This document shows positions 1 through 52,113 of a stretch of 52,113 nucleotides of DNA, piece by piece. Both the position numbers and the translations under genes were made by a program. The stretch is taken from IMG/VR virus record IMGVR_UViG_3300034061_005181, positions 1 to 52,113 of that record; one strand, given 5' to 3'. Every line of letters begins with the position of its first letter. Position 1 is the first letter of the stretch. The DNA is from a virus. Under the pieces are notes generated by a model. The model made no database searches and was not told the origin of the DNA. It saw nothing but the letters and a program-made list of their open reading frames with translations.

Positions 1-178
1 CATTAGGAAAACATTGTTTACTAGATGAAAATGTTATTACATATTTGTTATCAAAATTCTCACTTCTTCCGATGATACAATCCCATTTATCAAGCGCTTC
101 GTTTGCAGATTTTTCACTACCATCAAAGTGAAAAGCACTTAATTTATTTCTAACAGGTTCAACCATAATAAAATCCAT
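1..178 (-). CDS. Partial hypothetical protein (N-terminal 59 residues)
   Basis: The frame is open from an ATG at 178 to the window edge and begins MDFIMVEPVRNK. A GAGGAAATG ribosome binding site precedes it, placed over the end of the preceding gene, whose TGA lies at 184-186. The tight spacing argues for a co-translated gene. Fifty-nine residues are visible and no domain is recognisable. The C-terminus lies outside the window. Confidence 0.6.
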   Translation of the reverse strand, partial: MDFIMVEPVRNKLSAFHFDGSEKSANEALDKWDCIIGRSENFDNKYVITFSSSKQCFPN

Positions 179-183
179 AACAA

Positions 184-468
184 TCATTTCCTCATAAGTT
201 TTTTCTTAAAATCTTTTAACCAATCCGGATCATTCTCTGTATCATCAACATTGTAATAAGTCTTCCCATCTTTTGTCATTGTCCAATTATCAGATATTTC
301 ATCTTCGATTGGCATTAGAATTTCTTCTAATGAATCTAAATCACCATGAGTTGCTGCAATATGATCCTTTATTTGTTTCCTACTCTTTCTGTGAGCATGA
401 ACTTTATCATATTTTTCCGAAGAACCTGTGTTGCCTACTATTGGATTTTTCCTATATGACCGGCTCAT
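184..468 (-). CDS. Hypothetical small charged protein, 94 aa
   Basis: The start is backed by AAAGG ahead of the ATG. The N-terminal half is basic (SRSYRKNP, HAHRKSRKQ) and the C-terminal half acidic before a basic end (KDFKKKLMRK). No Cys, membrane segment or known fold is evident. It is the second gene of a tight cluster with the gene ending at 492 and the partial gene starting at 178. Function unknown. Confidence 0.6.
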   Translation of the reverse strand: MSRSYRKNPIVGNTGSSEKYDKVHAHRKSRKQIKDHIAATHGDLDSLEEILMPIEDEISDNWTMTKDGKTYYNVDDTENDPDWLKDFKKKLMRK

Positions 469-491
469 AACAAAACCTTTAAGTTAAAAAA

Positions 492-1139
492 TTAAATATC
501 AATATCTCTCCAATCACCAGTTGCAATCGTCTTTGTTGCCCATTTTCCCATTATGTTTGCATGTTGAAAGTAATTGTCTTCTATTACGGTTTCAAGTAAT
601 GTATTCTCAAACATAAAAGGTCTACCTGCAACTTTTGTCATAAATTCACCACCTTGTCCCATCTTCCTATCGTTATATCGTTTCTCCTTACCGTATCCAG
701 GAAAGGATTCTGGACAATTATTAGTTCCAATCAGTATAGAACCTTTGCCACCTTTTGGTATGAATAATATAGAATCTTGATCATACATTCCACCAAGAGC
801 AACTAAATCATCCCGAAGACGACCTGTATCTTTTGCATCAACAACAAAATAAACATTTTCTCTAACTTCTCTTGCATTTGGATTTCCAAAGTTTTCAATA
901 TATGCACCGTGAACTGCCGTTGCAAGATACCCTTTCATTTGAAGATTTGCATACAGTTGTCTGTTTCTTTTTTGATTATCCGCCTTTGTGTATGGTGTAT
1001 CTTCCGGACCAGCACAACCGGTCATCGATCTAAATGCAGTTATAGTTCCACAGTCATGATCTGCCATATGTTTTGCCAAACGAGAAAGACCACTTTCATT
1101 AAGTTGCTTATCTGGTAATAAATGTTTTAACTTTGCCAT
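492..1139 (-). CDS. Conserved phage protein, possible DUF3293-like fold, 215 aa
   Basis: The protein shows the segments GTITAFR, an RNRQLYANL helix, a Glu-containing strand (ENVYFVVD) and YDQDSILFIPKGG followed by IGTN. This order (ITAFR, then R.R.L, then a strand and helix, then a Gln-containing strand) resembles DUF3293-type hypothetical proteins by eye only. No catalytic site can be assigned. The start has GAGAG upstream, and an ATATTTAT promoter-like motif lies 31 nt before the ATG, so it probably begins its own transcript after dut. Confidence 0.65.
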   Translation of the reverse strand: MAKLKHLLPDKQLNESGLSRLAKHMADHDCGTITAFRSMTGCAGPEDTPYTKADNQKRNRQLYANLQMKGYLATAVHGAYIENFGNPNAREVRENVYFVVDAKDTGRLRDDLVALGGMYDQDSILFIPKGGKGSILIGTNNCPESFPGYGKEKRYNDRKMGQGGEFMTKVAGRPFMFENTLLETVIEDNYFQHANIMGKWATKTIATGDWRDIDI

Positions 1140-1170
1140 AATTTCTCTCTGTTATGAAAATCATTTTACT

Positions 1171-1178
1171 ATAAATAT
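1171..1178 (-). promoter_or_regulatory. ATATTTAT promoter-like motif
   Basis: 31 nt before the ATG at 1139, directly after the dut stop codon. Confidence 0.55.
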
Positions 1179-1183
1179 ACAAA

Positions 1184-1690
1184 TCATTTTTTATCGGTTG
1201 AACCAAATCCACCATCGCCTCTATTAGTATCAGACAACTCTTGAACTTCTTCAAAATAAACCTTTGGATATGGAAGAATTATCAACTGAGCAACTTTATC
1301 GCCAACAACTGGAATATGATTCTCAACATAAGTTTCATGGGTTGGTTTTTCAAACCTAACAAGAATTTCACCGCGATAGTTTGAATCAATAACTCCAACC
1401 GAATTTTTTAGAGAAACACCCGATGGTGCCTTTGTAATTGAACTTCTTGGAAACAGAAGACCAACATGACCAGTTGGAATTTCCACAGCAATACCTGTTC
1501 CATATTCCATGAAAGTTTCTGCCAATCTAAATGATGTTGCAGTTAAATCTAAACCAGCATCACCGTTTTGAGCATACTCCGGCGTTACTGCTTCTGGTAC
1601 TAATTTACGAAATTTTACTGACAATCCCAAACTTCTTTCAAAATTTAATTTGTAATTCGGAAACCATCTATCATGCCAAGTCATACTCAT
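1184..1690 (-). CDS. dut: dUTP diphosphatase (trimeric dUTPase)
   Basis: The enzyme hydrolyses dUTP to dUMP and pyrophosphate, limiting uracil in phage DNA and feeding dTMP synthesis. All five motifs of the trimeric family are in order: I, DAGLDL (44-49); II, PRSS (81-84); III, around GVIDSNYRGE (99-108); IV, GDKVAQLIILP (130-140); V, RGDGGFGST (157-165), the C-terminal Gly-rich arm that closes over substrate. At 168 residues it is slightly longer than usual because of about 22 extra N-terminal residues. AGGAGG sits 5 nt before the ATG. It abuts the PLP-fold gene and belongs to a nucleotide-metabolism group with thioredoxin and ribonucleotide reductase. Confidence 0.96.
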   Translation of the reverse strand: MSMTWHDRWFPNYKLNFERSLGLSVKFRKLVPEAVTPEYAQNGDAGLDLTATSFRLAETFMEYGTGIAVEIPTGHVGLLFPRSSITKAPSGVSLKNSVGVIDSNYRGEILVRFEKPTHETYVENHIPVVGDKVAQLIILPYPKVYFEEVQELSDTNRGDGGFGSTDKK

Positions 1691-1691
1691 T

Positions 1692-2441
1692 CTAACCTCC
1701 TACATTCCAAAATAAAGCATCATCTGATGCTCGTTCTTTAATAAATGACCAAACTTTTGAATCGTAATAATCCGAAGAAGGAAACGGCGGTTTCTCTGCG
1801 GGTTTACATTTTTGTGTAAATTTATATTTTGATAAAAATAATTCTGCTCTACCTCGTTCTCTATCGGTAGTGTTGTGACCAACTCTAACACCATAAACTT
1901 TTGCATGCGGCCATGCCTTCTGCAAACCTCTTGAAAGAACACCCGAACTTATGCAAGACCAAACTTCTTTTGGTTGTATCGGAAGTGAACTTGCAATTCT
2001 AGCAACTTCATCAATCACAACAGGATGGTCAAGACCAAACGGAAGTAATTGTGAGTCGGGAGTTTCTACTGCATACTTTTTTGCAACGTGTTGAATGTGT
2101 GTAAGAAATCCCATTGGAACTTCTATAATGTTTGCACCGATAGAGATTGCTTCTTCGGTGAGTGGTAGATGTTTTCCTTTCGGAATGATAACGGTTGCTT
2201 TTAATCCCAAGTCCTTACAGGCATATGCCAATGCAACTTGAGCATAGCCAACTCTTGGCGAAGCATAAACCCATTCTTTTACATGAGATTGTGATTGAAG
2301 ATAACGATATAAAAATCTTCTTTTTGTTCCACCAGGAAGTAAGTCATCACGAACTACCCAAATGTTTTCATGTTTTTCAACAACAACATCTGGCAAAGTT
2401 ATTGTAACATCTTTCGTTGGATATTGAAAGAAGTCTGACAT
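1692..2441 (-). CDS. PLP-dependent fold type II (tryptophan synthase beta-like) protein, 249 aa
   Basis: The sequence follows the ACC deaminase/cysteine synthase superfamily. GGTKRR (residues 37-42) carries the candidate PLP Schiff-base lysine K40. Next come the substrate-side segment ASPRVGYAQVALAYA and a strand-helix ATVIIPKG. A Ser/Gly loop, SSGVLSRGL, stands where family members bind the PLP phosphate. The C-terminus has YDSKVWSFI and FWNVGG, echoing the end of ACC deaminase-like proteins. At 249 residues it is shorter than the usual 300-340. The reaction and substrate are unknown. It starts with AAGGTGA before the ATG and lies between thioredoxin and dut. A nucleotide or modified-base role is conceivable but not shown. 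Confidence 0.75.
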   Translation of the reverse strand: MSDFFQYPTKDVTITLPDVVVEKHENIWVVRDDLLPGGTKRRFLYRYLQSQSHVKEWVYASPRVGYAQVALAYACKDLGLKATVIIPKGKHLPLTEEAISIGANIIEVPMGFLTHIQHVAKKYAVETPDSQLLPFGLDHPVVIDEVARIASSLPIQPKEVWSCISSGVLSRGLQKAWPHAKVYGVRVGHNTTDRERGRAELFLSKYKFTQKCKPAEKPPFPSSDYYDSKVWSFIKERASDDALFWNVGG

Positions 2442-2449
2442 AAATCACC

Positions 2450-2707
2450 TTACAGACTAGTGATAATTTCTTCGTAGTATTTTAGCCCATGTAACCCCAT
2501 AACTCTTTGAACTTCTTTTCCATTCTTTTCAAAGATTACAGTTGGAACTGCTTTAATACCAAGTTTTGATGCCGCATCTGGATTTTCATCAACATCTATT
2601 ATTTGATAGTTAGTGTTTGGATATTTGTTTACCAACTCTCTCATAATAGGAGACAGTTGCTTACATGGTTGGCACCATGTTGCTGTGAAGTGTTTAATTG
2701 TAGTCAT
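2450..2707 (-). CDS. Thioredoxin-like protein
   Basis: An 85-residue, single-domain thioredoxin fold with the active site WCQPC (W11-C12-Q13-P14-C15) after the first strand, a DVDENPDAASKLGI segment and the cis-proline strand AVPTVIF. This is the minimal glutaredoxin/thioredoxin size seen in phages. The likely role is reducing the phage ribonucleotide reductase, whose C-terminal Cys pair would be the partner. A TATATTTG sequence lies 32 nt before the start, the same distance as the ATATTTAT motifs elsewhere. Its stop lies close to the next gene. Confidence 0.93.
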   Translation of the reverse strand: MTTIKHFTATWCQPCKQLSPIMRELVNKYPNTNYQIIDVDENPDAASKLGIKAVPTVIFEKNGKEVQRVMGLHGLKYYEEIITSL

Positions 2708-2739
2708 AACTCATGTTAATTGTTTGTTCAAAAACTTAT

Positions 2740-2750
2740 TTCAAATATAC
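2740..2750 (-). promoter_or_regulatory. TATATTTG promoter-like variant upstream of thioredoxin
   Basis: GTATATTTGAA, 32 nt before the thioredoxin ATG. Related to the ATATTTAT motif and to the sheath promoter region; TATATTTG also fits the TAnnTTTG form of Bacteroidota -7 boxes. Confidence 0.38.
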
Positions 2751-2780
2751 ACATTTTTTTAATAATAGACAAGCAAAAAA

Positions 2781-5624
2781 TTACTTACCAAGTTTTATTT
2801 TTATGAAAATATCATCATCGTAAGACTTCTTAACAGGACTACTCAATTTAGCAATAGCCAACAAATTCTTATCATCATCGTATAAACCTATGGAAGTAAC
2901 ATAGGTGAACGGTTGATTTGCAGAACATGGATATTTTAATACATTATCGAGAACAACTGCTGTTGGATTGTTGGTATAATTTGCTTCTGTAAATGGTACT
3001 CTAACATAATAATAGTTGGTTCCATAATTTTTTATTCTACGGCTTTTCATTGATTGACCGGATGCAGCGGCACCACTAATGGATGTAAACAATTTATATG
3101 CATTATCACCCGATATATTACTTCCAGTTACACTATTGAATCCCAAGTGATCATTCAATCGTTTTCCACTCAAAACAGCCAGACCCAATGCCGGATATAC
3201 TTTACCATAAGTTGTTATGTTAGAATTTACAAATATACTTCCAGTTCCACTATCATGTATACCATTATCCAAACTACCACTAACCAAATCATATGAGTAG
3301 TATGGATTTTCAACACAATATATCTGATTAACATATATCGAATTATCAATAAGAGATATTAGTTTTGGATTGGATCCAGATACTTTTACATTGCTTCCAG
3401 TATGAACATTATTTGCAATTAGACTACCAGAAAGACCCACTAAATTTAATTCAAAATTTCCAATATCAAGTTTATCACCGAAATGATTCCTATAAAATTT
3501 GACAACATATATGTCATCTGAATTATCCACTATACCATTTTCGTAGAAAGTAAATGTATCAAAATCAGAGTCCATTGCCATTAGTTCATATTGTTTGTAA
3601 ATTGCTCTGGTTAGTTGTTTATTATTATTTTCACTATCAAATATAGATCCGGATCCTTTTGAATGACCATACCATACTGAAAAATATGGTTTGGTTTTAT
3701 CACAGTCATCACATCCAATTATATCATAATAATAGTCTTTTGATGATCCAGATTGTAACGAACTTGTAACATAACAATCAACAGATTCTTCCGAGTTAAA
3801 CAAACCACGAGTTTCAGATTCAATATGTGATTTTATCATATCTTTTTCTGAAAATTTATGGTATATTAAAGTTTCCGGATCATCTAATGGAACACTTTTA
3901 CATTTTGCAATTTTTACAGTTTTATCGGTAAGGTATGGTATAACATCAGGTGGCTCTGGCATATCAACAACTTTTTTATTTTTATCTGCAGCATATGCAT
4001 ACATCTTAAATATATCATCCCTTACTGCCCCTCTACATATAGTGTAAAAATTAGCAGTTGTTATTTCTCTGCATCCGCAATTTGGAACTTCTGTTTGAAA
4101 TGGTTCATTTTCTACCATTATGTCCAAACATTCACAGTTGGGAAGAGAATTATTTAATACTTGATCCTCCCAATCGATAATTGTTTTAACAACTTTTTCC
4201 GTTGTTGTTCTGTATTGCATAACAACTTCACCGGTTTGAGGATCAGCAACACATGGTTGTTTTCTCTCCCATTTTATTTCATATTCTTCATGTATTGCAT
4301 ACTCTGTGCGAAGTCCGTCATAACAATTTCTATATGGAATCAATTCACGTAATCTAACATCAAGAAACATACGCAAACCAGGTTTTAACTCTACTGACTC
4401 TTCTGGCCAATTTTCATATGTTTTCTCATCTATTAGTTTTGTTGATATTTTTTTTATTCCAGTTTTTGATGTAAACGAAACATCAGTTTGTATTTTGTAA
4501 TTAACCGTTTCATCATTTGGTTCTACAATCTGAAACAAACCTTTTACATAATTACCATCTATCATTTGACCAGTTTGAAACTGTTTAACATCATCTGATA
4601 ATAAATTTATTTTAGATGGTGTATTTTGAAATATAGTATCTGCGGTTGTGGGTCCACCATTTGAATTTAAGTAAGTTAAATCACCATTTATTTCAACTCT
4701 AACATGACATTCTCCATCATTTATTACATATAATATTGGTTGTCTCCACGGACCTATCGGATTTGATTTTTTTAACCCAGCTACCGTTTGATCTGCAGTA
4801 TTATATTTTGAAACCTGATTTAATGTTTCAAACCATGTATATTCTGGTGTTTTCGATTTTTCGGATTGTGTAACTGTGTATAATTTATTATTGACTTTAT
4901 TGTTCAACACACCTGTATCTAGAATAGTTTGTGTGTTAAATTCATCTATATTGTATTCCCAAGGAGATGTTGATGTATCATACCATTCTACTGTAATGAA
5001 CAAATTTTTATATGGAACAGTGCCTTTAATCCATATAAAATCTTTATTATCTATTCTGTAATTTATTCCCTCTTTTAGATATGTTCTTTTGTCTAAATCG
5101 AGTATGGTTATAGACTTTATTTGAGATTTTGGTAATATAAATTCTGCATTAACTAACGCAGGTATTAACTGACCAACTCCGTCTCCGGTGATTCTTTTGT
5201 TTTTTTTATCGTATTTAAATGGTAATCTATATTTGTTGTATAGAACTAATCTTCCTGATATACTAGATGCTTTGAATTTTCTGCTAACCTCAACCCAAGG
5301 AATGCCATCACAAGGAGATATTCCGGGTGGGGGTATAGTTGGAACAACTATTGGGACTCCTGAATTATCTAATATGACGGGTTCATTGCCAATCAGTATA
5401 CCATTTTCTTCAATTTCTACGGGTCCAAGACCCTGTTGTTGAATTAAAATCAACTGTTTAGTCATAAAATCTAATTGATCAAACGGTACATTTGAATTGT
5501 AATTTACTTTTGCAGTATTGTTACCATATACCTTATCCATATATGGAACATTCCCATCTGCATTTTTCTGCAGAGTTTCTTGTGTATATTGTATACCATC
5601 TAATGTAACGCTTTTAAGTGCCAT
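2781..5624 (-). CDS. Large virion structural protein, probably tail/baseplate associated, 947 aa
   Basis: A large, Ser/Gly/Thr/Asn-rich, beta-looking protein typical of virion components. It has a Pro-rich stretch near residues 89-103, a Cys-rich middle (pairs CEC, CGC, CDDC) that could bind metal or form disulfides, then many SGS repeats. The final 80 residues include a VTSIGLYDDDKNLLAIAKLS segment. I recall similar C-terminal blocks from structural proteins of marine T4-like phages, but cannot name the family. It lies far from the tail cluster, between thioredoxin and small unknown genes. A host-contact or baseplate-decoration role is inference. Confidence 0.65.
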   Translation of the reverse strand: MALKSVTLDGIQYTQETLQKNADGNVPYMDKVYGNNTAKVNYNSNVPFDQLDFMTKQLILIQQQGLGPVEIEENGILIGNEPVILDNSGVPIVVPTIPPPGISPCDGIPWVEVSRKFKASSISGRLVLYNKYRLPFKYDKKNKRITGDGVGQLIPALVNAEFILPKSQIKSITILDLDKRTYLKEGINYRIDNKDFIWIKGTVPYKNLFITVEWYDTSTSPWEYNIDEFNTQTILDTGVLNNKVNNKLYTVTQSEKSKTPEYTWFETLNQVSKYNTADQTVAGLKKSNPIGPWRQPILYVINDGECHVRVEINGDLTYLNSNGGPTTADTIFQNTPSKINLLSDDVKQFQTGQMIDGNYVKGLFQIVEPNDETVNYKIQTDVSFTSKTGIKKISTKLIDEKTYENWPEESVELKPGLRMFLDVRLRELIPYRNCYDGLRTEYAIHEEYEIKWERKQPCVADPQTGEVVMQYRTTTEKVVKTIIDWEDQVLNNSLPNCECLDIMVENEPFQTEVPNCGCREITTANFYTICRGAVRDDIFKMYAYAADKNKKVVDMPEPPDVIPYLTDKTVKIAKCKSVPLDDPETLIYHKFSEKDMIKSHIESETRGLFNSEESVDCYVTSSLQSGSSKDYYYDIIGCDDCDKTKPYFSVWYGHSKGSGSIFDSENNNKQLTRAIYKQYELMAMDSDFDTFTFYENGIVDNSDDIYVVKFYRNHFGDKLDIGNFELNLVGLSGSLIANNVHTGSNVKVSGSNPKLISLIDNSIYVNQIYCVENPYYSYDLVSGSLDNGIHDSGTGSIFVNSNITTYGKVYPALGLAVLSGKRLNDHLGFNSVTGSNISGDNAYKLFTSISGAAASGQSMKSRRIKNYGTNYYYVRVPFTEANYTNNPTAVVLDNVLKYPCSANQPFTYVTSIGLYDDDKNLLAIAKLSSPVKKSYDDDIFIKIKLGK

Positions 5625-5657
5625 TTAAAATTTTCCACTATTGTTAAAATGCAAAAA

Positions 5658-6014
5658 TTATACAATTGATTGTATTACTGCACCATATTCTTTGGATTCA
5701 AATTTTTCTCTGACCATATCCATCAAACATTTTTCAATCTCTTTCTTATATTGTTCGATAAAATACGGAGTGCCTTCTTCTGCCTTTTCAATTTCTTTAA
5801 TGGCTTCTAATTTGGTCACACATTTCTTTTCGCCAACAAGTTTTGCTAATTCTATAAGTGCCTGTGTTTTATCACCTTTTTCTTCTATTGCAGTTTCAAT
5901 CTTTTTAAGTGCAGTTTTAACTTTTTTGTCCAATCCTTCGTCTACTTCACGAATCATTTTCAATACTTTACCTGCTTCTTCTAAAAGTTGTTTTCTAGAT
6001 GAAATACTCATCAT
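5658..6014 (-). CDS. Hypothetical helical protein, 118 aa
   Basis: Almost entirely Lys/Glu/Leu-rich helix with no Trp and one cluster of Cys near residue 60. It reads as a helical bundle or coiled coil. Two consecutive ATGs follow GGAGGAA; the second (6011) has better spacing, so the product may begin MSISSRKQ. No homologue is recognised. It lies between a 67-residue membrane protein and the large structural gene. Confidence 0.6.
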   Translation of the reverse strand: MMSISSRKQLLEEAGKVLKMIREVDEGLDKKVKTALKKIETAIEEKGDKTQALIELAKLVGEKKCVTKLEAIKEIEKAEEGTPYFIEQYKKEIEKCLMDMVREKFESKEYGAVIQSIV

Positions 6015-6023
6015 TTCCTCCGA

Positions 6024-6227
6024 TTATTTACGGGATAATAAAAAATAAAGTCCAAAAAAGAACAGCGCTACCGAGTAGAATATAATATCGGTAACGATGT
6101 AGCTCTCTGTAAGTTTTGTCATTAAAGCAAAAGCCGCATCGAATCCAAGCGGATTGAAAAAAGTCCCAAGTATTAAACATACTTTTGCCAGCACATCTTT
6201 GTATTTTTTTGCACTTCCTCTTGACAT
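6024..6227 (-). CDS. Small membrane protein, 67 aa
   Basis: Starting at MSRGSAKKYK, the protein has a basic N-terminus and two hydrophobic stretches (around VCLILGTFF and IIFYSVALFFFGLYFLL), then ends SRK. This suggests two membrane segments, the second stronger. A longer in-frame start at 6320 would run back through a terminator hairpin and promoter motif, so I reject it. The ATATTTAT motif at 6276 is 48 nt upstream. A holin-like or envelope role is possible, but nothing specific supports it. Confidence 0.55.
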   Translation of the reverse strand: MSRGSAKKYKDVLAKVCLILGTFFNPLGFDAAFALMTKLTESYIVTDIIFYSVALFFFGLYFLLSRK

Positions 6228-6275
6228 TACGCCATCCCATGTAATTACCTTTGTGTGAAAAATACTATTGTAAAT

Positions 6276-6283
6276 ATAAATAT
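6276..6283 (-). promoter_or_regulatory. ATATTTAT promoter-like motif
   Basis: Ten bases beyond a terminator T-run; 48 nt before the ATG at 6227. Its position supports the short start of the membrane protein. Confidence 0.5.
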
Positions 6284-6292
6284 GGGATAAAC

Positions 6293-6318
6293 AAAAAAGG
6301 GTGATGTTTCCATCACCC
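6293..6318 (-). terminator. Rho-independent terminator
   Basis: Stem GGGTGATG/CATCACCC with a 4-base loop, then T6 on the coding strand. Ends the transcript of the 59-residue basic protein, 4 bases after its stop. Confidence 0.88.
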
Positions 6319-6322
6319 AAGT

Positions 6323-6502
6323 TTAAGATTTTGCTTCTTTTGCCTCGGCAACAGATGCCTGATTATATGGTGTAATCAACTTTTTGATTGCACTTGCCGC
6401 CTTACGAGCAGCCGCTGCATCTTTCTTTTTTGTTGAATTGTGTGCAACTGTAAACTCATTAAATAGATTTGTCAGTTGTGCATAGATTTCTTGTTTTGAC
6501 AT
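6323..6502 (-). CDS. Small basic Ala/Lys-rich protein, 59 aa, possibly histone H1-like
   Basis: A short ORF with an excellent ribosome binding site (AAAGGAGG, 5 nt before ATG) and its own terminator immediately after the stop. The sequence opens MSKQEIYAQLTNLFNEF, followed by a Lys/Ala-rich core (KKKDAAAARKAASAIKKL). The pattern of an acidic helix and then an A/K/R-rich helix resembles small bacterial histone H1/Hc1-like proteins, so DNA binding is plausible. That assignment is by eye only. Confidence 0.65.
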   Translation of the reverse strand: MSKQEIYAQLTNLFNEFTVAHNSTKKKDAAAARKAASAIKKLITPYNQASVAEAKEAKS

Positions 6503-6520
6503 AAAACCTCCTTTGATAAC

Positions 6521-7396
6521 CTATGCAATTTCCGGTATCGGTAATTTTGCATCGGTTATATTTTGAATAAAAAACTTACGGACTATTTCTCTCATTCCTG
6601 AAACTTTACTTTGTTTGTTGAAAACAATATCGTATAGTTTTTCAAATGATGAAACGTCCGCAGGACCATATTGTTCTCCCAAAAAGAAATTTATCATTTC
6701 TTCTGGAGTCTGTGTTAAAAACTGTTCACTTCCGGCTATTGTTTTTCCCGATTTAATTACGCTACCACCCTTACCGGAATAATTTTTTATCAGATTGAAA
6801 ATTCCTTTATCATGTCTCATAACATATTTTTGAATTTCAATCGGAACATCTTTATCTGTTTTTTTCAATACTTTGTAATCAAATGCAGCAACAACTGCAC
6901 CCAATAAAAAGTTTCTATATGCCGATTTATATTTAGATTCACCCTTTGAATAATCAGGAGAAGAATAAACAAATTGTGTCCAATTCAAATTGTTAGATAA
7001 CATAAAATCTACTTGAACTGGTTCACCAGTATTTCTACCTACTATTTCATATGGAATGGAAATCTGTGAGAATCCCCGTAGTGGTTGAGTTTCATACCCC
7101 ATAGAACCCAATTTGTTCATCAACCAATTATACACTTCACTTAATTTCAAACCATTAGCGGAAGCAATTTGATCCATAGAGATTCCAATATCTAAATCAC
7201 CAGATAATTGGTCAGCAGGTTTCTTTCCTGCACTTCCTAATATAAAACAATCTGTTCCAAATCCAATCAACCCCAATGGTTTCAAAATATCTGTTTCTAT
7301 TTTCTTAACCGTTGGCATAACTTCACTTTGTTTTATACCAACTGCATCTGCAAATAAATTTCCACCTTCTAATAATATATCTTTTAATTTAATCAT
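6521..7396 (-). CDS. Nucleotidyltransferase-fold protein with a capsid-targeting-like N-terminal tag
   Basis: The polymerase-beta-type nucleotidyltransferase signature is visible: GS at 54-55, then GDLDIG giving D67 and D69, and a third acidic residue, D130, in VQVDFML. This matches the metal-binding triad of the family, which transfers NMPs to nucleic acids, proteins or small molecules; the substrate is unknown. The start is the ATG at 7396; an upstream TTG (7405) is less likely. The first ten residues, MIKLKDILLE, closely match those of the hydrolase at 15727-16371. They resemble T4 capsid-targeting sequences, suggesting a packaged enzyme (inference). About 291 residues. Confidence 0.72.
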   Translation of the reverse strand: MIKLKDILLEGGNLFADAVGIKQSEVMPTVKKIETDILKPLGLIGFGTDCFILGSAGKKPADQLSGDLDIGISMDQIASANGLKLSEVYNWLMNKLGSMGYETQPLRGFSQISIPYEIVGRNTGEPVQVDFMLSNNLNWTQFVYSSPDYSKGESKYKSAYRNFLLGAVVAAFDYKVLKKTDKDVPIEIQKYVMRHDKGIFNLIKNYSGKGGSVIKSGKTIAGSEQFLTQTPEEMINFFLGEQYGPADVSSFEKLYDIVFNKQSKVSGMREIVRKFFIQNITDAKLPIPEIA

Positions 7397-7446
7397 GTTT
7401 TTCAAAAATAATAAGTGTTATAGTTCTTTAACCGTGTTAATAATAA

Positions 7447-7752
7447 TTATTTCTTATTTGTAATTTGTCTACCCAATTCGTCAATTCTTTCGTGTAAATC
7501 TCGGGTTTGACCATCGATGTATGTAAATATATTGTCAATCCTTTGATGAAGATTTAAGTCTTCTTTTTCAAGCGTTGAACGAAGTGAATCTACCCTCGAA
7601 TCAATAATCCTTTTAATGTTTTCAATCTCTTTTACGGTTCTATCAAGTTCTTTGTTTAATATCTTAATTCTGAACATACCCACAACTACAACTGTGATTA
7701 ACACCACAACTGTAACCGCACATATACCCATTAAAAATGATGTAATATCCAT
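7447..7752 (-). CDS. Membrane-anchored coiled-coil protein, 101 aa
   Basis: One N-terminal hydrophobic segment (residues about 5-27, including AVTVVVLITVVVVG) is followed by about 70 residues of charged heptad-like helix (IDSRVDSLRSTLEKED, HQRIDNIF, HERIDEL). This is the architecture of a spanin-like or membrane tether protein. No lipobox is present. AGGAG precedes the ATG. It lies between ribonucleotide reductase and the nucleotidyltransferase. Role unknown; the resemblance to an inner-membrane spanin is only architectural. Confidence 0.6.
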   Translation of the reverse strand: MDITSFLMGICAVTVVVLITVVVVGMFRIKILNKELDRTVKEIENIKRIIDSRVDSLRSTLEKEDLNLHQRIDNIFTYIDGQTRDLHERIDELGRQITNKK

Positions 7753-7798
7753 AACTTTTCTCCTAAATTATGTCAAAGAACTATAACACTATTCTTTT

Positions 7799-9652
7799 TT
7801 ATTTTATCTCGCAAGCACCACCGGCACACGCAAGTTCACCCGATAAGTCTGTATTGTCATCCATTTCCACTATGTTTGACAAATCAACATCCTTCAAAGT
7901 TTCCATCAACTGATTGTATTTTTCTTCTGTGATGTCCTCAAAAGGAGCTTGGGTATAGCTGCCCCCATCATAGTTAAGAACAGAAAGTCCATTGTATGAT
8001 TCTTTGTTTTCCCACATCCAATTACCAACTGCATCCCATTCATGTTCACGGATAGAAACTGTTGCAGAAATGTTATGTGTATTCATACCAGTTCTGTGTC
8101 CAGGTTTGATCCAATTATTATTAAACCACTTTACCCTTTCCAACAACTGCAATGGTGATTCAGTTCTCATAATAGCACCCTCTGGTGCCTTTTGTGGAAC
8201 ACCGATAACTGCGGTATCATGTGGACGGAAAAATTCATCCTCTATCAATTCTGGATGATTGATTGCAAGATATGAATAAATTGCCTCATTCTTACCAACA
8301 CGAACACGGCGTAAATAGAAATCATTGTGCCATGCATGAATACCGGATGAACAACCCAATGTCAATGATGATGTTCCAGCAGGTTTAATTGTTGTTGTTC
8401 TCGCACTACGATTGATACCAATGATACCAGCAACTCTTTCATTCTCCTCACGAGAAACTTTAGCAGCGGCTTTCAAATCCAACTTCTGAACTTTACCAGA
8501 ACCGATACCAGTCATACCAACACCAAGTAGTGCATCCTTTTCTGTTGTTCTTTGCCAAATGGGACGAAGATAATGGAAGTCTGTATATCCCGCCTGGAGT
8601 GTTCCGATAAAAGAAGCAGCACGAACTCTGTCCTCTAAATCTTCTTGACCTTCTACATCAGAAACATTTACTTCACAAAGATTACAGAATTGGAATGGTC
8701 GAAGTGCAATCTCACAACAAGGATTTGTTCCCCAATCTTTATCGTTTGAAAAGTAAATACCAGGTTCACCTGCATTGGATAATTCTATTTTCTTCCAAAG
8801 TGATTTGAAAAATTCTTCGGTTACTTTACTACGGAGAAGAACAGCAGAATTATTAGCTCTGCCTCTTTGTGGATTGAGTTCCCACCAATTTCCAAACTTA
8901 CATGAAATCATATCGTCATCATCAGCAGAGAAAAGAGATATGAGAGCGGCACGGCGAATACCACCTGCAAGAACTGCATCTGCAATATGACAGACAATAT
9001 CGTGAACTTCGATAGATGAAAGTTGATCACCATCTTGTTTCAAATCAAGTATTGCTCTAATCTTCTCAATACAAATACGAAGTGGTTCCGGACCAGGTGC
9101 CTTACCACCACTTGTAATCAGACGAGCACCCTTGTGACGAATATCTGAATAATCAAAACGAATAGATGAACCACCCGTAAAGTATGACTTCATCAATGCC
9201 TTAACTGCATCTGCCCAACCTTCTATTGAATCACTAATCAAAAATCTTCTTTCTTTACTCTTTGGTCTGTGGATTGCAGGTAGTTCTTCAACATGATGTT
9301 TCTGAACAGAATAACCAACACCAGTTCCACCAAGAAGAAGAAACATCACTTCACCAAATGCACGCCAGTCATCAATCGGCAAATAAGCACAGTTGTAAAT
9401 TCTGTTAGGAGAAATCTCTATTGGTTTACCACCAAACTGCAATGAACGCATTGATGGTAAAACTTTTTTACCATACACAAATTTATAGACATTTTCAATC
9501 TCGTCTTTTAATTGCGGGTATTTTCTTTGGTGCATTTCTTTGTTTCGTGTCACCAATTCTTCCCATGTTTCCCTACGATTCTTTTCAGGAATGAAACGAG
9601 CATACTTCATATAAACAGTAATTTCAGACAAAATTCTATTACTAATGTCCAT
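7799..9652 (-). CDS. nrdJ: Class II (adenosylcobalamin-type) ribonucleotide reductase
   Basis: It should reduce ribonucleotides to deoxyribonucleotides for phage DNA synthesis. At 617 residues it resembles the monomeric ribonucleoside-triphosphate reductase type. Visible landmarks are NCAYLP with C88 (first redox Cys), NPCCE at 310-314 (thiyl Cys C312 with N310 and E314), FCNLCEVNVS (second redox Cys, C323 or C326), PAGTSS, and a C-terminal CAGGAC pair (C609/C614) for re-reduction. No R2 partner gene or ATP-cone domain is seen, which supports class II. The usual NPCGE is NPCCE here. GGAG precedes the ATG. The phage thioredoxin is the likely reductant. Confidence 0.92.
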   Translation of the reverse strand: MDISNRILSEITVYMKYARFIPEKNRRETWEELVTRNKEMHQRKYPQLKDEIENVYKFVYGKKVLPSMRSLQFGGKPIEISPNRIYNCAYLPIDDWRAFGEVMFLLLGGTGVGYSVQKHHVEELPAIHRPKSKERRFLISDSIEGWADAVKALMKSYFTGGSSIRFDYSDIRHKGARLITSGGKAPGPEPLRICIEKIRAILDLKQDGDQLSSIEVHDIVCHIADAVLAGGIRRAALISLFSADDDDMISCKFGNWWELNPQRGRANNSAVLLRSKVTEEFFKSLWKKIELSNAGEPGIYFSNDKDWGTNPCCEIALRPFQFCNLCEVNVSDVEGQEDLEDRVRAASFIGTLQAGYTDFHYLRPIWQRTTEKDALLGVGMTGIGSGKVQKLDLKAAAKVSREENERVAGIIGINRSARTTTIKPAGTSSLTLGCSSGIHAWHNDFYLRRVRVGKNEAIYSYLAINHPELIEDEFFRPHDTAVIGVPQKAPEGAIMRTESPLQLLERVKWFNNNWIKPGHRTGMNTHNISATVSIREHEWDAVGNWMWENKESYNGLSVLNYDGGSYTQAPFEDITEEKYNQLMETLKDVDLSNIVEMDDNTDLSGELACAGGACEIK

Positions 9653-9703
9653 TTATTTCTCCATTGATTTTTTTATTGAAAACGTTATTTTTTAGGTCTA
9701 AAC

Positions 9704-9731
9704 TAAAACCATATACGAATAAGTATATGGT
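9704..9731 (-). terminator. Hairpin, probable terminator after the helicase gene
   Basis: Nine-base-pair stem ACCATATAC/GTATATGGT, 6-base loop, followed by TTTTAGTTT. The T-run is imperfect and the stem AT-rich, so an operator is an alternative. Confidence 0.55.
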
Positions 9732-9773
9732 CTTGTATAAAAAAAGTAGGTTTTTTCAAAAATTATTTTTACA

Positions 9774-11126
9774 CTAAAACCCTTCTAATTCTTTGAATTT
9801 TTGTGAAAGAGCTTTCTTAACATTTACTTCACCTTTCATAGAAGTAGAAACACTTTGTCCCATGTCTGATGATGGTTCATATATTTCAATATGACCAGTC
9901 ATTGTGTTTATTTTACTTGGGAATGTCATACCATCTGGACCAAAACGATTTTTGATAATATGCCATCTACCAGTTCCACCAACCTTATCATTCAGTTTTC
10001 TTGAAAGAGACATGATGAAATCTGCAATCATAATTTTATTATACGATTCTGAAACCTTACCACCTTCGATAACATCATCTTCGAGTGCAGATCGATTTGC
10101 CTGAGAAGCAGTCCAAATAGGTATTCCATAAGTTCCACCTATACCACGAAGGTCCTCATAAATATCATTCAACTCCAATCTTTTATCACCGGCTTTTGAT
10201 GGTCTAATCAAATCCGCATAATCAACGATAACCAAATCTGGTGCCTTACCTTGACTGATACATTTCTCTATATGTGATGTTATAGTTGTTATACTAGCAG
10301 TTTTAGTTGGATAATACTTTACAATCAAATCACCCTTGATAGTTTCCATTGCATCACGAATTTTTTCTTGTGCGTGTTCTTCACCAAGATTTTGAAAAGC
10401 AATCTTTGTAAAAAATGCATCGAATCGGCGAGCAACATAAAACTGATTAAGTTCAAGTGTGTAATAGATAACTCTCTTTCCTGCACGAACGGCATTTGCT
10501 GCAACACTAACCAATCCCCAAGACTTACCGCCTCCGGCAGGTGCAATGATAACACCAAGTTCTCCGGCAGCCAATCCACCATTTGTAATGTCATCAACAA
10601 CGTTCCAACCGGTCGATACACAAGTTCTTGCACCTTCTTCATAACGAGCTGCAATATCAACTATGTAATCGTGTCCAATGTCTTTGTCAGTTCCGGCTTT
10701 AAGTGCGTTATCAACTTTCTTTTTTATCAAATCATACTTACCACTCTTTAATAAATCAACGGATTCAATGATTGCAACTTTCATCTTTTGATTTTTACAA
10801 AACTCTAATGCAGTTGATTTAACATACTCACCATCCGTGCTGTCTTTATACTTTGCACTTTCTTTTAGTGAATCTGCAATAGTGCTTTTCAAAACTTTAT
10901 CTTCAACTTGTATCAATTCGGATTTGAATACTTCAGCGGTTGGTGCAGTTCTATACTTTTCATAATAAGACATTATCCTAGCAACAATCCAATTATTTGC
11001 CTGAGACTCAAAATAAGTTGGTTCAATTATATCTGAAACTTGTTGTAGGAATGACCTATCGTTTAGTAGTGATGTGATAACTTTTGTTTGAAATGTATGT
11101 CCGTATTGGGATAAATTATCCTGCAT
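9774..11126 (-). CDS. Replicative DNA helicase, DnaB/gp41 type
   Basis: A RecA-fold hexameric helicase of 450 residues that should unwind DNA ahead of the polymerase. Residues 1-140 resemble a DnaB N-terminal helical domain (FLQQVSDIIEPTYF). The C-terminal motor has Walker A APAGGGKS (195-202), YYTLELNQFYVARR (H1a region), Walker B LVIVDYADL (298-306), and TASQANRSA (H3). It overlaps the end of the 5'-3' exonuclease gene by 11 nt (ATGCAGGATAA), so the two are translationally linked. AGGAAC lies before the ATG. A hairpin downstream probably ends the transcript. Confidence 0.94.
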   Translation of the reverse strand: MQDNLSQYGHTFQTKVITSLLNDRSFLQQVSDIIEPTYFESQANNWIVARIMSYYEKYRTAPTAEVFKSELIQVEDKVLKSTIADSLKESAKYKDSTDGEYVKSTALEFCKNQKMKVAIIESVDLLKSGKYDLIKKKVDNALKAGTDKDIGHDYIVDIAARYEEGARTCVSTGWNVVDDITNGGLAAGELGVIIAPAGGGKSWGLVSVAANAVRAGKRVIYYTLELNQFYVARRFDAFFTKIAFQNLGEEHAQEKIRDAMETIKGDLIVKYYPTKTASITTITSHIEKCISQGKAPDLVIVDYADLIRPSKAGDKRLELNDIYEDLRGIGGTYGIPIWTASQANRSALEDDVIEGGKVSESYNKIMIADFIMSLSRKLNDKVGGTGRWHIIKNRFGPDGMTFPSKINTMTGHIEIYEPSSDMGQSVSTSMKGEVNVKKALSQKFKELEGF

Positions 11127-12162
11127 ACTTGTTCCTAATCGAATTTAATGTTGTAAAATTTTTCTTCAACCACTCGTCCCAATTCAATAACACATTTTGT
11201 AGTTTATCTTCTACAAATAATTTATCCAAATCAATCTTATTCATACCACCAATTTCACCATCAACTATATTACGAATTGTAGATTTCGTTGATGCTGGAA
11301 TATCAACATCTTCGAGTTGCATTATACGATGATTGGTTTCCAATACTTTCAGATTTTGTTTTAGTTCTTGAATTGCCTTCGATTTATTATCATACAATTT
11401 ACAAAATTCTATGAACATTTCCAAATTTATTTTTCTTTTTTCTGATAATATGGGGAAATGTTTGAGAATGGATTTGTCACCTATACCTTTTATGCCAACA
11501 ACATTATCACTCTTATCACCAAGAATTGATTTGTATATGATGTAATTCTCACACCATATACCAGTTTCTTCCAAAAGGTTTTCGGGAGTATACATTTTCT
11601 TTTTAGTTGGCAAGTAAACGCCAACCCTATCCGAGACTAATTGTAAAAAGTCTCTATCATTTGATAGAATAACACATTTTTCTTTGAAATAAGAAGAAAG
11701 GTAGGCAATCACATCATCTGCTTCGATTTTATCAATGGAGAGTATTGTTAGTGGCAGATTTTGTAGGTATGAAAAAACACGAAACAGTTGATATTTGATA
11801 GATGATTGCTCATCATCAATATCCTCAAATCCTACTACACGGTTTAACCGTGACTTGATTGCCCTACCTTCTTTATAGTTTGAATAGATTTCTTTTCTTC
11901 TTTGTGAACCACCTTTACCATCAAAGACCACAACAACCCGCGTGGGATTAACCATACGGATTGTTGCTCCAAGAGACTTTAAGAATCCAGATAGACCACC
12001 AACATGAATACCATCTTCGTTTAATGTTGGGATAGCAGAAAAGGTGCGTATAAATAAATTCATCCCATCAACAATCAAAACCTTACTATCACGATGTAGG
12101 TTTCCTTGTTCAGCTCTTTCTGTTTCTATTTCTTGTAAAAGTCTTTGATATTTTTTGTTCAT
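11116..12162 (-). CDS. 5'-3' exonuclease / T4 RNase H-like FEN nuclease
   Basis: A FEN/PIN-family nuclease (348 residues from the ATG at 12162) that would remove RNA primers and flaps at lagging-strand junctions. Acidic metal sites appear in order: VLIVDGMN (D32), VVVVFDG, KIEADDVIAYL, ILSNDRDFLQLV. The DNA-binding helix-hairpin-helix follows at GDKSDNVVGIKGIGDKS. A longer start at 12219 is unlikely because the TATATTAGTATTG promoter-like motif lies in that stretch; 12177 is an alternative. It sits directly upstream of the helicase. Separate exonuclease and polymerase genes resemble the RM378 arrangement. Confidence 0.92.
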   Translation of the reverse strand: MNKKYQRLLQEIETERAEQGNLHRDSKVLIVDGMNLFIRTFSAIPTLNEDGIHVGGLSGFLKSLGATIRMVNPTRVVVVFDGKGGSQRRKEIYSNYKEGRAIKSRLNRVVGFEDIDDEQSSIKYQLFRVFSYLQNLPLTILSIDKIEADDVIAYLSSYFKEKCVILSNDRDFLQLVSDRVGVYLPTKKKMYTPENLLEETGIWCENYIIYKSILGDKSDNVVGIKGIGDKSILKHFPILSEKRKINLEMFIEFCKLYDNKSKAIQELKQNLKVLETNHRIMQLEDVDIPASTKSTIRNIVDGEIGGMNKIDLDKLFVEDKLQNVLLNWDEWLKKNFTTLNSIRNKYAG

Positions 12163-12189
12163 TGTAACCAATTCCATATATCGTTTTAT

Positions 12190-12202
12190 CAATACTAATA
12201 TA
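12190..12202 (-). promoter_or_regulatory. TATATTAGTATTG motif, second promoter class
   Basis: A 13-base sequence shared exactly with 14766-14778. It lies 27 nt before the ATG at 12162 of the exonuclease-helicase pair. Confidence 0.45.
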
Positions 12203-12227
12203 CGAAAATAATATGACATTGCAAAAT

Positions 12228-12253
12228 AAAAAAAGAGAATCGGATGATTCTCT
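12228..12253 (-). terminator. Rho-independent terminator
   Basis: Stem AGAGAATC/GATTCTCT, 4-base loop, then T7 on the coding strand. Ends the 139-residue protein transcript before the exonuclease gene. Confidence 0.88.
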
Positions 12254-12293
12254 TTGTATAATTCTTAATTGGCTATTATTTAATAATCATTTA

Positions 12294-12713
12294 TTAAATG
12301 TAATCATTTGCAGATATGCCTAATTTTGGAGCCAACTCGCGTATTTGTTGTTCTATCTCTCTTGATTCTTGGGGTCCAGCATATTCTTCATTGTAAACAA
12401 CCAACCTTGCTAATTCCTCCACCATTTCAAAAAATGTATTACCTTTCATTTTTTTTATTTGTTGCTCTAATGATTTTATTTGCATTTGAGCTTCTTTTGT
12501 GTCTTCCATATTTGTGCTGTATTCCTCTTGTTTATGGAAAATCACATAATCTGCAATCAATTCTTTTATATTGATGAATTGACCTGGCATTCCAGGAGGT
12601 TTATTGCCAATAAGTGGATTTACGAAAGGTGCTTCATTCATTTTTTTGTTAAACTTTTCATGTATGGATCTTCCTTCCTGAACTAGATCCTTTAATTTTA
12701 CCGATTTACCCAT
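12294..12713 (-). CDS. Hypothetical protein with KLKDLVQE N-terminal tag, 139 aa
   Basis: The sequence opens MGKSVKLKDLVQEG, much like the tags on the nucleotidyltransferase and hydrolase. A Pro/Gly-rich piece (NPLIGNKPPGMPG) and an amphipathic coiled-coil helix (MQIKSLEQQIKKMKG) follow, ending with a helical C-terminus. No known domain is seen. GGAG precedes the ATG and an ATATTTAT motif is 31 nt upstream. It has its own hairpins on both sides, so it is a monocistronic insert among the replication genes. It could be a packaged protein, but the cut-site residue pattern (VQE) is less canonical. Confidence 0.65.
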   Translation of the reverse strand: MGKSVKLKDLVQEGRSIHEKFNKKMNEAPFVNPLIGNKPPGMPGQFINIKELIADYVIFHKQEEYSTNMEDTKEAQMQIKSLEQQIKKMKGNTFFEMVEELARLVVYNEEYAGPQESREIEQQIRELAPKLGISANDYI

Positions 12714-12744
12714 ATTAAATACTCCAAAAAAATATGTATATGAT

Positions 12745-12752
12745 ATAAATAT
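12745..12752 (-). promoter_or_regulatory. ATATTTAT promoter-like motif fused to a hairpin
   Basis: CCCCATATTTATATC follows the recombinase hairpin; 31 nt before the ATG at 12713. Confidence 0.52.
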
Positions 12753-12775
12753 GGGGTAAAATTATTTTACCCCAT
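12751..12775 (-). terminator. Hairpin after the recombinase gene
   Basis: Eleven-base-pair stem ATGGGGTAAAA/TTTTACCCCAT with a 3-base loop. No clean T-run; the coding strand continues ATTTATATC. Confidence 0.6.
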
Positions 12776-12781
12776 AGTTTT

Positions 12782-13930
12782 CTATACTTCATCTTGTAAT
12801 AATGGTTCATTTGAAAGTGTTACATCGTCAATTCTGGCTTCATCCAATTTCTTGTATTTCATAATTACCTTATCAGCAATTTCATCATATACTATATCGT
12901 ATAATTCAGGATTACTCATAATCTTTTCAACAAATTCTTTGGATTGAAATTTGATAACTTCTCCAGAACGTTTGTCTGTCCATGAATACCAAGCACCAGA
13001 TTGAGATACAAGGTTGTGTTCTTTCATAACAGTAAGCCAACTACTGTAATCATCAATACCACTATCAAAGTAAACCTCGTATTCACACTCTCTTAATGGA
13101 GGACCACAACGATTTTTAACTAACTTTGCCTTAACTCTCGAACCAACTATTTCATCACGACCTTCTCTCTTTGCCTTAATGGCACCGATTGAAGACAGAC
13201 GAAGACGAACAGATGCATGGAAAGGAATACCTTTACCACCCGGTGTTGTCCAAGGATCAGAGAATGCTGGTGCATTGAGTTTCTGACGAAGTTGGTTTGT
13301 AATAATCAAACAAATACGCTCTCTACCGATAAGATTTGTAATCTTTCTCATTGCCTTTGAAATGATAAGTGCCTTTGCCGTAGCATAACCATCTTTATCA
13401 AAATCTGCAGCCATTTCTGTTTTAGTAGATGCACCGGCGATTGAATCAACTACAATAGTTACCAATCTATCTTTATCGGATGAACGAACTTTATCAATGA
13501 TAACATCAACTGTTTCAAAAATATCTTCTACGGTTTCCAATGGAATGTATAACATATCCTTTAAGTTCAGACCGATTGCACTCAGATACTCGGTAGCAAT
13601 AGCATTCTCGGTATCAATGTAAACAGCAAGACCACCTTTCTTTTGTGTGTTGAGGAGGGCATGGGCTGCCAATAGAGATTTACCAGATTGTTCGAGACCT
13701 GTTATTTCAGATACACGACCAACAGGAAAACCACCATACTTACGATTGGAAATGGCCAAGTCCAACATGGTTGAACCAGTTCCTACCCATTCTTTTACTA
13801 TCGTAGGTGCATCACTATCACCTTCAAGAAAGTAAGCGGTCTTAATGTTTTGAGCTTTGAATTGTTTGTTTATAGTTTCGGCAATGACTCCACCGAGTTC
13901 ATCGGATAAATCACTTTTTGATTTTGCCAT
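12782..13930 (-). CDS. RecA/UvsX-family recombinase
   Basis: A strand-exchange ATPase of 382 residues. Walker A is GLEQSGKS (78-85), followed by VYIDTENA with the catalytic-Glu region. Walker B lies in TIVVDSIAGAS. The L2-like segment is ITNQLRQKLNAPAF, and TPGGKGIPFHASVRLRL matches the conserved RecA core end. An acidic C-terminus follows. The role is recombination-dependent replication and repair, with the adjacent ssDNA-binding protein as partner. AAGGGTG precedes the ATG. A hairpin (12751-12775) follows the stop. Confidence 0.95.
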   Translation of the reverse strand: MAKSKSDLSDELGGVIAETINKQFKAQNIKTAYFLEGDSDAPTIVKEWVGTGSTMLDLAISNRKYGGFPVGRVSEITGLEQSGKSLLAAHALLNTQKKGGLAVYIDTENAIATEYLSAIGLNLKDMLYIPLETVEDIFETVDVIIDKVRSSDKDRLVTIVVDSIAGASTKTEMAADFDKDGYATAKALIISKAMRKITNLIGRERICLIITNQLRQKLNAPAFSDPWTTPGGKGIPFHASVRLRLSSIGAIKAKREGRDEIVGSRVKAKLVKNRCGPPLRECEYEVYFDSGIDDYSSWLTVMKEHNLVSQSGAWYSWTDKRSGEVIKFQSKEFVEKIMSNPELYDIVYDEIADKVIMKYKKLDEARIDDVTLSNEPLLQDEV

Positions 13931-13942
13931 AACACACCCTTA

Positions 13943-14698
13943 TTAAAATAGGTCATCAAATGTAACACCAATATCATCAGTAGATGATGTGGGTTTCTCA
14001 CTCTTTTCTTGTTTGTAATTCAAATCAGCTGCAGGTTCTTCTTGTGATGAAGTTCCCATCCAAGTTTGTAATTGAATTTTCAAATCATCATATGATGGTT
14101 CAGGAAACAATTCAGTAATCTGTGGTTGTGTCTTAATTTTTTCAAGAACATCCTGAGATTCTGTAATGGGGGTTTCTTTTGGTTTAACACGAATAGTTGT
14201 TTCAGCATAAGTTTTACCAGCTTCTTCTGGCGATTTAACGGTAACAACAATATCACGACCAGATTTAGGATCAGACAAATCACCATAATCTGGATCAACA
14301 AAGAAAGCAAGTAGTTCTTCATAGACTTGTTTACCAAATCCCCAAAACTTAACACCTTCATTTTCTTGACCACGAATGATAACAGGTGCATACACTCTCA
14401 TTTTTGGTTCAAGTTTTCTACCCATTACCCAATCTTCTTTATCGCCAGTTTGTTTCAACTTCTCAGCAAATTCAACGATTGGATCAGGACGACCAAATGA
14501 TACAGGTGAAAGAATAGAACGCTTACCGATATTGTAATGAAAATACAATTCGATGAAAGGGTTTTCTCTATTGTGAATATAAGGGGCAATACGAATTTGG
14601 GTTTCGCCCGGATCGGGTTTCCAAATGTTTGATGTGCGATTGTTTGTGTTTTTCAAAGAGTTCAAACGGCTCTTGATTGCATCGAGGTTAATACTCAT
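13943..14698 (-). CDS. Single-stranded DNA-binding protein, gp32-like
   Basis: A 251-residue protein with gp32 organisation. The N-terminus is basic (KSRLNSLKNTNNRTSNIW), a cooperativity-type segment. The core includes FWGFGKQVYEEL and FVDPDYGDLSDPKSGRDI, which match the gp32 OB-fold region. The tail is acidic and ends DDIGVTFDDLF, the type that recruits partner proteins. It has no Cys, so the zinc site of T4 gp32 is absent. GGAG precedes the ATG. It is followed closely by the recombinase gene. Both an ATATTTAT motif and the TATATTAGTATTG motif lie upstream. Confidence 0.9.
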   Translation of the reverse strand: MSINLDAIKSRLNSLKNTNNRTSNIWKPDPGETQIRIAPYIHNRENPFIELYFHYNIGKRSILSPVSFGRPDPIVEFAEKLKQTGDKEDWVMGRKLEPKMRVYAPVIIRGQENEGVKFWGFGKQVYEELLAFFVDPDYGDLSDPKSGRDIVVTVKSPEEAGKTYAETTIRVKPKETPITESQDVLEKIKTQPQITELFPEPSYDDLKIQLQTWMGTSSQEEPAADLNYKQEKSEKPTSSTDDIGVTFDDLF

Positions 14699-14765
14699 GC
14701 TGTTTCTCCAAATGTGTAATGAATAATGATTAACTGTTACTAAAAGAATGTTAGTTCTAATAGGA

Positions 14766-14778
14766 CAATACTAATATA
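14766..14778 (-). promoter_or_regulatory. TATATTAGTATTG motif, second promoter class
   Basis: Exact copy of the 13-mer upstream of the exonuclease gene, here 67 nt before the SSB ATG. Both copies precede replication genes, suggesting an earlier expression class. Confidence 0.45.
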
Positions 14779-14817
14779 ATGATTTAATGTTTAATAAGCA
14801 AGCAATTTTTTCTATAA

Positions 14818-14825
14818 ATAAATAT
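14818..14825 (-). promoter_or_regulatory. ATATTTAT promoter-like motif fused to a hairpin
   Basis: CCCATATTTATTTATAG directly follows the hairpin 14824-14847. It is 119 nt before the SSB ATG, farther than usual; a second motif (14766) lies between. Confidence 0.42.
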
Positions 14826-14847
14826 GGGAAACCAAAAGATTTCCCAT
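14824..14847 (-). terminator. Hairpin after DGHHRW copy A
   Basis: Eight-base-pair stem ATGGGAAA/TTTCCCAT, 8-base loop, followed by ATTTATTTATAG. Acts as terminator, or as a mark at the 5' side of the promoter motif. Confidence 0.55.
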
Positions 14848-14875
14848 TTTATGATTTTTAGTTGGCGATGTATTA

Positions 14876-15715
14876 TCACTTCTTGTTGTATTTCATAAGT
14901 TCTTTGAGTCTACGCACAACTGACTCTGGTAATTTTTCAACATTGAATGTATTATCTACCCATTCAGGAGCATCATCAGTCTGTGGCATCACATCACGTT
15001 TTGGAGCACCTGAAACTGGAGGACTTGTCTTTTTAAGAGTTTCAACGTTACCCCAAATATAATCTGCAATGGCCTCCGGTGTATCTCCTTTTTCATATTT
15101 CTTGAATACTTCAATAACAGGTTCGGCTATATTATCAATTACATATTTTTTCAACTCACTCTCGCCAACTTGAAAAAGATTCACACCACCACCAGCTGCA
15201 GTTGGAACTGTTCCAGTTTGTGCTGCAATACCAATTTGAGTTGCTTTGAGCGCTTCAAGTGGTTTTTTAATATCTGTCAAATCTATCGCCTTCATCTTAG
15301 CATCTGGATTTAAACAAAATACTTGTGACCATCTGTGATGTCCGTCAATAACAAATTTACCACCACCACCGGTTACAATTGATCTTCCTGCAGGTGCAAC
15401 TATACCACCCTTTAGACAAGCTTCTGCACTTGCAGCGTCTTTCAATGGATAACTCAAAGATTTGTCCATAACAACCTCATTTTGGGTAGGTTGTAAGTCT
15501 GTACAAACAGGAGTAATTGCCGTTGTTTTTACAGGCATATCACCAGAAAGTGATTTAATAGCATCAAGAAATTTAGGATCCTTTATATTATCACCCAATT
15601 CTTTTACAAAAGATACATAATCCTTTTTTAGAATTGCCTTCAATTCTTCTTGTGCCTCATCTTCATTAAGTTTTGTCTTAACTTCATTTACTAATTTTTT
15701 CAATGAATTTTTCAT
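14876..15715 (-). CDS. DGHHRW (ParB/sulfiredoxin-like) protein, copy A
   Basis: The diagnostic segment KFVIDGHHRW (DGHHRW at 124-129 counting from 15715) is the nucleotide-binding signature of ParB/Srx-type domains, set between a Gly-rich loop and a VFCLNPDAK strand. A second conserved block, VSGAPKRDVMPQ, lies near the C-terminus. Both blocks recur in the gene at 43427-44470, making the two paralogues. The ATG at 15715 follows GGGAG; ATGs at 15730 and 15727 lack a site. It begins MKNSLKKLVNEV, like other tagged proteins here. The enzyme activity is unknown. About 279 residues. Confidence 0.72.
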   Translation of the reverse strand: MKNSLKKLVNEVKTKLNEDEAQEELKAILKKDYVSFVKELGDNIKDPKFLDAIKSLSGDMPVKTTAITPVCTDLQPTQNEVVMDKSLSYPLKDAASAEACLKGGIVAPAGRSIVTGGGGKFVIDGHHRWSQVFCLNPDAKMKAIDLTDIKKPLEALKATQIGIAAQTGTVPTAAGGGVNLFQVGESELKKYVIDNIAEPVIEVFKKYEKGDTPEAIADYIWGNVETLKKTSPPVSGAPKRDVMPQTDDAPEWVDNTFNVEKLPESVVRRLKELMKYNKK

Positions 15716-15726
15716 AATCACTCCCA

Positions 15727-16371
15727 TCATATAGTATTTACAAATTCTTCTTGTATTTTAAGTTCTTCATCTGTTGCCTTTCCGGTTGCACCCCAATCAG
15801 GAAGAACTGACATTATGTGAAATGCCTTAGCACTTCTGACATCCTTCATCCATTTACCAGATGTTGGGTTATCTTTGTTTTTCAATATATTCACATGATT
15901 TAGTCCTGGAAATACATATAAAGGCATACCACTTTCTTTTGCAAGTATAACTGAATGTTTTAATGGAACTATATTATCACTACCACCATGAATAATTGCA
16001 CCATTGCCACTAATTTCTGATCCAGTTAATGATACAGTAGGCCATTGTCTATTCCATGCAGGTGCTACAAGATAAACTGTATCTGGCTTTTTTGCACCCA
16101 TTGATAATGCCTGCAGAAGTATTGCTCCACCCCTTGAATATGCAATCAAAGTTTTTGGAGATTCTTCATTCAAATATAATATTGCCTTTTCAATATCTTC
16201 AGTTGTTATTTTTGTTGAATCAGAAAATGCAGGACAACCTGTATCTTGGTCTGGATTCGTCCATTCTATATTACAAGCATCCACCCTCATATCTTGGGGT
16301 TTCATACCAAAACCATGAAATGCCCCCTTATCTATACCAATTTCTTTTAATAAATCTTTTATTCGTATCAT
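15727..16371 (-). CDS. Alpha/beta hydrolase (serine esterase-like) with capsid-targeting-like tag
   Basis: A 214-residue compact alpha/beta hydrolase. The nucleophile elbow is IAYSRGGA (S79), the acid is in HGGSDNIVP (D132) and the base in GLNHVN (H159), in the expected order. The substrate is unknown; such enzymes cut esters, lipids or thioesters. The first ten residues, MIRIKDLLKE, align without gaps with MIKLKDILLE of the nucleotidyltransferase at 6521-7396. This suggests delivery in the phage head (inference). The stop overlaps the ATG cluster of the downstream DGHHRW gene. No strong ribosome binding site is seen, so translation may couple to the preceding gene. Confidence 0.78.
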   Translation of the reverse strand: MIRIKDLLKEIGIDKGAFHGFGMKPQDMRVDACNIEWTNPDQDTGCPAFSDSTKITTEDIEKAILYLNEESPKTLIAYSRGGAILLQALSMGAKKPDTVYLVAPAWNRQWPTVSLTGSEISGNGAIIHGGSDNIVPLKHSVILAKESGMPLYVFPGLNHVNILKNKDNPTSGKWMKDVRSAKAFHIMSVLPDWGATGKATDEELKIQEEFVNTI

Positions 16372-16375
16372 TTTA

Positions 16376-16978
16376 CTATCTATTATTAAACAAATGAGTT
16401 CTAACTATCTCTTTTATTTTTTTACGAAGTTTATTTTTTAATCTTTCACTAACCTTTTTTTCCACCGGTTCTTCATCTGGAACGGATTCTGGTTCTTCTA
16501 CGGTTAAAAGTGATTCAACATCAGAATCTATTTTTTCTGAAATTTTTTCTGAAACATGGTTTATTTCAGATGAAATAGTATCTAGTAATTCAAAATCAGC
16601 ATCAGTCAATCTTCTTTTTATGTAAAGAGATATTTTCTCAATAAGTTTTTGAATATCTTTTTCATGTAATTCTTTTTCATTTTCGGCATAAGGCATATCC
16701 TTTATCTTTTGTAAAGCCGAAAATAAAGAAGTCAATTGTGGATTACCAAAAAATCTAGATGATAATGATTCCAATTTATCTTTATTTTCACCGTAAACGT
16801 CAGATGCTACAAGTTTTTTAAACCAAGATTTTACTATTTCCGGATTTTCTTGTGGAAAAATCATACGAATATAACTTTTTATCTTTGCAATAGATCTAGA
16901 TGCGTCTATCAATACGATATAGCTAAATGGGCTAACTGCAGAAGAAGTTATCGATTCATTTATTTTTTTCTTTTTCAT
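16376..16978 (-). CDS. Hypothetical helical protein, 200 aa
   Basis: The N-terminus MKKKKINES contains an I-N-E site like those cut by T4-type prohead proteases. The body is mostly helical, with an acidic Pro/Glu/Val-rich linker (around residues 160-175) and a strongly basic C-terminal helix (SERLKNKLRKKIKEIVR). No domain is recognised. It ends 5 nt before the hydrolase ATG and follows a small gene closely, so it belongs to the same operon. A packaged or scaffold-contacting role is only suggested by the end sequences. Confidence 0.6.
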   Translation of the reverse strand: MKKKKINESITSSAVSPFSYIVLIDASRSIAKIKSYIRMIFPQENPEIVKSWFKKLVASDVYGENKDKLESLSSRFFGNPQLTSLFSALQKIKDMPYAENEKELHEKDIQKLIEKISLYIKRRLTDADFELLDTISSEINHVSEKISEKIDSDVESLLTVEEPESVPDEEPVEKKVSERLKNKLRKKIKEIVRTHLFNNR

Positions 16979-16987
16979 TGTTGTGTC

Positions 16988-17314
16988 TCAAGGCATTAGT
17001 GTTATCTTTAAACCGTTTTGGATAAGATATAAACTAATACTACTCTTTTTGTTAAAAAAATGCAATTTTCCAGATATTGGTTTTTTATATTGATAGCCCA
17101 TTGATTTCAATGCGTTGATTATTTCATTTTCTTTATATGTGCTAGCATCAATAATATTATCAGGTAATATGGTTATGTTATTTAACTTGGTTTTTAATTC
17201 TTCAAATATGGAATCAAATCCAGTTCCTTCCGATACGTCCATTGTCTCCAATATATTTTTAACAATCATATTGGATATTTTTTCTACTAAAATTTGTGTA
17301 GTATTTTTTCTCAT
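16988..17314 (-). CDS. Hypothetical protein, 108 aa
   Basis: A small protein with an amphipathic N-terminal helix (TTQILVEKISNMIVKNIL) and a mixed alpha/beta C-terminus ending KITLMP. No domain is recognised. An ATATTTAT motif is 25 nt upstream of the ATG and overlaps the stop of the preceding gene, so a new transcript may begin here and run through the 200-residue gene, hydrolase and DGHHRW copy A. Confidence 0.58.
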   Translation of the reverse strand: MRKNTTQILVEKISNMIVKNILETMDVSEGTGFDSIFEELKTKLNNITILPDNIIDASTYKENEIINALKSMGYQYKKPISGKLHFFNKKSSISLYLIQNGLKITLMP

Positions 17315-17339
17315 ATAGTATTATCCATTAGTATATGTA

Positions 17340-17347
17340 ATAAATAT
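17340..17347 (-). promoter_or_regulatory. ATATTTAT promoter-like motif
   Basis: 25 nt before the ATG at 17314; touches the stop codon of the preceding gene. Confidence 0.5.
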
Positions 17348-17736
17348 CAAAAAGTGTGAACTTTAACAAGAAAAATTTTAACTACACGGAAACCTTCTTT
17401 GTTTTTAAGCAGAGCACAATTTCTATATCTTTCCCATTCGATAGGATATTTTTTATCCAAAATACCATTATTCAAATTCATTATTAGTTCGTTTAATGCA
17501 TTTATAGTGTATATGGTATTTGTTTCCCTTTTTTGATGAACCATTATAGAATTTGGTAAAAATTTCTTATATGTGTCCATTACTATGTTATATGAAAGTA
17601 TCGCATCCTCACGTGTTTCAAACGATTTGAAATGAAATATCTTATTATTTAATATTGAAAAATTTTGTCTTATATCATTGATTGTATCTTCAACTTGATA
17701 CTTGCGAGTAAATGTGCATACCAACTGTGTTTTCAA
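17347..17736 (-). CDS. Conserved phage hypothetical protein, 129 aa
   Basis: Starts with TTG (17736) after GAGAG; no ATG is available near it. The pattern YTINALNELIMNLNNGILD, then WERYRNCALL, resembles a family I recall from T4-like phages with no known role. Its size and the alternation of strands and helices suggest a compact alpha/beta fold. It lies just downstream of the DNA polymerase gene and has an ATATTTAT motif 37 nt upstream. Confidence 0.6.
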   Translation of the reverse strand: MKTQLVCTFTRKYQVEDTINDIRQNFSILNNKIFHFKSFETREDAILSYNIVMDTYKKFLPNSIMVHQKRETNTIYTINALNELIMNLNNGILDKKYPIEWERYRNCALLKNKEGFRVVKIFLVKVHTF

Positions 17737-17773
17737 TAATTTTCTCTCTTTTTTTTATGAATGTCTACTTCAT

Positions 17774-17781
17774 ATAAATAT
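17774..17781 (-). promoter_or_regulatory. ATATTTAT promoter-like motif
   Basis: 37 nt before the TTG at 17736, just after the polymerase gene stop. Confidence 0.52.
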
Positions 17782-17785
17782 AGTT

Positions 17786-19021
17786 TTAATTCTGAATAAT
17801 ACTACCAAATGTGTCACCCGAATAAATTTTTACTGACATATTATCCGTTTCAAATGCACGATGTAGTACATCCACCATTTCCGTTTCATCTGGATGAATA
17901 TCAAAAATAAATGCATCATATAGATACATCATAAATACCGATTCTTTATCTTTCAAATGAGGGAGAATAGTTTTTATCTTACGGACATTATATTCAGTCT
18001 CTAATGATTGTAGAAAATAATTAAATAATTTATTCGGTGTTATATCTTGAATATCACGAAATCTCTTTTCATAAAACCATGATTTCACTTCAGGTCCATT
18101 TTCATATTGTTCATACAAGGTATCAATCATTGCTTGAACTGTTTGAAAAAACGGATGTCCCATAAATTCAGAAGTTATTGTTCCATAAATGTTTTGAAAC
18201 ACCTTTCCTTTGAATTGGTCATAATCCATATCGATTCCTAATTCATTCCGTATTTGTTCGTATGGGTGATAGTCAAATCGATAATCTAATATCTTTGCCA
18301 ATAACTTTATGTGAAACGCATCGTAATCAAATTGAACAATTTTACCACCTTTAAATCTTGAACGAATTTTATCACGAGTTCCATCTTTCTTATTCATGGC
18401 AGAAAAGTTAAATCCACCCCAAGCGTTGCTCGGTCTGCCTGTTGCCGTATACCACATATAGTTTTGTTTTTTTATTTCATCACCAACAAGGATATGATTT
18501 TTTTCTATCTCATGGAACACTTCTATGAAATCATTACAATAGTTTACACATTTTTCTTTTTTGAACATGAATGGTTTTAATTTCAATACATATTTTGCAA
18601 TACCTCTTGCCCATTCTAATTGATTTGCCAATGGAATAACATGACCTAAATCTTCTATCTTGTAAAACTTATTAGAAAGATATTCCATACCTTTTGGATA
18701 AAATTCTTGTGGACTAATGTGAGGATGTGCATAATAGTGTAGATATGAATTTACATCAAAACCATTATTAAAATTATTATTCACTAATACCTTTTTGTTA
18801 AACACAAGTGAGTTCGGATGTAGTTGTATTTCTTGCAGTTTTATATCGGTATCAATTTCATCTGGATGTGTAAAATTGATATATTTTTCTTCATCATCAT
18901 CGAATGCTAGATAAAGACCTACAATAGAAACTTCTGATTGATGTTTGTTGGCATTACTTGTGATTGGAACACAAATACATGGTTTCTTTGATAATTCAAA
19001 TTTGTTAAGTGAATCCTGCAT
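17786..19021 (-). CDS. Family A DNA polymerase, polymerase domain only
   Basis: A 411-residue protein that covers the DNA polymerase I palm and fingers. TATGRPSNAWGGFN matches the TGR region before motif A. Motif A is FDYDAFHIKLLAKI with catalytic D232; the family Glu is His. Motif B (O-helix) is FKGKVFQNIYG: K271, F275, Y279 and G280 match the family spacing. Motif C is YLYDAFIFDI with catalytic D369, where His-Asp-Glu has become Tyr-Asp-Ala. No 3'-5' or 5'-3' exonuclease motif is seen in the first 180 residues. It overlaps the upstream gene by 17 nt. It is probably the replicative polymerase, given the helicase, SSB and exonuclease nearby, but its activity is inferred. Confidence 0.8.
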   Translation of the reverse strand: MQDSLNKFELSKKPCICVPITSNANKHQSEVSIVGLYLAFDDDEEKYINFTHPDEIDTDIKLQEIQLHPNSLVFNKKVLVNNNFNNGFDVNSYLHYYAHPHISPQEFYPKGMEYLSNKFYKIEDLGHVIPLANQLEWARGIAKYVLKLKPFMFKKEKCVNYCNDFIEVFHEIEKNHILVGDEIKKQNYMWYTATGRPSNAWGGFNFSAMNKKDGTRDKIRSRFKGGKIVQFDYDAFHIKLLAKILDYRFDYHPYEQIRNELGIDMDYDQFKGKVFQNIYGTITSEFMGHPFFQTVQAMIDTLYEQYENGPEVKSWFYEKRFRDIQDITPNKLFNYFLQSLETEYNVRKIKTILPHLKDKESVFMMYLYDAFIFDIHPDETEMVDVLHRAFETDNMSVKIYSGDTFGSIIQN

Positions 19022-19676
19022 ATTTTGAAAATTCTCTATAATCTGTAAGTATTTTTGCTAATATAGGGAATTTTTCTGAATTTCGCAAAACAATTCTTCT
19101 ATTTGTATCAACTACTCCCGGAGAAAGTAATATGCCATTATCGTCAAATGTATCAAATTCATCGCCATCTATTTTCCAATCAATCACTAACATACCATAT
19201 AGAAATTGGTTTATACCCCTTCCCCCACCTTTTTGATATTCCTTCGATTGTTTTTCATCTATTTCAAAAAATACTCTATTAGATTCATTTCTTTTGTAAA
19301 TAAAATATCTTTTCATTGCACCGTTTGATATTTCATCACCAGTTGGCATTCTACGAACAACAACGGGTGGTGTGTAATCATAGTATTTATTCAAACCACC
19401 ACCACTCTGTCTTTCTACTTTTTTACTAGGAAGAACAACATATTGCTTAATATCAAGATACCTAAAATAATCCTTATCTTTGTCTTTATATGCAACAAGT
19501 TGTCTTGATTTAACAGGATCCCAAATTTTACCAGTATAAACTTCTCCGGTTGAATACTTGTGATAGAATCCAATATATTCTTCCCAGTTATCCAAATAAA
19601 CCCATTCTTTACCACGAGTGTATAGGTTTTTTGTAATCTGTGTATCTGGATAATATATTTTTTTACGAAATATCAT
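19005..19676 (-). CDS. Phage protein of unknown function, probably structural, 223 aa
   Basis: Starts directly after the stop of the hub-like gene and overlaps the polymerase gene, so it is part of the tail transcript. It is rich in Tyr, Lys and Asp. It carries the segments YTGKIWDPVKSRQLVAY, a Gly-rich SGGGLNKYYDYTPP and PTGDEISNGAMKRYF. Similar sequences are familiar from T4-like marine phage structural regions, but I cannot name a function. A baseplate or tail accessory role is likely from position. Confidence 0.6.
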   Translation of the reverse strand: MIFRKKIYYPDTQITKNLYTRGKEWVYLDNWEEYIGFYHKYSTGEVYTGKIWDPVKSRQLVAYKDKDKDYFRYLDIKQYVVLPSKKVERQSGGGLNKYYDYTPPVVVRRMPTGDEISNGAMKRYFIYKRNESNRVFFEIDEKQSKEYQKGGGRGINQFLYGMLVIDWKIDGDEFDTFDDNGILLSPGVVDTNRRIVLRNSEKFPILAKILTDYREFSKYAGFT

Positions 19677-21692
19677 TTACAATTTATCTCCACCTGCATT
19701 TAATCTTGAAACTGTATGTAGTGTTGTTTCCCATGCACCAGGACTTATTTTATGATCAACTTTTGTAACAGTAAAAACCATACCAGCATTTCTATACCTC
19801 AAAGGAATAAGATTGGTTGTAATAACATTTCCAAAAGTAAAACCACTAACACCATCGATAGTTATGTTCAAGTCCACTGGATATATTACTTTGTTAAGCC
19901 AATGGGCGCCAGAACCTTCTGGTGTAACTTTTTTTAATTTTGTTAATAAAGCACGATAAGTTTCACACCAATTATTATTAAAACCAGCGGTTCCAAAAGA
20001 TAACAAATGATTATCAATTTCCTTTTGAGTATCACCTGGTTCAGTTCTAGCACCTTTTGCCTTCGATGATACAGTAGCTTCAAGATTTGAAGAATTAGCT
20101 CCTCTTGCCTTAGTAAATGCAGCAGCCGCAAGTGGTCCAGGTGGCTTAGATGAAACGGAAATATTTTTTATTATTGGTTTGAAAATACTCGCCTCAAATT
20201 CAAACGGTGGAACTGCCTTTGTACTAGTATGTTCCGGAGATAAATTAGTATCTTCTATCGATAGAATGGCTCTGTTTTTCCTAGACGAAAGACTATTAAA
20301 ATTAGTTCCTCCGCTTAGAGCTGGTCTAAGCTGATCTGGATTATCACATAAAACTGGAGAAAATTGATATACGTCTCCAGATGCAACATTTATTCTTTTG
20401 AGCATCGTTTCAAAAAAATTTGTTATATTTTTGTATGGTATATTTGCAGCATTTTCTTCTATAAAACCTCTATATGTTTCCTTTATGTAATTTACACCGA
20501 GTAATATACCAGATATAGAAATTTGATCAGCATTGTTTGATCCAGGTGGTCCTGCCGGGACAGGTGGTTTTCCAGGAGGACTATACATAGCTGGGTTAAA
20601 AATTCCAGAAAGTGGACCTGGAGCTACTGTATATGGTGGGGTAACTCCACCATATGATCCCATAGTATTTGATGGAAATATAACATCCTGTGGATATGAT
20701 GACTTAACGTTTGGTAAATATTGCGTAGTATTACCATCTGATAATAATTCAAATAATTCACCTAAAGCCGTATTATCACCACCCTTTTCATATCTATCTA
20801 TTAAATCATTACCAAACCAAACCAATCTACCAACGGAAGTATACCAGTATGTTTGAAACGATGTTCCACCTGAATCATCCGCGGTTGGCCATACAATTGC
20901 AACATAATCAATTAAACCATTTTTAGTTGCTGTTGATGGGACATATCTACCATCACCGGCAGTAGTCAATACAACACTTCCACTCAAACTAGCAAGATCA
21001 CTATCTATTATAGATGCCAAATTATTTCCCTGTATAGCAACGCCTGCAGGATCAACCACACCAGGAGGTGGATCTTTCACACTTTGATCACCAGACAGAC
21101 CAATTGATAAAGATGCAGCAGAAACAATCGAAACCTCCGTTGTCATTGAAAAATCTGCATTGAATGACCAATTAAAATTGTTTATTATTCCAGTAAACGC
21201 CATTCTACATCTTGGACCACCAACTGACCAACCCCATGCCATTTGAACCTCGTGACCCGGAATTAAAAATGCCTGTTCTACTCCTGCCATTGTAAATCCA
21301 TTTGTGTCAAGTCTAGGCCAGTATAAAAATGTAAATTTACCACGTAATAATGATCCAATCGTACCATCATTTGTAACGTCCATTGATTGTAATAATGGAT
21401 AACGAGGTGCATTTCTAACCGAATTGTATAATGTCAAATCGCCACTTCTATCGGTCATTGCTCTTGGACCAGGAAAACCTAAATTTATATTTCCAGTATC
21501 ACCACGCACATGACCATATGCAGTTTTACCGTAAGACCAATCTAATGTTGCTGTTCCAACTCCACGTGTTCCAGGTACACCGGATCTAACTCGTGCTCCA
21601 TAATGAGCTGCTCTTCTTTGTAATTCACCTCTTGTTCCAGAATCAACTGAATTGTAAAACGGATTGTAATAGTTACCACCAAAATTTGGCAT
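19677..21692 (-). CDS. Baseplate hub-like structural protein, 671 aa
   Basis: Residues about 100-210 contain RGKFTFLYWPRLD, a PGHEVQMAWGW strand pair and FTGIINNFNWSFNADFSM, a pattern of early beta strands typical of baseplate hub proteins (gp27/gpD type): a membrane-side barrel with a short FTG.I..... strand. The middle is Pro/Gly-rich and low-complexity (around residues 355-390). The C-terminus returns to beta structure (SGFTFGNVITTNLIP). AGAGG precedes the ATG. It directly follows the LysM protein, the standard contractile-tail neighbour of the hub. Confidence 0.65.
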   Translation of the reverse strand: MPNFGGNYYNPFYNSVDSGTRGELQRRAAHYGARVRSGVPGTRGVGTATLDWSYGKTAYGHVRGDTGNINLGFPGPRAMTDRSGDLTLYNSVRNAPRYPLLQSMDVTNDGTIGSLLRGKFTFLYWPRLDTNGFTMAGVEQAFLIPGHEVQMAWGWSVGGPRCRMAFTGIINNFNWSFNADFSMTTEVSIVSAASLSIGLSGDQSVKDPPPGVVDPAGVAIQGNNLASIIDSDLASLSGSVVLTTAGDGRYVPSTATKNGLIDYVAIVWPTADDSGGTSFQTYWYTSVGRLVWFGNDLIDRYEKGGDNTALGELFELLSDGNTTQYLPNVKSSYPQDVIFPSNTMGSYGGVTPPYTVAPGPLSGIFNPAMYSPPGKPPVPAGPPGSNNADQISISGILLGVNYIKETYRGFIEENAANIPYKNITNFFETMLKRINVASGDVYQFSPVLCDNPDQLRPALSGGTNFNSLSSRKNRAILSIEDTNLSPEHTSTKAVPPFEFEASIFKPIIKNISVSSKPPGPLAAAAFTKARGANSSNLEATVSSKAKGARTEPGDTQKEIDNHLLSFGTAGFNNNWCETYRALLTKLKKVTPEGSGAHWLNKVIYPVDLNITIDGVSGFTFGNVITTNLIPLRYRNAGMVFTVTKVDHKISPGAWETTLHTVSRLNAGGDKL

Positions 21693-21694
21693 AA

Positions 21695-22033
21695 TTACCT
21701 CTCATTATTATTATAGTCATCCAAAAAGCTATAAATTCCAGAATTTTCAGTATAAAATGGTATCTTCAATATTATTCCTGGTGGAACATCTAAAGATCCT
21801 TTGCCCAAATTATTAGCCTTAGCAATAACAAACCAAAGAGTTTCATCTCCATAATATTCTCTTGCCAATATATCAAGTCTATCACCTTCTTGTGAAAGTA
21901 TTTGATTATTTTCTATATTAGAAAAATCCGGATAAAAAATGGTTGATACCCTTCTAACCATTTTCACATTACCATCGGTTTCTATTTTTTTAGATCCCGT
22001 AACAATAAATGTATTATCATATCTACTTGCCAT
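21695..22033 (-). CDS. LysM-domain baseplate protein, gp53-like
   Basis: A 112-residue protein whose second half is a LysM-type domain: EGDRLDILAREYYGDETLWF, then VIAKANNL and PPGIILKIPF. LysM proteins of this size (gp53 and P2 gpX types) bind the hub and join wedges or spike in contractile tails. The first half carries short strands (RVSTIFYPDF). AAGGAAA precedes the ATG, and an ATATTTAT motif is 16 nt upstream. It sits between the giant repeat protein and the hub-like protein. Confidence 0.85.
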   Translation of the reverse strand: MASRYDNTFIVTGSKKIETDGNVKMVRRVSTIFYPDFSNIENNQILSQEGDRLDILAREYYGDETLWFVIAKANNLGKGSLDVPPGIILKIPFYTENSGIYSFLDDYNNNER

Positions 22034-22049
22034 ATATTTCCTTTTTCAT

Positions 22050-22057
22050 ATAAATAT
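22050..22057 (-). promoter_or_regulatory. ATATTTAT promoter-like motif
   Basis: 16 nt before the LysM protein ATG; the downstream AAGGAAA ribosome site still fits. Confidence 0.45.
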
Positions 22058-22081
22058 TTTTAATTAAATAAATTTAATAGC

Positions 22082-25000
22082 TTATGCTTCTATGTCCATT
22101 ACATTTATAGTATTTGCATCAGAATTTACATCTGGTCTGTCTTTTGGAATAACCTTTGGAACTTTATTTTCTTCTCCAAATTTAACAGTATAATGTTCAC
22201 TATTGTCTGTACCTGTAACTGGTTTATCGTCATACATTCTTATGTAATTTACCTTGTCATCACTATCCGGCATCAAACCTGTTTCAGGTGTTGTTCCGGT
22301 ATCATCATACAATTGATACATAATACCATTGTATTCTGGACGATAAACACCAACGGGTGTATAACCGACTGATACAGCAATGTGTTTTGGTAATTGTAAT
22401 GCACCAGGTGTTGAATAGTTATCTGGATATCCATTCTCAAATGCATCCTTTATATTTGCCCTATCATGATCCAAATGAGCAGTTTCCCATGTTGTTTGTG
22501 TATTATCAAACGTATATGACAAAGAATTTATGAATCCAGGAAGTTTTCTATACAAGTGTCCTATATTCAATCTGATAAGAGGACCTTTTATCAATCCGGC
22601 TTTTGTATATTCAGGTGCAGTCCATGATGCAAGATAATTTAATTTTCTCCAACTTGCCTTCATTTCATCGCGCGATCCAATGTGAACCACAAAATCGAAT
22701 GATATACTTCTTTCATATCCATCATAAACATACAATGGATCACCTCTACCCATGTATTTAATAGGATTCCATTTCGGATTATGAGAGTCACTTATATTTC
22801 CAAATGTTGCACGGAAAGGTATAATTTCAACTTTATCACCGTCTTTTGCTTTTAAGTTTACTCCAGTAAAATAAAATTCTATCAAATCATTTGTACCACG
22901 AATAGAAGTATTATTGTAAGCACCCTTTTCATAAACTAAATCAGTTGTCAAGTCTGCAGTTGTTCTCTTGTAATCTAATATATTTATTCTATCGCCTCTA
23001 AACTCTCTTCCTGTTTTTAAAACTGGATGTGAAGCATTTGTAGTTGCATCTTTATTGTAAACAACATTTGATTTACCAACTAGTTTTTTATCGGCAGCAG
23101 GTGCACCATGTTCGCCCATCCCAAAATAAGTTTCCATATTTCTTTTTTTATAGTAACCACCCATGACATCTGGATCAGAAACAAAATTTTTCACAACAAA
23201 TCCATCAGTTTCCCTATCGTAAACATCAAACCTAAAATCATTAAATCTTCTTGAAAAACTTTCAGTGAATCTTCCTTGTCTTGCACTAAATTCATCCCTA
23301 CGCCTTAAATTACTATATGTTGCGGTTAAATATTTTTTTATAGGATCACCATCATCGTTTGTTAGCGAATAAGCTTCAATTCCATCGAGATTCAATCCTT
23401 CTGCATTAAATGCCGTAATTCTATTTAAATTTGCACTCAAACTTTTTCTTGTTGGTTTATATGGATTCATACCAACAATTCTACCAACAGTTTCGTTTGG
23501 TAATGAAGAACTAACAATTCCGATTGGAGATGAATTTGGATCACTTGGTCCATCTACAAATAGTGCAGATAATCCTCTTATATCCCCAAATATTTTTCTT
23601 CCGTTCTCATTGTAATTCCTCATTATTACATCAGTATATGTATTTGGAATTTCTCCAGTTGAATCATATATGTTGTAAAATTGAGTACGTCTTGCAGTAT
23701 CGGGATATGCAGGATTTGTTGAACCGGCATTGAATAAAGAAGAACCTAAAAAGGACAATGCACCACCTGCACTAAAATTATTGGATCCAGGTAATGGTGT
23801 AGCAAAAGTTGAATCTGCAAAACCAGATGGCAAATTTCCATCGGTAGTGTAGTATGTCAAATATGGATGTCTTGCTCTTCTTATTTTTGTACCACCGATA
23901 CCGAGTGGAGCATTTGGTCCACCAAACCAAGTTGATATTCTATGTATTTTTGAATGTCCAAGAAATTCTGATGATTGAACATTGTTTGGTTCTAATGTTC
24001 TGAATGAATTGGGTAACAATTCTTTCATCAAACCTATAAGTCTGCTATACTTTGTTTGTTGTCCATCACTTGTTGGTGTTTCTAATTGTTTGAAATAGTT
24101 TACCACCGTATCATTTGGTGGACTTGCCAATTCTCTATTTATAGTTGATGTTTCATATTTGTTTAATGATCTACTATCAATTGCACCCAATAAACTATGT
24201 CTTGGAACTCTCAATCCAATTGCACTTCCAGCAACATTAACTATTGTTGCCAATGGATTAAAAATTTGTGTAGGTGACATTCCAAAAGTTGTTATGAAAT
24301 CAACAATAGCACCAAGAGCACCACCTTGTGGATCAGTATCAACATTTGGATTCATCAACTGTAAACCAACTTGTTTTACATTCCACAACAAACCTTTCGT
24401 GCTTATTAACCATTTTCCAATTCGTTGTGCATCATAAACTGCCCTTTCAGCCATAGTTGTTGCACCACCTCGTATAAGACCTTCATCGAATGTAGTTCCG
24501 AATCCCCATTTTTGACCTATATCTCTTACAACAAATGGTTGATCACCAACAAACCCACTTTCATATGCATCTTGTTGCAGATTATATTTTGAATATTGTT
24601 GATCCAAAGGAGATGGTGAGTTTTTAGTAATTGCCCATTTTGCCAAGTAACCTTTACTTTCAGTTACATCTTTCATTGTTTTGGCATAAGGTTTACCGTA
24701 ATAACTTGACTCAGCTTTTATTTTCGATTCTGGAACTTGATTTGTTAATGATGCAAAAACTGTTGAATTTCCAGATGTCCATAATTTCTTACCCAAACCT
24801 TTTGGGGCATAATCTTCTCTGTCTTTTAAATTCAATCCACCTGAATTTCTAAAAGTTTCTACAAAATTTCTTTGAATTAAATCATAATCATATTTTAATT
24901 CCAAATCTATTATTGGATATAATGTACCATCATATGTTGTCATTTTTGGCATAAATCCAGTTTTAATTTCTGGTTTAAATCCAAAAAAGTTGGTTAATGG

Positions 25001-28000
25001 AATGCCATTTATTTTAGATTGATTTGGTCCGTTCTCTGTTGAATAAAAAGAAAATTCTGACTTTAGATAATATTGGGTTTTATCTATAAAGAATTTTCTA
25101 AATCCAGGTCTAGTTCTAGATGTTGTCAAACCACCTAAATTATTTATAGTTATCGGATTCATTGGATTGTTTGGTCTTACCAATGCACCAAAATATCCAA
25201 CTTCCGGAGCATCTTGACGAATGCCATCCCAATCAAATACACTTGTATCTTTTTTGTAAAACGTTTCTAACAATTTACTAAACGTTGAGAAACCGTTTGC
25301 ATTTGTATTCTGAAAATAATTAACAGATGGTGCATTATTTTTAAAACCATCCCAATCAAATTGTGATGATTCTGGAATGTATTTAGTTGCATACAAAGCT
25401 GCAAAAGTATGAAAACCATCGGTTGTATTTTTATTAGTTAAGTCAAAATAATTTATTGCAGGAGCAGCAGTTCTAACGCCATCCCAATCGAAACCCGATG
25501 ACTCAGGTACATATTTTGTATTGTATAGTTCAGCAAATGTATGAAAACCATCAGTTGTGTTTTTCTTGGTTAAGTCAAAATAGTCTACAGCAGGAGCCGC
25601 AGTTCTCACCCCATCCCAATCAAAATTTGATGATTCTTTTACATACTCTGTTACCAATGGAATTGCGAATTTAGTAAATCCGGGTGCGTTTGTATTTGAA
25701 AAATAATCAACAAAATTTTCTAATGATGTTCTCGGTGATCCATCCCAATCAAATCGAGAAGACTCTGGAACATATTCAGTTACCAATGGAATTGCAAATT
25801 TTGTAAAACCAGCTGCGTTTGTATTTTGAAAATAATCAACAAAATTTTCTAATGATGTTCTTGGTGATCCATCCCAATCGAAACGGGAAGATTCTTTTAC
25901 ATACTCCGTTACTAACGGTATTGCAAATTTTGTAAAACCAGGTGCATTTGTATTTTGGAAATAATCAACAAAATTTTCTAGTGATGTTCTTGGAGATCCA
26001 TCCCAATCAAATACAGAAGATTCAGGAACATACTTTGTATCATATAATTGTGCAAATGTATGAAACCCTGCAGTAGTTTTTTTAGTAGTAGTTAAATCAA
26101 AATAATCTACAAATGGAGCGGCGGATCTTGCACCATCCCAATCAAATACAGAAGATTCAGGAACATATTTCGTATCGTACAATGCAGCAAATTTATGAAA
26201 TCCAATAGTAGTATTTTTCTTTGTTAAATCAAAATAATCAACAACAGGAGCATCTACTCTAGCACCGTCCCAATCAAATACAGAAGATTCAGGAACATAT
26301 TTCGTATCATATAATTGAGCAAACGTATGAAAACCTGCAGTAGTCTTTTTTACAGAACTCAAATCAAAATAATTTACAAATGGAGCTGCTGATCTAAAAC
26401 CATTCCAATCAAAAACGGATGCCTCTGGAATATATTTTGTATCATACAATTGAGCGAATGTATGGAATCCAATCGTTGTATGTTGTTTTATTAAGTCAAA
26501 ATAATTTATTGCAGGTGCATCTTGTTTTGAACCGTCCCAATCAAATTGTGATGATTCTGGAACATACTTCGTATCAAGTAAAACAGCAAATTTATGGAAA
26601 CCATCTGTTGTGTGTTTCTTTGTCAAATCAAAATAATCAACAACAGGAGCATCTAATCTTAAACCGTCCCAATCGTATTGTGATGAGTCTGGAATATATT
26701 TAGTGTCATACAATTGAGCGAATGTGTGGAATCCCTCTGATGTAAACCGAGATATTAAATCGAAGTAATTTATATTTGGAGCGTCTACTCTTGCACCATT
26801 CCAATCATATACCGATGATTCTGGAATATATTTTGAGTCTAACAATGATGCAAATTTGTGAAAACCTGCATTAGTATATTGATTTGAAATATCAAAATAA
26901 TTTACTTCTGGTGCTAATGTCCTTGTACCATTCCAATCAAAAACAGATGCATCAGGTATGTATTTTGTTTCCAAAAATGGAGCAAATGTTTGGAATCCAG
27001 CAGTTGTAAATTTAGAAGAAACATCAAAATAATTTACAAATGGTGCTTGTTCTCTTACACCATCCCAATCGAATCTCGATGAATCTGGAATATACATTGT
27101 TTCCAAAAATGGAGCAAATATATGAAAACCTGCAGTTGTAAATTTTGAAACTAAATCAAAATAATTTACCGATGGTGCATCTTGACTATCACCATCCCAA
27201 TCATATATTGAAGATTCTGAAATATATTGTGTATCGTACAATCTTGCAAATTTATGAAATCCGGCTTTTGTATGATTTTTCTTTATATCAAAATAGTTCA
27301 CAACAGGAGCGGATTCTCGTTTACCGTCCCAATTAAAAATTGATGAGTCGGTATTATATTTTGTGTCATATATTCCTGCAAATTTGTGAAAACCTGCCTT
27401 TGTATATGTTTTACTCACATCGAAATAATTAACTTCCGGTGAAGCAGATTTTTTTCCAATCCAAGTAAATTGTGAAGAATCTCTACGATAATCACTTTCA
27501 TATTGTTTTGAAAATGATTTAAATCCAGTTATACTAAATTTTTTGGGTATATCCAGAAAATCTGTTTCTGGTATTTCTTCAAATCCAAACTGTGATGTAT
27601 TTTGTAGATACAACGTTCTCAATGGTTCAACAAAAGTTTTAAATCCAGTTGCATTTTTATCTTGAATAAAATTTACAGACGGTATATTTTTACCAGTCCA
27701 AACGTATTTTGATCCACCTTTGTATTCAGTCTCTAACAAATCTGCATTAGCAGTAAAACCATTTGCATTTATATTTTTGAAAAAATTTACTTCTTGTACC
27801 CCATTTACACTATAATCAGATTTGGATGCATCCTCATTTCTTCCAGATGGATTTGTTCTGATAACATTATCAACATTTAATTCACTATTATCTTTTTCTT
27901 GATTCGAAAGCAAATTATATCGTACAGTATCAACAATTTGGTCAGTAGACATACTTGCCAATCTTGATATTGGAACATATCTTGTAACTTTACCATTTAT

Positions 28001-28969
28001 ATTCAAATCACTATTATCCGTTTCTTGATTTGTGGATAAATCAGATTTTGATATTTTTATTTTTGGATCCGTAACTAATCCTGAAATTTCTGTTTCCCTA
28101 TCTATTTCCGGAGATTGATCACCTCTTTCAAAAAACAATGTGCTTCTTTGTAAAGATATTTCTGGATCGATAACATTATTCAATGGTGAAAACATATCTT
28201 TATTGATAACAACCGATTGACCAGTTAAATCATTAAAAAGAGAGGGTCTGTTTGATACATCTATATTTGGATTAACAACATCATCGTTAGGTAAAACTAA
28301 ACCCTTTGAATTTAATATGGGTGATTGTTCTTTTCTATCAAATGATTTTTCCGGAACATTTATTTTAGTTTGAGGATCTGTTATATTATTTGTTGATTCA
28401 TCATTTTTAGATATGCTCGGTGATGATTGTGATCTATCAAATGATTGTTCTGGAACATTCAATTCTATATTTGAAGAAAATTGTGTTTCTGTTATTGCAA
28501 ACGGTTTTATTTCAATATCGGATTTATTCAATTTAGATCTAAACTGTTCTTTTCTTAATTTTGATATTTCAGATATTACATCTTCTTCATAAACATCCAA
28601 AATACTGTTAGTATCAAAATCACTATTTACAGGAGAAAGTTTTGATACACTATTTATCAAAATATTTTTTATAGGAGTTCTTTTTATATCATCTAACTTT
28701 GTTTGACCTAATTTAGTTTCAAGTGATGTGAAATTACTCGTTGGTTTTTTAATATCATCCAACTTACTATTGCCAAGCAAACTTTCAATTGGAGCAGTTT
28801 TCCATTCGCCTATCGATGGTCTTAACTGTGCCAATCTATCAGATATTGGTTGAAGTGTTGCAAAATTATTCACATCCGTTGCCTTGGATGAAGCAGGTGA
28901 ATCCTTTTCTTCCTTTGAAACGGTTTGACGAAATTTTGACAAATCTGATTTTAAATCTACTAATGACAT
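22082..28969 (-). CDS. Giant repeat-containing baseplate/tail protein, 2295 aa
   Basis: Three regions are visible. Residues 1-390 are low-complexity and polar, with degenerate repeats (SFDRSQSSP, SFDRKEQSP). Residues about 394-1256 hold about 20 tandem units of 37-45 residues with consensus V.YFD....T..GFH.FA.L.DTKY.P.SS.FDWDG. Residues about 1256-2295 are a globular structural region. Near its end lie YVYDGYERSISFDF, a SRDEM helix and WRKLNYLASWTAPEY, a pattern I associate with baseplate tube-initiator proteins of T4-like phages (gp48/gp54 type). The gene follows the tape measure gene, as expected for that role. The repeats may form a long extension. Confidence 0.82.
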   Translation of the reverse strand: MSLVDLKSDLSKFRQTVSKEEKDSPASSKATDVNNFATLQPISDRLAQLRPSIGEWKTAPIESLLGNSKLDDIKKPTSNFTSLETKLGQTKLDDIKRTPIKNILINSVSKLSPVNSDFDTNSILDVYEEDVISEISKLRKEQFRSKLNKSDIEIKPFAITETQFSSNIELNVPEQSFDRSQSSPSISKNDESTNNITDPQTKINVPEKSFDRKEQSPILNSKGLVLPNDDVVNPNIDVSNRPSLFNDLTGQSVVINKDMFSPLNNVIDPEISLQRSTLFFERGDQSPEIDRETEISGLVTDPKIKISKSDLSTNQETDNSDLNINGKVTRYVPISRLASMSTDQIVDTVRYNLLSNQEKDNSELNVDNVIRTNPSGRNEDASKSDYSVNGVQEVNFFKNINANGFTANADLLETEYKGGSKYVWTGKNIPSVNFIQDKNATGFKTFVEPLRTLYLQNTSQFGFEEIPETDFLDIPKKFSITGFKSFSKQYESDYRRDSSQFTWIGKKSASPEVNYFDVSKTYTKAGFHKFAGIYDTKYNTDSSIFNWDGKRESAPVVNYFDIKKNHTKAGFHKFARLYDTQYISESSIYDWDGDSQDAPSVNYFDLVSKFTTAGFHIFAPFLETMYIPDSSRFDWDGVREQAPFVNYFDVSSKFTTAGFQTFAPFLETKYIPDASVFDWNGTRTLAPEVNYFDISNQYTNAGFHKFASLLDSKYIPESSVYDWNGARVDAPNINYFDLISRFTSEGFHTFAQLYDTKYIPDSSQYDWDGLRLDAPVVDYFDLTKKHTTDGFHKFAVLLDTKYVPESSQFDWDGSKQDAPAINYFDLIKQHTTIGFHTFAQLYDTKYIPEASVFDWNGFRSAAPFVNYFDLSSVKKTTAGFHTFAQLYDTKYVPESSVFDWDGARVDAPVVDYFDLTKKNTTIGFHKFAALYDTKYVPESSVFDWDGARSAAPFVDYFDLTTTKKTTAGFHTFAQLYDTKYVPESSVFDWDGSPRTSLENFVDYFQNTNAPGFTKFAIPLVTEYVKESSRFDWDGSPRTSLENFVDYFQNTNAAGFTKFAIPLVTEYVPESSRFDWDGSPRTSLENFVDYFSNTNAPGFTKFAIPLVTEYVKESSNFDWDGVRTAAPAVDYFDLTKKNTTDGFHTFAELYNTKYVPESSGFDWDGVRTAAPAINYFDLTNKNTTDGFHTFAALYATKYIPESSQFDWDGFKNNAPSVNYFQNTNANGFSTFSKLLETFYKKDTSVFDWDGIRQDAPEVGYFGALVRPNNPMNPITINNLGGLTTSRTRPGFRKFFIDKTQYYLKSEFSFYSTENGPNQSKINGIPLTNFFGFKPEIKTGFMPKMTTYDGTLYPIIDLELKYDYDLIQRNFVETFRNSGGLNLKDREDYAPKGLGKKLWTSGNSTVFASLTNQVPESKIKAESSYYGKPYAKTMKDVTESKGYLAKWAITKNSPSPLDQQYSKYNLQQDAYESGFVGDQPFVVRDIGQKWGFGTTFDEGLIRGGATTMAERAVYDAQRIGKWLISTKGLLWNVKQVGLQLMNPNVDTDPQGGALGAIVDFITTFGMSPTQIFNPLATIVNVAGSAIGLRVPRHSLLGAIDSRSLNKYETSTINRELASPPNDTVVNYFKQLETPTSDGQQTKYSRLIGLMKELLPNSFRTLEPNNVQSSEFLGHSKIHRISTWFGGPNAPLGIGGTKIRRARHPYLTYYTTDGNLPSGFADSTFATPLPGSNNFSAGGALSFLGSSLFNAGSTNPAYPDTARRTQFYNIYDSTGEIPNTYTDVIMRNYNENGRKIFGDIRGLSALFVDGPSDPNSSPIGIVSSSLPNETVGRIVGMNPYKPTRKSLSANLNRITAFNAEGLNLDGIEAYSLTNDDGDPIKKYLTATYSNLRRRDEFSARQGRFTESFSRRFNDFRFDVYDRETDGFVVKNFVSDPDVMGGYYKKRNMETYFGMGEHGAPAADKKLVGKSNVVYNKDATTNASHPVLKTGREFRGDRINILDYKRTTADLTTDLVYEKGAYNNTSIRGTNDLIEFYFTGVNLKAKDGDKVEIIPFRATFGNISDSHNPKWNPIKYMGRGDPLYVYDGYERSISFDFVVHIGSRDEMKASWRKLNYLASWTAPEYTKAGLIKGPLIRLNIGHLYRKLPGFINSLSYTFDNTQTTWETAHLDHDRANIKDAFENGYPDNYSTPGALQLPKHIAVSVGYTPVGVYRPEYNGIMYQLYDDTGTTPETGLMPDSDDKVNYIRMYDDKPVTGTDNSEHYTVKFGEENKVPKVIPKDRPDVNSDANTINVMDIEA
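25202..27790 (-). repeat. Tandem protein-coding repeat array, about 20 units
   Basis: About 863 residues of the giant tail protein are built from about 20 tandem units of 37-45 residues sharing V.YFD/Q..., GF..FA, TKY.P.SS.FDWDG. The last units differ by type: most have YFDL..K.TT.GFH, while three consecutive ones have YFQNTNAPGF with DGSPRTSLEN linkers. Those three are nearly identical in DNA at a spacing of 129 bp (around 25709, 25838 and 25967), which indicates recent duplication. Confidence 0.9.
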
Positions 28970-28990
28970 TTATTATTCCAATTACTCACT

Positions 28991-28998
28991 ATAAATAT
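28991..28998 (-). promoter_or_regulatory. ATATTTAT promoter-like motif
   Basis: 21 nt before the ATG of the giant baseplate protein; followed by AGTGAG. Confidence 0.5.
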
Positions 28999-29021
28999 AT
29001 CATTTAATATATTATCGAATG

Positions 29022-32000
29022 TTATTCCTGAACTCGTCTTCCATATGTGTTATCAACTGCAACATTATATGATTTTTTGAAATTCATAACTGATTTTATT
29101 TCTTCTACTGTTTTTTCACCAAATTTTATTACAGTTGGTTTATTTGCAACATCTGATATTACTGCAATTAACGTATCAAGTTTTTTCTCAACATTTACCA
29201 TAGATGTTGAAGATTGTCCCGGTATAGCACCGGCTTGTTGTATATTTGTTTGAGCCGATGAAATTGATGTTGGAGTTGTTGGGGATAATGCAACTGTACC
29301 AGATGTTTGTGGTTTTACCGATTCTTTATTGGATTCACCACCACCAAAGAATGATGTTATTCCACCTACCAATGAACCAACTGCATTTGAAATTTTTGAA
29401 CCCACACCACCGCCGGAAACTTTGTCCATGACTTCTGACAATTTATCTACATTCATATTGTTAATTGTATCTGCAAGTATCTTCAATGAATTTGATACCT
29501 CTATCAAACTCTTTGATATTGATGACATTTTTGCCGGTTCTAATGATGTCATCAATTTTTGTATTTGTGTGAGTGGACCTTGACCACCCATTAGTTTACC
29601 AAATCCCTCTGCAAGTGCACTTCCACCAATACTTTTTACAAGTCCACTCAATCCATCACCGAATTGTTCTAATTTACTACCATCTATTTTTCCAAGATTA
29701 TCAGCCATTCCTTTCATAGCAGTTCCAATTCCAACTATACCAGCAACAACAATTCCTATTGTTTTGGGATCAACACTTGATATTATCTTCATCAGTTGAT
29801 CTATTGGACTATCACCGCCCACCAAACTACCAAGTGCATCCAATCCAGCACCAATACCACTACCTGCACCAAAACTAAAAATTGCCTCACCCAACTTCAT
29901 CAATCCATCTGCAACTTTACCTATGGTCACAGGATCTAATTTAGTTAAGGACATCAGTTTATCAATAACAGTTACTATACCACCTGCGATAGCATTTATT
30001 ACTTTTACTATACTATCACCAACACTATTTATTACTCCAGATATGCCATCAAATACTGATTTTATTATCGGTGCAATTTCTTGTATTGCCTTAACAAATA
30101 CAGTTTCCAACACATCTGCAATTTTAATCAATACAGGCATAAATGCAATTAAAACTTTACCAACAGTTTCTATTACTTTTTGTATTATTGGTCCTGCTAT
30201 TTCAAGTGCTTTTACCAAAACCTTACCAATTATTTCTGCAAACTTCATCAATACAGGAGCGATTGCCTTTATCGCAGGTGCAGCCATGTATAAAGATGCT
30301 CCTAATGCAAGAAAGAATAAACCAACTGCAATGGCAACTGTACCCATGGGTACAACAGGAGTAGATAATGACCTACCTAATGCCTCCAAACCTTTTCCTA
30401 ATCCAGTCAATATTCCTTCAAATGCAGAACCAATTCCTTTACCGACTGATTTCAAAGCACTACCCAAACCCTTTCCAAAATCTGCAATCTTTTTACCAAC
30501 AGATGATGCCTTGCCTGCCATCTTATCCGTTTTTTCTAATTTTGCATTTTGTTTATCAAGTAAGGCATCTGATTTATCTGCACCACCTCCACCGAGTTTA
30601 CCTAATGCCTTTCCGGCAATACCGCCCATTTTACCACCGACTTTACTTAATGATCCACCTATATTTGATAAAATAGATTTACCAACATCCATTACTTTTT
30701 CTTTCATCATGCTCAGACCGGCACCTATCAATGATTTCGCAGCAAAAGCACCACCTATTAGTGTCACAGCTTTTAATACGCTACCAAAACCGGCTTCTGT
30801 TTGTCCAACTGCACCTGTGACATTTTCTACACCAGTTGTTACTTTACCAACTTGATCGGAAACTTGACCTACACTATCAGTAACTTGTTGTGTTGTATCT
30901 TGAACTCCTCCGAACATTCCAAGTATAGATGTAACTGGTTTTAATATACTACCCAATATACTAAACATCGTTTTTGCTATAGGAATTATACCTCTTATTA
31001 TTCCTGATATTGAGTTTATTATTGTATCAAAATCACCGCCTGCCTCGGCAGCATCCAACATACCATGAACCATCTCTAATATCGGAGAAAGTAATTTTGA
31101 TAGTTTTTCTTGAACTTTTTCAAGAGCATCAGACATACGTTTTTTTACTTCTGCGGATTCTTTTTCTTTTGCAAGTTGTTCAATATATTGTTTAGTTTGT
31201 GCACTCCCGCCTTTTGCCAATTCTGCATTTAGTTGTTTGGAGTTCATTGCCTGCAGTGCAGTCATTCTTTCTTGGCTCATATTCAAATCTTTCAATTTTT
31301 GTGCATTCGTAAGCATCTCTGTCATTTCTTCAACAGACATACCCATTGCTTCTGCCATAGACTTTTGCCCAAGTCTATTCATCTTTGTAAAATCTTCTAA
31401 TGAACCGGCTTGATTTAACAATTCATCTTGTAGTCCTGCAATATCACCATTCAATGCAAGTTCTCGTGCCTTATCTAACTGTATGTTTTTACCTGTTAAG
31501 ACTCTTGCCTCCATCTCTTTTGTCAATGATGATTCAATATCCATCAATCCATCACCAATATCTTGAACTTTTTTCAAATCATGTCCAAGTGCTTGTGCCT
31601 TTTGTGCAGCTTTAATCAACTCTTGTGTTCCACCTTTAAATGCAACTTGAACACTTGGTGGTATTTTAGCAAGGACTTTTAACGATTCTTTTGCAGTCAT
31701 TATACCTTTTCCAAGTGTTGTTGCTTCTTTGGTTAATTGTCCCATGCTCTTTCCACTCATCGCAGAGACGGTTTGGATATTTTTTATCTCATCACTACTT
31801 AAACCAAATTTTTCACTAAGCACGGTTACATCTTTTACCAATTGTTGTGCTTGTTTGTTTCCACTTAGCATTTGCCCAGCAATATCAATTCCACCCATTA
31901 TTTCTGATGTAGTTTTTATACCCTTAACAACCTCTTTTGAATTTATACCGACCAATTTCATTTGACCAGCCATATCAACGGTAGCATCCCTTAACTTGAA

Positions 32001-33161
32001 TGATTCTTTTCGTGTTATACCAAATTCTTGACCTATTTCAGCCGCTTCCGAATCTACCTTTCCAATCGCACCAACAAGAAAATTAACAGCAGAAAGTAAT
32101 AAACCTATTCCAAGAGCTGCCAAAAATTTAGGTGCAAGAGAAATCATACTCTTTAATCCACCCAATCCTTGTGAGAACGCATCTTTAAAATTACCGTTTA
32201 ATCCAGATTTGACTGCCTCTGCAAATTTTTTCTTCATCTCATCTGCAGTTTTATCTATACCCATTATCTTATTTATTTTATCACCGGCAGGAAATTTGTT
32301 TATTAAACTACCGGCACCAATTCCCATGTTAGCTATTGAACCTGATATTAAATCAATAGTATCTGCTTGTTTTTGTAGAGCATCATTTTCGCTTTGTATA
32401 TCCTTAAATCGACCTTTTATCAAATCCAATGATTTTTTTGCTTGATTATATTGATCCTTGGTCATGTTACCACGTTCTTGTTCTAAACTTGCCTCTCTTA
32501 CTTTTATATCAAGAGCCATATCAGATAAATCTATTGCCTTAAATGCCCCATCTTTTGCCCTTTCTTTTGCCATTTGCAATTTATTTTCTGTGCTTAATAA
32601 GTCTTCAGCAAGAGAACCTGCTTCTGTTTGTGCGTTTATGTATCTTGATTGTTGGAGTACAGTCCCTTCTGTCTCTAATTTCTGTGATTGTAATGAATCG
32701 GTTATTGTCTGATATGCAAAACCCTGTGTTTTTATGTAATCTAATGTTTTTGCACTATCCCCATTGATTGCTTGTATAAGTGCAGATGATGCAGAATGAT
32801 CTTTAGTTATATTACCAACGGATCTACTAATATCCTTAACAGTTGAAGAAAGTTTACCACTCAAATCATTTTGATCACTGATATATCCGGCGGTAGAACC
32901 ATGTAGTTTATTCGTTTCTTGTAATCTTTGATAAGACTCTTTATCTATTTTTTCAATCTTTTTTCGTATTTCTTCTTCTTTTTCGATACTATCTGTGCGT
33001 AAAGCTTCGAGCTTAATAAGCTTTTCGGTATCAGAAACTTCACTACTGATTTGATCAGAAATTTTTTCTTTTAATTTTAAAATTTCTTTTTCAATACCAA
33101 GTCGTTCTTCTGTTAAATTATTTAGTTTCGATTCTAATTCTTTATCTTTTTCATTTGCCAT
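29022..33161 (-). CDS. Tail tape measure protein, 1379 aa
   Basis: A long, largely helical protein. Residues 1-50 are a coiled coil (LESKLNNLTEERLG). Two hydrophobic segments appear near residues 340-365 (FLAALGIGLLLSAVNFLVG) and 950-975 (VAIAVGLFFLALGASLYMAA), as in tape measures that enter the host envelope. Low-complexity Gly/Lys blocks follow residue 850. Position after sheath, tube and the chaperone pair fits exactly. At 1.5 A per helical residue, 1379 residues would set a tail near 200 nm (inference). GGTGA precedes the ATG. A terminator hairpin with a promoter motif in its loop lies immediately upstream. Confidence 0.93.
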   Translation of the reverse strand: MANEKDKELESKLNNLTEERLGIEKEILKLKEKISDQISSEVSDTEKLIKLEALRTDSIEKEEEIRKKIEKIDKESYQRLQETNKLHGSTAGYISDQNDLSGKLSSTVKDISRSVGNITKDHSASSALIQAINGDSAKTLDYIKTQGFAYQTITDSLQSQKLETEGTVLQQSRYINAQTEAGSLAEDLLSTENKLQMAKERAKDGAFKAIDLSDMALDIKVREASLEQERGNMTKDQYNQAKKSLDLIKGRFKDIQSENDALQKQADTIDLISGSIANMGIGAGSLINKFPAGDKINKIMGIDKTADEMKKKFAEAVKSGLNGNFKDAFSQGLGGLKSMISLAPKFLAALGIGLLLSAVNFLVGAIGKVDSEAAEIGQEFGITRKESFKLRDATVDMAGQMKLVGINSKEVVKGIKTTSEIMGGIDIAGQMLSGNKQAQQLVKDVTVLSEKFGLSSDEIKNIQTVSAMSGKSMGQLTKEATTLGKGIMTAKESLKVLAKIPPSVQVAFKGGTQELIKAAQKAQALGHDLKKVQDIGDGLMDIESSLTKEMEARVLTGKNIQLDKARELALNGDIAGLQDELLNQAGSLEDFTKMNRLGQKSMAEAMGMSVEEMTEMLTNAQKLKDLNMSQERMTALQAMNSKQLNAELAKGGSAQTKQYIEQLAKEKESAEVKKRMSDALEKVQEKLSKLLSPILEMVHGMLDAAEAGGDFDTIINSISGIIRGIIPIAKTMFSILGSILKPVTSILGMFGGVQDTTQQVTDSVGQVSDQVGKVTTGVENVTGAVGQTEAGFGSVLKAVTLIGGAFAAKSLIGAGLSMMKEKVMDVGKSILSNIGGSLSKVGGKMGGIAGKALGKLGGGGADKSDALLDKQNAKLEKTDKMAGKASSVGKKIADFGKGLGSALKSVGKGIGSAFEGILTGLGKGLEALGRSLSTPVVPMGTVAIAVGLFFLALGASLYMAAPAIKAIAPVLMKFAEIIGKVLVKALEIAGPIIQKVIETVGKVLIAFMPVLIKIADVLETVFVKAIQEIAPIIKSVFDGISGVINSVGDSIVKVINAIAGGIVTVIDKLMSLTKLDPVTIGKVADGLMKLGEAIFSFGAGSGIGAGLDALGSLVGGDSPIDQLMKIISSVDPKTIGIVVAGIVGIGTAMKGMADNLGKIDGSKLEQFGDGLSGLVKSIGGSALAEGFGKLMGGQGPLTQIQKLMTSLEPAKMSSISKSLIEVSNSLKILADTINNMNVDKLSEVMDKVSGGGVGSKISNAVGSLVGGITSFFGGGESNKESVKPQTSGTVALSPTTPTSISSAQTNIQQAGAIPGQSSTSMVNVEKKLDTLIAVISDVANKPTVIKFGEKTVEEIKSVMNFKKSYNVAVDNTYGRRVQE

Positions 33162-33178
33162 TTAGTATCACCGAAAAC

Positions 33179-33213
33179 AAAAAAAGGTTTACATACTATA
33201 AATATGTAAACCT
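33179..33213 (-). terminator. Terminator between chaperone and tape measure genes
   Basis: Eleven-base-pair stem AGGTTTACATA/TATGTAAACCT, 7-base loop, then T7. The loop contains the promoter-like motif. Confidence 0.82.
33198..33205 (-). promoter_or_regulatory. ATATTTAT promoter-like motif in a terminator loop
   Basis: Straddles the loop of the hairpin 33185-33213, 36 nt before the tape measure ATG. A transcript starting just downstream would not contain the complete hairpin. Confidence 0.5.
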
Positions 33214-33217
33214 AAAA

Positions 33218-33469
33218 TTATTTACGCACAGATGGTTTTGAGAATCGAGGTGGAGATGCTGGTGTTTTCTGTGATTCTGAATTTACAGAATTATTTTCTT
33301 CATCCAATTTTTTCTTCACCAATTTTATGTAATAATGTCTCAAATATATTGGAAGATTATACACCTCATCCCAAGTGAACCCACCTTTTCCAAAATAACA
33401 CAAAGAAAATATTTCTTCATGTAAACCCAATTTATATTCAGGTGGTAGGCCAAAAAAATGATACCTCAA
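33218..33469 (-). CDS. Tail assembly chaperone, second reading frame (T-like), 83 aa
   Basis: The frame opens at a TTG at 33469 inside the end of the gp26-family gene and has no ATG start. It opens with FFGLPPEYKLGLHEEIFSL, continues YFGKGGFTWDEVYNLPIYLR, and ends Ser/Pro/Lys-rich. It lies between the gp26-like gene and the tape measure, as the T frame does in lambda-type G/GT loci. It is probably expressed as a fusion by frameshifting at an A7 tract (T7 on the coding strand). A separate TTG start cannot be excluded. The expected role is to keep the tape measure protein soluble and guide tube assembly. Confidence 0.8.
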   Translation of the reverse strand: MRYHFFGLPPEYKLGLHEEIFSLCYFGKGGFTWDEVYNLPIYLRHYYIKLVKKKLDEENNSVNSESQKTPASPPRFSKPSVRK

Positions 33470-34304
33470 TCGGTATGTCTAACTCCTTTACCTCACCAGT
33501 AGTATCGGAAACGAATGTGAAAGTCATATCAAGATCGGGAGATATTGTTCTCATATACTCTCTTAATGCCCTCGAATCTAATGCAAATAATTGATTATCA
33601 ACAAAATCATTTATAGCAGCTCTGCCTGTTTCACCATCAACTGCAATAATAATATGTTTGAGTCTTGTTGTTAATTCCTTATCTATTCCGGTTTTAACAA
33701 GAGTTTTATTCATAGATTTTATTTCAGACTGAATCTGTTTATCTATGTCATGTGTTAATAATCTAAATGTAACGGTTCTTTTTGAATTTGGTAAAGTAAA
33801 ATCAAACGTATTCTTACGCGACTCAAATAAGCTGTAATCGACCTCCTTGTGCTCAATTTGAGTTAAATCTATTGTTACTTTTTGTTTATTGCTGGTAGAA
33901 AAAGGATCATCAATTTCTACCGTATAATCTTTACCATATCCCAAAATTCTAGCTGCAACCATAATTGCATTTTTGTCACCAACATATAAATCACCATAAT
34001 TGAAAGGTGTAACAATCAAAGACTCAAACAATTTATCTAAAACCACACCTTGTTTAATAAGGTTCTGTGATGTTAAAATATCTTCTTCTCTAGCAGTCAT
34101 ATATTTCATTTCTATCGTTCCATCTGCCAAAGGGTGTCCTTCTGGATACAAGAGACCCTTTGAAGGCAATGGTATAATTTCCGTTGGAAAGTTAGTTTTT
34201 TTAACAGAAGTTTGTTTATGATCGGCAAGAAGTTGTGCCTTAATTTCGGCATCTGAAACAATTTCTTCATTGGCTACATTGTAACCGGTTGGAATTTTTG
34301 TCAT
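33438..34304 (-). CDS. gp26-family tail assembly protein (probable tape measure chaperone, G-like), 288 aa
   Basis: LPSKGLLYPEGHPL, MKYMTAREEDIL and SQNLIKQGVVLDKLFESLI match the T4 gp26 (T4 baseplate protein) family. An Ile/Asp-rich middle and a DMTFTF strand follow, ending SFFWPTT. The frame ends 32 nt inside the start of a second small ORF, with a T7 run in the overlap. This lies between the tube and tape measure genes, the position of lambda G. I infer it is the upstream part of a chaperone pair rather than a fixed hub subunit. AGGATTT precedes the ATG; an ATATTTAT motif is 50 nt upstream. Confidence 0.83.
   Translation of the reverse strand: MTKIPTGYNVANEEIVSDAEIKAQLLADHKQTSVKKTNFPTEIIPLPSKGLLYPEGHPLADGTIEMKYMTAREEDILTSQNLIKQGVVLDKLFESLIVTPFNYGDLYVGDKNAIMVAARILGYGKDYTVEIDDPFSTSNKQKVTIDLTQIEHKEVDYSLFESRKNTFDFTLPNSKRTVTFRLLTHDIDKQIQSEIKSMNKTLVKTGIDKELTTRLKHIIIAVDGETGRAAINDFVDNQLFALDSRALREYMRTISPDLDMTFTFVSDTTGEVKELDIPIEVSFFWPTT
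33452..33458 (-). other. Probable programmed frameshift site (T7 run) in tail chaperone overlap
   Basis: Seven A on the plus strand, T7 on the coding strand, stand in codons TCA TTT TTT TGG of the gp26-like gene, 12 bases before its stop. The second frame reads CAT TTT TTT GGC. Passing from one to the other needs a +1 or -2 slip on this run. Tail chaperone genes of other phages use -1, +1 or -2 slips at such runs. The second ORF has no ATG. Confidence 0.6.
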
Positions 34305-34354
34305 AACTTAAATCCTATAACATAGTTTGTAATAAAACGTTTTAATATACAAAA

Positions 34355-34362
34355 ATAAATAT
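34355..34362 (-). promoter_or_regulatory. ATATTTAT promoter-like motif fused to a hairpin
   Basis: Begins directly after the 3' arm of the hairpin at 34363-34389 (CCCATATTTATTTTTG); 50 nt before the ATG at 34304. Confidence 0.5.
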
Positions 34363-34389
34363 GGGTATACTGAAAAAATCAGTATACCC
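34363..34389 (-). terminator. Hairpin after the tube gene
   Basis: Eleven-base-pair stem GGGTATACTGA/TCAGTATACCC, 5-base loop. Its clean T-run is on the opposite strand; on the coding strand it is followed by ATATTTATTTTTG. It may act in both directions. Confidence 0.65.
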
Positions 34390-34422
34390 GTTTTTTATTT
34401 CAATCTCAATATGATAATAAAA

Positions 34423-34911
34423 TCAGTATTGGAGGATAGCATAATCATAAGCGAGTGTGAGAGAAATCTCAACAAACGCATCATTTGCCCAATCCATTTC
34501 ACCGAATGTTGTTGCAGTAATGAAAGCACCTTTAAGTGTCCATTCTTCAACTTTATCACCAACAGGACCGAGAACATGAAGTGTTATATCTTTCTTATAG
34601 AAGTCAGAATAACCATCACGACCTGTTACAGATTCATGTGAAAGACGAACCCATTCCATTGTTGCCTGAGCAGCGGATGGGACGATTGGATCATATAATT
34701 TGATTGTAATATCTTGCCATTCACCCTTTCCCTTTACTTTACGTTTGACGTTGATGTGGTCAAGTGTGATTGGATTGAAACTGATGTTTGGTCTACCAGC
34801 ACCTTTTACCAAATATGCAGGAACTCCTTCAATATACATAATAAATCGGTTCTGTAATTTTGGCTCAAACGGGGTAAAAAAGATTTCCGTAGGATCGAGT
34901 AATTCAGCCAT
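34423..34911 (-). CDS. Tail tube protein, gp19-like
   Basis: A 162-residue protein of the T4 gp19 type that stacks as hexameric rings to form the inner tube. The N-terminus reads FEPKLQNRFIMYIEGVPAYL, followed by SFNPITLDHINVKRKVKGKG and WQDITIKLYDP; near the end is GEMDWANDAFVEISLTLAYDY. These beta strands match the tube fold. GGAG precedes the ATG, and an ATATTTAT motif is 32 nt upstream. It follows the sheath gene after a terminator, so sheath and tube have separate transcripts. Confidence 0.93.
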   Translation of the reverse strand: MAELLDPTEIFFTPFEPKLQNRFIMYIEGVPAYLVKGAGRPNISFNPITLDHINVKRKVKGKGEWQDITIKLYDPIVPSAAQATMEWVRLSHESVTGRDGYSDFYKKDITLHVLGPVGDKVEEWTLKGAFITATTFGEMDWANDAFVEISLTLAYDYAILQY

Positions 34912-34943
34912 TTATATCTCCAAATTAAAAATTACCATTTCAA

Positions 34944-34951
34944 ATAAATAT
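34944..34951 (-). promoter_or_regulatory. ATATTTAT promoter-like motif, tube gene
   Basis: 32 nt before the ATG at 34911; follows the sheath terminator after a T-run. Confidence 0.58.
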
Positions 34952-34959
34952 AGACTTTT

Positions 34960-34992
34960 AAAAAATTATGGGGAGAGTATTTCATCTCCCCA
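34960..34992 (-). terminator. Terminator after the sheath gene
   Basis: Stem GGGGAGA/TCTCCCC (8 pairs with the outer A-T), 8-base loop, then ATAATTTTTT on the coding strand. Confidence 0.8.
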
Positions 34993-35002
34993 ATTATATC
35001 AA

Positions 35003-37444
35003 TTAAGCACCTGGGAACGCAGCACCTGTGTTTTGAATGTTGAAATCAAGTATGATAAATTCAGCAGTCTTAGAAGGTTGCAAGAACAATTGACCATAAA
35101 GGATGTTGCGGTCAATAATGTCTGGTGTATTATTACTTTCATCCATGATAACACGGAAAGCATAAAGACCTTGACGTTGTTGAATTGATTCAAGATATGG
35201 GTTCACGATATTCAAGAAACGAGTTCTTGTTTGTGATGTGTTTTGTTCAAACACAAGGTATCTTGTAGAAGAAGCAATAAACTTCTTAGCAGCAATCAAC
35301 AATCTACGAACATTGATACGGTCAAGAGCAGATGGACGACCTTGAAGTGTCTTCTGGCCCCACACACATACTCCAGTTGATGGGAATACTGCGATAGGAT
35401 TGATTCTTGCCTCATATAATGTATCTCTTTCAGTTTGTGTCAATCGTGTCTTAACTTCTATCACTTCTGTAAGACCACCACGATTCAAACCAGCAGGAGC
35501 GAACCATTCGGCTGCAACACGGTCATTAAATGCCATTACACCAGGAAGAACAACTGATGGTGGAACCCATACAGGTTTGTTTCTATCCATGTCAAGAATC
35601 TTAACCCAAGGATAATATGTTGCAGAATAATTACTATCAAATCCTTCCATAGTAGAAACTGCAGTTGCAATATTATCGTTGATACCGATGGAATCCATTA
35701 TCAAGAATGCATCACCTCTGTCTTCACATATATCATTTGCGTATGATGTTATGGGTGAATGTAAAGAATGTAATACGCCTGGAATACCAAGTAAGTTTAT
35801 ATCAAATTCATCCGCATTTGAAATTGTATCAAGTGCCTTTTTATATGAAGTATATCCGTCTGCACCAGTTGATGAAATATCAAATCCTTGTGTATTGTTA
35901 GCTGTTATGTAAGTTCCTGTTTTCTTTTGGAGATTTGGTTTATGACCATCAAATCCACCTTGGAATGGCACCATGAACTTGCGAGTATCAAGTGATGTAT
36001 TTGTTGTCAAATTGATTGATCCTGTATATGGACTAGCCGCAGTTGGATAATTTGCACCAACATCTTGTGTGTAATCACCTAAATAGAAATCAACATTTGA
36101 ACCAGCAGTTTGTTTTGTTGAAACTGGAAGTGGTCTCAAATATGAGAAGTTATCAGTTTCACCAAAATCATAACTAAAACCAAAATATACTCTGCGATTA
36201 TATGAAGAAGCAATAGTTTGACTTGTTACATATGTTGCAGCAGCCGGTTGAGTAAATCCTGTTGGAATAGGTGATTTCAAAGCACGGAATCCAAAAGGAA
36301 CAAGATTTGGTGATGCAGCAGCATTTGTGACTGAATCACTTGTTTCAACTCTAACATAATTAGATTTATTTGAATAGTCACCATTAACAACAACTTTGCC
36401 TTCACTAGTAATTGTTATGTATCTGTCACCAATAACTCTACCAATATATTTTGGTGAATTTGGATCCAAATTACATCTAAATGTTTCAACTACATTTGGT
36501 CTGATGTCTTCATCTTGTGAAGTAAATGGTGTCTGTGGTAATTTAGATTGATCAACAAATCTAACTACAATATCAAATTCACCATATTCAGAACCAGCTA
36601 TTGTTCCGGCACCTTTGATATTAGCAATACCAACTTTTACTTCATAGTTTGAATGAATACCATGAGAGAGTGTATGGAAACGGAAAAGATCCTGTGTTGT
36701 TGAACCAACTTTCTGTGATGTTATCCATGGTGTTGATGCCTCTAAATAATCATCTGTAAAGTCCCAATCAACCGGTGTTGCAGAACCAGTTTCTATGATT
36801 ATGCGTGTTCCATTATCCGCAGCCAATGATGCAGATGCCTTATTACCAAATATAACATAATTGTAAACGGCATTTGTTCCATATGGGTTATATCCATACA
36901 AATCCCCAATATATGATGTATCTTCTGGATTTATAGAAGCACTAAAAGCAGTTCCATCCTGATTTATGGCATTTGTAAAAGACGATGTATCGGTTCCGAA
37001 TGATCCTGATAGTGTCAATACAAAACTACCACTTAAATTTGAAGTTGCTGTTGATTTAGCAAATAAAGAATCAGAATCGTCACTAGTAACTACAAATGTT
37101 GGATGTAACATAGTAATTAGAGATTTACCCCAAGATCCTGTAGCAACTATTGCTATTGGGTGCTTTAATGAATATCCGCCTGATCCTAACACACGAACTA
37201 TCGTTGCACTAGGGGCGTTATTTAAGTAGTTTTTAGCAGTGTATGGTAAATATGAATGTTCATATGTTCCACCAAACTTTGTTGTGAAGTCACCAAACCC
37301 GTTTACAACGGTAGGGACAAACGCAGGTCCTTTTAATGTTGGTCCTACGAGAGCTGCACCAATAGCACCTATTCCTTGTGGAAGGAATGAAAGGTCTTTT
37401 TCTATGGTAAAGACACCAGGACTTACAATTCTTTCAGTAGCCAC
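35003..37444 (-). CDS. Tail sheath protein, gp18-like
   Basis: The contractile sheath subunit, about 813 residues. The N-terminus IVSPGVFTIEKDLSFLPQGI is the conserved sheath start. The C-terminal third has TQTERDTLYEARINPIAVFP, VWGQKTLQGRPSALDRINVR and FEQNTSQTRTRFLN, the handshake-domain signatures. I choose the GTG at 37444 (MATERIV) because GGAG is spaced 6 nt from it; the ATG at 37450 would overlap the ribosome binding site. The insert of about 250 residues in the middle is Ser/Thr-rich and probably surface exposed. An ATATTTAT motif is 36 nt upstream. Confidence 0.95.
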   Translation of the reverse strand: MATERIVSPGVFTIEKDLSFLPQGIGAIGAALVGPTLKGPAFVPTVVNGFGDFTTKFGGTYEHSYLPYTAKNYLNNAPSATIVRVLGSGGYSLKHPIAIVATGSWGKSLITMLHPTFVVTSDDSDSLFAKSTATSNLSGSFVLTLSGSFGTDTSSFTNAINQDGTAFSASINPEDTSYIGDLYGYNPYGTNAVYNYVIFGNKASASLAADNGTRIIIETGSATPVDWDFTDDYLEASTPWITSQKVGSTTQDLFRFHTLSHGIHSNYEVKVGIANIKGAGTIAGSEYGEFDIVVRFVDQSKLPQTPFTSQDEDIRPNVVETFRCNLDPNSPKYIGRVIGDRYITITSEGKVVVNGDYSNKSNYVRVETSDSVTNAAASPNLVPFGFRALKSPIPTGFTQPAAATYVTSQTIASSYNRRVYFGFSYDFGETDNFSYLRPLPVSTKQTAGSNVDFYLGDYTQDVGANYPTAASPYTGSINLTTNTSLDTRKFMVPFQGGFDGHKPNLQKKTGTYITANNTQGFDISSTGADGYTSYKKALDTISNADEFDINLLGIPGVLHSLHSPITSYANDICEDRGDAFLIMDSIGINDNIATAVSTMEGFDSNYSATYYPWVKILDMDRNKPVWVPPSVVLPGVMAFNDRVAAEWFAPAGLNRGGLTEVIEVKTRLTQTERDTLYEARINPIAVFPSTGVCVWGQKTLQGRPSALDRINVRRLLIAAKKFIASSTRYLVFEQNTSQTRTRFLNIVNPYLESIQQRQGLYAFRVIMDESNNTPDIIDRNILYGQLFLQPSKTAEFIILDFNIQNTGAAFPGA

Positions 37445-37480
37445 TATCATCTCCGATAAATTAAAGAATTAAATTCAAAT

Positions 37481-37488
37481 ATAAATAT
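37481..37488 (-). promoter_or_regulatory. ATATTTAT promoter-like motif, sheath gene
   Basis: 36 nt before the GTG at 37444 (30 nt before the alternative ATG). Followed by ATTTGAA, so the sequence also contains TATATTTG. Confidence 0.58.
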
Positions 37489-37505
37489 AATCAAAAAACC
37501 TCAAA

Positions 37506-37808
37506 CTATTGGTTAGATGGAATAAATTTGCCGGAATCTAAATCTAGCACCCCATCACCATATTTTTCGTTTAGTGATTCAACCAATTCTTTTTCTTCAA
37601 CTTGTAACTTACTGTATTCTTCAAATAGTTTTTCTCGCATTTCTTTCATCAATTCTAATCTCTTTGTCAGTAGATGTAACTCTACTTCCAACTGACCTAT
37701 TTGTGCGGTTGTTCTAGCATAACCATTCTGTAATTTCTTGACAGAATCAATATCATCTTGAACGAATACATTTTCTTCTGTAATAACATTTTCTTTTACT
37801 TCTGACAT
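37506..37808 (-). CDS. Small coiled-coil protein, 100 aa
   Basis: Acidic N-terminus, then a long helical heptad region (IGQLEVELHLLTKRLELMKEMREKL up to EEYSKLQVEEKEL, about residues 38-80), ending with DGVLDLDSGKFIP. No known family is recognised, although a small coiled-coil gene before the sheath is common in T4-like phages. AGAGG precedes the ATG, and an ATATTTAT motif is 32 nt upstream, so it has its own promoter-like element. Confidence 0.7.
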   Translation of the reverse strand: MSEVKENVITEENVFVQDDIDSVKKLQNGYARTTAQIGQLEVELHLLTKRLELMKEMREKLFEEYSKLQVEEKELVESLNEKYGDGVLDLDSGKFIPSNQ

Positions 37809-37840
37809 ATAAAACCTCTATATTGATTGAAACAACACAT

Positions 37841-37848
37841 ATAAATAT
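37841..37848 (-). promoter_or_regulatory. ATATTTAT promoter-like motif
   Basis: 32 nt before the ATG at 37808. Part of a small palindrome ACATATTTATATGT. Confidence 0.52.
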
Positions 37849-37881
37849 GTTTTTATTTTTCCAAAACTATTATTATTAAAA

Positions 37882-38916
37882 TTATTCGGAATCTTCTACT
37901 TTATTTTGGTAGTATTCCAATTCATCATTACCCAAAGAGTTTATCGGTTTGTAATAATTTTTATCTCTACCGACCGGCAATTCATCAGTTGAGGATGGAT
38001 TTAATCTACCATATTCATTCTTATTAACATCTGTTGGATAATGGTAAGCATTTATTTTTTCCTCTGGAGTATTTATATCATCCAAATTCCTAAACACTTC
38101 TGATGTAAATACTATTTTGTTTTCAGTCACAATTCTTTTAGTTGTAACTTCCCTAGCAACATCCTTTGGTATCAAATAACCATGAACTAGTAATTGAAAT
38201 GATGTTCTTACTAATCTATCTTGTCCGGTTGTATTGCTATCTTCTATACTGGCACCGTCTATATTTGTTGAAAATTTAAAAGAATTTTTATCTCCAAAAG
38301 TTTTTCCACCAAAATATATGAATTGTTCTATTATGTAATTCAATTGATTTTGATATTCACACCAACCTATAAAATCATAAGTAATATCAACATAATCCGG
38401 AATTGGAGTTAAGAAATACTCATTGGATTTTCTTTTATCATTCAATAGACTAAATTTATCATAAGGATTTGTTGTATTGTATTTTTGTTTCATTATGTAT
38501 GCTATTTGATTGGTTGTTGCTACTTTATTTCGTCTCATTTCGGATTTTATAGCAACGTTTGATCTACGAAAAGATAATAATGGAACCATAGTTTTTCCTT
38601 TTTTATCTTTTAAAAATCCATCTTTTTGTATTGATGCCCATTTTTCGGAATTAGCATATATTGTTGGCACTTGTATTAAATCGTTTCCGTCTTCCACTTT
38701 CAATTGAATTGTATTATCTATGAAAGATTTTACTGCGAAATCTATATCGTATAAGGTGATACCTAACGATCTAGTCTTATCATTATCCCTTCTGATTTGA
38801 GTATGTCTTGCATCACCCAAATCTATTCTTGGGTTTTGTATAGAATTTCTGTCATCAATAAAACTATCACGAGTTCTACGAAGTGGTGGTTTTCTATATT
38901 TGTTTGAATTATTCAT
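37882..38916 (-). CDS. Neck or tail-completion protein, 344 aa
   Basis: SLGITLYDIDFAVKSFIDNT, PTIYANSEKWASIQKDGFLKD and KTMVPLLSFRRS form a block I associate with the proximal tail-completion/terminator proteins (gp15 or gp3 region) of T4-like phages. The region around TYDFIGWCEYQNQLNYIIEQ fits a paired-helix element. The N-terminus is Arg-rich and the C-terminus acidic. It overlaps the preceding gene by one base and stands between the neck genes and the sheath. The exact T4 counterpart is uncertain. Confidence 0.68.
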   Translation of the reverse strand: MNNSNKYRKPPLRRTRDSFIDDRNSIQNPRIDLGDARHTQIRRDNDKTRSLGITLYDIDFAVKSFIDNTIQLKVEDGNDLIQVPTIYANSEKWASIQKDGFLKDKKGKTMVPLLSFRRSNVAIKSEMRRNKVATTNQIAYIMKQKYNTTNPYDKFSLLNDKRKSNEYFLTPIPDYVDITYDFIGWCEYQNQLNYIIEQFIYFGGKTFGDKNSFKFSTNIDGASIEDSNTTGQDRLVRTSFQLLVHGYLIPKDVAREVTTKRIVTENKIVFTSEVFRNLDDINTPEEKINAYHYPTDVNKNEYGRLNPSSTDELPVGRDKNYYKPINSLGNDELEYYQNKVEDSE

Positions 38917-39440
38917 TATAGATTGCTCGGTATATCATTTACGTTTAGTTCAATATTTGATCTAAATTCTTCGATGTTAATTCTTGAACGTCTTGTCAAG
39001 TGTGTATTTGCTATTATAGAAACATTATGACCCCATCTTTCAGTAGCAAAAGAATAATCAGGATTTTTACCACCAAAGAATTGATTTTCTTGAATAGAAT
39101 CAATTTCCCAATAATCACCATTGTATTCTACAACATCACCAACTTCAACAAAAACATCAACATCTTTTAAATATTCTCGTATAAATGCAAAGTTAGCAGT
39201 TTGTTGATAATCTTGTCCAAATTCCGTTCCTTCGTATGTCTGTGGTTGATAGTCTATGAGTGCAGGGACTTTGACCGGACTATGATAAACTTTTTTATCA
39301 GATTCATTATACAAATTTGTTTTTGTATTTTCAATGGAAAGTTTATAGACAGCAACTTCGGTATCTATTATATCGTGAATCAATTCCATATTGAATTTAT
39401 GAACAAGACCAGCATCTCTTTGTCCGTGAAATAATGGCAT
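38916..39440 (-). CDS. Neck/head-closure protein, 174 aa
   Basis: Opens MPLFHGQRDAGLVHKFNMEL, continues VAVYKLS and YDYQPQT-like strands (PALIDYQPQT), then VEVGDVVEYNGDYWEIDSI and NPDYSF. This mixture of a PLF/PLYH start, a beta core with EVGD and WEID matches small head-tail connectors near gp14 in T4-like phages. It is one of three clustered neck genes. An overlap of one base with the next gene suggests coupled translation. Confidence 0.68.
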   Translation of the reverse strand: MPLFHGQRDAGLVHKFNMELIHDIIDTEVAVYKLSIENTKTNLYNESDKKVYHSPVKVPALIDYQPQTYEGTEFGQDYQQTANFAFIREYLKDVDVFVEVGDVVEYNGDYWEIDSIQENQFFGGKNPDYSFATERWGHNVSIIANTHLTRRSRINIEEFRSNIELNVNDIPSNL

Positions 39441-39444
39441 TATA

Positions 39445-40575
39445 TTATCCTATGTAAATTGCTAAAGGTGTTCCATTTAAACTACCGGCAAGTGCCTCTG
39501 TTTCCAATCTTTTTGCTTCTAATAGTTTACTACGTGTCATGGTGTCTAACATAGTTCTCAATTGATCAACTAATGTTTGTTTTTCAGAAGTAGCAGCTGA
39601 TAACAAATCTGCAGCATTTAATGATGTTTCTCCATTTGGTATTGGTATACTACCATATTTACCACGAATATATCCCAACATCTCTTTAGCAAGAGCAAGA
39701 CCAAATGAATATATCCAAGTTTTTCCTGGAGAATTTATTTGAGAATATATCATATATTCATATGGAGCATTTGACATATCCGATACTTGACCGACTGGAT
39801 ATTTCAATGGATTGCTCCTTTCTTCCTTTACAATATATTCAATCCACAATTTAAAATCTTTGGTTGGGATCGGAAACATACGAAGTTCATTGTTTATTAA
39901 CTCGAAAGTAAATGCAGATTTACGCATAAGGTCATTAAATTCTATCGCTTGAATACGAAGTAAATCTGCATACATAGGCATCAACATAAAAGATACACCA
40001 GTTGAATATGCACCAAATCCGAAAGTATCTAGCATTGCCTGATTACCCAAATACGGATCATAAAAACGAATAGATGCCGGTGGACCATAGTGATGAACTC
40101 TTTTTATTTCTATTGAACCACTTGGGACTTTTATATCGCGAATTAAAGCATCTAAATTATATTTTTGTTGTCCTGATTTTATATCTATTGATGATGAGTA
40201 AAACTTAACATTGCCATTTGTAAAAGTTTCACTACCATATTCGGTAGCCAATTGTATTAGACCACCCATATTAGTAGATATATTTCTATGAGTTAAATTA
40301 TTTGATGTTGATGAACCCATTAAACTTAATAAATTTTGTTGAATGTTAAATTGATTCACATGATAAGAATACTCATACACAGCTTCTTCAAGACAAGTGT
40401 AAAAATTAACAGCTTGCAATTCAACATCAACAATCGGATAACCAAGACGCTTTGCACACCAATCTGCAAATGAATCAGCTTCTACTCGAAAATCTCCATC
40501 ATTATCAAATGTCCCAAACGGTGTGCTTCCTGTTGTAAAGCTACTTGAACCCGGCCAAATTGGAATCTCTACCAT
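39445..40575 (-). CDS. Neck protein, gp13/gp14-type head-tail connector, 376 aa
   Basis: SFADWCAKRLGYPIVDVEL, followed by FYTCLEEAVYEYSYHVNQ, is the conserved N-terminal helix pair of T4-like neck proteins. A long helical C-terminus (LLSAATSEKQTLVDQLRTML) closes the protein. It lies directly after PhoH and 5 nt before the next neck gene, so the three neck proteins are co-expressed and probably join portal to tail. Which T4 neck gene it corresponds to is not certain. Confidence 0.75.
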   Translation of the reverse strand: MVEIPIWPGSSSFTTGSTPFGTFDNDGDFRVEADSFADWCAKRLGYPIVDVELQAVNFYTCLEEAVYEYSYHVNQFNIQQNLLSLMGSSTSNNLTHRNISTNMGGLIQLATEYGSETFTNGNVKFYSSSIDIKSGQQKYNLDALIRDIKVPSGSIEIKRVHHYGPPASIRFYDPYLGNQAMLDTFGFGAYSTGVSFMLMPMYADLLRIQAIEFNDLMRKSAFTFELINNELRMFPIPTKDFKLWIEYIVKEERSNPLKYPVGQVSDMSNAPYEYMIYSQINSPGKTWIYSFGLALAKEMLGYIRGKYGSIPIPNGETSLNAADLLSAATSEKQTLVDQLRTMLDTMTRSKLLEAKRLETEALAGSLNGTPLAIYIG

Positions 40576-41325
40576 TTACTTCTCGGTTTTGTTTTCTTCA
40601 AAATACTTTAATATATCATCAACAATAGGATGACGGTGGTTTGTTTTTAATTCATAAACCCCTAATCCATTTATCTTATCTTTCATATTAAATAAATATG
40701 GCAATCCAGAATCTTTTTTCTGTTTCAAGTCTATTTGCGATATATCACCTGTAAGCATCATTTTTGAATTTATACCAAGACGAGATAATATCATTTCCAT
40801 TTGTGCCTTTGTTACATTCTGTGATTCATCAACAATTACACAGGCATTCACAAATGTTCTACCACGAAGAAAAGAAATAGGAGCAATTTCTATTTTATCT
40901 TCCATCATTAACTTTTCAATTTTCTCCTTATGATACAATTGAAACATATTTGCCTGTATGGGAGATAACCAAGGATCCATTTTTTCTTTTATATTACCAG
41001 GAAGAAATCCCAAATCTTCATTAGACACAGTTGGTCTTGTAATTATTATTTTTTCAACTTCACGATAAAAGAAACATTCGAGAGCAATTTGTGTTGCTAA
41101 CAATGTTTTTCCCGAACCAGCTTTACCAACAAATACTGAAATATCATCACGAAGAGCATCTGCCTTTATTCTCTTTTGTTCTTCATTCAATGTTAATTGA
41201 AACTGTATTTTGTTTTTTATAGTTTTTCTTCCTTTTTTTATTCCTGATGTATTTAGACTCGAACTTTCTTCTTCACTCAACAAATGTTCTCTATTATCTG
41301 TTTCCTCGTTATGTTCAGAACTCAT
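40576..41325 (-). CDS. phoH: PhoH-like P-loop ATPase
   Basis: A 249-residue ATPase with Walker A GKAGSGKT (67-74), the PhoH block ITRPTVSNEDLGFLPG, SFLRGRTF, Walker B ACVIVDESQN, and TGDISQIDL (sensor) followed by NHRHP. The fold is that of superfamily 1 helicase cores; the phage role is unknown, and phosphate starvation or RNA metabolism has been proposed in bacteria. An acidic, Ser-rich N-terminus of about 45 residues precedes the core. GGAG precedes the ATG. One exact copy of the ATATTTAT motif lies inside the coding region (40692-40699). Confidence 0.92.
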   Translation of the reverse strand: MSSEHNEETDNREHLLSEEESSSLNTSGIKKGRKTIKNKIQFQLTLNEEQKRIKADALRDDISVFVGKAGSGKTLLATQIALECFFYREVEKIIITRPTVSNEDLGFLPGNIKEKMDPWLSPIQANMFQLYHKEKIEKLMMEDKIEIAPISFLRGRTFVNACVIVDESQNVTKAQMEMILSRLGINSKMMLTGDISQIDLKQKKDSGLPYLFNMKDKINGLGVYELKTNHRHPIVDDILKYFEENKTEK

Positions 41326-41333
41326 ACCGGCTC

Positions 41334-41933
41334 CTATAATAATTTAGAAAGGGTGTCTCCCATAGATTTTACGTCTGCCTCAATCTTAGAAAATATATTA
41401 TCTAATTTCTCTGGCTTATGGGTCCATTCAAAACCTACAATGGCAATAAATTCCGAACCTTTTTTTATCGGATATACTACCGCTGATTTAGACCCTCTCT
41501 GTGAAAAAAATGCTTTAGTTATTAAGTCCTCTATATTATCTACAACAGGATATACCGCCTTATGATTTATTACATCTTCTACAAAGTTGGAATAAAGTGA
41601 CATCGGTAAGTTTTGATATTGCTTAAACTCCGTGCTAACACCTTCTTCGAGTGACTCGAATGATGTTGAGAGTTTGGTCATAGATTTGCCTGTTTTGTAT
41701 TTACCACCGTTGTGTCTTTGAAGAATGAATGCACGCTGACAGTTGTATTCTTCTAACAGTTGGTCTAATATGGTTTGGATTAGTTTGGAATGAGAAATCT
41801 CTCGATCAATTCTTCTTTGCTTATATTCACCGTATTTATATTTCAGAAACCAAGATAAGAAAACACCTAGCAGTGTTGCCATACTTGATACAACAAGTGA
41901 AATTATGTCCATATATTGAATTTGAGTTTCCAT
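41334..41933 (-). CDS. Membrane-anchored GAF-like sensor protein, 199 aa
   Basis: An N-terminal hydrophobic helix (residues about 8-29, including LVVSSMATLLGVFLSWFL), then a basic linker, and a globular domain with ILQRHNGGKY, ..LPMSLYSNFV and the strands SAVVYPIKKGSEFIAIVGFEW that resemble a GAF fold. GAF domains bind small ligands or cyclic nucleotides; the ligand is unknown. No catalytic output domain is attached. An ATATTTAT-like motif is only 5 nt before the first ATG, so the second ATG (41912) may be the true start. It follows a terminator. Confidence 0.65.
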   Translation of the reverse strand: METQIQYMDIISLVVSSMATLLGVFLSWFLKYKYGEYKQRRIDREISHSKLIQTILDQLLEEYNCQRAFILQRHNGGKYKTGKSMTKLSTSFESLEEGVSTEFKQYQNLPMSLYSNFVEDVINHKAVYPVVDNIEDLITKAFFSQRGSKSAVVYPIKKGSEFIAIVGFEWTHKPEKLDNIFSKIEADVKSMGDTLSKLL

Positions 41934-41938
41934 TTGTA

Positions 41939-41946
41939 ATAAATAG
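41939..41946 (-). promoter_or_regulatory. ATATTTAT-like motif (CTATTTAT)
   Basis: Seven of eight bases match. Only 5 nt before the first ATG (41933) but 26 nt before the second (41912), which favours the second start or a leaderless message. Confidence 0.4.
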
Positions 41947-41958
41947 CAAGTATAAAAT

Positions 41959-41985
41959 AAAAAAGGGTAACGATTGTCACCCTTT
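41959..41985 (-). terminator. Terminator after the internal virion protein gene
   Basis: Stem AAAGGGT/ACCCTTT extended past one mismatch, 4-base loop, then T6. Confidence 0.82.
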
Positions 41986-42008
41986 ATTAAAAATTATTTT
42001 TGGTATCT

Positions 42009-43313
42009 TTACTTCAAATATAAAAGATTACCGTCTTGTATTTTAAATTTACCAGATGATTTATATGATTCTTGTGTTGAACCACCTTCTTTCTCTACAC
42101 TATCTACTAAATTGATAAGTATGTTTGCAATGGTCCAAACCAAAAGAGCGTTGTGTATGGCATCAACCACGTTTTCTGAAAGTCCGAATCCAGGAAACAT
42201 TATATCTTTTACAATTCCAGTTGCATACTTTGAAGCCATCTTTTTTACTACTACCTCTAAAAGTTCCCCAAATAAAGTTCCAAGTAATTCAAATGCATAT
42301 GTTCCAGGACCACCGAATGTTTTAGTTGTATTTGAAAATGAAGATAATAATTTTGGTCCAGCCCATTTACCTATAATCTGACCAAGTTTTGCGAATGGTA
42401 TAAATGCCCATTGTATCAATTCTACTGCATAGTGAACGACTTTTCTTAATGCTGGATTTTTTATTGCATCATCCAAATGTTCAACCGAGTGAGCTTCTTT
42501 TAACGAATTTCTTTTTTCATTTCTTTTTAATAATTCAGTAACAACATCATAATTAGATAACAAAGAATTTCTTTTTCTAATCAAACCTTCCAATGCAGGT
42601 ATTGTTTCTAAACCCTTTTCTGCTTCTTTTGCGTCAATTTTTGGTTCTTCTTCTATATTTCCTTTGCCTGATAATACATCCTTCTCCCAAAATGGTTTTA
42701 CTATCCATTTTTGATACCAGTCATTTACCCACCAAGCAGAAGATTCCTTTAATTGTAAAATTTCTTTTTTGAAATCATCATCTACTTTTAATTTTCCTTT
42801 TGAAACCAAGTCTTTTACCATGTTTTGAGCATCAGCAACAGAAGCAGTTTTTGTCATATTACACAGTTTTACCAATCCATTTTTTGCAGAGTTAATAACT
42901 TCTTGAACCAATTCTTTAAATTCTGCCCAAATAGCTTTCAATTTACTCCAACCACCAACGATAGCTTCTTTTGCCTTGTTTCCCATCGTTTTGAGACCAT
43001 CCCATATGTCTCCAAAGAATCCTTCTTTTAATCGTATTTCCATTTCATTTGAATTTACAATAAATTGGACATTCTTATCCAGTTCGTTTATTGTATTTTC
43101 TGTGAGTGATTTTGTTTTTGTCTTTGAAAATAAAATTCTCATTGCAGTTTGTTCATCCAATGTAAAAACTTTAGATCCAATCAATGAGTTAATTGCATTC
43201 TCATCCATGAATAATACTTTTTTATTAACACCATTTATTCTTTTTGTAATGTTTTTTTCTGACATTACCTCGTTCATAAGATGTTTTAGAGAATTGTTTT
43301 TGTTATTTTTCAT
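42009..43313 (-). CDS. Probable internal virion protein with hydrophobic domain, 434 aa
   Basis: The N-terminus MKNNKNNSLKHLMNEV resembles the other tagged proteins. Several I/L-x-E sites occur (RLKEG near 95, QLKES near 190), as in proteins cut by a prohead protease. Residues about 285-410 are amphipathic to hydrophobic (VELIQWAFIPFAKLGQII, ELLGTLFGELLEVVVKK, ALLVWTIANILINLV), which suggests membrane interaction. It lies between the DGHHRW copy B and the GAF-like gene, with terminators on both sides. No family is recognised; a head-packaged protein that crosses the host membrane is a hypothesis. Confidence 0.6.
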   Translation of the reverse strand: MKNNKNNSLKHLMNEVMSEKNITKRINGVNKKVLFMDENAINSLIGSKVFTLDEQTAMRILFSKTKTKSLTENTINELDKNVQFIVNSNEMEIRLKEGFFGDIWDGLKTMGNKAKEAIVGGWSKLKAIWAEFKELVQEVINSAKNGLVKLCNMTKTASVADAQNMVKDLVSKGKLKVDDDFKKEILQLKESSAWWVNDWYQKWIVKPFWEKDVLSGKGNIEEEPKIDAKEAEKGLETIPALEGLIRKRNSLLSNYDVVTELLKRNEKRNSLKEAHSVEHLDDAIKNPALRKVVHYAVELIQWAFIPFAKLGQIIGKWAGPKLLSSFSNTTKTFGGPGTYAFELLGTLFGELLEVVVKKMASKYATGIVKDIMFPGFGLSENVVDAIHNALLVWTIANILINLVDSVEKEGGSTQESYKSSGKFKIQDGNLLYLK

Positions 43314-43354
43314 AGGTATTTCTTTCCGACTGTTTGATATAAACTCAATTTACA

Positions 43355-43362
43355 ATAAATAT
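43355..43362 (-). promoter_or_regulatory. ATATTTAT promoter-like motif
   Basis: Follows a terminator; 41 nt before the ATG at 43313 of the probable internal virion protein. Confidence 0.52.
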
Positions 43363-43373
43363 CAGACAAAAAT

Positions 43374-43403
43374 AAAAAACCTCATGTATTTTACATGAGG
43401 TTT
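43374..43403 (-). terminator. Rho-independent terminator after DGHHRW copy B
   Basis: Twelve-base-pair stem AAACCTCATGTA/TACATGAGGTTT with a 3-base loop; the T-run overlaps the stem end. Confidence 0.88.
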
Positions 43404-43426
43404 GATTTCTTAACATTGAGGTAAAT

Positions 43427-44470
43427 TTACTTCAATTTGTTTTTTATTATTCTTTTCAAACTTTCTTCTACAAGTGGTCTCAATAAATTTGAAAGTTTTT
43501 CTTGTAGTCTTTGTTTTTTAACTTTTTTAGTGTAAGATTCTTGCAATCTTTTTTTGTGTTTATTGTTATAGTCTTCTAGCATCTTTATAGTTTTATTTGA
43601 CAATTTTCTATTACCATTCATCACTGCATGGTATTTCGTCATATTGCCAATAACACTTTCCATTTTAGATTTAACATCATCTGAATATGGTGGTTTAATA
43701 TCAACTTCACCCGCTGCGATTGATTTAGCAACTGCATCAACTTCCGGTCCATTGATCACTGGCATTTCAACACGTGCTGGAGCACCTGGCATAATTTGTT
43801 TTGGCAAAGCATCTGCATTTTTCATAATAGTTTGTTTACCTTTTTCAAAATCACCACCACCTAATGTTTCCATTGCCTTTGTTACATCTTCTGGACTAAT
43901 TGTATTTTTTGGATCACCACTATATCCGTTTTCCTTCCAATCATCTATCAATTTTTCAAAAACACCACCTTTGAAATCTGCAATGTTTCCTTTTCCTTGA
44001 TTTCCACCACGACCAAATTTACCAACGGTTACAACATTCAAAGCACTAACAAGTGCCTTTCCAGGAAGCATTATTTGAGTTGCTATTATCTTTGCTGAAG
44101 GATCTGCCAAATATGTTGCTGCCCATCTGTGGTGTCCATCCATAATATATGGTGGTTTATCTCCTGAAATTATTGATTCAAGATTTCCACCTGGACCATT
44201 GCTAAAAATTCCAGTTTTGTTTATCATACCAATAGCCATACCAAGTGCCTTCTCCGGTATAATTTCTGTCTGTGCAGCTCTTAATTCACTGGCAGAAACA
44301 GTTGCATTCTTTGAAATTACAGCATCATCTTTGTCATTACCATCTTTTTTTCCACCACCAATAGCAGCAGTTGCCGCATCTTTTGGGACTTTACTCAATC
44401 CCATGACATCGGTTGTTCCAAGAATTTCATCGTCTTCAAACAGTCTTCTTTTTTTGTTAGTCTGTTTCAT
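43427..44470 (-). CDS. DGHHRW (ParB/sulfiredoxin-like) protein, copy B
   Basis: Residues around 115-125 hold YIMDGHHRWAATYL, the same signature as copy A at 14876-15715; a later block MPGAPARVEMPVI matches copy A's SGAPKRDVMPQ. I start it at the ATG 44470 after GGGAAAA, since the longer GTG frame (44530) crosses the promoter region. The N-terminus is basic with an L-F-E site (KKRRLFE), and the C-terminus is a basic helix. It is placed directly after the capsid gene terminator, which fits a virion protein. Enzymatic role unknown. About 347 residues. Confidence 0.7.
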   Translation of the reverse strand: MKQTNKKRRLFEDDEILGTTDVMGLSKVPKDAATAAIGGGKKDGNDKDDAVISKNATVSASELRAAQTEIIPEKALGMAIGMINKTGIFSNGPGGNLESIISGDKPPYIMDGHHRWAATYLADPSAKIIATQIMLPGKALVSALNVVTVGKFGRGGNQGKGNIADFKGGVFEKLIDDWKENGYSGDPKNTISPEDVTKAMETLGGGDFEKGKQTIMKNADALPKQIMPGAPARVEMPVINGPEVDAVAKSIAAGEVDIKPPYSDDVKSKMESVIGNMTKYHAVMNGNRKLSNKTIKMLEDYNNKHKKRLQESYTKKVKKQRLQEKLSNLLRPLVEESLKRIIKNKLK

Positions 44471-44536
44471 AAATTTTCCCAATAATCTTAAAAATACAAA
44501 TTTGTAAAAAAGAGTGATCTGTTTGAACACTCACAA

Positions 44537-44544
44537 ATAAATAT
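44537..44544 (-). promoter_or_regulatory. ATATTTAT promoter-like motif
   Basis: Follows the capsid gene terminator; 66 nt before the ATG of DGHHRW copy B. The context ACATATTTATTTG lies inside a possible longer GTG frame, which supports the shorter start. Confidence 0.5.
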
Positions 44545-44564
44545 GTGTCAATATAAAAAAAAAC

Positions 44565-44595
44565 AAAAAAAGGAGTGAGAAAATCTCACTCCTTT
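44565..44595 (-). terminator. Strong terminator after the major capsid gene
   Basis: Twelve-base-pair stem AAAGGAGTGAGA/TCTCACTCCTTT, 3-base loop, then T7. Confidence 0.92.
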
Positions 44596-44617
44596 ATTTC
44601 TACTAATCCTGTTAAGA

Positions 44618-46267
44618 TTATATGTCACCGAGAGAATCGATTTGGATAAGACCATAGAACTCTGGACGAACAATTTTCTTAGCATAACGAGTCATCACGC
44701 CTTTTCTTGGTGTGAAGTTCGTTGGATCATATACCAATGGTGTCATTACAAGTGGGATGTAAGGAGCATACACAGCACCAGTTTCGAGGAATTGTGTTCC
44801 ACGGAAACCTACGAGAACTTGATTCTCGAGCATATAAGGATTCTTATAGACTGTGATACGGCCATTCAACTGACCAACTTTTTGAACACCCATTGCGAAT
44901 TTCATACCTTCACCATCAACTGCATAGCCAGGCATTGATTCAAGTATTGTAGCAACTTGTGGAGAACATACGAGGAAGTTTGCACCACCACGAAGTGTTT
45001 TCTGATGAATTGTGTTAGATACTTTTTGAATCTTTGTGCCAAGTGTTTGGAACCAAGTTTGTTGGTTAAACGCAGAAGCTTGTGCCTGAGCAGATGAATA
45101 TTCTGTAAATGCACTTGTAGCAGCATCATATGTGCGACCAATACGAGCAGACCATCTTTCTGTTGTTTGTGCATTCTTAATCAACATATCAAGAATTTCC
45201 AAATCAATTTCTTGTGAAATATATTCAGACAACATTGATGTCAATTCAGCTTCTGCATCGATTGAGTGATATGCATTCAAATCTTGTGCAAATTCAGGTG
45301 TCCATACTGCCTTCAACTTACGCGTTTTAGCAACGATGGATTCTGAACGCAATTCGAGATTGATTTCTGGAATATTCAAGTCTGCACCAAATGTTGTGTT
45401 TGAAGCACCGTCTTCAAAGTCACCACGTGTTGTAGCAGTAGGTTGCTTCTCATAAGCAATACCAACTGTTGCAGGAGCAGCGGAAGCAGAAACTACGAAA
45501 GTAACTGTTGAACCGTTGTTTGCAGTTGTTGTATATTGTGGGAAGTAACCTAAAATTGTTGAACCAGATACTTTGAAAGCACGAACTGCTTCAAGATCGG
45601 GTGTAGATAAAGACGCAGACTGTACAGTGATTGTCATAATGTTACCGCCTGCAAGTGATGCAGAGTAAGCATTTTGGAACTCTGTATCGTGCTGGAACAA
45701 TGATGGTGTTGTGTGTGATACGGATCCAGTTACGAATTTATTGGCTGCAAGTGCAGTATCTTTTGCAAATGTCCCTTCTACCTCATTGATTGAATAACCG
45801 AAACGACCTGCACCATAAAGACCACCTGAAGGATCTGCATCTTTTGCTTCTTTACCAGTTACACCAAATACTGAATCAGTTTGTGTTTCTTTACCAGCAT
45901 TTGCTGTGAAACCAGGTTGTGCTGTTCCGTATTTGAAATCTAGATAGAATACAAGACCGGAAGGCAAATTCATTGGTTGAACAGAAACGAAATCTTTCGC
46001 AGCAATTTCAGAGAAAATACGGCGAACCAATGGAAGTGCAACACCAGCCCATTCTTCTGAACCAGCTGCTGTACCTGTACGACTTGATTCATCTATAAGT
46101 TGTTTTGCTTGATTTTCGAGAAGTATTGCTATCGAGTTCTTCTCATACTCGTTTTTCAAATTATCAAGAAGACCAGTTTTTGCCCATTTATTGACAACTT
46201 GCTTGTTTTCTTTGATAAGTGCCTTGTGGGGATTCCCAGAGGCATTCAATAAAGATTGTATACTCAT
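44618..46267 (-). CDS. Major capsid protein, gp23-like
   Basis: A 549-residue HK97-fold capsid protein of the T4 gp23 group. After a charged N-terminal region, EEWAGVALPLVRRIFSEI and VSVQPMNLPSGLVFYLD match the conserved gp23 core; later come KLKAVWTPEFAQDLNAYHSIDAE-type helix, RGGANFLVCSP and YAPYIPLV near the end. A likely maturation cut is after E60 in LIDE|S, close to the gp23 cut near residue 65. AAGGAAA precedes the ATG. It follows the scaffold gene directly and ends at a strong terminator, consistent with high late expression. Confidence 0.96.
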   Translation of the reverse strand: MSIQSLLNASGNPHKALIKENKQVVNKWAKTGLLDNLKNEYEKNSIAILLENQAKQLIDESSRTGTAAGSEEWAGVALPLVRRIFSEIAAKDFVSVQPMNLPSGLVFYLDFKYGTAQPGFTANAGKETQTDSVFGVTGKEAKDADPSGGLYGAGRFGYSINEVEGTFAKDTALAANKFVTGSVSHTTPSLFQHDTEFQNAYSASLAGGNIMTITVQSASLSTPDLEAVRAFKVSGSTILGYFPQYTTTANNGSTVTFVVSASAAPATVGIAYEKQPTATTRGDFEDGASNTTFGADLNIPEINLELRSESIVAKTRKLKAVWTPEFAQDLNAYHSIDAEAELTSMLSEYISQEIDLEILDMLIKNAQTTERWSARIGRTYDAATSAFTEYSSAQAQASAFNQQTWFQTLGTKIQKVSNTIHQKTLRGGANFLVCSPQVATILESMPGYAVDGEGMKFAMGVQKVGQLNGRITVYKNPYMLENQVLVGFRGTQFLETGAVYAPYIPLVMTPLVYDPTNFTPRKGVMTRYAKKIVRPEFYGLIQIDSLGDI

Positions 46268-46285
46268 TTTGTTTTCCTTAAAAAA

Positions 46286-47353
46286 TTATTTCAAACCTGC
46301 TAATTTACGTAAACGATTTGCCATCACATCACCTTCATTTAAGATGTTTTTAGATGGACGTGTGCTTGCTGTTGGTTTAGATGCAAAAGATTCCTTGATA
46401 GGTTTAACCTTTGTTGTTCTAAACGATTCAGACAATGTTGCAAAAACCAATTTGACTTCACGAAGACTTGATGCACGATCAAAGTTTTCAATGACAGTCA
46501 TTTTTTGTTTTTCGCTAAGTGAATGCTTGCGGAAAAGTTTGTTAGAGAAGAGCAATTTTGAGTTCAAAAGATTGACTTCATTGATTTTAGAACGTAAGAA
46601 AGAAATTACAGCATATGCTTCACGAAGTCTAGCTTCAGCAACTTCTTTTTCCTTTTCTTCTTCAGCTTCTTCAACCTTCTCAGATTCGTCTTCTTCCTCA
46701 CGGAGAGCACGAAGAACTTCTTTGATGTCTACTTCTTCTTCATCTTCACCTTCTTCAACAGTTTCTTCTTCACCTTCTTCCTCACGGAGAGCACGAAGAA
46801 TTTCTTTGATTTCAGCAACTTCTTCGGAATCTTCATCTTCTTCTTCAACGAGTTGAACGAGTTTTTCCTTCTTGTCTTCTGTACTGTCATCTGATGCAAC
46901 TGCTGATGGTTTCTTGTTATCACCGGTTCCGATTTCAGATGAATCAATGTCTTCTTCTAATTGACGAATAATTTCCATCAATTCCTCATCCATTGTTTCC
47001 CCTTCATCTTCACCTTCTTCCATTGCTGGTTCTTCTTCATCTTCACCTTCTTCAATTGCTGATTCTTCTTCAGCTTCTTCCATTGGTTCTTCTTCTTCGC
47101 CTTCGCCTTCTTCCATAGCAGGTTCTTCATCATCACCTTCGCTATAGAATCCGTATTCTTCTACGGGTGCTTCTTCTTCACCCTCGCCTTCTTCCATTGG
47201 CTCTTCGGCTTCTGCCTCCTCTGCCAACTTTTGGGAAAGCATAGACTGCAAACGCGGAGTGAATGCTTCTTCCAATGCAAGTTTAGCATTTGCCAATGCT
47301 ACTTCCTTAACGGCTTTTGCATCTGCAATAGCTTCTTTCAATAAATCATTCAT
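46286..47353 (-). CDS. Prohead core scaffold, gp22-like, 355 aa
   Basis: Very acidic: residues about 50-235 contain repeated Glu/Pro blocks (EEGEGEEE, EPMEE, EDEEEP). Before and after lie helical segments. The C-terminus is basic (MANRLRKLAGLK), like the capsid-binding ends of scaffold proteins. An internal near-duplication repeats IKEILRALREEE and IKEVLRALREEE 84 nt apart. Start at the ATG 47353 with GGAG spaced correctly; the TTG at 47365 would overlap that site. N-terminus MNDLLKEAIADA has an L-K-E site. It sits between the protease cluster and the capsid gene, the T4 gp22 position. Identity by context and composition. Confidence 0.78.
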   Translation of the reverse strand: MNDLLKEAIADAKAVKEVALANAKLALEEAFTPRLQSMLSQKLAEEAEAEEPMEEGEGEEEAPVEEYGFYSEGDDEEPAMEEGEGEEEEPMEEAEEESAIEEGEDEEEPAMEEGEDEGETMDEELMEIIRQLEEDIDSSEIGTGDNKKPSAVASDDSTEDKKEKLVQLVEEEDEDSEEVAEIKEILRALREEEGEEETVEEGEDEEEVDIKEVLRALREEEDESEKVEEAEEEKEKEVAEARLREAYAVISFLRSKINEVNLLNSKLLFSNKLFRKHSLSEKQKMTVIENFDRASSLREVKLVFATLSESFRTTKVKPIKESFASKPTASTRPSKNILNEGDVMANRLRKLAGLK

Positions 47354-47414
47354 AAAAATCTCCAACTATTTTTAGTGTTATTTTAAACACCAATTGCAAT
47401 AAAAATAATATCGG

Positions 47415-47433
47415 ACTCTATAACGGATAGAGT
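47415..47433 (-). terminator. Weak hairpin between the 42-aa ORF and scaffold
   Basis: Seven-base-pair stem ACTCTAT/ATAGAGT, 5-base loop, followed on the coding strand by CCGATATTATTTTT. Could be a weak terminator or a message-processing structure. Confidence 0.35.
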
Positions 47434-47460
47434 ATTTCGTATGTATAAGTATATGTTAAG

Positions 47461-47589
47461 TTACTTTTTTTCGTTTTTTTCGGTGGATTTTTTTACAGGA
47501 CCATACTGAAACAGTGATTTTATATCACTTTCAGTATACATATAACGTTTATCACGGTCTTTTGTATCTATTTTCTTCTCATCTGCCAT
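47461..47589 (-). CDS. Small hypothetical protein, 42 aa
   Basis: A short ORF that starts 11 bases inside the end of the ADP-ribosyltransferase-like gene (ATGGCAGATGA) after GAGGAAAA. It reads MADEKKIDTKDRDKRYMY and ends KSTEKNEKK, all charged. T4 has small prohead genes at this place, so a prohead core role is plausible by position only. A strong 13-bp inverted repeat lies in its coding sequence (47504-47536). Confidence 0.5.
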   Translation of the reverse strand: MADEKKIDTKDRDKRYMYTESDIKSLFQYGPVKKSTEKNEKK

Positions 47590-48841
47590 AATTTTCCTCA
47601 ACTAATATTTTATAGATGTTTCTAGTTTCATTAAAACCTTGAATAGTATATCTACAATTTCTTGGCAATGTAACTTCCGTTTCGTGACAATAATCATTTG
47701 AATGACACGGAAGTGTTAATATAGATGTTCCGGCTGGAATTAAAAATTCAAATAATGGCATTCTTTTTTTGCCAGCACCTTCACATATCAATGGATTTAA
47801 TGATGTAGTTACAAAAGTTTTATCAATCCATTGACCCGCATCTATAAACATTTGTAATAGATTTTCATTTTGAACCGATTTATATGAAACTATACTATAT
47901 TTTAACATCTGTGGTTGTTCTGAAAAGGAATAATCTAATTCATTTATAGTAAATGCATTCATTGCACTATTGTATATCGTTTCCCTCTCATCGCCTTCTT
48001 TTGGTTTGCCCAATTTTATTTGAGTTTCAATTTCTTTTTTTGTTAAAGACGGTTTTGAAAAACGTATTATATTATTTATTTTTTCAGAATTTGTATAGTA
48101 ATGATTTAGTGCAAGTATGGTTTGTTTATCCAATCTACCTTTACTTATCAAACTATGTTTGGAAACTGCAATCATTTCTATTTTTTTATACAATTTTGAA
48201 AACTTTACCTTATCATCACCAATACTCAAATCATACATATCAATTATGTCTTCATAGTCATATTGTAAAAGTTGATCACGAGTTTCTGGGTATAAATTAT
48301 CCGTTTTTATATCTAATTGTCTGGTATCTACTTTATTCAAAAACCCTACTGTTTTTAATCCAGTTTTTTCTTCATTTGGTTCTTTTTTAGGTTCTTCTTT
48401 TTTTTCTTCACCCTTTTTATCATCTTTTGGTTTTTCTTCATCGGATGATTTTTCCGTTTCAGATGGAGATTCCTCTGCGGGTTTTTCTTCTGATGGGGAT
48501 TCTTCTTCTGCAGGTTTTTCTTCTTCTGGCTTTTGGGTGGTAGAAGTATCAGTTGTTTTTGGCTCTTCGGCAGGAGTTTCTGCCGGTGATGCATCTGCAG
48601 CAGGTTCTTCTTCTTCTTTTTTGGGAGACTTTGATGCAGATTTTTGATGTTTTGCTGGATCAAAATTCTTTTTACTTATGTAATAAGATTTTCCACTTTC
48701 TTTATTCACAACAAGCATTTTATCTGGATTTTCACTTGCAGGTTTATCATCTTCTTCATACAAAGAAAAAGACCTTTCCAGGTTTTCAATAACTTTCCGT
48801 GTTTCCTCACGAATTAGTTTTTCAAGACTAGCAAAGGTCAT
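47579..48841 (-). CDS. ADP-ribosyltransferase-like protein (Alt-like, possibly head-packaged), 420 aa
   Basis: The C-terminal region (about 240-415) follows the ADP-ribosylating exoenzyme pattern: ILALNHYYTNSEKINNIIR, then YSIVSYKS where the NAD-binding Arg is expected (Lys here), TFVTTSLNP (STS-like, 344-347), and HETEVTLPRNCRY with the catalytic E-x-E as E387-T388-E389. Residues about 68-160 are a Pro/Glu/Lys-rich linker. The N-terminus, MTFASLEKLIREE, resembles packaging tags. T4 Alt is an injected ADP-ribosyltransferase, and the position between protease and scaffold agrees. Start 48841 is chosen because GGAGATGA precedes it and the longer frame overlaps bS21. The R to K change leaves activity uncertain. 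Confidence 0.72.
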   Translation of the reverse strand: MTFASLEKLIREETRKVIENLERSFSLYEEDDKPASENPDKMLVVNKESGKSYYISKKNFDPAKHQKSASKSPKKEEEEPAADASPAETPAEEPKTTDTSTTQKPEEEKPAEEESPSEEKPAEESPSETEKSSDEEKPKDDKKGEEKKEEPKKEPNEEKTGLKTVGFLNKVDTRQLDIKTDNLYPETRDQLLQYDYEDIIDMYDLSIGDDKVKFSKLYKKIEMIAVSKHSLISKGRLDKQTILALNHYYTNSEKINNIIRFSKPSLTKKEIETQIKLGKPKEGDERETIYNSAMNAFTINELDYSFSEQPQMLKYSIVSYKSVQNENLLQMFIDAGQWIDKTFVTTSLNPLICEGAGKKRMPLFEFLIPAGTSILTLPCHSNDYCHETEVTLPRNCRYTIQGFNETRNIYKILVEENYGR

Positions 48842-48851
48842 TTCATCTCCA

Positions 48852-49079
48852 TTAAATATTTTCAGAATCAATTTTACGTTGTCTTCTGATAGCAGCATTT
48901 CTTTTTTCTGATTTTTTCTTTGATGGTTTAATATATTCCATACGATTTTTATATTCTTCAAGAATACCAGCTTCTTTCACTTTACGTTTAAAAACCTTAA
49001 TCATCGTATCTACATTCATTCCACCTGCTTTAACTTTTACATGAGCAGGACTTGATGTGGTATAAACTCTGTCTGACAT
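48852..49079 (-). CDS. rpsU: bS21-like ribosomal protein (phage-encoded S21)
   Basis: A 75-residue basic protein. VKAGGMNVDTMIKVFKRKV, then EAGILEEYKNRMEYIKPS and KRNAAIRRQRK, match bacterial S21: the N-terminal strand, the FKRKVEKAG helix and the R..YEKPS turn followed by the basic helix. In bacteria, S21 sits near the anti-Shine-Dalgarno region of the 30S subunit and aids initiation. Phage copies have been reported in several large phages and may bias ribosomes to phage mRNAs. AAGGAAT precedes the ATG. It is in the head operon, 10 nt before the ADP-ribosyltransferase-like gene. Confidence 0.92.
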   Translation of the reverse strand: MSDRVYTTSSPAHVKVKAGGMNVDTMIKVFKRKVKEAGILEEYKNRMEYIKPSKKKSEKRNAAIRRQRKIDSENI

Positions 49080-49092
49080 AACAAATTCCTTA

Positions 49093-49689
49093 TTATTTTT
49101 TTATTTCATAAAACGTTCCGAGTTGTTTACCTATATTTTCGTAGATAGACTCCAAGGTTTTTTGTAACTTAACTATTCTTTCTGATATTTTTTGAAATTC
49201 ACTCACAGATTCTTTCAATCGTTTTGAGTTTCTTCGATGTGATACACCTTCAAACCAATCTCCAGATTCTTCTACCATATTTTTTGAAGCAAATTCCACC
49301 ATTCTTTTAATTTCAGATACAACTTCTGGAAGTTGCTTTGAACGGTGAACAACTTCTCTATACGCATTATATCTAGATATTGCTTCAATGTATTGTTGCT
49401 TTTGTTCTGATGTGAGGACTTTTGTATTTAATTTTTCTTTCATCACCTCTTGAACAGCATCCGAAACTAATTGGTTTATTTCTTCTTTTGTCATTGATGT
49501 TTTTGTTTCACCAACTTTTTTTGGAAGACCTTTGTGTGATGTTGATGCATATTTTTCTAATTCTTTTTCAGACATTGAATTTGCTAACTGTTTTACAGTT
49601 TTACTCACATCTGATGAAGAAACTTTTCCACGTTTATATGCAAGAGCCAATCCCATAAGTTTTTGTTGTTGTTGCGATAATGCAGGCAT
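49093..49689 (-). CDS. DUF3008-like head protein, 198 aa
   Basis: MPALSQQQQKLMGLALAYKRG, SDVSKTVKQLANSMSEKELE and STSHKGLPKK match the DUF3008 pattern found in T4-like prohead regions. The remaining two thirds is charged helix (QKISERIVKLQKTLES). Function unknown; it may be a prohead core component. The start at 49689 has GGGGAG 5 nt upstream; the longer start (49734) would run into the protease gene. A C-terminal helix like that of the gene 50364-50867 hints at a shared partner. Confidence 0.78.
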   Translation of the reverse strand: MPALSQQQQKLMGLALAYKRGKVSSSDVSKTVKQLANSMSEKELEKYASTSHKGLPKKVGETKTSMTKEEINQLVSDAVQEVMKEKLNTKVLTSEQKQQYIEAISRYNAYREVVHRSKQLPEVVSEIKRMVEFASKNMVEESGDWFEGVSHRRNSKRLKESVSEFQKISERIVKLQKTLESIYENIGKQLGTFYEIKK

Positions 49690-49690
49690 T

Positions 49691-50362
49691 TTATCTCCCC
49701 TCAAATATACATTCACAGACATTACCAATTTCACAAATAATGTTTGTTATATTATTGTGGATGCGTTGTATTTTAGGATCAACTTTTGAAATAGTAGACA
49801 TACTGATTCCCTCTGTTATCAATCCTTCGTTTATACCCTCACTCATCCCTTCTGGATACATAAATGCACCATGTGTTGATGGATTTGAAACAAAATCCCA
49901 ACCAATCAACTCAAAGTCATCTTGAACCTCAACAGTTCCTTCACTAATTTCTTCAACTGAACCCAATCCTCTTGATGATATTCCAAGACGAATACCTGCA
50001 CCAAGAAGTTGTTTTAATATATTTCCAGATGGTGTTGGTAATATCTCAACAGTTCCAACAACATCATTTCCTTTCCAATCCACACCAAGAACGTTATGAG
50101 AAACGTTACGAAGATTTATTACAGATGAATCTGGATGATCAAGTTCTCCGAGAGCACGGTTTTCTTTTATATTGGTTGCAGCATATTTTTTTACTTCACG
50201 CATTAAAATCTTTTTTGGATAAACTCTACCATTTTGATTTTTTGCCTCAGCTCTTTGTAAAACACCCGAAACTATGACTTTACCATTATTTTTTCTTTCC
50301 GATTCTGCAATCAATTTTGGATTTGCAGCAAAAAGTATAGTATCTACGAGTAGTTGTTTCAT
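49691..50362 (-). CDS. Prohead core protease, gp21-like
   Basis: A serine protease of about 223 residues that should cut head proteins during capsid maturation. KNQNGRVYPKKIL, NRALGELDHPDSS (catalytic H76), LRNVSHNVLGV, ILPTPSGNILKQLL and GISSRGLG (nucleophile S129 or S130) match T4 gp21. Candidate self-cleavage sites with I/L-x-E are LIAE|S (residue 20) and LITE|G near 184. Start is the ATG 50362 with AGGTG six bases before; the GTG at 50371 is less likely. T4 gp21 cuts after Glu in I/L-x-E, so the capsid site LIDE60 and the tag sites here are consistent with one specificity. Confidence 0.93.
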   Translation of the reverse strand: MKQLLVDTILFAANPKLIAESERKNNGKVIVSGVLQRAEAKNQNGRVYPKKILMREVKKYAATNIKENRALGELDHPDSSVINLRNVSHNVLGVDWKGNDVVGTVEILPTPSGNILKQLLGAGIRLGISSRGLGSVEEISEGTVEVQDDFELIGWDFVSNPSTHGAFMYPEGMSEGINEGLITEGISMSTISKVDPKIQRIHNNITNIICEIGNVCECIFEGR

Positions 50363-50363
50363 C

Positions 50364-50867
50364 TTAAGCACCTAATTCGTTTATTTTTTTTGTAATTCTG
50401 TTTATTCTTTCGGATATTTTTCTCAATCTGTTCATTGATTCACCCCAAAGAGTTCTTTGATCAACATTCATTTCAGTTTTTAATTTGAGTGCATGTTCAA
50501 CAACTCGTTCAACTTCATAGATTGTTTTATTTATATTTTTGATAGAATCATTTATTTTTCTATTACTACTCCGAGTTTCGTCTCCACGAAATTCTTTGTA
50601 TGTTCCTTCGTTGATTACACCCATTGCTTGTTTGTAAATCGACTCGTAATTTCTTTTTGATTTTTTAGGAACAACCGTATACCCCATAGTCTCTGCACTT
50701 TCTTTTGAATGTTTTTCAAAATCGTCTTCACTTGGAGCAAATGCATTTGGAGTTTGATATCCAGGAACAGAAGCAGTTGTGCTCATTTCATCCAATGTAA
50801 GTTCTTCTACAAACTCACGATATTCTTCTGACTCTTTAAGTTTTTTTATGAAAGATTCAACTGACAT
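50364..50867 (-). CDS. Conserved head-region protein, 167 aa
   Basis: The N-terminus MSVESFIKKLKESEEY resembles packaging tags (L-K-E site). LDEMSTTASVPGYQTPNAF is a block I recall from T4-like prohead proteins, and the second half is charged helix (SIKNINKTIYEVERVVEH, RLRKISERINRITKKI). It ends just before the protease start. Function unknown; a prohead core or packaged protein is likely. AGGTAAT precedes the ATG. Confidence 0.7.
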   Translation of the reverse strand: MSVESFIKKLKESEEYREFVEELTLDEMSTTASVPGYQTPNAFAPSEDDFEKHSKESAETMGYTVVPKKSKRNYESIYKQAMGVINEGTYKEFRGDETRSSNRKINDSIKNINKTIYEVERVVEHALKLKTEMNVDQRTLWGESMNRLRKISERINRITKKINELGA

Positions 50868-50870
50868 ATA

Positions 50871-51191
50871 TTACCTAACCATTTGATTGCGAATTAGAAC
50901 ATATACGGTTCCACTATCTACCTTTACACTTTTCAATGATAACTCGTGTATAGATGGTGAACTACTACCAATAGCAGCAAGTGGGATTTCACCACCCAAA
51001 GACAATGAAGCAGTTCCTGATGTTCCATTTGGTACAATTATGCCACCCGCACCAAAATTAGATCCAGTAAATGTTGTTATTCCAATTCCACAAGTTATTG
51101 ATTGTAAGAATCTTCCAGGATGACCGTTTCTTTCAAAATCATTTGCCTGTGATGCAGGAAAATTATATGGGTGTATTTCATTAACTGACAT
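50871..51191 (-). CDS. Hypothetical virion protein, 106 aa
   Basis: A Gly/Ser-rich, beta-looking protein: RFLQSITCGIGITTFTGSNF, GGIIVPNGTSGTASLSLGGE and VKVDSGTVYVLIRNQ. No charged helix is present. A small decoration or fibre protein is possible. Its start overlaps the stop of the preceding gene by one base, with GGAG upstream. No family is recognised. Confidence 0.62.
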   Translation of the reverse strand: MSVNEIHPYNFPASQANDFERNGHPGRFLQSITCGIGITTFTGSNFGAGGIIVPNGTSGTASLSLGGEIPLAAIGSSSPSIHELSLKSVKVDSGTVYVLIRNQMVR

Positions 51192-52033
51192 TATTTACTC
51201 CACGATAAATCTTCTATTACACTATAATAACGAAGAAGTGCTGAAATATGATTTTCTTCTATCTTTTTTACATTCTGATATTCTTCTAAAAGGTTTACAA
51301 TCTCTTGTAATTTTATCTTCAAAGATTTATCTTTCACTCTATGCATGTTTTTTGTAAACAATCTTTTTATAGTTACCGCCTCTGTTTGAACAAGAGACTT
51401 TAAATTATTGGTATTACTCACATTTTCAATATACTCTCGCAACAACACCTTTTGTGATTCAGAAAGGTTACTATATTTTGTGTTGAATTTTTCAACTAAA
51501 TACTTGTATGCCAATAAACGAACTTCTTTTGGCTCATTAGCAATATCAATGGTCTCTGTTATTGCGGAATTTTTTGTTTTTGATGCTATATTTTCAAGAA
51601 TGGTTATCCTTGATTTTGTAATTTCAACAGGATTTTCTATTTCATTATATTCAAAAATCTTGTATATTGATGCTAATAATTTGTAGTTATTAACTTTTGT
51701 TTGAAAAAAAGAATCGATTTCAAAATTTTCTTTGATAGTTTTAATCAATTCATATTTTTCGTTTTGCAATTTATTTTTATTCAACCCTCTACGGGCTTTT
51801 AATGCCGCCTCAATAAGCATATTTGCTTTAGTGTCAGACTTAAATCTTTCATCGGAAAGAGTTTTATACAGTCTATACTCTTTAATAAGTTCTGTGTTCT
51901 TATTAAAAAATTTTTTTAGTATCTGTATTGCTACCGATTCATTTGAAGAAATGATGTCCGATGTTATCTGTCTTGTTAATAACTCGAACAACATTGCAGT
52001 ATTTTTGAACTTTGAATGTTTTATTTTCTTCAT
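51191..52033 (-). CDS. Conserved head-region protein, helical, 280 aa
   Basis: Opens with KHSKFKNTAMLFELLTRQIT, a segment I recall from head-gene neighbourhoods of marine T4-like phages, where function is unknown. The rest is helical, Asn/Lys/Glu-rich (KNKLQNEKYELIKTIKENF, LLEEYQNVKKIEE). AAGGAAAA precedes the ATG, and an ATATTTAT motif is 35 nt upstream, so it heads the head-protease transcript. Confidence 0.68.
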   Translation of the reverse strand: MKKIKHSKFKNTAMLFELLTRQITSDIISSNESVAIQILKKFFNKNTELIKEYRLYKTLSDERFKSDTKANMLIEAALKARRGLNKNKLQNEKYELIKTIKENFEIDSFFQTKVNNYKLLASIYKIFEYNEIENPVEITKSRITILENIASKTKNSAITETIDIANEPKEVRLLAYKYLVEKFNTKYSNLSESQKVLLREYIENVSNTNNLKSLVQTEAVTIKRLFTKNMHRVKDKSLKIKLQEIVNLLEEYQNVKKIEENHISALLRYYSVIEDLSWSK

Positions 52034-52068
52034 TTTTCCTTATACCTGTTTGTGTGCACTTTCATAGA

Positions 52069-52076
52069 ATAAATAT
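52069..52076 (-). promoter_or_regulatory. ATATTTAT promoter-like motif
   Basis: Coding-strand ATATTTAT, 35 nt before the ATG at 52033. Intergenic, no hairpin adjacent. One of 17 intergenic instances. Confidence 0.55.
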
Positions 52077-52085
52077 AGAAAAAAT

Positions 52086-52113
52086 TACAATTCATCTAAT
52101 AAATTGTTTTCAT
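52086..52113 (-). CDS. C-terminal end of an upstream gene (partial)
   Basis: Only the final eight codons are in the window, ending ENNLLDEL then TAA at 52086-52088. In T4-type order a portal gene would be nearby, but the fragment is too short to identify. Confidence 0.35.

Follow-up and report, generated by a model that had tools for sequence, protein, structure and literature searches.

The closest described system is the capsid-targeting tag of phage T4. According to the available text of a mutagenesis study, residues 4 and 7 of the tag target the capsid and residues 8 and 10 direct processing; Asp at position 10 stops processing and leaves targeting unaffected, and the tag of IPIII suffices to package a foreign protein (PMC9026906). 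The first 10 residues of T4 gp24 are removed by the protease, as given in the accessible part of another report (PMC9958956). In the T4-like cyanophage S-CREM2, gp6 of the SAM lyase family was detected in the virion by MS; the available sections of that paper make no mention of capsid targeting and leave contamination possible for the virion enzymes (PMC10665884). The Dar antirestriction proteins of P1 are also head-packaged, the N-terminal 30 residues of DarB being sufficient, but the signal is longer, the head and protease are different, and recurrence on dozens of other proteins is not described in the accessible text (PMC9024508). Ejection proteins of SPN3US-type giant phages have protease-processed N-termini with a proposed targeting role, but several of their propeptides exceed 100 residues and, in the text available, only that of gp45 is short, with 20 (PMC5694885).

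Here we analysed a viral DNA stretch of 52,113 nt (the window), in which a nucleotidyltransferase (NTase) and an alpha/beta hydrolase begin with closely similar tags (Table 1). We predict, and consider it very likely, that these are T4-type capsid-targeting sequences in a Leu/Ile dialect, cut after Glu10 and marking an arsenal of injected enzymes. As in the available descriptions of T4 IPI-III, Alt and gp24, we find a 10-residue peptide that is hydrophobic at residues 4 and 7 and has (L/I)-x-E at 8-10, together with a gp21-type protease, and gp24 (MAKINELLRE) fits even our strict pattern (see below). IPII and IPIII, as described there, are small basic proteins with Tyr/Phe tags (MKTYQEFIAE), whereas here Leu/Ile tags stand on many recognisable enzymes, and the carriers fall into more than 50 BLASTP clusters from different phages. 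Applied to T4 as a control, our E10 pattern matched 3 of 253 ORFs, IPII, IPIII and gp24, all of them gp21 substrates; IPI does not fit it. For S-CREM2 the same pattern was found in 5 of 52 virion proteins detected by MS in published work (PMC10665884) and in 0 of 167 undetected ones (p 6.5e-4). E10 is present in gp6, gp13, gp14, gp136 and gp154, and a SAM lyase (MKDFDSFLEE), a kinase (MKRFDAFLTE) and a cytidylyltransferase (MKNFSSFLTE) start with such tags in a Phe-rich dialect.

The likeness to T4 tags had been proposed in the first-pass annotation, and at the level of sequence most tests support it: the T4 control, the dissection by residue and the carrier clusters. Head genes on the contigs, the capsid motif, purifying selection and the S-CREM2 enrichment are in further agreement.

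Table 1. Positions of tags, genes and promoter-like motifs in the window (a slash marks a predicted junction).
Feature	Position	Strand	Basis or remark
S-adenosylmethionine (SAM) lyase (PF23780)	492..1139	-	profile match; same family as S-CREM2 virion protein gp6
Predicted 15-residue SAM lyase propeptide MAKLKHLLPDKQLNE	1095..1139	-	phi-x-E before conserved start
Promoter-like TATTTATA	1170..1177	-	upstream of SAM lyase
Pol-beta-like NTase	6521..7396	-	GS...DxD...D invariant (7 sequences), weak fold matches
NTase tag MIKLKDILLE	7367..7396	-	read from sequence; relatives compared
139-aa candidate head-core or cargo protein	12294..12713	-	tag-like start
Tag-like start MGKSVKLKDLVQE	12675..12713	-	relatives; ATATTTAT upstream
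DGHHRW (ParB-like) candidate cargo	14876..15715	-	directly downstream of hydrolase
Tag-like start MKNSLKKLVNE of DGHHRW protein	15683..15715	-	relatives' starts
Alpha/beta hydrolase, candidate triad S79-D132-H159	15727..16371	-	alignment, fold comparison
Hydrolase tag MIRIKDLLKE	16342..16371	-	sequence; 23 distinct 5' ends compared
Promoter-like ATATTTAT	17340..17347	-	heads gene run 17314-14876, including hydrolase
434-aa candidate internal head protein	42009..43313	-	adjoins capsid genes
Tag-like start MKNNKNNSLKHLMNE	43269..43313	-	relatives; ATATTTAT upstream
gp23-type major capsid protein	44618..46267	-	predicted cleavage QLIDE/SS after residue 60
Alt-like ADP-ribosyltransferase (candidate), start MTFASLEKLIREE	47579..48841	-	homology to G014
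gp21-type prohead protease (peptidase S77)	49691..50371	-	Pfam, PHROG profiles

The two tags and their enzymes

The junctions read MIKLKDILLE/GGNLF for the NTase (ATG 7396, minus strand) and MIRIKDLLKE/IGIDK for the hydrolase (ATG 16371, minus strand). The shared start noted in the first-pass annotation is confirmed, with six of the ten residues identical and three changed conservatively. L8 and E10 of the NTase tag are present in 10 of the 10 relatives fetched. For the hydrolase, all 23 distinct 5' ends of relatives keep L8 and an invariant Glu10 along with L/I at residue 4 and I/L at residue 7, residue 5 being free; these conserved positions (4/7, 8 and 10) are the targeting and processing positions of T4. 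The codons of the hydrolase tag have a pN/pS of 0.18, and by this measure the tag is under purifying selection.

The domains behind the tags are unrelated, as had been stated before. GS ... DxD ... D is the catalytic pattern of Pol-beta-like nucleotidyltransferases, and in the NTase the residues G54, S55, D67, D69 and D130 are invariant across 7 sequences. Its fold search gave weak matches (best E 7e-3), the top 50 being nearly all Pol-beta-type transferases, and should be taken as suggestive only since the AlphaFold model is poor (pLDDT 50). In the hydrolase, S79, D132 and H159 are invariant in 10 sequences, the fold matches 3bdi (probability 1.00, E 2.3e-3, TM 0.5) and the Pfam matches lie below cut-off; on the model the protein has the alpha/beta fold and a candidate Ser-Asp-His triad. 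PDB sequence searches gave no firm match.

Non-phage relatives with the same N-terminus, which according to the first-pass annotation would count against such tags, did not turn up: two short patterns per enzyme gave 190 matches for the hydrolase and 27 for the NTase in genome_contigs, with no bacterial relative confirmed for either. Two Lak-phage homologues of the NTase were translated, and both lack the tag and begin near the predicted mature end. No hydrolase relatives were found in the phages collection by tblastn (E 0.01), and no cultured phage with DNA nearly identical to window positions 6000-17000 was found by megablast.

Prohead protease, cleavage motif and SAM lyase

The gp21-type protease reported earlier is indeed encoded in the window (PF03420, E 1.4e-29; PHROG head maturation protease, E 2e-53), and 17 of 21 related records have it as well, several of the other four being fragments. 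In the major capsid protein, E60, L/I57 and I/V58 are found in 47 of 47 aligned sequences (the window and 46 of 80 loci). The phi-phi-x-E motif of the tags is shared with this [LI][VI]xE site, at which the capsid protein is predicted to be cleaved.

The SAM lyase, absent from the first-pass list, matches PF23780 with 38.7 bits at a cut-off of 28 and has the predicted junction MAKLKHLLPDKQLNE/SGLSRL. Among its homologues phi-x-E stands immediately ahead of the conserved mature start in 10 of the 10 distinct forms found; the length of the propeptide varies and the junction is constant. Two homologues have T4-like starts, MKTFKEFLEE and MKTYKEFIQD. The homologue CPT_0131 is not among the 11 named bands of the CP220 virion gel, which displays abundant proteins only.

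These junctions bear on another explanation, namely that the tags are core-docking peptides for prohead targeting which are not regularly cut, with the Glu as part of a docking helix. We regard this as improbable. It accords with the T4 finding, in the text available, that Asp at position 10 blocks processing and not targeting (PMC9026906), and with the residue after Glu10, which is unrestricted in 89 tags (among the matches listed) and mostly Ala or Ser at the capsid-protein site. Against it stand the invariant E10 and fixed L8 of the hydrolase, which are T4 processing positions, and the phi-x-E junction kept in all forms of SAM lyase propeptides that differ in length.

Recurrence of the tag on unrelated genes

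As an EM-trained matrix of 10 columns relied on the initiator Met and gathered 79 families, we used fixed patterns instead. The strict pattern, ^M.[KR][LIVF]..[LIVMF][LIVM].E, was devised after both tags were known and matches 2 of 47 window ORFs. In ten related records it matches 22 of 1399 ORFs (15 of 726 families), against a mean of 0.3 and a maximum of 3 in 500 shuffles, 0 of 5941 internal Met starts and 9 of 40377 other internal positions; 16 of the 22 ORFs (13 families) encode something other than the NTase or the hydrolase. In IMG/VR the tag was found in at least 119 stretches, versus 5 for a codon-permuted pattern of equal degeneracy (one permutation). A chance origin of the tags is excluded.

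The tag is spread over different domains, as the 15 strict families and the BLASTP clusters of the IMG/VR matches show. Among the matches listed, 89 tagged genes form 62 BLASTP clusters, of which 57 include an ORF that is complete and at least 60 aa long; it should be noted that the clusters are unrelated by BLASTP, and that distant homology is possible between some. Pfam names among the carriers include Nudix, RNase_T (exonuclease), Zeta_toxin/AAA (zeta-toxin-type kinase), RimK, cell wall hydrolase and ADP-ribosyltransferase. Among cultured relatives, Microcystis phage Mel-JY01, a close one, has the starts MIKLKSLLQE, MIKLMSLVTE and MGILKQLLKE and a SAM lyase beginning MQFKQYILGE, and Flavobacterium phage immuto has MIKLIDLLTE. 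Of 24 long contigs that bear the tag, 15 have T4-type head genes, and the other 9, including contigs of 125 and 207 kb, have no S77 or Gp23 match.

A loose motif also fits the terminase large subunit, a FEN1-like nuclease and UvsX, which are not expected in heads, and we judge these matches to be due to chance or unrelated. The presence of replication or packaging proteins among the loose matches would suit a tag that is an amphipathic helix with another task, e.g. targeting to the membrane or to replication sites in the infected cell, and models place a helix, at low confidence, at residues 4-10 of the NTase and 4-9 of the hydrolase. This explanation seems still less probable than core docking, as it leaves Glu10, the T4 targeting and processing positions and the link to S-CREM2 virions unexplained. 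That the likeness arises because A/T-rich starts help translation to initiate is hardly credible: the tags are A/T-rich, and only 24 of 89 (among the matches listed) have, in the 20 nt upstream, any of four purine-rich words of the ribosome site, but the codon-permuted control contradicts it, as do the low pN/pS of the hydrolase tag and the 82 distinct 30-mers that encode 40 peptides in the same 89 genes.

Further candidate cargo and what the tag may mean

Of five weaker starts put forward in the first-pass annotation, those at 12713, 15715, 43313 and 48841 could be kept, as relatives retain tag-like starts, though not always equally far from the start codon; the start at 50867 (MSVESFIKKLKESEE) does not fit the tag and found no support. 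The starts at 15715 and 48841 are internal ATGs, the longer ORFs beginning at 15730 and 48961, respectively. Relatives of the DGHHRW protein start with variants of MKNSLKKLVNE, with MSKLSVLLDE or with MGILKQLLKE, and GHHRW/Y proteins of other phages with MIKLKDLLRE and MIKLKQLINE. Homologues of the Alt-like protein begin MIRLKNILLE (G014) and MIKLKNILLE (L212). The C-terminus of the window protein scores 105 bits against G014 (phmmer); the PF03496 match (4e-10) is on the G014 homologue, the window protein itself having no ADP-ribosyltransferase profile match.

Our working promoter-like motif, ATATTTAT, precedes 4 of 17 strict-tagged genes, in one of the four from within the preceding gene; unlike the structural genes, the NTase has none in the 80 nt upstream. 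A late promoter TATAAATA in T4 orientation was rejected, since 11 of its 16 matches are on the plus strand, whereas the minus strand carries 47 of the 48 ORFs called at a length of 50 aa or more.

Returning to the capsid-targeting reading, we infer that this phage targets, cuts and injects its tagged proteins, and assign each enzyme a tentative role, as follows. During prohead assembly the tag would dock its protein in the scaffold core via hydrophobic residues 4 and 7, and the gp21-type protease would cut after (L/I)-x-E at residue 10, through the motif that the tag shares with the capsid protein. Once released, the enzyme would remain among the DNA and enter the next host along with it, where the NTase, the hydrolase, the SAM lyase, the Alt-like ADP-ribosyltransferase and the DGHHRW protein may act as pre-made weapons or takeover enzymes of the first minute. 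As the tag matches the T4 head-packing signal, these phages probably bring finished enzymes along when they infect a cell.

Further, it seems reasonably likely that T4-like phages share an N-terminal packing code with lineage dialects that any gene can acquire. The proposed dialects are MIKLKDLLxE, MKxFxxFLxE and MKTYxEFIxE, and the MKxSELxxIIREE-like starts of G003 may be another. Such tags would explain the S-CREM2 virion enzymes that the authors could not tell from contamination, and would offer a new means of loading phage heads with chosen proteins. Normally virions have to be purified to learn which proteins a phage injects ready-made; with a recognisable tag, sequences could be searched for them instead, which would yield candidates for fast counter-defence. 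If the code is real, reading it off the sequence would predict the injected arsenal of uncultivated phages, with SAM lyases, ADP-ribosyltransferases, nucleotidyltransferases, zeta-toxin-like kinases, Nudix hydrolases and nucleases as cargo, many of which probably act against host defence in the first minute.

The two tagged enzymes and their phage

The window derives from a distant T4-like myovirus (52,113 bases, an IMG/VR virus record) whose gp23-type capsid protein shares 70% identity with the Microcystis phage Mel-JY01 protein and 54% with its Flavobacterium phage immuto counterpart. The first-pass annotation had pointed to a gp21-type protease and to a tag shared by two enzymes, and both were recovered: a gp21-type prohead protease is present, the nucleotidyltransferase (NTase) begins MIKLKDILLE and the alpha/beta hydrolase begins MIRIKDLLKE. 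The 10 fetched relatives of the NTase all begin MIKLK[DNEK][IL]LxE. The hydrolase N-terminus was present in 47 of 49 loci; 45 of these read [MV]I[KR][LI]x[DEN][IL]LxE (with V for a GTG start codon), and the remaining two, both at 49% identity, have the shorter start MKLYPLLFE.

In the NTase the GS, DxD and third Asp are all invariant, and the weak fold matches of a low-confidence model, nearly all of that type, hint at a Pol-beta-type transferase. In the hydrolase Ser79, Asp132 and His159 are invariant, and the top structure matches of its model (pLDDT 77) are small alpha/beta hydrolases. NTase homologues occur in 15 Prevotella Lak phage records, and the two that were translated are tagless, their start MSGMAIKGS lying close to where the mature window protein is predicted to begin. 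The Lak phages L335, L336 and L339, each about 540 kb in size, have both the NTase and the SAM lyase families in common with the window phage. Further, a 29-nt inverted repeat and a long repeat protein were seen in the window, as listed in the table.

Coordinates of features in the window and in compared records
Record	Feature	Position	Remark
Window	SAM lyase, PF23780	492-1139 (-)	
Window	ATATTTAT sites, examples	1170-1177; 17340-17347; 37480-37487	promoter-like; strand-specific, about 40 nt upstream of many genes
Window	NTase	6521-7396 (-)	tagged
Window	29-nt inverted repeat	7404-7432 / 7772-7800	83%; on both sides of the small ORF, just upstream of the NTase
Window	Small ORF	7447-7752	hydrophobic N-terminus
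Window	DGHHRW (ParB-like) proteins	14876-15715; 43427-44470	capsid-adjacent one starts MKQTNKKRRLFEDDE, tagless
Window	Alpha/beta hydrolase	15727-16371 (-)	tagged
Window	2295-aa protein	22082-28969	a YFDL...GFHKFA...SSxFDWDG unit, repeated about twenty times (counted by eye)
Window	Alt-like ADP-ribosyltransferase	47579-48841 (-)	
L249	Four consecutive tagged genes	175-2013	last is a Nudix hydrolase
S-CREM2 (L347)	Cas9-like gp12	7704-10313	FASFMAE at residues 19-25
G001; G002	Terminase large subunits	82041-83675; 115824-117407	start MSKNLKDIIKEE, tag-like

Recurrence and conservation of the tag

The tag recurs more often than expected by chance. Among 1414 ORFs from the window and nine related records, phi-x-x-phi-phi-x-E peaked with Glu at residue 10, in 31 ORFs (orthologues counted in) against 3.7 expected from positions 41-200. 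The strict pattern ^M.[KR][LIVF]..[LIVMF][LIVM].E was found in 22 of 1399 ORFs and 15 of 726 families, compared with a mean of 0.3 and a maximum of 3 in 500 shuffles, with none of 5941 internal methionines and with 9 of 40377 other internal positions. The loose form was weaker, with 106 ORFs in 60 families where shuffling gives about 25 and internal methionines predict 31. The back-translated tag matched at least 119 stretches in IMG/VR, a single codon-permuted control 5, and we took 80 loci from the matches listed. As the 89 tags in these loci are made of 82 distinct 30-mers coding 40 peptides, it is the protein sequence that is kept and not a DNA repeat.

Selection was followed in 23 distinct hydrolase 5' ends, which are kin and not independent; pN/pS was 0.18 for the tag codons, against 0.20 for residues 11-15 and 0.08 for residues 16-40. 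Leu8 and Glu10 did not vary in any of the 23, although their codons show synonymous change; residues 4 and 7 were always Leu or Ile, and residue 5 was any of seven amino acids. Ile at residue 2, Lys or Arg at residue 3 and, mostly, Asp at residue 6 are also well conserved in the tag. For T4 IPIII, targeting is described as dependent on residues 4 and 7 and processing on residues 8 and 10 (PMC9026906), the same four positions at which hydrophobic residues and Glu are conserved in the tag.

In T4 itself the pattern M..phi..phi phi.E selected 3 of 253 ORFs, namely IPII, IPIII and the vertex protein gp24 (MAKINELLRE), the first 10 residues of which are reported to be removed by the prohead protease (PMC9958956). 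Alt (MELITELFDE) fits from its deposited start, one codon off the called ORF, and IPI falls outside the pattern. The strict pattern was found twice among the 232 ORFs of Mel-JY01 and twice among 205 ORFs of immuto (of whose 160 kb about 150 were covered); one of the immuto pair, MAKFTYFIRE, may be a chance match.

Spread over different candidate cargo

The tag is found on many different domains: the 89 tagged genes of the 80 loci, taken among the matches listed, fall into 62 clusters (BLASTP at E 1e-3, beyond residue 12), some of which may be distantly homologous; 57 of the 62 include a full ORF 60 aa or longer. Four clusters (L258, L259, L262 and L272) have an extended start ENMRxFGTKN in common after the tag, followed by differing sequence. 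Pfam placed 11 of 30 chosen tagged or tag-like proteins above cut-off: five zeta-toxin/AAA kinases, Nudix, RNase_T exonuclease, RimK, cell wall hydrolase, ADP-ribosyltransferase and DUF5872. The rest gave one HAD-type match below cut-off, and most others had no match. A core-protein gene seems to be tagged too, since the G004 protein directly downstream of the prohead protease begins MKNLKELLNE. Seven of the 80 loci hold two or more tagged genes, and the four in L249, each from a different cluster, form a candidate cargo cassette.

Judged from the starts of Alt-like ADP-ribosyltransferase homologues (MTFASLEKLIREE in the window, MIRLKNILLE in G014 and MIKLKNILLE in L212), one cargo can change its tag. 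The GHHRW/Y proteins start MKNSLKKLVNE in the window, MSKLSVLLDE in G012 and MIKLKDLLRE in L229; 23 of 33 distinct N-termini have the motif, and most without it belong to a second paralogue beside the capsid genes. In G003 (L178, L180 and L183) several small proteins share a second recurring start, roughly MKxSELxxIIREE, possibly another dialect of the tag. Two terminase large subunits also have tag-like starts, terminase being no known head cargo.

Expression, probable cleavage and virion content

Across the window and six close relatives, 120 of 739 genes have ATATTTAT in the 80 nt upstream of them, against 3 of 739 with its reverse complement, and the motif peaks at about 40 nt. In the window it stands ahead of tail and baseplate genes, the SAM lyase, the tag-like genes starting at 12713 and 43313 and the run of genes that contains the hydrolase; it was not found in the 80 nt scanned upstream of the NTase. 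It accompanies 4 of 17 strict-tagged genes, once from inside the preceding gene, and may be this lineage's late promoter. From the 80 loci, 24 long contigs with tags were chosen: S77 protease was detected in 14 and Gp23 in 12, together 15; neither matched in the other 9, including contigs of 125 and 207 kb.

The inferred cleavage site of the capsid protein reads [LI][VI]xE in 47 of 47 aligned sequences (the window and 46 from another set of 80 loci), the third position being free, and the tags end likewise. Glu is followed by Ala or Ser in 43 of the 47 capsid proteins and by any of 15 residues in the tags. In the SAM lyase, a search of the compared loci keyed on the conserved start S[SG]LSR (or KSLNR), and not on Glu, found hydrophobic-x-Glu directly before it in 10 of 10 distinct forms, with preceding parts of 10 to 31 residues (MSKLSNILKE, MKTFKEFLEE, MQFKQYILGE, MAKLKHLLPDKQLNE and others). 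CP20, which the search missed, has NFNE followed directly by SSLSRL. Two marine starts, MKTFKEFLEE and MKTYKEFIQD (the latter read from a Met within the P-TIM68 gene as deposited), are almost the T4 signal MKTYQEFIAE. Group II Campylobacter phages, reported to encode gp21 (PMC2853527), have a SAM lyase homologue; that of CP220 is absent from the 11 virion gel bands named for this phage.

For the T4-like cyanophage S-CREM2 a virion proteome of 52 proteins is reported, including a SAM hydrolase, an APH-like kinase and a cytidylyltransferase (PMC10665884). We translated the 219 deposited CDS, listed the loose motif throughout and checked the E10 matches among the hits with the T4 pattern. The latter was found in 5 of the 52 reported proteins (gp6, gp13, gp14, gp136 and gp154) and in 0 of 167 others (Fisher p 6.5e-4; 0.003 with the near miss gp43, RecA, counted). 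Among non-structural proteins (at least 60 aa, CDS 1-199) the loose motif was found in 6 of 26 detected and 6 of 125 undetected (p 0.007). The FASFMAE of the virion-detected gp12 is a possible late-starting tag. S-CREM2 gp6 and the window SAM lyase are one family (PF23780, E 2e-19 and 1e-9; BLASTP E 6e-9), and the S-CREM2 authors propose that injected SAM hydrolase may guard against restriction (PMC10665884).

No genome survey of capsid-targeting tags was found in the literature searched (titles and abstract openings, with most subscription papers and preprints outside its scope). The T-even internal proteins are described as diverse, the targeting sequence alone being common to them (PMC3012670), and the targeting signal has been suggested as a route by which T4-like phages may take in various proteins (PMC9026906).

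Follow-up and report, generated by a model that had tools for sequence, protein, structure and literature searches.

The 52,113-nucleotide window (the whole stretch of viral DNA that was analysed, IMG/VR record IMGVR_UViG_3300034061_005181) is part of a T4-like phage, with genes for a gp23-type capsid protein, RecA-like and DnaB-like proteins and ribonucleotide reductase, and with tail genes for sheath, tube, tape-measure protein (TMP) and a LysM/wedge protein. The tail module includes a 2295-codon reading frame with an ATG start, and this gene and its neighbours are laid out as follows:

19677..21692, minus strand: neighbour of unknown family, 671 aa (no Pfam or PHROG match)
21695..22033, minus strand: LysM/baseplate-wedge-like neighbour, 112 aa (PHROG 7145)
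22082..28969, minus strand: gene for the giant tail-base repeat protein, 2295 aa (full-length Mel-JY01 homologue)
22184..25105, minus strand: conserved post-array core, residues 1289-2262, about 970 residues (alignments and structure model)
22349..22885, minus strand: tail-tube- or tube-initiator-like domain, residues 2029-2207 (model fold matches)
25106..27793, minus strand: FDWDG array, about 20 units of 41-45 aa, residues 393-1288 (motif, HMM and DNA repeats)
25625..26011, minus strand: three near-identical 43-aa SPRTSLENF-type units, residues 987-1115
27794..28843, minus strand: N-region with short 16-20-aa repeats, residues 43-392 (autocorrelation)
28844..28969, minus strand: conserved N-terminal peptide, residues 1-42, MSLVDLKSDLSKFR...NFATLQP (invariant alignment columns)
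29022..33161, minus strand: TMP gene, 1379 aa (PHROG tape-measure matches)

The giant reading frame is real and is no assembly artefact, because a full-length protein of 40.6% identity is annotated in the isolate Microcystis phage Mel-JY01 (WWT39329.1). This orthologue (2255 aa, annotated as a hypothetical protein) lies in the same gene order, and its array units differ in detail. A chance or artefactual frame is further ruled out by many homologues and by the unit PSSM, which gave zero matches against shuffles of the 1290 residues. The gene order sheath-tube-chaperone-TMP-repeat gene-LysM is kept in Mel-JY01 and Immutovirus, and the place of the repeat gene in the tail module, beside the TMP and LysM/baseplate genes, is that of a gp48/gp54-type tube initiator. 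The 671-aa neighbour is also conserved, and corresponds in place to the Immutovirus VanY-carboxypeptidase protein (L002:8922-11738). Between the tube and TMP genes lies a tail-assembly-chaperone-like pair (window 33218-34304, minus strand; also L001:9566-10646), consisting of a PF12322 reading frame ending ...SFFWPTT and an overlapping +1-frame reading frame (FFGLPPEYKLGLHEEIF...), which meet at a T run (ATTTTTTTGG). The overlap and frame are identical in Mel-JY01, suggesting programmed frameshifting. A gpG/gpGT-type tail assembly chaperone was rejected as an identity for the repeat protein, since this role of a small frameshifted pair fits 33218-34304 instead.

The array is defined by an FxWxG motif recurring every 43-45 aa (41 once) from residue 501 to 1245, preceded by degenerate units. 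A unit HMM gave 21 matches over residues 393-1260, or 20 under the final counting rule described below, with unit lengths of mostly 44 aa and some of 41, 43 or 45, and Tandem Repeats Finder reported a tandem DNA array at 25611-27259 with periods of 129/132 bp. An earlier note on this DNA had described a 2295-aa protein with about 20 tandem FDWDG units, and this description holds, the frame being open and the HMM and motif spacing in agreement. The same note had two repeat types alternating by block, which was not borne out, as the SPRTSLENF type (43 aa) forms a single block of three units and no regular alternation. Its 390 polar residues ahead of the array are present, but they are themselves repetitive, which it had missed: the N-region contains 16-18-aa units (SxDRxxQSPxI...), with autocorrelation peaks at lags 34, 16 and 50 across the clade, and 20-aa units (xxLGKTKLDDIKK) closer to the N-terminus.

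A model of six array units (66-row alignment) had pLDDT 55 and pTM 0.18 and was almost all coil, although a poor model is weak evidence for lack of fold; because it gave almost no secondary structure, the array seems to be an extended chain in need of a partner. The alignments used for structure models were without Mel-JY01 rows. The array is aromatic-rich and its units are polar, as might be expected of an external whisker, collar or carbohydrate-binding fibre, the earlier note's idea for this repeat protein of the baseplate; the length of such a fibre would be set by reach to the host surface. The repeats match no binding-domain fold or family in Pfam, PHROG, PDB or the six-unit model. The score of Pfam WDGH (PF25311) proved to be the sum of many 17-25-residue fragments over the repeats, of which no stretch passes alone, and the matches to Pfam RNA_capsid, W2 and small PHROGs were likewise repeat-summed fragments.

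The core following the array was modelled over residues 1289-2262 (52-row alignment, mean pLDDT 64.6), yielding a beta domain at the C-terminus that was predicted with confidence. This part of the model (residues 741-919, protein residues 2029-2207) matches the baseplate initiator of cyanophage A-1(L) (8kea, Z 8.8) and the T4 baseplate (5iv5, Z 8.3), and the domain also matches baseplate chains of AFP (6rao), PVC, pyocin and Mu (9ki1), as well as BFVD entries called gp48 or tail tube cap. The tail-tube-like beta fold of the ring-forming domain is thus present (Foldseek E down to 2e-5, VIA Z up to 10.4), and is common to T4 gp48/gp54 and to the A-1(L), Afp, Pvc, pyocin and Mu initiators. The Z scores of 7-10, obtained on a predicted structure, support a fold shared with tube-initiator, hub and tail-tube proteins and not a specific role. 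The C-terminal domain sequence has no Pfam, PHROG or PDB match, at thresholds that leave room for a distant relationship. The relation to tube-initiator and baseplate proteins put forward earlier therefore stands by fold (8kea and 5iv5 chains) and not by sequence. T4 gp48 and gp54 are about 320-360 aa. The repeat gene, like theirs, lies among the tail genes, directly after the TMP gene, whereas its product has 2295 aa, a repeat region of about 1290 residues at the N-terminus and no detectable sequence similarity to them.

A profile search for the C-terminal domain found at least 557 relatives in IMG/VR, with reading frames of 431 to 3136 aa at the loci examined; in a host search of GTDB genomes, relatives were not found. 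The N-terminal peptide (residues 1-42) is common to most members of the FDWDG clade and to several more distant relatives. FDWDG units occur in this one clade only, the other family members having no repeats or quite different ones, including 16-17-aa units (L079, L087), GRHTEG 16-mers (L072) and acidic units (LR756508.1). For example, Immutovirus gp235 (QQO92153.1, 716 aa) and the relatives in RM378 and LR756508.1 have a homologous C-terminal domain, in gp235 with a similar N-terminal motif, and all three are without FDWDG units. The LR756508.1 relative (L003:3810-8555, 1582 aa, from a 484-kb uncultured phage) has an acidic NESxVPxEDExFxH array in its linker, so that repeats of another type occupy the place equivalent to the FDWDG array. 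The A8-clade loci (e.g. L079, L084, L087) are shorter, with N-terminal 16-17-aa repeats (NQSSTGxPSVxYSVNT; GTGTPPNSYENEPLPGV) that have no sequence relation to FDWDG units and are uncoupled from TMP length. Proteins up to 3136 aa occur at L042, L043, L273, L280, L282, L293 and L302 and at L327, L332 and L333, and the FDWDG units of the L042 group contain loops of about 10-65 aa, with the unit count unchanged.

The length of phage tails is usually ascribed to a single ruler, the tape-measure protein. At the loci inspected, the gene directly upstream of the repeat gene encodes the TMP, and in the FDWDG clade repeat number predicts its length (r=0.949, n=42, one member per sequence cluster), with 18.0 TMP residues per repeat. 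Unit number compared between related phages, a check that the earlier note had proposed, therefore tracks TMP length; the note rightly gave the array a history of its own, although the total count is constrained by the TMP. A training fit over 32 clade members gave a TMP length of 525 + 18.9(0.8) per 44-aa unit + 1.17(0.07) per N-region residue (R2 0.964), in which one 44-aa unit equals 16.1 N-region residues, the N-region's own repeat length. Independent contrasts on the core tree gave 18.2(1.4) and 1.12(0.08), a ratio of 16.3 (R2 0.90). For all 54 sequences the exchange ratio was 18.9 (cluster bootstrap 16.3-26.0); it ranged from 11 to 25 by method, and from 15 to 19 for the better-fitting methods. 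The repeat total correlates with total TMP length at r=0.974 (r=0.939 by phylogenetic contrasts), whereas single TMP segments correlate poorly (r 0.13-0.72, with two end segments anti-correlated at -0.54), indicating that total TMP length is what is matched. Mel-JY01 conforms to the coupling (TMP 1348, fitted 1347).

Sister pairs display the exchange directly. L041 has 88 fewer array residues (2 units) and 32 more N-region residues than L037, with TMPs of 1188 and 1183 aa, and L038 has lost 88+41 array residues (3 units) and gained 31+16 N-region residues relative to L039, with TMPs of 1293 and 1289 aa. The comparison of L017 with L018 (+20+20+44 residues, +54 TMP residues) is weak, because the TMP insertion sits in a Gly/Thr-rich linker. 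A 44-aa unit thus has the same worth as a 16-aa unit, about 18 TMP residues, and loops within units add nothing. This coupling, the strongest signal found, is not predicted by a carbohydrate-binding whisker or free collar, and neither is the one-for-one replacement of 44-mers by 16-mers; an external fibre is accordingly very improbable, and the repeats probably make up an arm fitted to the tail and not a whisker that binds sugars.

The coupling was further assessed on new loci from a separate scan with array units. The residue-based formula gave r=0.35 on the raw new set, since some arrays were truncated and one group has loops inside its units, and arm length counted in residues was abandoned, as it fails for looped arrays (L042 group) and r falls. 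Under the final rule, in which a unit is counted if its HMM match covers the GF core, coefficients from the first 33 taxa gave r=0.913 and an RMSE of 26 aa on 21 new sequences, a supportive and not a blind test, because the rule was chosen once two other counters had performed less well on the new set and some of the sequences are close to training ones. With units so counted, the TMPs of the looped arrays (2837-2984 aa) were predicted within 7 aa. Counting by GF dipeptides (R2 0.865) or by strict PSSM (R2 0.886) was noisier and was discarded. Contrasts over the enlarged full-length set dropped to r=0.758, and the TMPs of the divergent L327, L332 and L333 were under-predicted by 38-70 aa.

On the same taxa, neither the 671-aa neighbour (range 635-798 aa; r=-0.20) nor the LysM gene (r=-0.05) tracks TMP length, against 0.97 and 0.95 for the repeats, and in two outgroup clades that belong to this C-terminal family arm and TMP length are uncoupled by contrasts (r=-0.07, n=70; r=0.07, n=17). 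The coupling is therefore specific to the repeat protein and to the FDWDG clade, and was rejected as a rule for the whole family. This confinement to one clade would suit an indirect coupling, in which TMP length and arm length would each depend on some third factor (the size of the virion or genome, the thickness of the host envelope, or exchange of tail modules) in the absence of physical matching, as would the correlation of core length with TMP before phylogenetic correction (r=0.64). However, core length loses its significance once contrasts and multiple regression are applied, the two neighbour genes show no such trend, and exact 44-mer/16-mer exchanges at constant TMP, together with indifference to loops, are unexpected from general size drift, leaving an indirect coupling quite unlikely. 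A long tail does not in general require an arm, since some relatives pair a long TMP with almost no arm (e.g. L068, a 798-aa protein with a TMP of 1009).

The reading that we narrowly favour is that of a tube-initiator-like baseplate protein, with a ring at the tube base and an N-terminal repeat arm running along the tail with the TMP. The C-terminal domain would sit in the ring, and the enlarged N-terminal part would stretch out along the TMP or tube as an arm made of repeated binding units, contacting the TMP or the inner tube wall. Each unit, whether of 16-20 or 44 aa, would occupy an equal stretch of its partner, about 18 TMP residues, and as the TMP lengthens or shortens selection would add or remove units, such that the arm stays matched. 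Such a ring and arm would explain the computed C-terminal fold, the gene position, the array model's lack of an autonomous fold, the equal worth of unequal units, the indifference to loops and the match to total TMP length. The long arm among the forms that the earlier note had suggested fits this reading, the six-unit model yielding no domain.

If the TMP is helical, about 18 of its residues would span roughly 27-31 Å. For TP901-1, a TMP of 347 aa and a length of 53 nm give a computed 1.53 Å per TMP residue (PMC5099701), and the T5 tail ring has a thickness of 40.6 Å (PMC8718954). One unit, at 27-31 Å, is less than one tail ring (~40 Å), leaving a picture of one repeat per ring unsupported as it stands; the alternatives are an arm with steps that do not follow the rings, or a TMP that is stretched out further in the FDWDG clade.

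The main rival is a tethered assembly chaperone, with repeats that coat the TMP before and during tube polymerisation and are then displaced or disordered in the mature tail. One unit would be placed per about five helical turns (18 aa), and coupling would arise since the coat must cover the TMP. The unit worth of about 18 TMP residues and the aromatic-rich array, predicted to be unstructured alone, are consistent with this proposal, as are the 11/18-aa aromatic repeats of known TMPs, including that of TP901-1, for which a chaperone of matching periodicity has been discussed (PMC5099701). However, no clear 18-19-aa period was detected inside the TMP (aromatic autocorrelation at 56, 14, 11, 60, 18 and others), and the intercept of about 525 TMP aa implies a coat that would leave part of the TMP bare. 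The separate, conventional frameshifted chaperone-like pair between the tube and TMP genes weakens the proposal somewhat further, and we regard it as unlikely.

The ring-and-arm protein resembles tape-measure proteins (lambda gpH, T4 gp29, TP901-1 TMP), which vary in length by repeat gain and loss and track tail length, in that its repeat count scales with the tail length determinant, the TMP gene. It differs in that a separate TMP is encoded next door, in that its array is predicted to be coil and not helical, and in that a role for it in tail length control is at most putative; it has no TMP family match in PHROG, whereas the neighbouring gene has several. A bolder and doubtful extension is that some contractile-tailed phages use two rulers, the TMP and a repeat arm on the initiator ring, with units of 16, 20 or 44 aa as equal axial steps, which jointly fix or check tail length. 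Judged from sequence, the arm may help to set tail length or may simply have to fit it. For a large and nearly undescribed T4-like phage group, the coupling provides a sharp quantitative constraint on tail building, in the form of a second tail-module protein with repeat number matched to ruler length across dozens of phages, and of two unrelated repeat types that replace each other at a fixed rate. It also leads to the concrete structural prediction that an arm follows the tail, and the natural length variants allow testing of how long assemblies are measured.

Elsewhere in the window, the sheath protein (35003-37450, minus strand; 815 aa) contains about 530 residues ahead of its Pfam sheath domain. 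Glu-rich low-complexity tandem repeats are present at 46655-47134 and 48384-48528, within reading frames 46286-47365 and 47579-48961, which adjoin the gp23-type capsid gene and may encode prohead core or scaffold proteins.

Follow-up and report, generated by a model that had tools for sequence, protein, structure and literature searches.

In the viral record IMGVR_UViG_3300034061_005181, a gene resembling gp26 of phage T4 overlaps a second open reading frame (ORF) that lacks an ATG. This arrangement raises the question of whether the two frames are joined by a slip to give a short and a long tail assembly chaperone, as in the G/GT pair of phage lambda, and in which direction such a slip would go. 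We analysed a stretch of 52,113 bases from this one record (the window) together with its relatives. The comparative sequence evidence supported the proposal of the first-pass annotation that the two frames form a frameshifted G/GT tail chaperone pair, and we hold it to be very probable that the locus encodes TAC-N and TAC-NC (G and GT) by way of a +1 ribosomal slip at a run of seven Ts (T7). From these comparisons we infer the shift itself, its ribosomal nature, its +1 direction and its efficiency, and also, for this phage, the role as a chaperone. The G/GT reading is supported because the slip site is conserved, the +1 frame is under purifying selection, some lineages have no start codon for the second frame, the gene order fits, and the extension is related, through cyanophages, to the C terminus of T4 gp51.

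The overlapping frames and their neighbourhood

The G frame (frame 0) starts with an ATG at 34304 and ends with a TGA at 33440-33438 (Table 1). Relative to it, the second ORF is shifted by +1 (which equals -2) and is open from about 33478 to a stop at 33218; its sole upstream start-like codon is a TTG six codons ahead of the shift, at 33469 or nearby. The T7 run stands within the overlap, in the coding-strand context TCA TTT TTT TGG CCT ACC ACC TGA. The first-pass annotation had described the overlap with an ORF lacking an ATG, the T7 run inside it and the position of the pair between the tube and tape measure genes, and all three descriptions hold. The gene order is thus that of a tail chaperone pair, and the sheath gene is located farther upstream than the tail tube gene. 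Because only 11 runs of at least seven Ts occur on the coding strand in the whole 52 kb, the chance of a T7 run falling within the last ~20 nt before a given stop is well under 1%. A second terminator-like hairpin was observed at 34389-34363 on the minus strand, so that the chaperone gene is flanked by such hairpins on both sides, and it may be transcribed as its own unit.

Table 1. Features of the chaperone locus and its neighbours, in window coordinates
Feature	Position	Strand	Evidence or remark
TAC-N (G, gp26-like), frame 0, 288 aa	33438..34304	-	PF12322; phrog_150; dN/dS 0.15; AlphaFold pLDDT 83
Slippery run T7	33452..33458	-	frame 0 TTT TTT TGG; +1 shift gives TTT TTT GGC
TAC-C (T domain), +1 frame, 77 codons + stop, without ATG	33218..33451	-	conserved ORF; dN/dS 0.29; match to cyanophage T profile
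TAC-NC (GT), predicted fusion by +1 shift, 361 aa	33218..34304	-	inferred product; layout as in the in-frame fusion L161 and T4 gp51
Tail tube protein, upstream neighbour	34423..34911	-	PF06841; phrog_4542
Tape measure protein, downstream neighbour, presumed client	29022..33161	-	phrog_305, E 5e-16
Terminator-like hairpin between T domain and tape measure gene	33185..33213	-	13-bp stem and T run

In the mechanism that we propose, most ribosomes would read frame 0 and make TAC-N, stopping a few codons past the slippery Phe codons. A minority would slip at UUU_UUU_UGG, where the peptidyl-tRNA-Phe in the P site would re-pair one base downstream, from UUU to UUU. A slow UGG codon in the A site may favour this slip, and these ribosomes would go on in the +1 frame to make TAC-NC with its extra helical T domain. 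By analogy with lambda, the tape measure protein would be coated by many copies of G and few of GT, T would recruit tube subunits, and G and GT would both depart before tail maturation. Lambda gpG/gpGT, compared here by layout, resembles the window in having a short form and a frameshift-extended long form between the tube and tape measure genes, whereas lambda shifts -1 and the window would shift +1. The tail chaperone frameshifts of HSTV-2 (+1) and phage Mu (-2), which belong to different phages, resemble the window in reaching GT through the +1 frame (PMC5009743).

Conservation of the slip site and direction of the proposed shift

Of eighty relatives taken from viral contigs, 78 cover the site. 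The sequence TTTTTTTGGCC was present exactly in 78/78 of them, shortly ahead of the frame-0 stop, at protein identities down to about 52%, and in each it was followed by a +1-frame ORF, the complete ones being 68-82 aa long (an example of the conserved core is LHEEIFSLCYxGKGGFTWxEVYNLPIxLRRFYI). The check proposed in the first-pass annotation, that relatives keep both the overlap and the run, came out in its favour for these 78. These relatives cluster as 41 lineages at 92% identity, 28 at 85% and 5 at 60%. For both Phe codons of the run, 40/40 representatives use TTT. No other column of the 83 in G that are conserved and degenerate was fully codon-invariant, although TTC makes up 19% of the Phe codons in these genes. 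The overlapping frames may account for part of this invariance. Outside the overlap, the median dN/dS of the +1 (T) frame was 0.29, and the same DNA read in the other two frames gave 0.89 and 1.74; by these estimates the T frame is under purifying selection. A downstream RNA structure that might act as a stimulator was weak in this clade (mean z -0.9) and stronger in cyanophages (mean z -1.9), and no conserved Shine-Dalgarno-like stimulator was found in this clade.

These observations bear on the idea that the gp26-like gene encodes a structural subunit of the hub and that its overlap with the second ORF is an unimportant relic. The database name of phrog_150 is baseplate hub, and some T4 genetics put gp26 in the hub (PMC3004832), but a T frame evolving under purifying selection, an invariant slip site and a gene order matching G/GT make this idea extremely improbable. 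The second ORF might instead be translated as a separate protein, unfused to G, from the TTG through translational coupling. Such a TTG is present ahead of the run in the window, the record of Microcystis phage Mel-JY01 annotates a separate CDS at this place, and an ATG is found 5 nt past the G stop in most cyanophages. However, the start codons vary among relatives whose slip sites are invariant: the +1 frame of 17/41 lineages offers no ATG, GTG or TTG up to and including the site (11 of these 17 have no start codon within 25 codons), and 17/78 cyanophage relatives have no start within 30 nt of the stop. Separate translation of T is accordingly judged highly improbable.

More distant relatives allowed the direction of the proposed shift to be addressed. 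T7GG was also found in Mel-JY01 (58% identity) and in Rhodothermus phage RM378, whose G is merely 26% identical. In RM378 (L084, 4474-5834) both T7GG and a +1 ORF are present, the next annotated gene is an opposite-strand tail tube gene, the order of tube, chaperone and tape measure is not kept, and the T sequence matched no other T profile. The +1 relation was also found without an intact run in Flavobacterium phage immuto (TTT CTT TGG), the uncultured phage LR756508 (TTT CTA TTC), Streptococcus phage GXN1 (TTC TTT CGT) and Listeria phage LIS04 (TTT TTT AGT). The gene order of the window is shared by immuto and LIS04 by annotation and by Mel-JY01 by position. Nine contigs from bacterial genome bins, mostly of Bacteroidota, keep the +1 relation as well, with T7GG in 8/9 and T8C in 1/9. 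A phage contig of this kind (L202) was placed in a Woesearchaeota bin, which is very likely a binning error. A weak match to mycobacteriophage Phreeze (E 0.8) was put down to chance.

Every +1 member tested contains an in-frame UUU with U or C as the next base, where tRNA-Phe is able to re-pair one base forward. The first-pass annotation had left the slip as either +1 or -2; a +1 slip fits all of the relatives, and a -2 slip fails in LR756508 and GXN1. A shift of -2, which would produce the same G/GT pair with one additional Phe, is known in phage Mu (PMC5009743), and T7 allows full re-pairing at the second TTT. The interrupted runs of LR756508 (TTT CTA) and GXN1 (TTC TTT CGT) have no adequate -2 re-pairing nearby, yet they do have a UUU_C site for +1, and we regard the -2 alternative as unlikely. 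The conserved seven-base homopolymer would also suit transcriptional slippage, in which RNA polymerase loses one U or gains two and a mixed mRNA pool gives rise to both proteins. Against this, +1 relatives that have no homopolymer keep the frame relation (immuto TTTCTTT, LR756508 TTTCTATT, GXN1 TTCTTTC), and a run of seven is short for efficient slippage by RNA polymerase; this explanation is quite improbable. Thus, +1 ribosomal slippage is favoured over both because all tested +1 members can re-pair forward and -2 re-pairing is absent near the sites of LR756508 and GXN1.

Relation to T4 gp26 and gp51, cyanophages and bacterial loci

The window G scored 27.3 bits against PF12322, above the family cut-off of 24.5, and matched phrog_150 with an E value of 2e-11. 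PF12322 matches T4 gp26 and T4 gp51 alike, and phrog_150 likewise covers both. T4 gp51 has about 48 C-terminal residues beyond gp26, and the last ~45 columns of phrog_150 are covered only by gp51. In cyanophages and several other phages of the T4 superfamily, the gp26 gene has at its end the canonical -1 heptamer T_TTT_TTC, which was found in 77/78 relatives of P-SSM4 gp26. In the exception (L161, 1501-2391), the slippery site lacks two bases, resulting in a natural in-frame G-T fusion; this is either real or an assembly error, and if it is real, the long form alone would be made. The cyanophage T domain lies in the -1 frame; records either label it "gp51, baseplate hub assembly catalyst" or leave it without annotation. 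It is unannotated in S-CAM1, ACG-2014b and S-CAM8, and other records call a separate gp51; the missing annotation is apparently due to the missing ATG.

Profile comparisons connected these T domains. The window and cyanophage T profiles matched at 94% (E 1.3e-7), and those of cyanophages and the T4 gp51 C terminus at 98% (E 2e-12), both E values being for single comparisons, while the direct match of the window to T4 gp51 was weak (E 5e-4 to 2e-3). On these profiles, the window T domain is homologous to the T4 gp51 C terminus by way of the cyanophages. A gp26-like gene was also observed in the 595 kb phage LR756511 (L087, about 5150-5426). The ORF downstream of it is in the -1 frame, the overlap contains the heptamer GGGTTTT, and the extension resembles the T domain (profile E 5e-5).

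None of the frameshift genomes searched contains more than one PF12322 copy (in two genomes closely related to the window the match fell below the threshold), and six sampled Straboviridae having both gp26 and gp51 contain two. The Vibrio schizotequatrovirus VH7D has one copy in the -1 arrangement. In the phylogenetic tree, gp26 and gp51 of the six Straboviridae clustered together (94/96), apart from the frameshift phages, and VH7D was placed beside this group with weak support. T4 encodes both forms as paralogs, gp26 being the short and gp51 the long one, and because of these copy numbers and the grouping of gp26 with gp51 in the tree, T4 appears to have swapped the frameshift for a gene duplication. 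The T4-like chaperones (gp26 as TAC-N, gp51 as TAC-NC) have the family PF12322/phrog_150, the neighbourhood and, through cyanophages, the T domain in common with the window, whereas the T domain of the window lies in the +1 frame at TTTTTTTGG, cyanophages use -1 at T_TTT_TTC and T4 has two paralogous genes.

Predicted structures were also compared. The order of strands and helices was similar in the models of the window G and of a T4-type gp51 (pLDDT 82), the latter having three additional C-terminal helices of lower confidence, and the viral structures matched by both models were mostly gp26-type proteins. After realignment, 2OB9, a tail assembly chaperone of HK97, ranked first among the PDB matches of the window G (Z 4.1, rmsd 5.3 over 97), ahead of PLE1 5IR0 (Z 3.7), which has been named a tail assembly chaperone (PMC12987554). 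Both are low scores, and the Foldseek match to HK97 was weak (E 1.0), so the likeness of the modelled G to HK97 gp13 is a weak one and the fold likeness to tail assembly chaperones is suggestive. The PDB matches of the gp51 model were uninformative.

Among 19 T-domain sequences, 6 matched DUF6760 (PF20546) at E values up to 1, the best being 3.6e-5; the window T itself gave 11.9 bits (E 0.25) against a family cut-off of 27. DUF6760 was present in 3/296 Bacteroidota genomes sampled, and a search of the order of these three genomes revealed no further carriers. In two loci (L211 and L212, 859-1623, plus strand), a single ORF of 255 aa following a gp19-type tube gene carries two domains in frame, PF12322 with E values of 2.5e-9 and 1.4e-8 and DUF6760 with E values of 1.5e-6 and 5.5e-5. 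In the third (L210, 841-647, minus strand), the DUF6760 ORF lacks a start codon ahead of its core and overlaps, in another frame, the end of the short ORF that comes before it; this short ORF gave no PF12322 match. The L210 DUF6760 ORF also showed a weak match (E 0.014) to PF06528 (Phage_P2_GpE), which in P2 belongs to the frameshifted tail chaperone locus. The Bacteroidota loci thus differ from the +1 overlap of the window in having an in-frame fusion (L211, L212) or overlapping frames (L210). Judged by these sequence matches, tail chaperones of contractile systems may have DUF6760 as their T domain, a role that we did not find stated in the literature searched.

Prior work and implications for the family

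A 2010 publication (PMC3004832) already counted T4 gp26 and gp51 among the hub assembly chaperones, and a 2016 review described G-T frameshifting as conserved "except T4" (PMC5009743). According to the papers that cite it (PMC10885494, PMC12846349), the study of Vladimirov, Gautam & Davidson (2022, Virology 566:9-15) identified T4 gp26 and gp51 as the short and long tail assembly chaperones; the same papers state that some T4-like phages carry a short gene beside a longer, fused one (PMC10885494) and that TAC-N genes of T4-like phages have poly-T -1 signals (PMC12846349). In the record of Acinetobacter phage Stupor, gp26, gp51 and gp28 are named tape measure protein assembly chaperones. The suggestion of the first-pass annotation that the gp26 family chaperones the tape measure rather than forming the hub was thus right in substance and, from the 2010 listing and from Vladimirov et al. 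as cited, not new. The same citations rule out presenting the short and long T4 paralogs as a new finding. Our comparisons independently lead to the identification attributed to Vladimirov et al.

With the family-level chaperone claim already published, as these citing papers describe it, the window represents a recognised kind of locus with a +1 instead of a -1 shift. As far as checked against the prior work in that form, what is new is the +1 direction in this clade and its distant relatives; also new, as far as checked, is the tie between the T domain and DUF6760 in bacterial contractile-tail loci. We lean towards the view that the TAC-N/TAC-NC proteins of T4-type phages and of bacterial contractile-tail loci form a single homologous family, with DUF6760 as TAC-C. 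Its long form would arise by +1 slippage in this clade and in the phages of Flavobacterium, Listeria, Streptococcus and Rhodothermus, by -1 slippage in cyanophages and others, by in-frame fusion, and in T4 by gene duplication.

Independent sequences confirm that the genes labelled "baseplate hub" in large groups of environmental phages very likely encode tail assembly chaperones. The short ORF downstream of them, which often has no annotation or is called hypothetical, is very likely half of a fusion protein. Annotation pipelines that consider only -1 shifts would overlook the +1 members. The occurrence of +1, -1, fused and duplicated solutions in one family would provide a natural experiment in the encoding of a fixed protein ratio.
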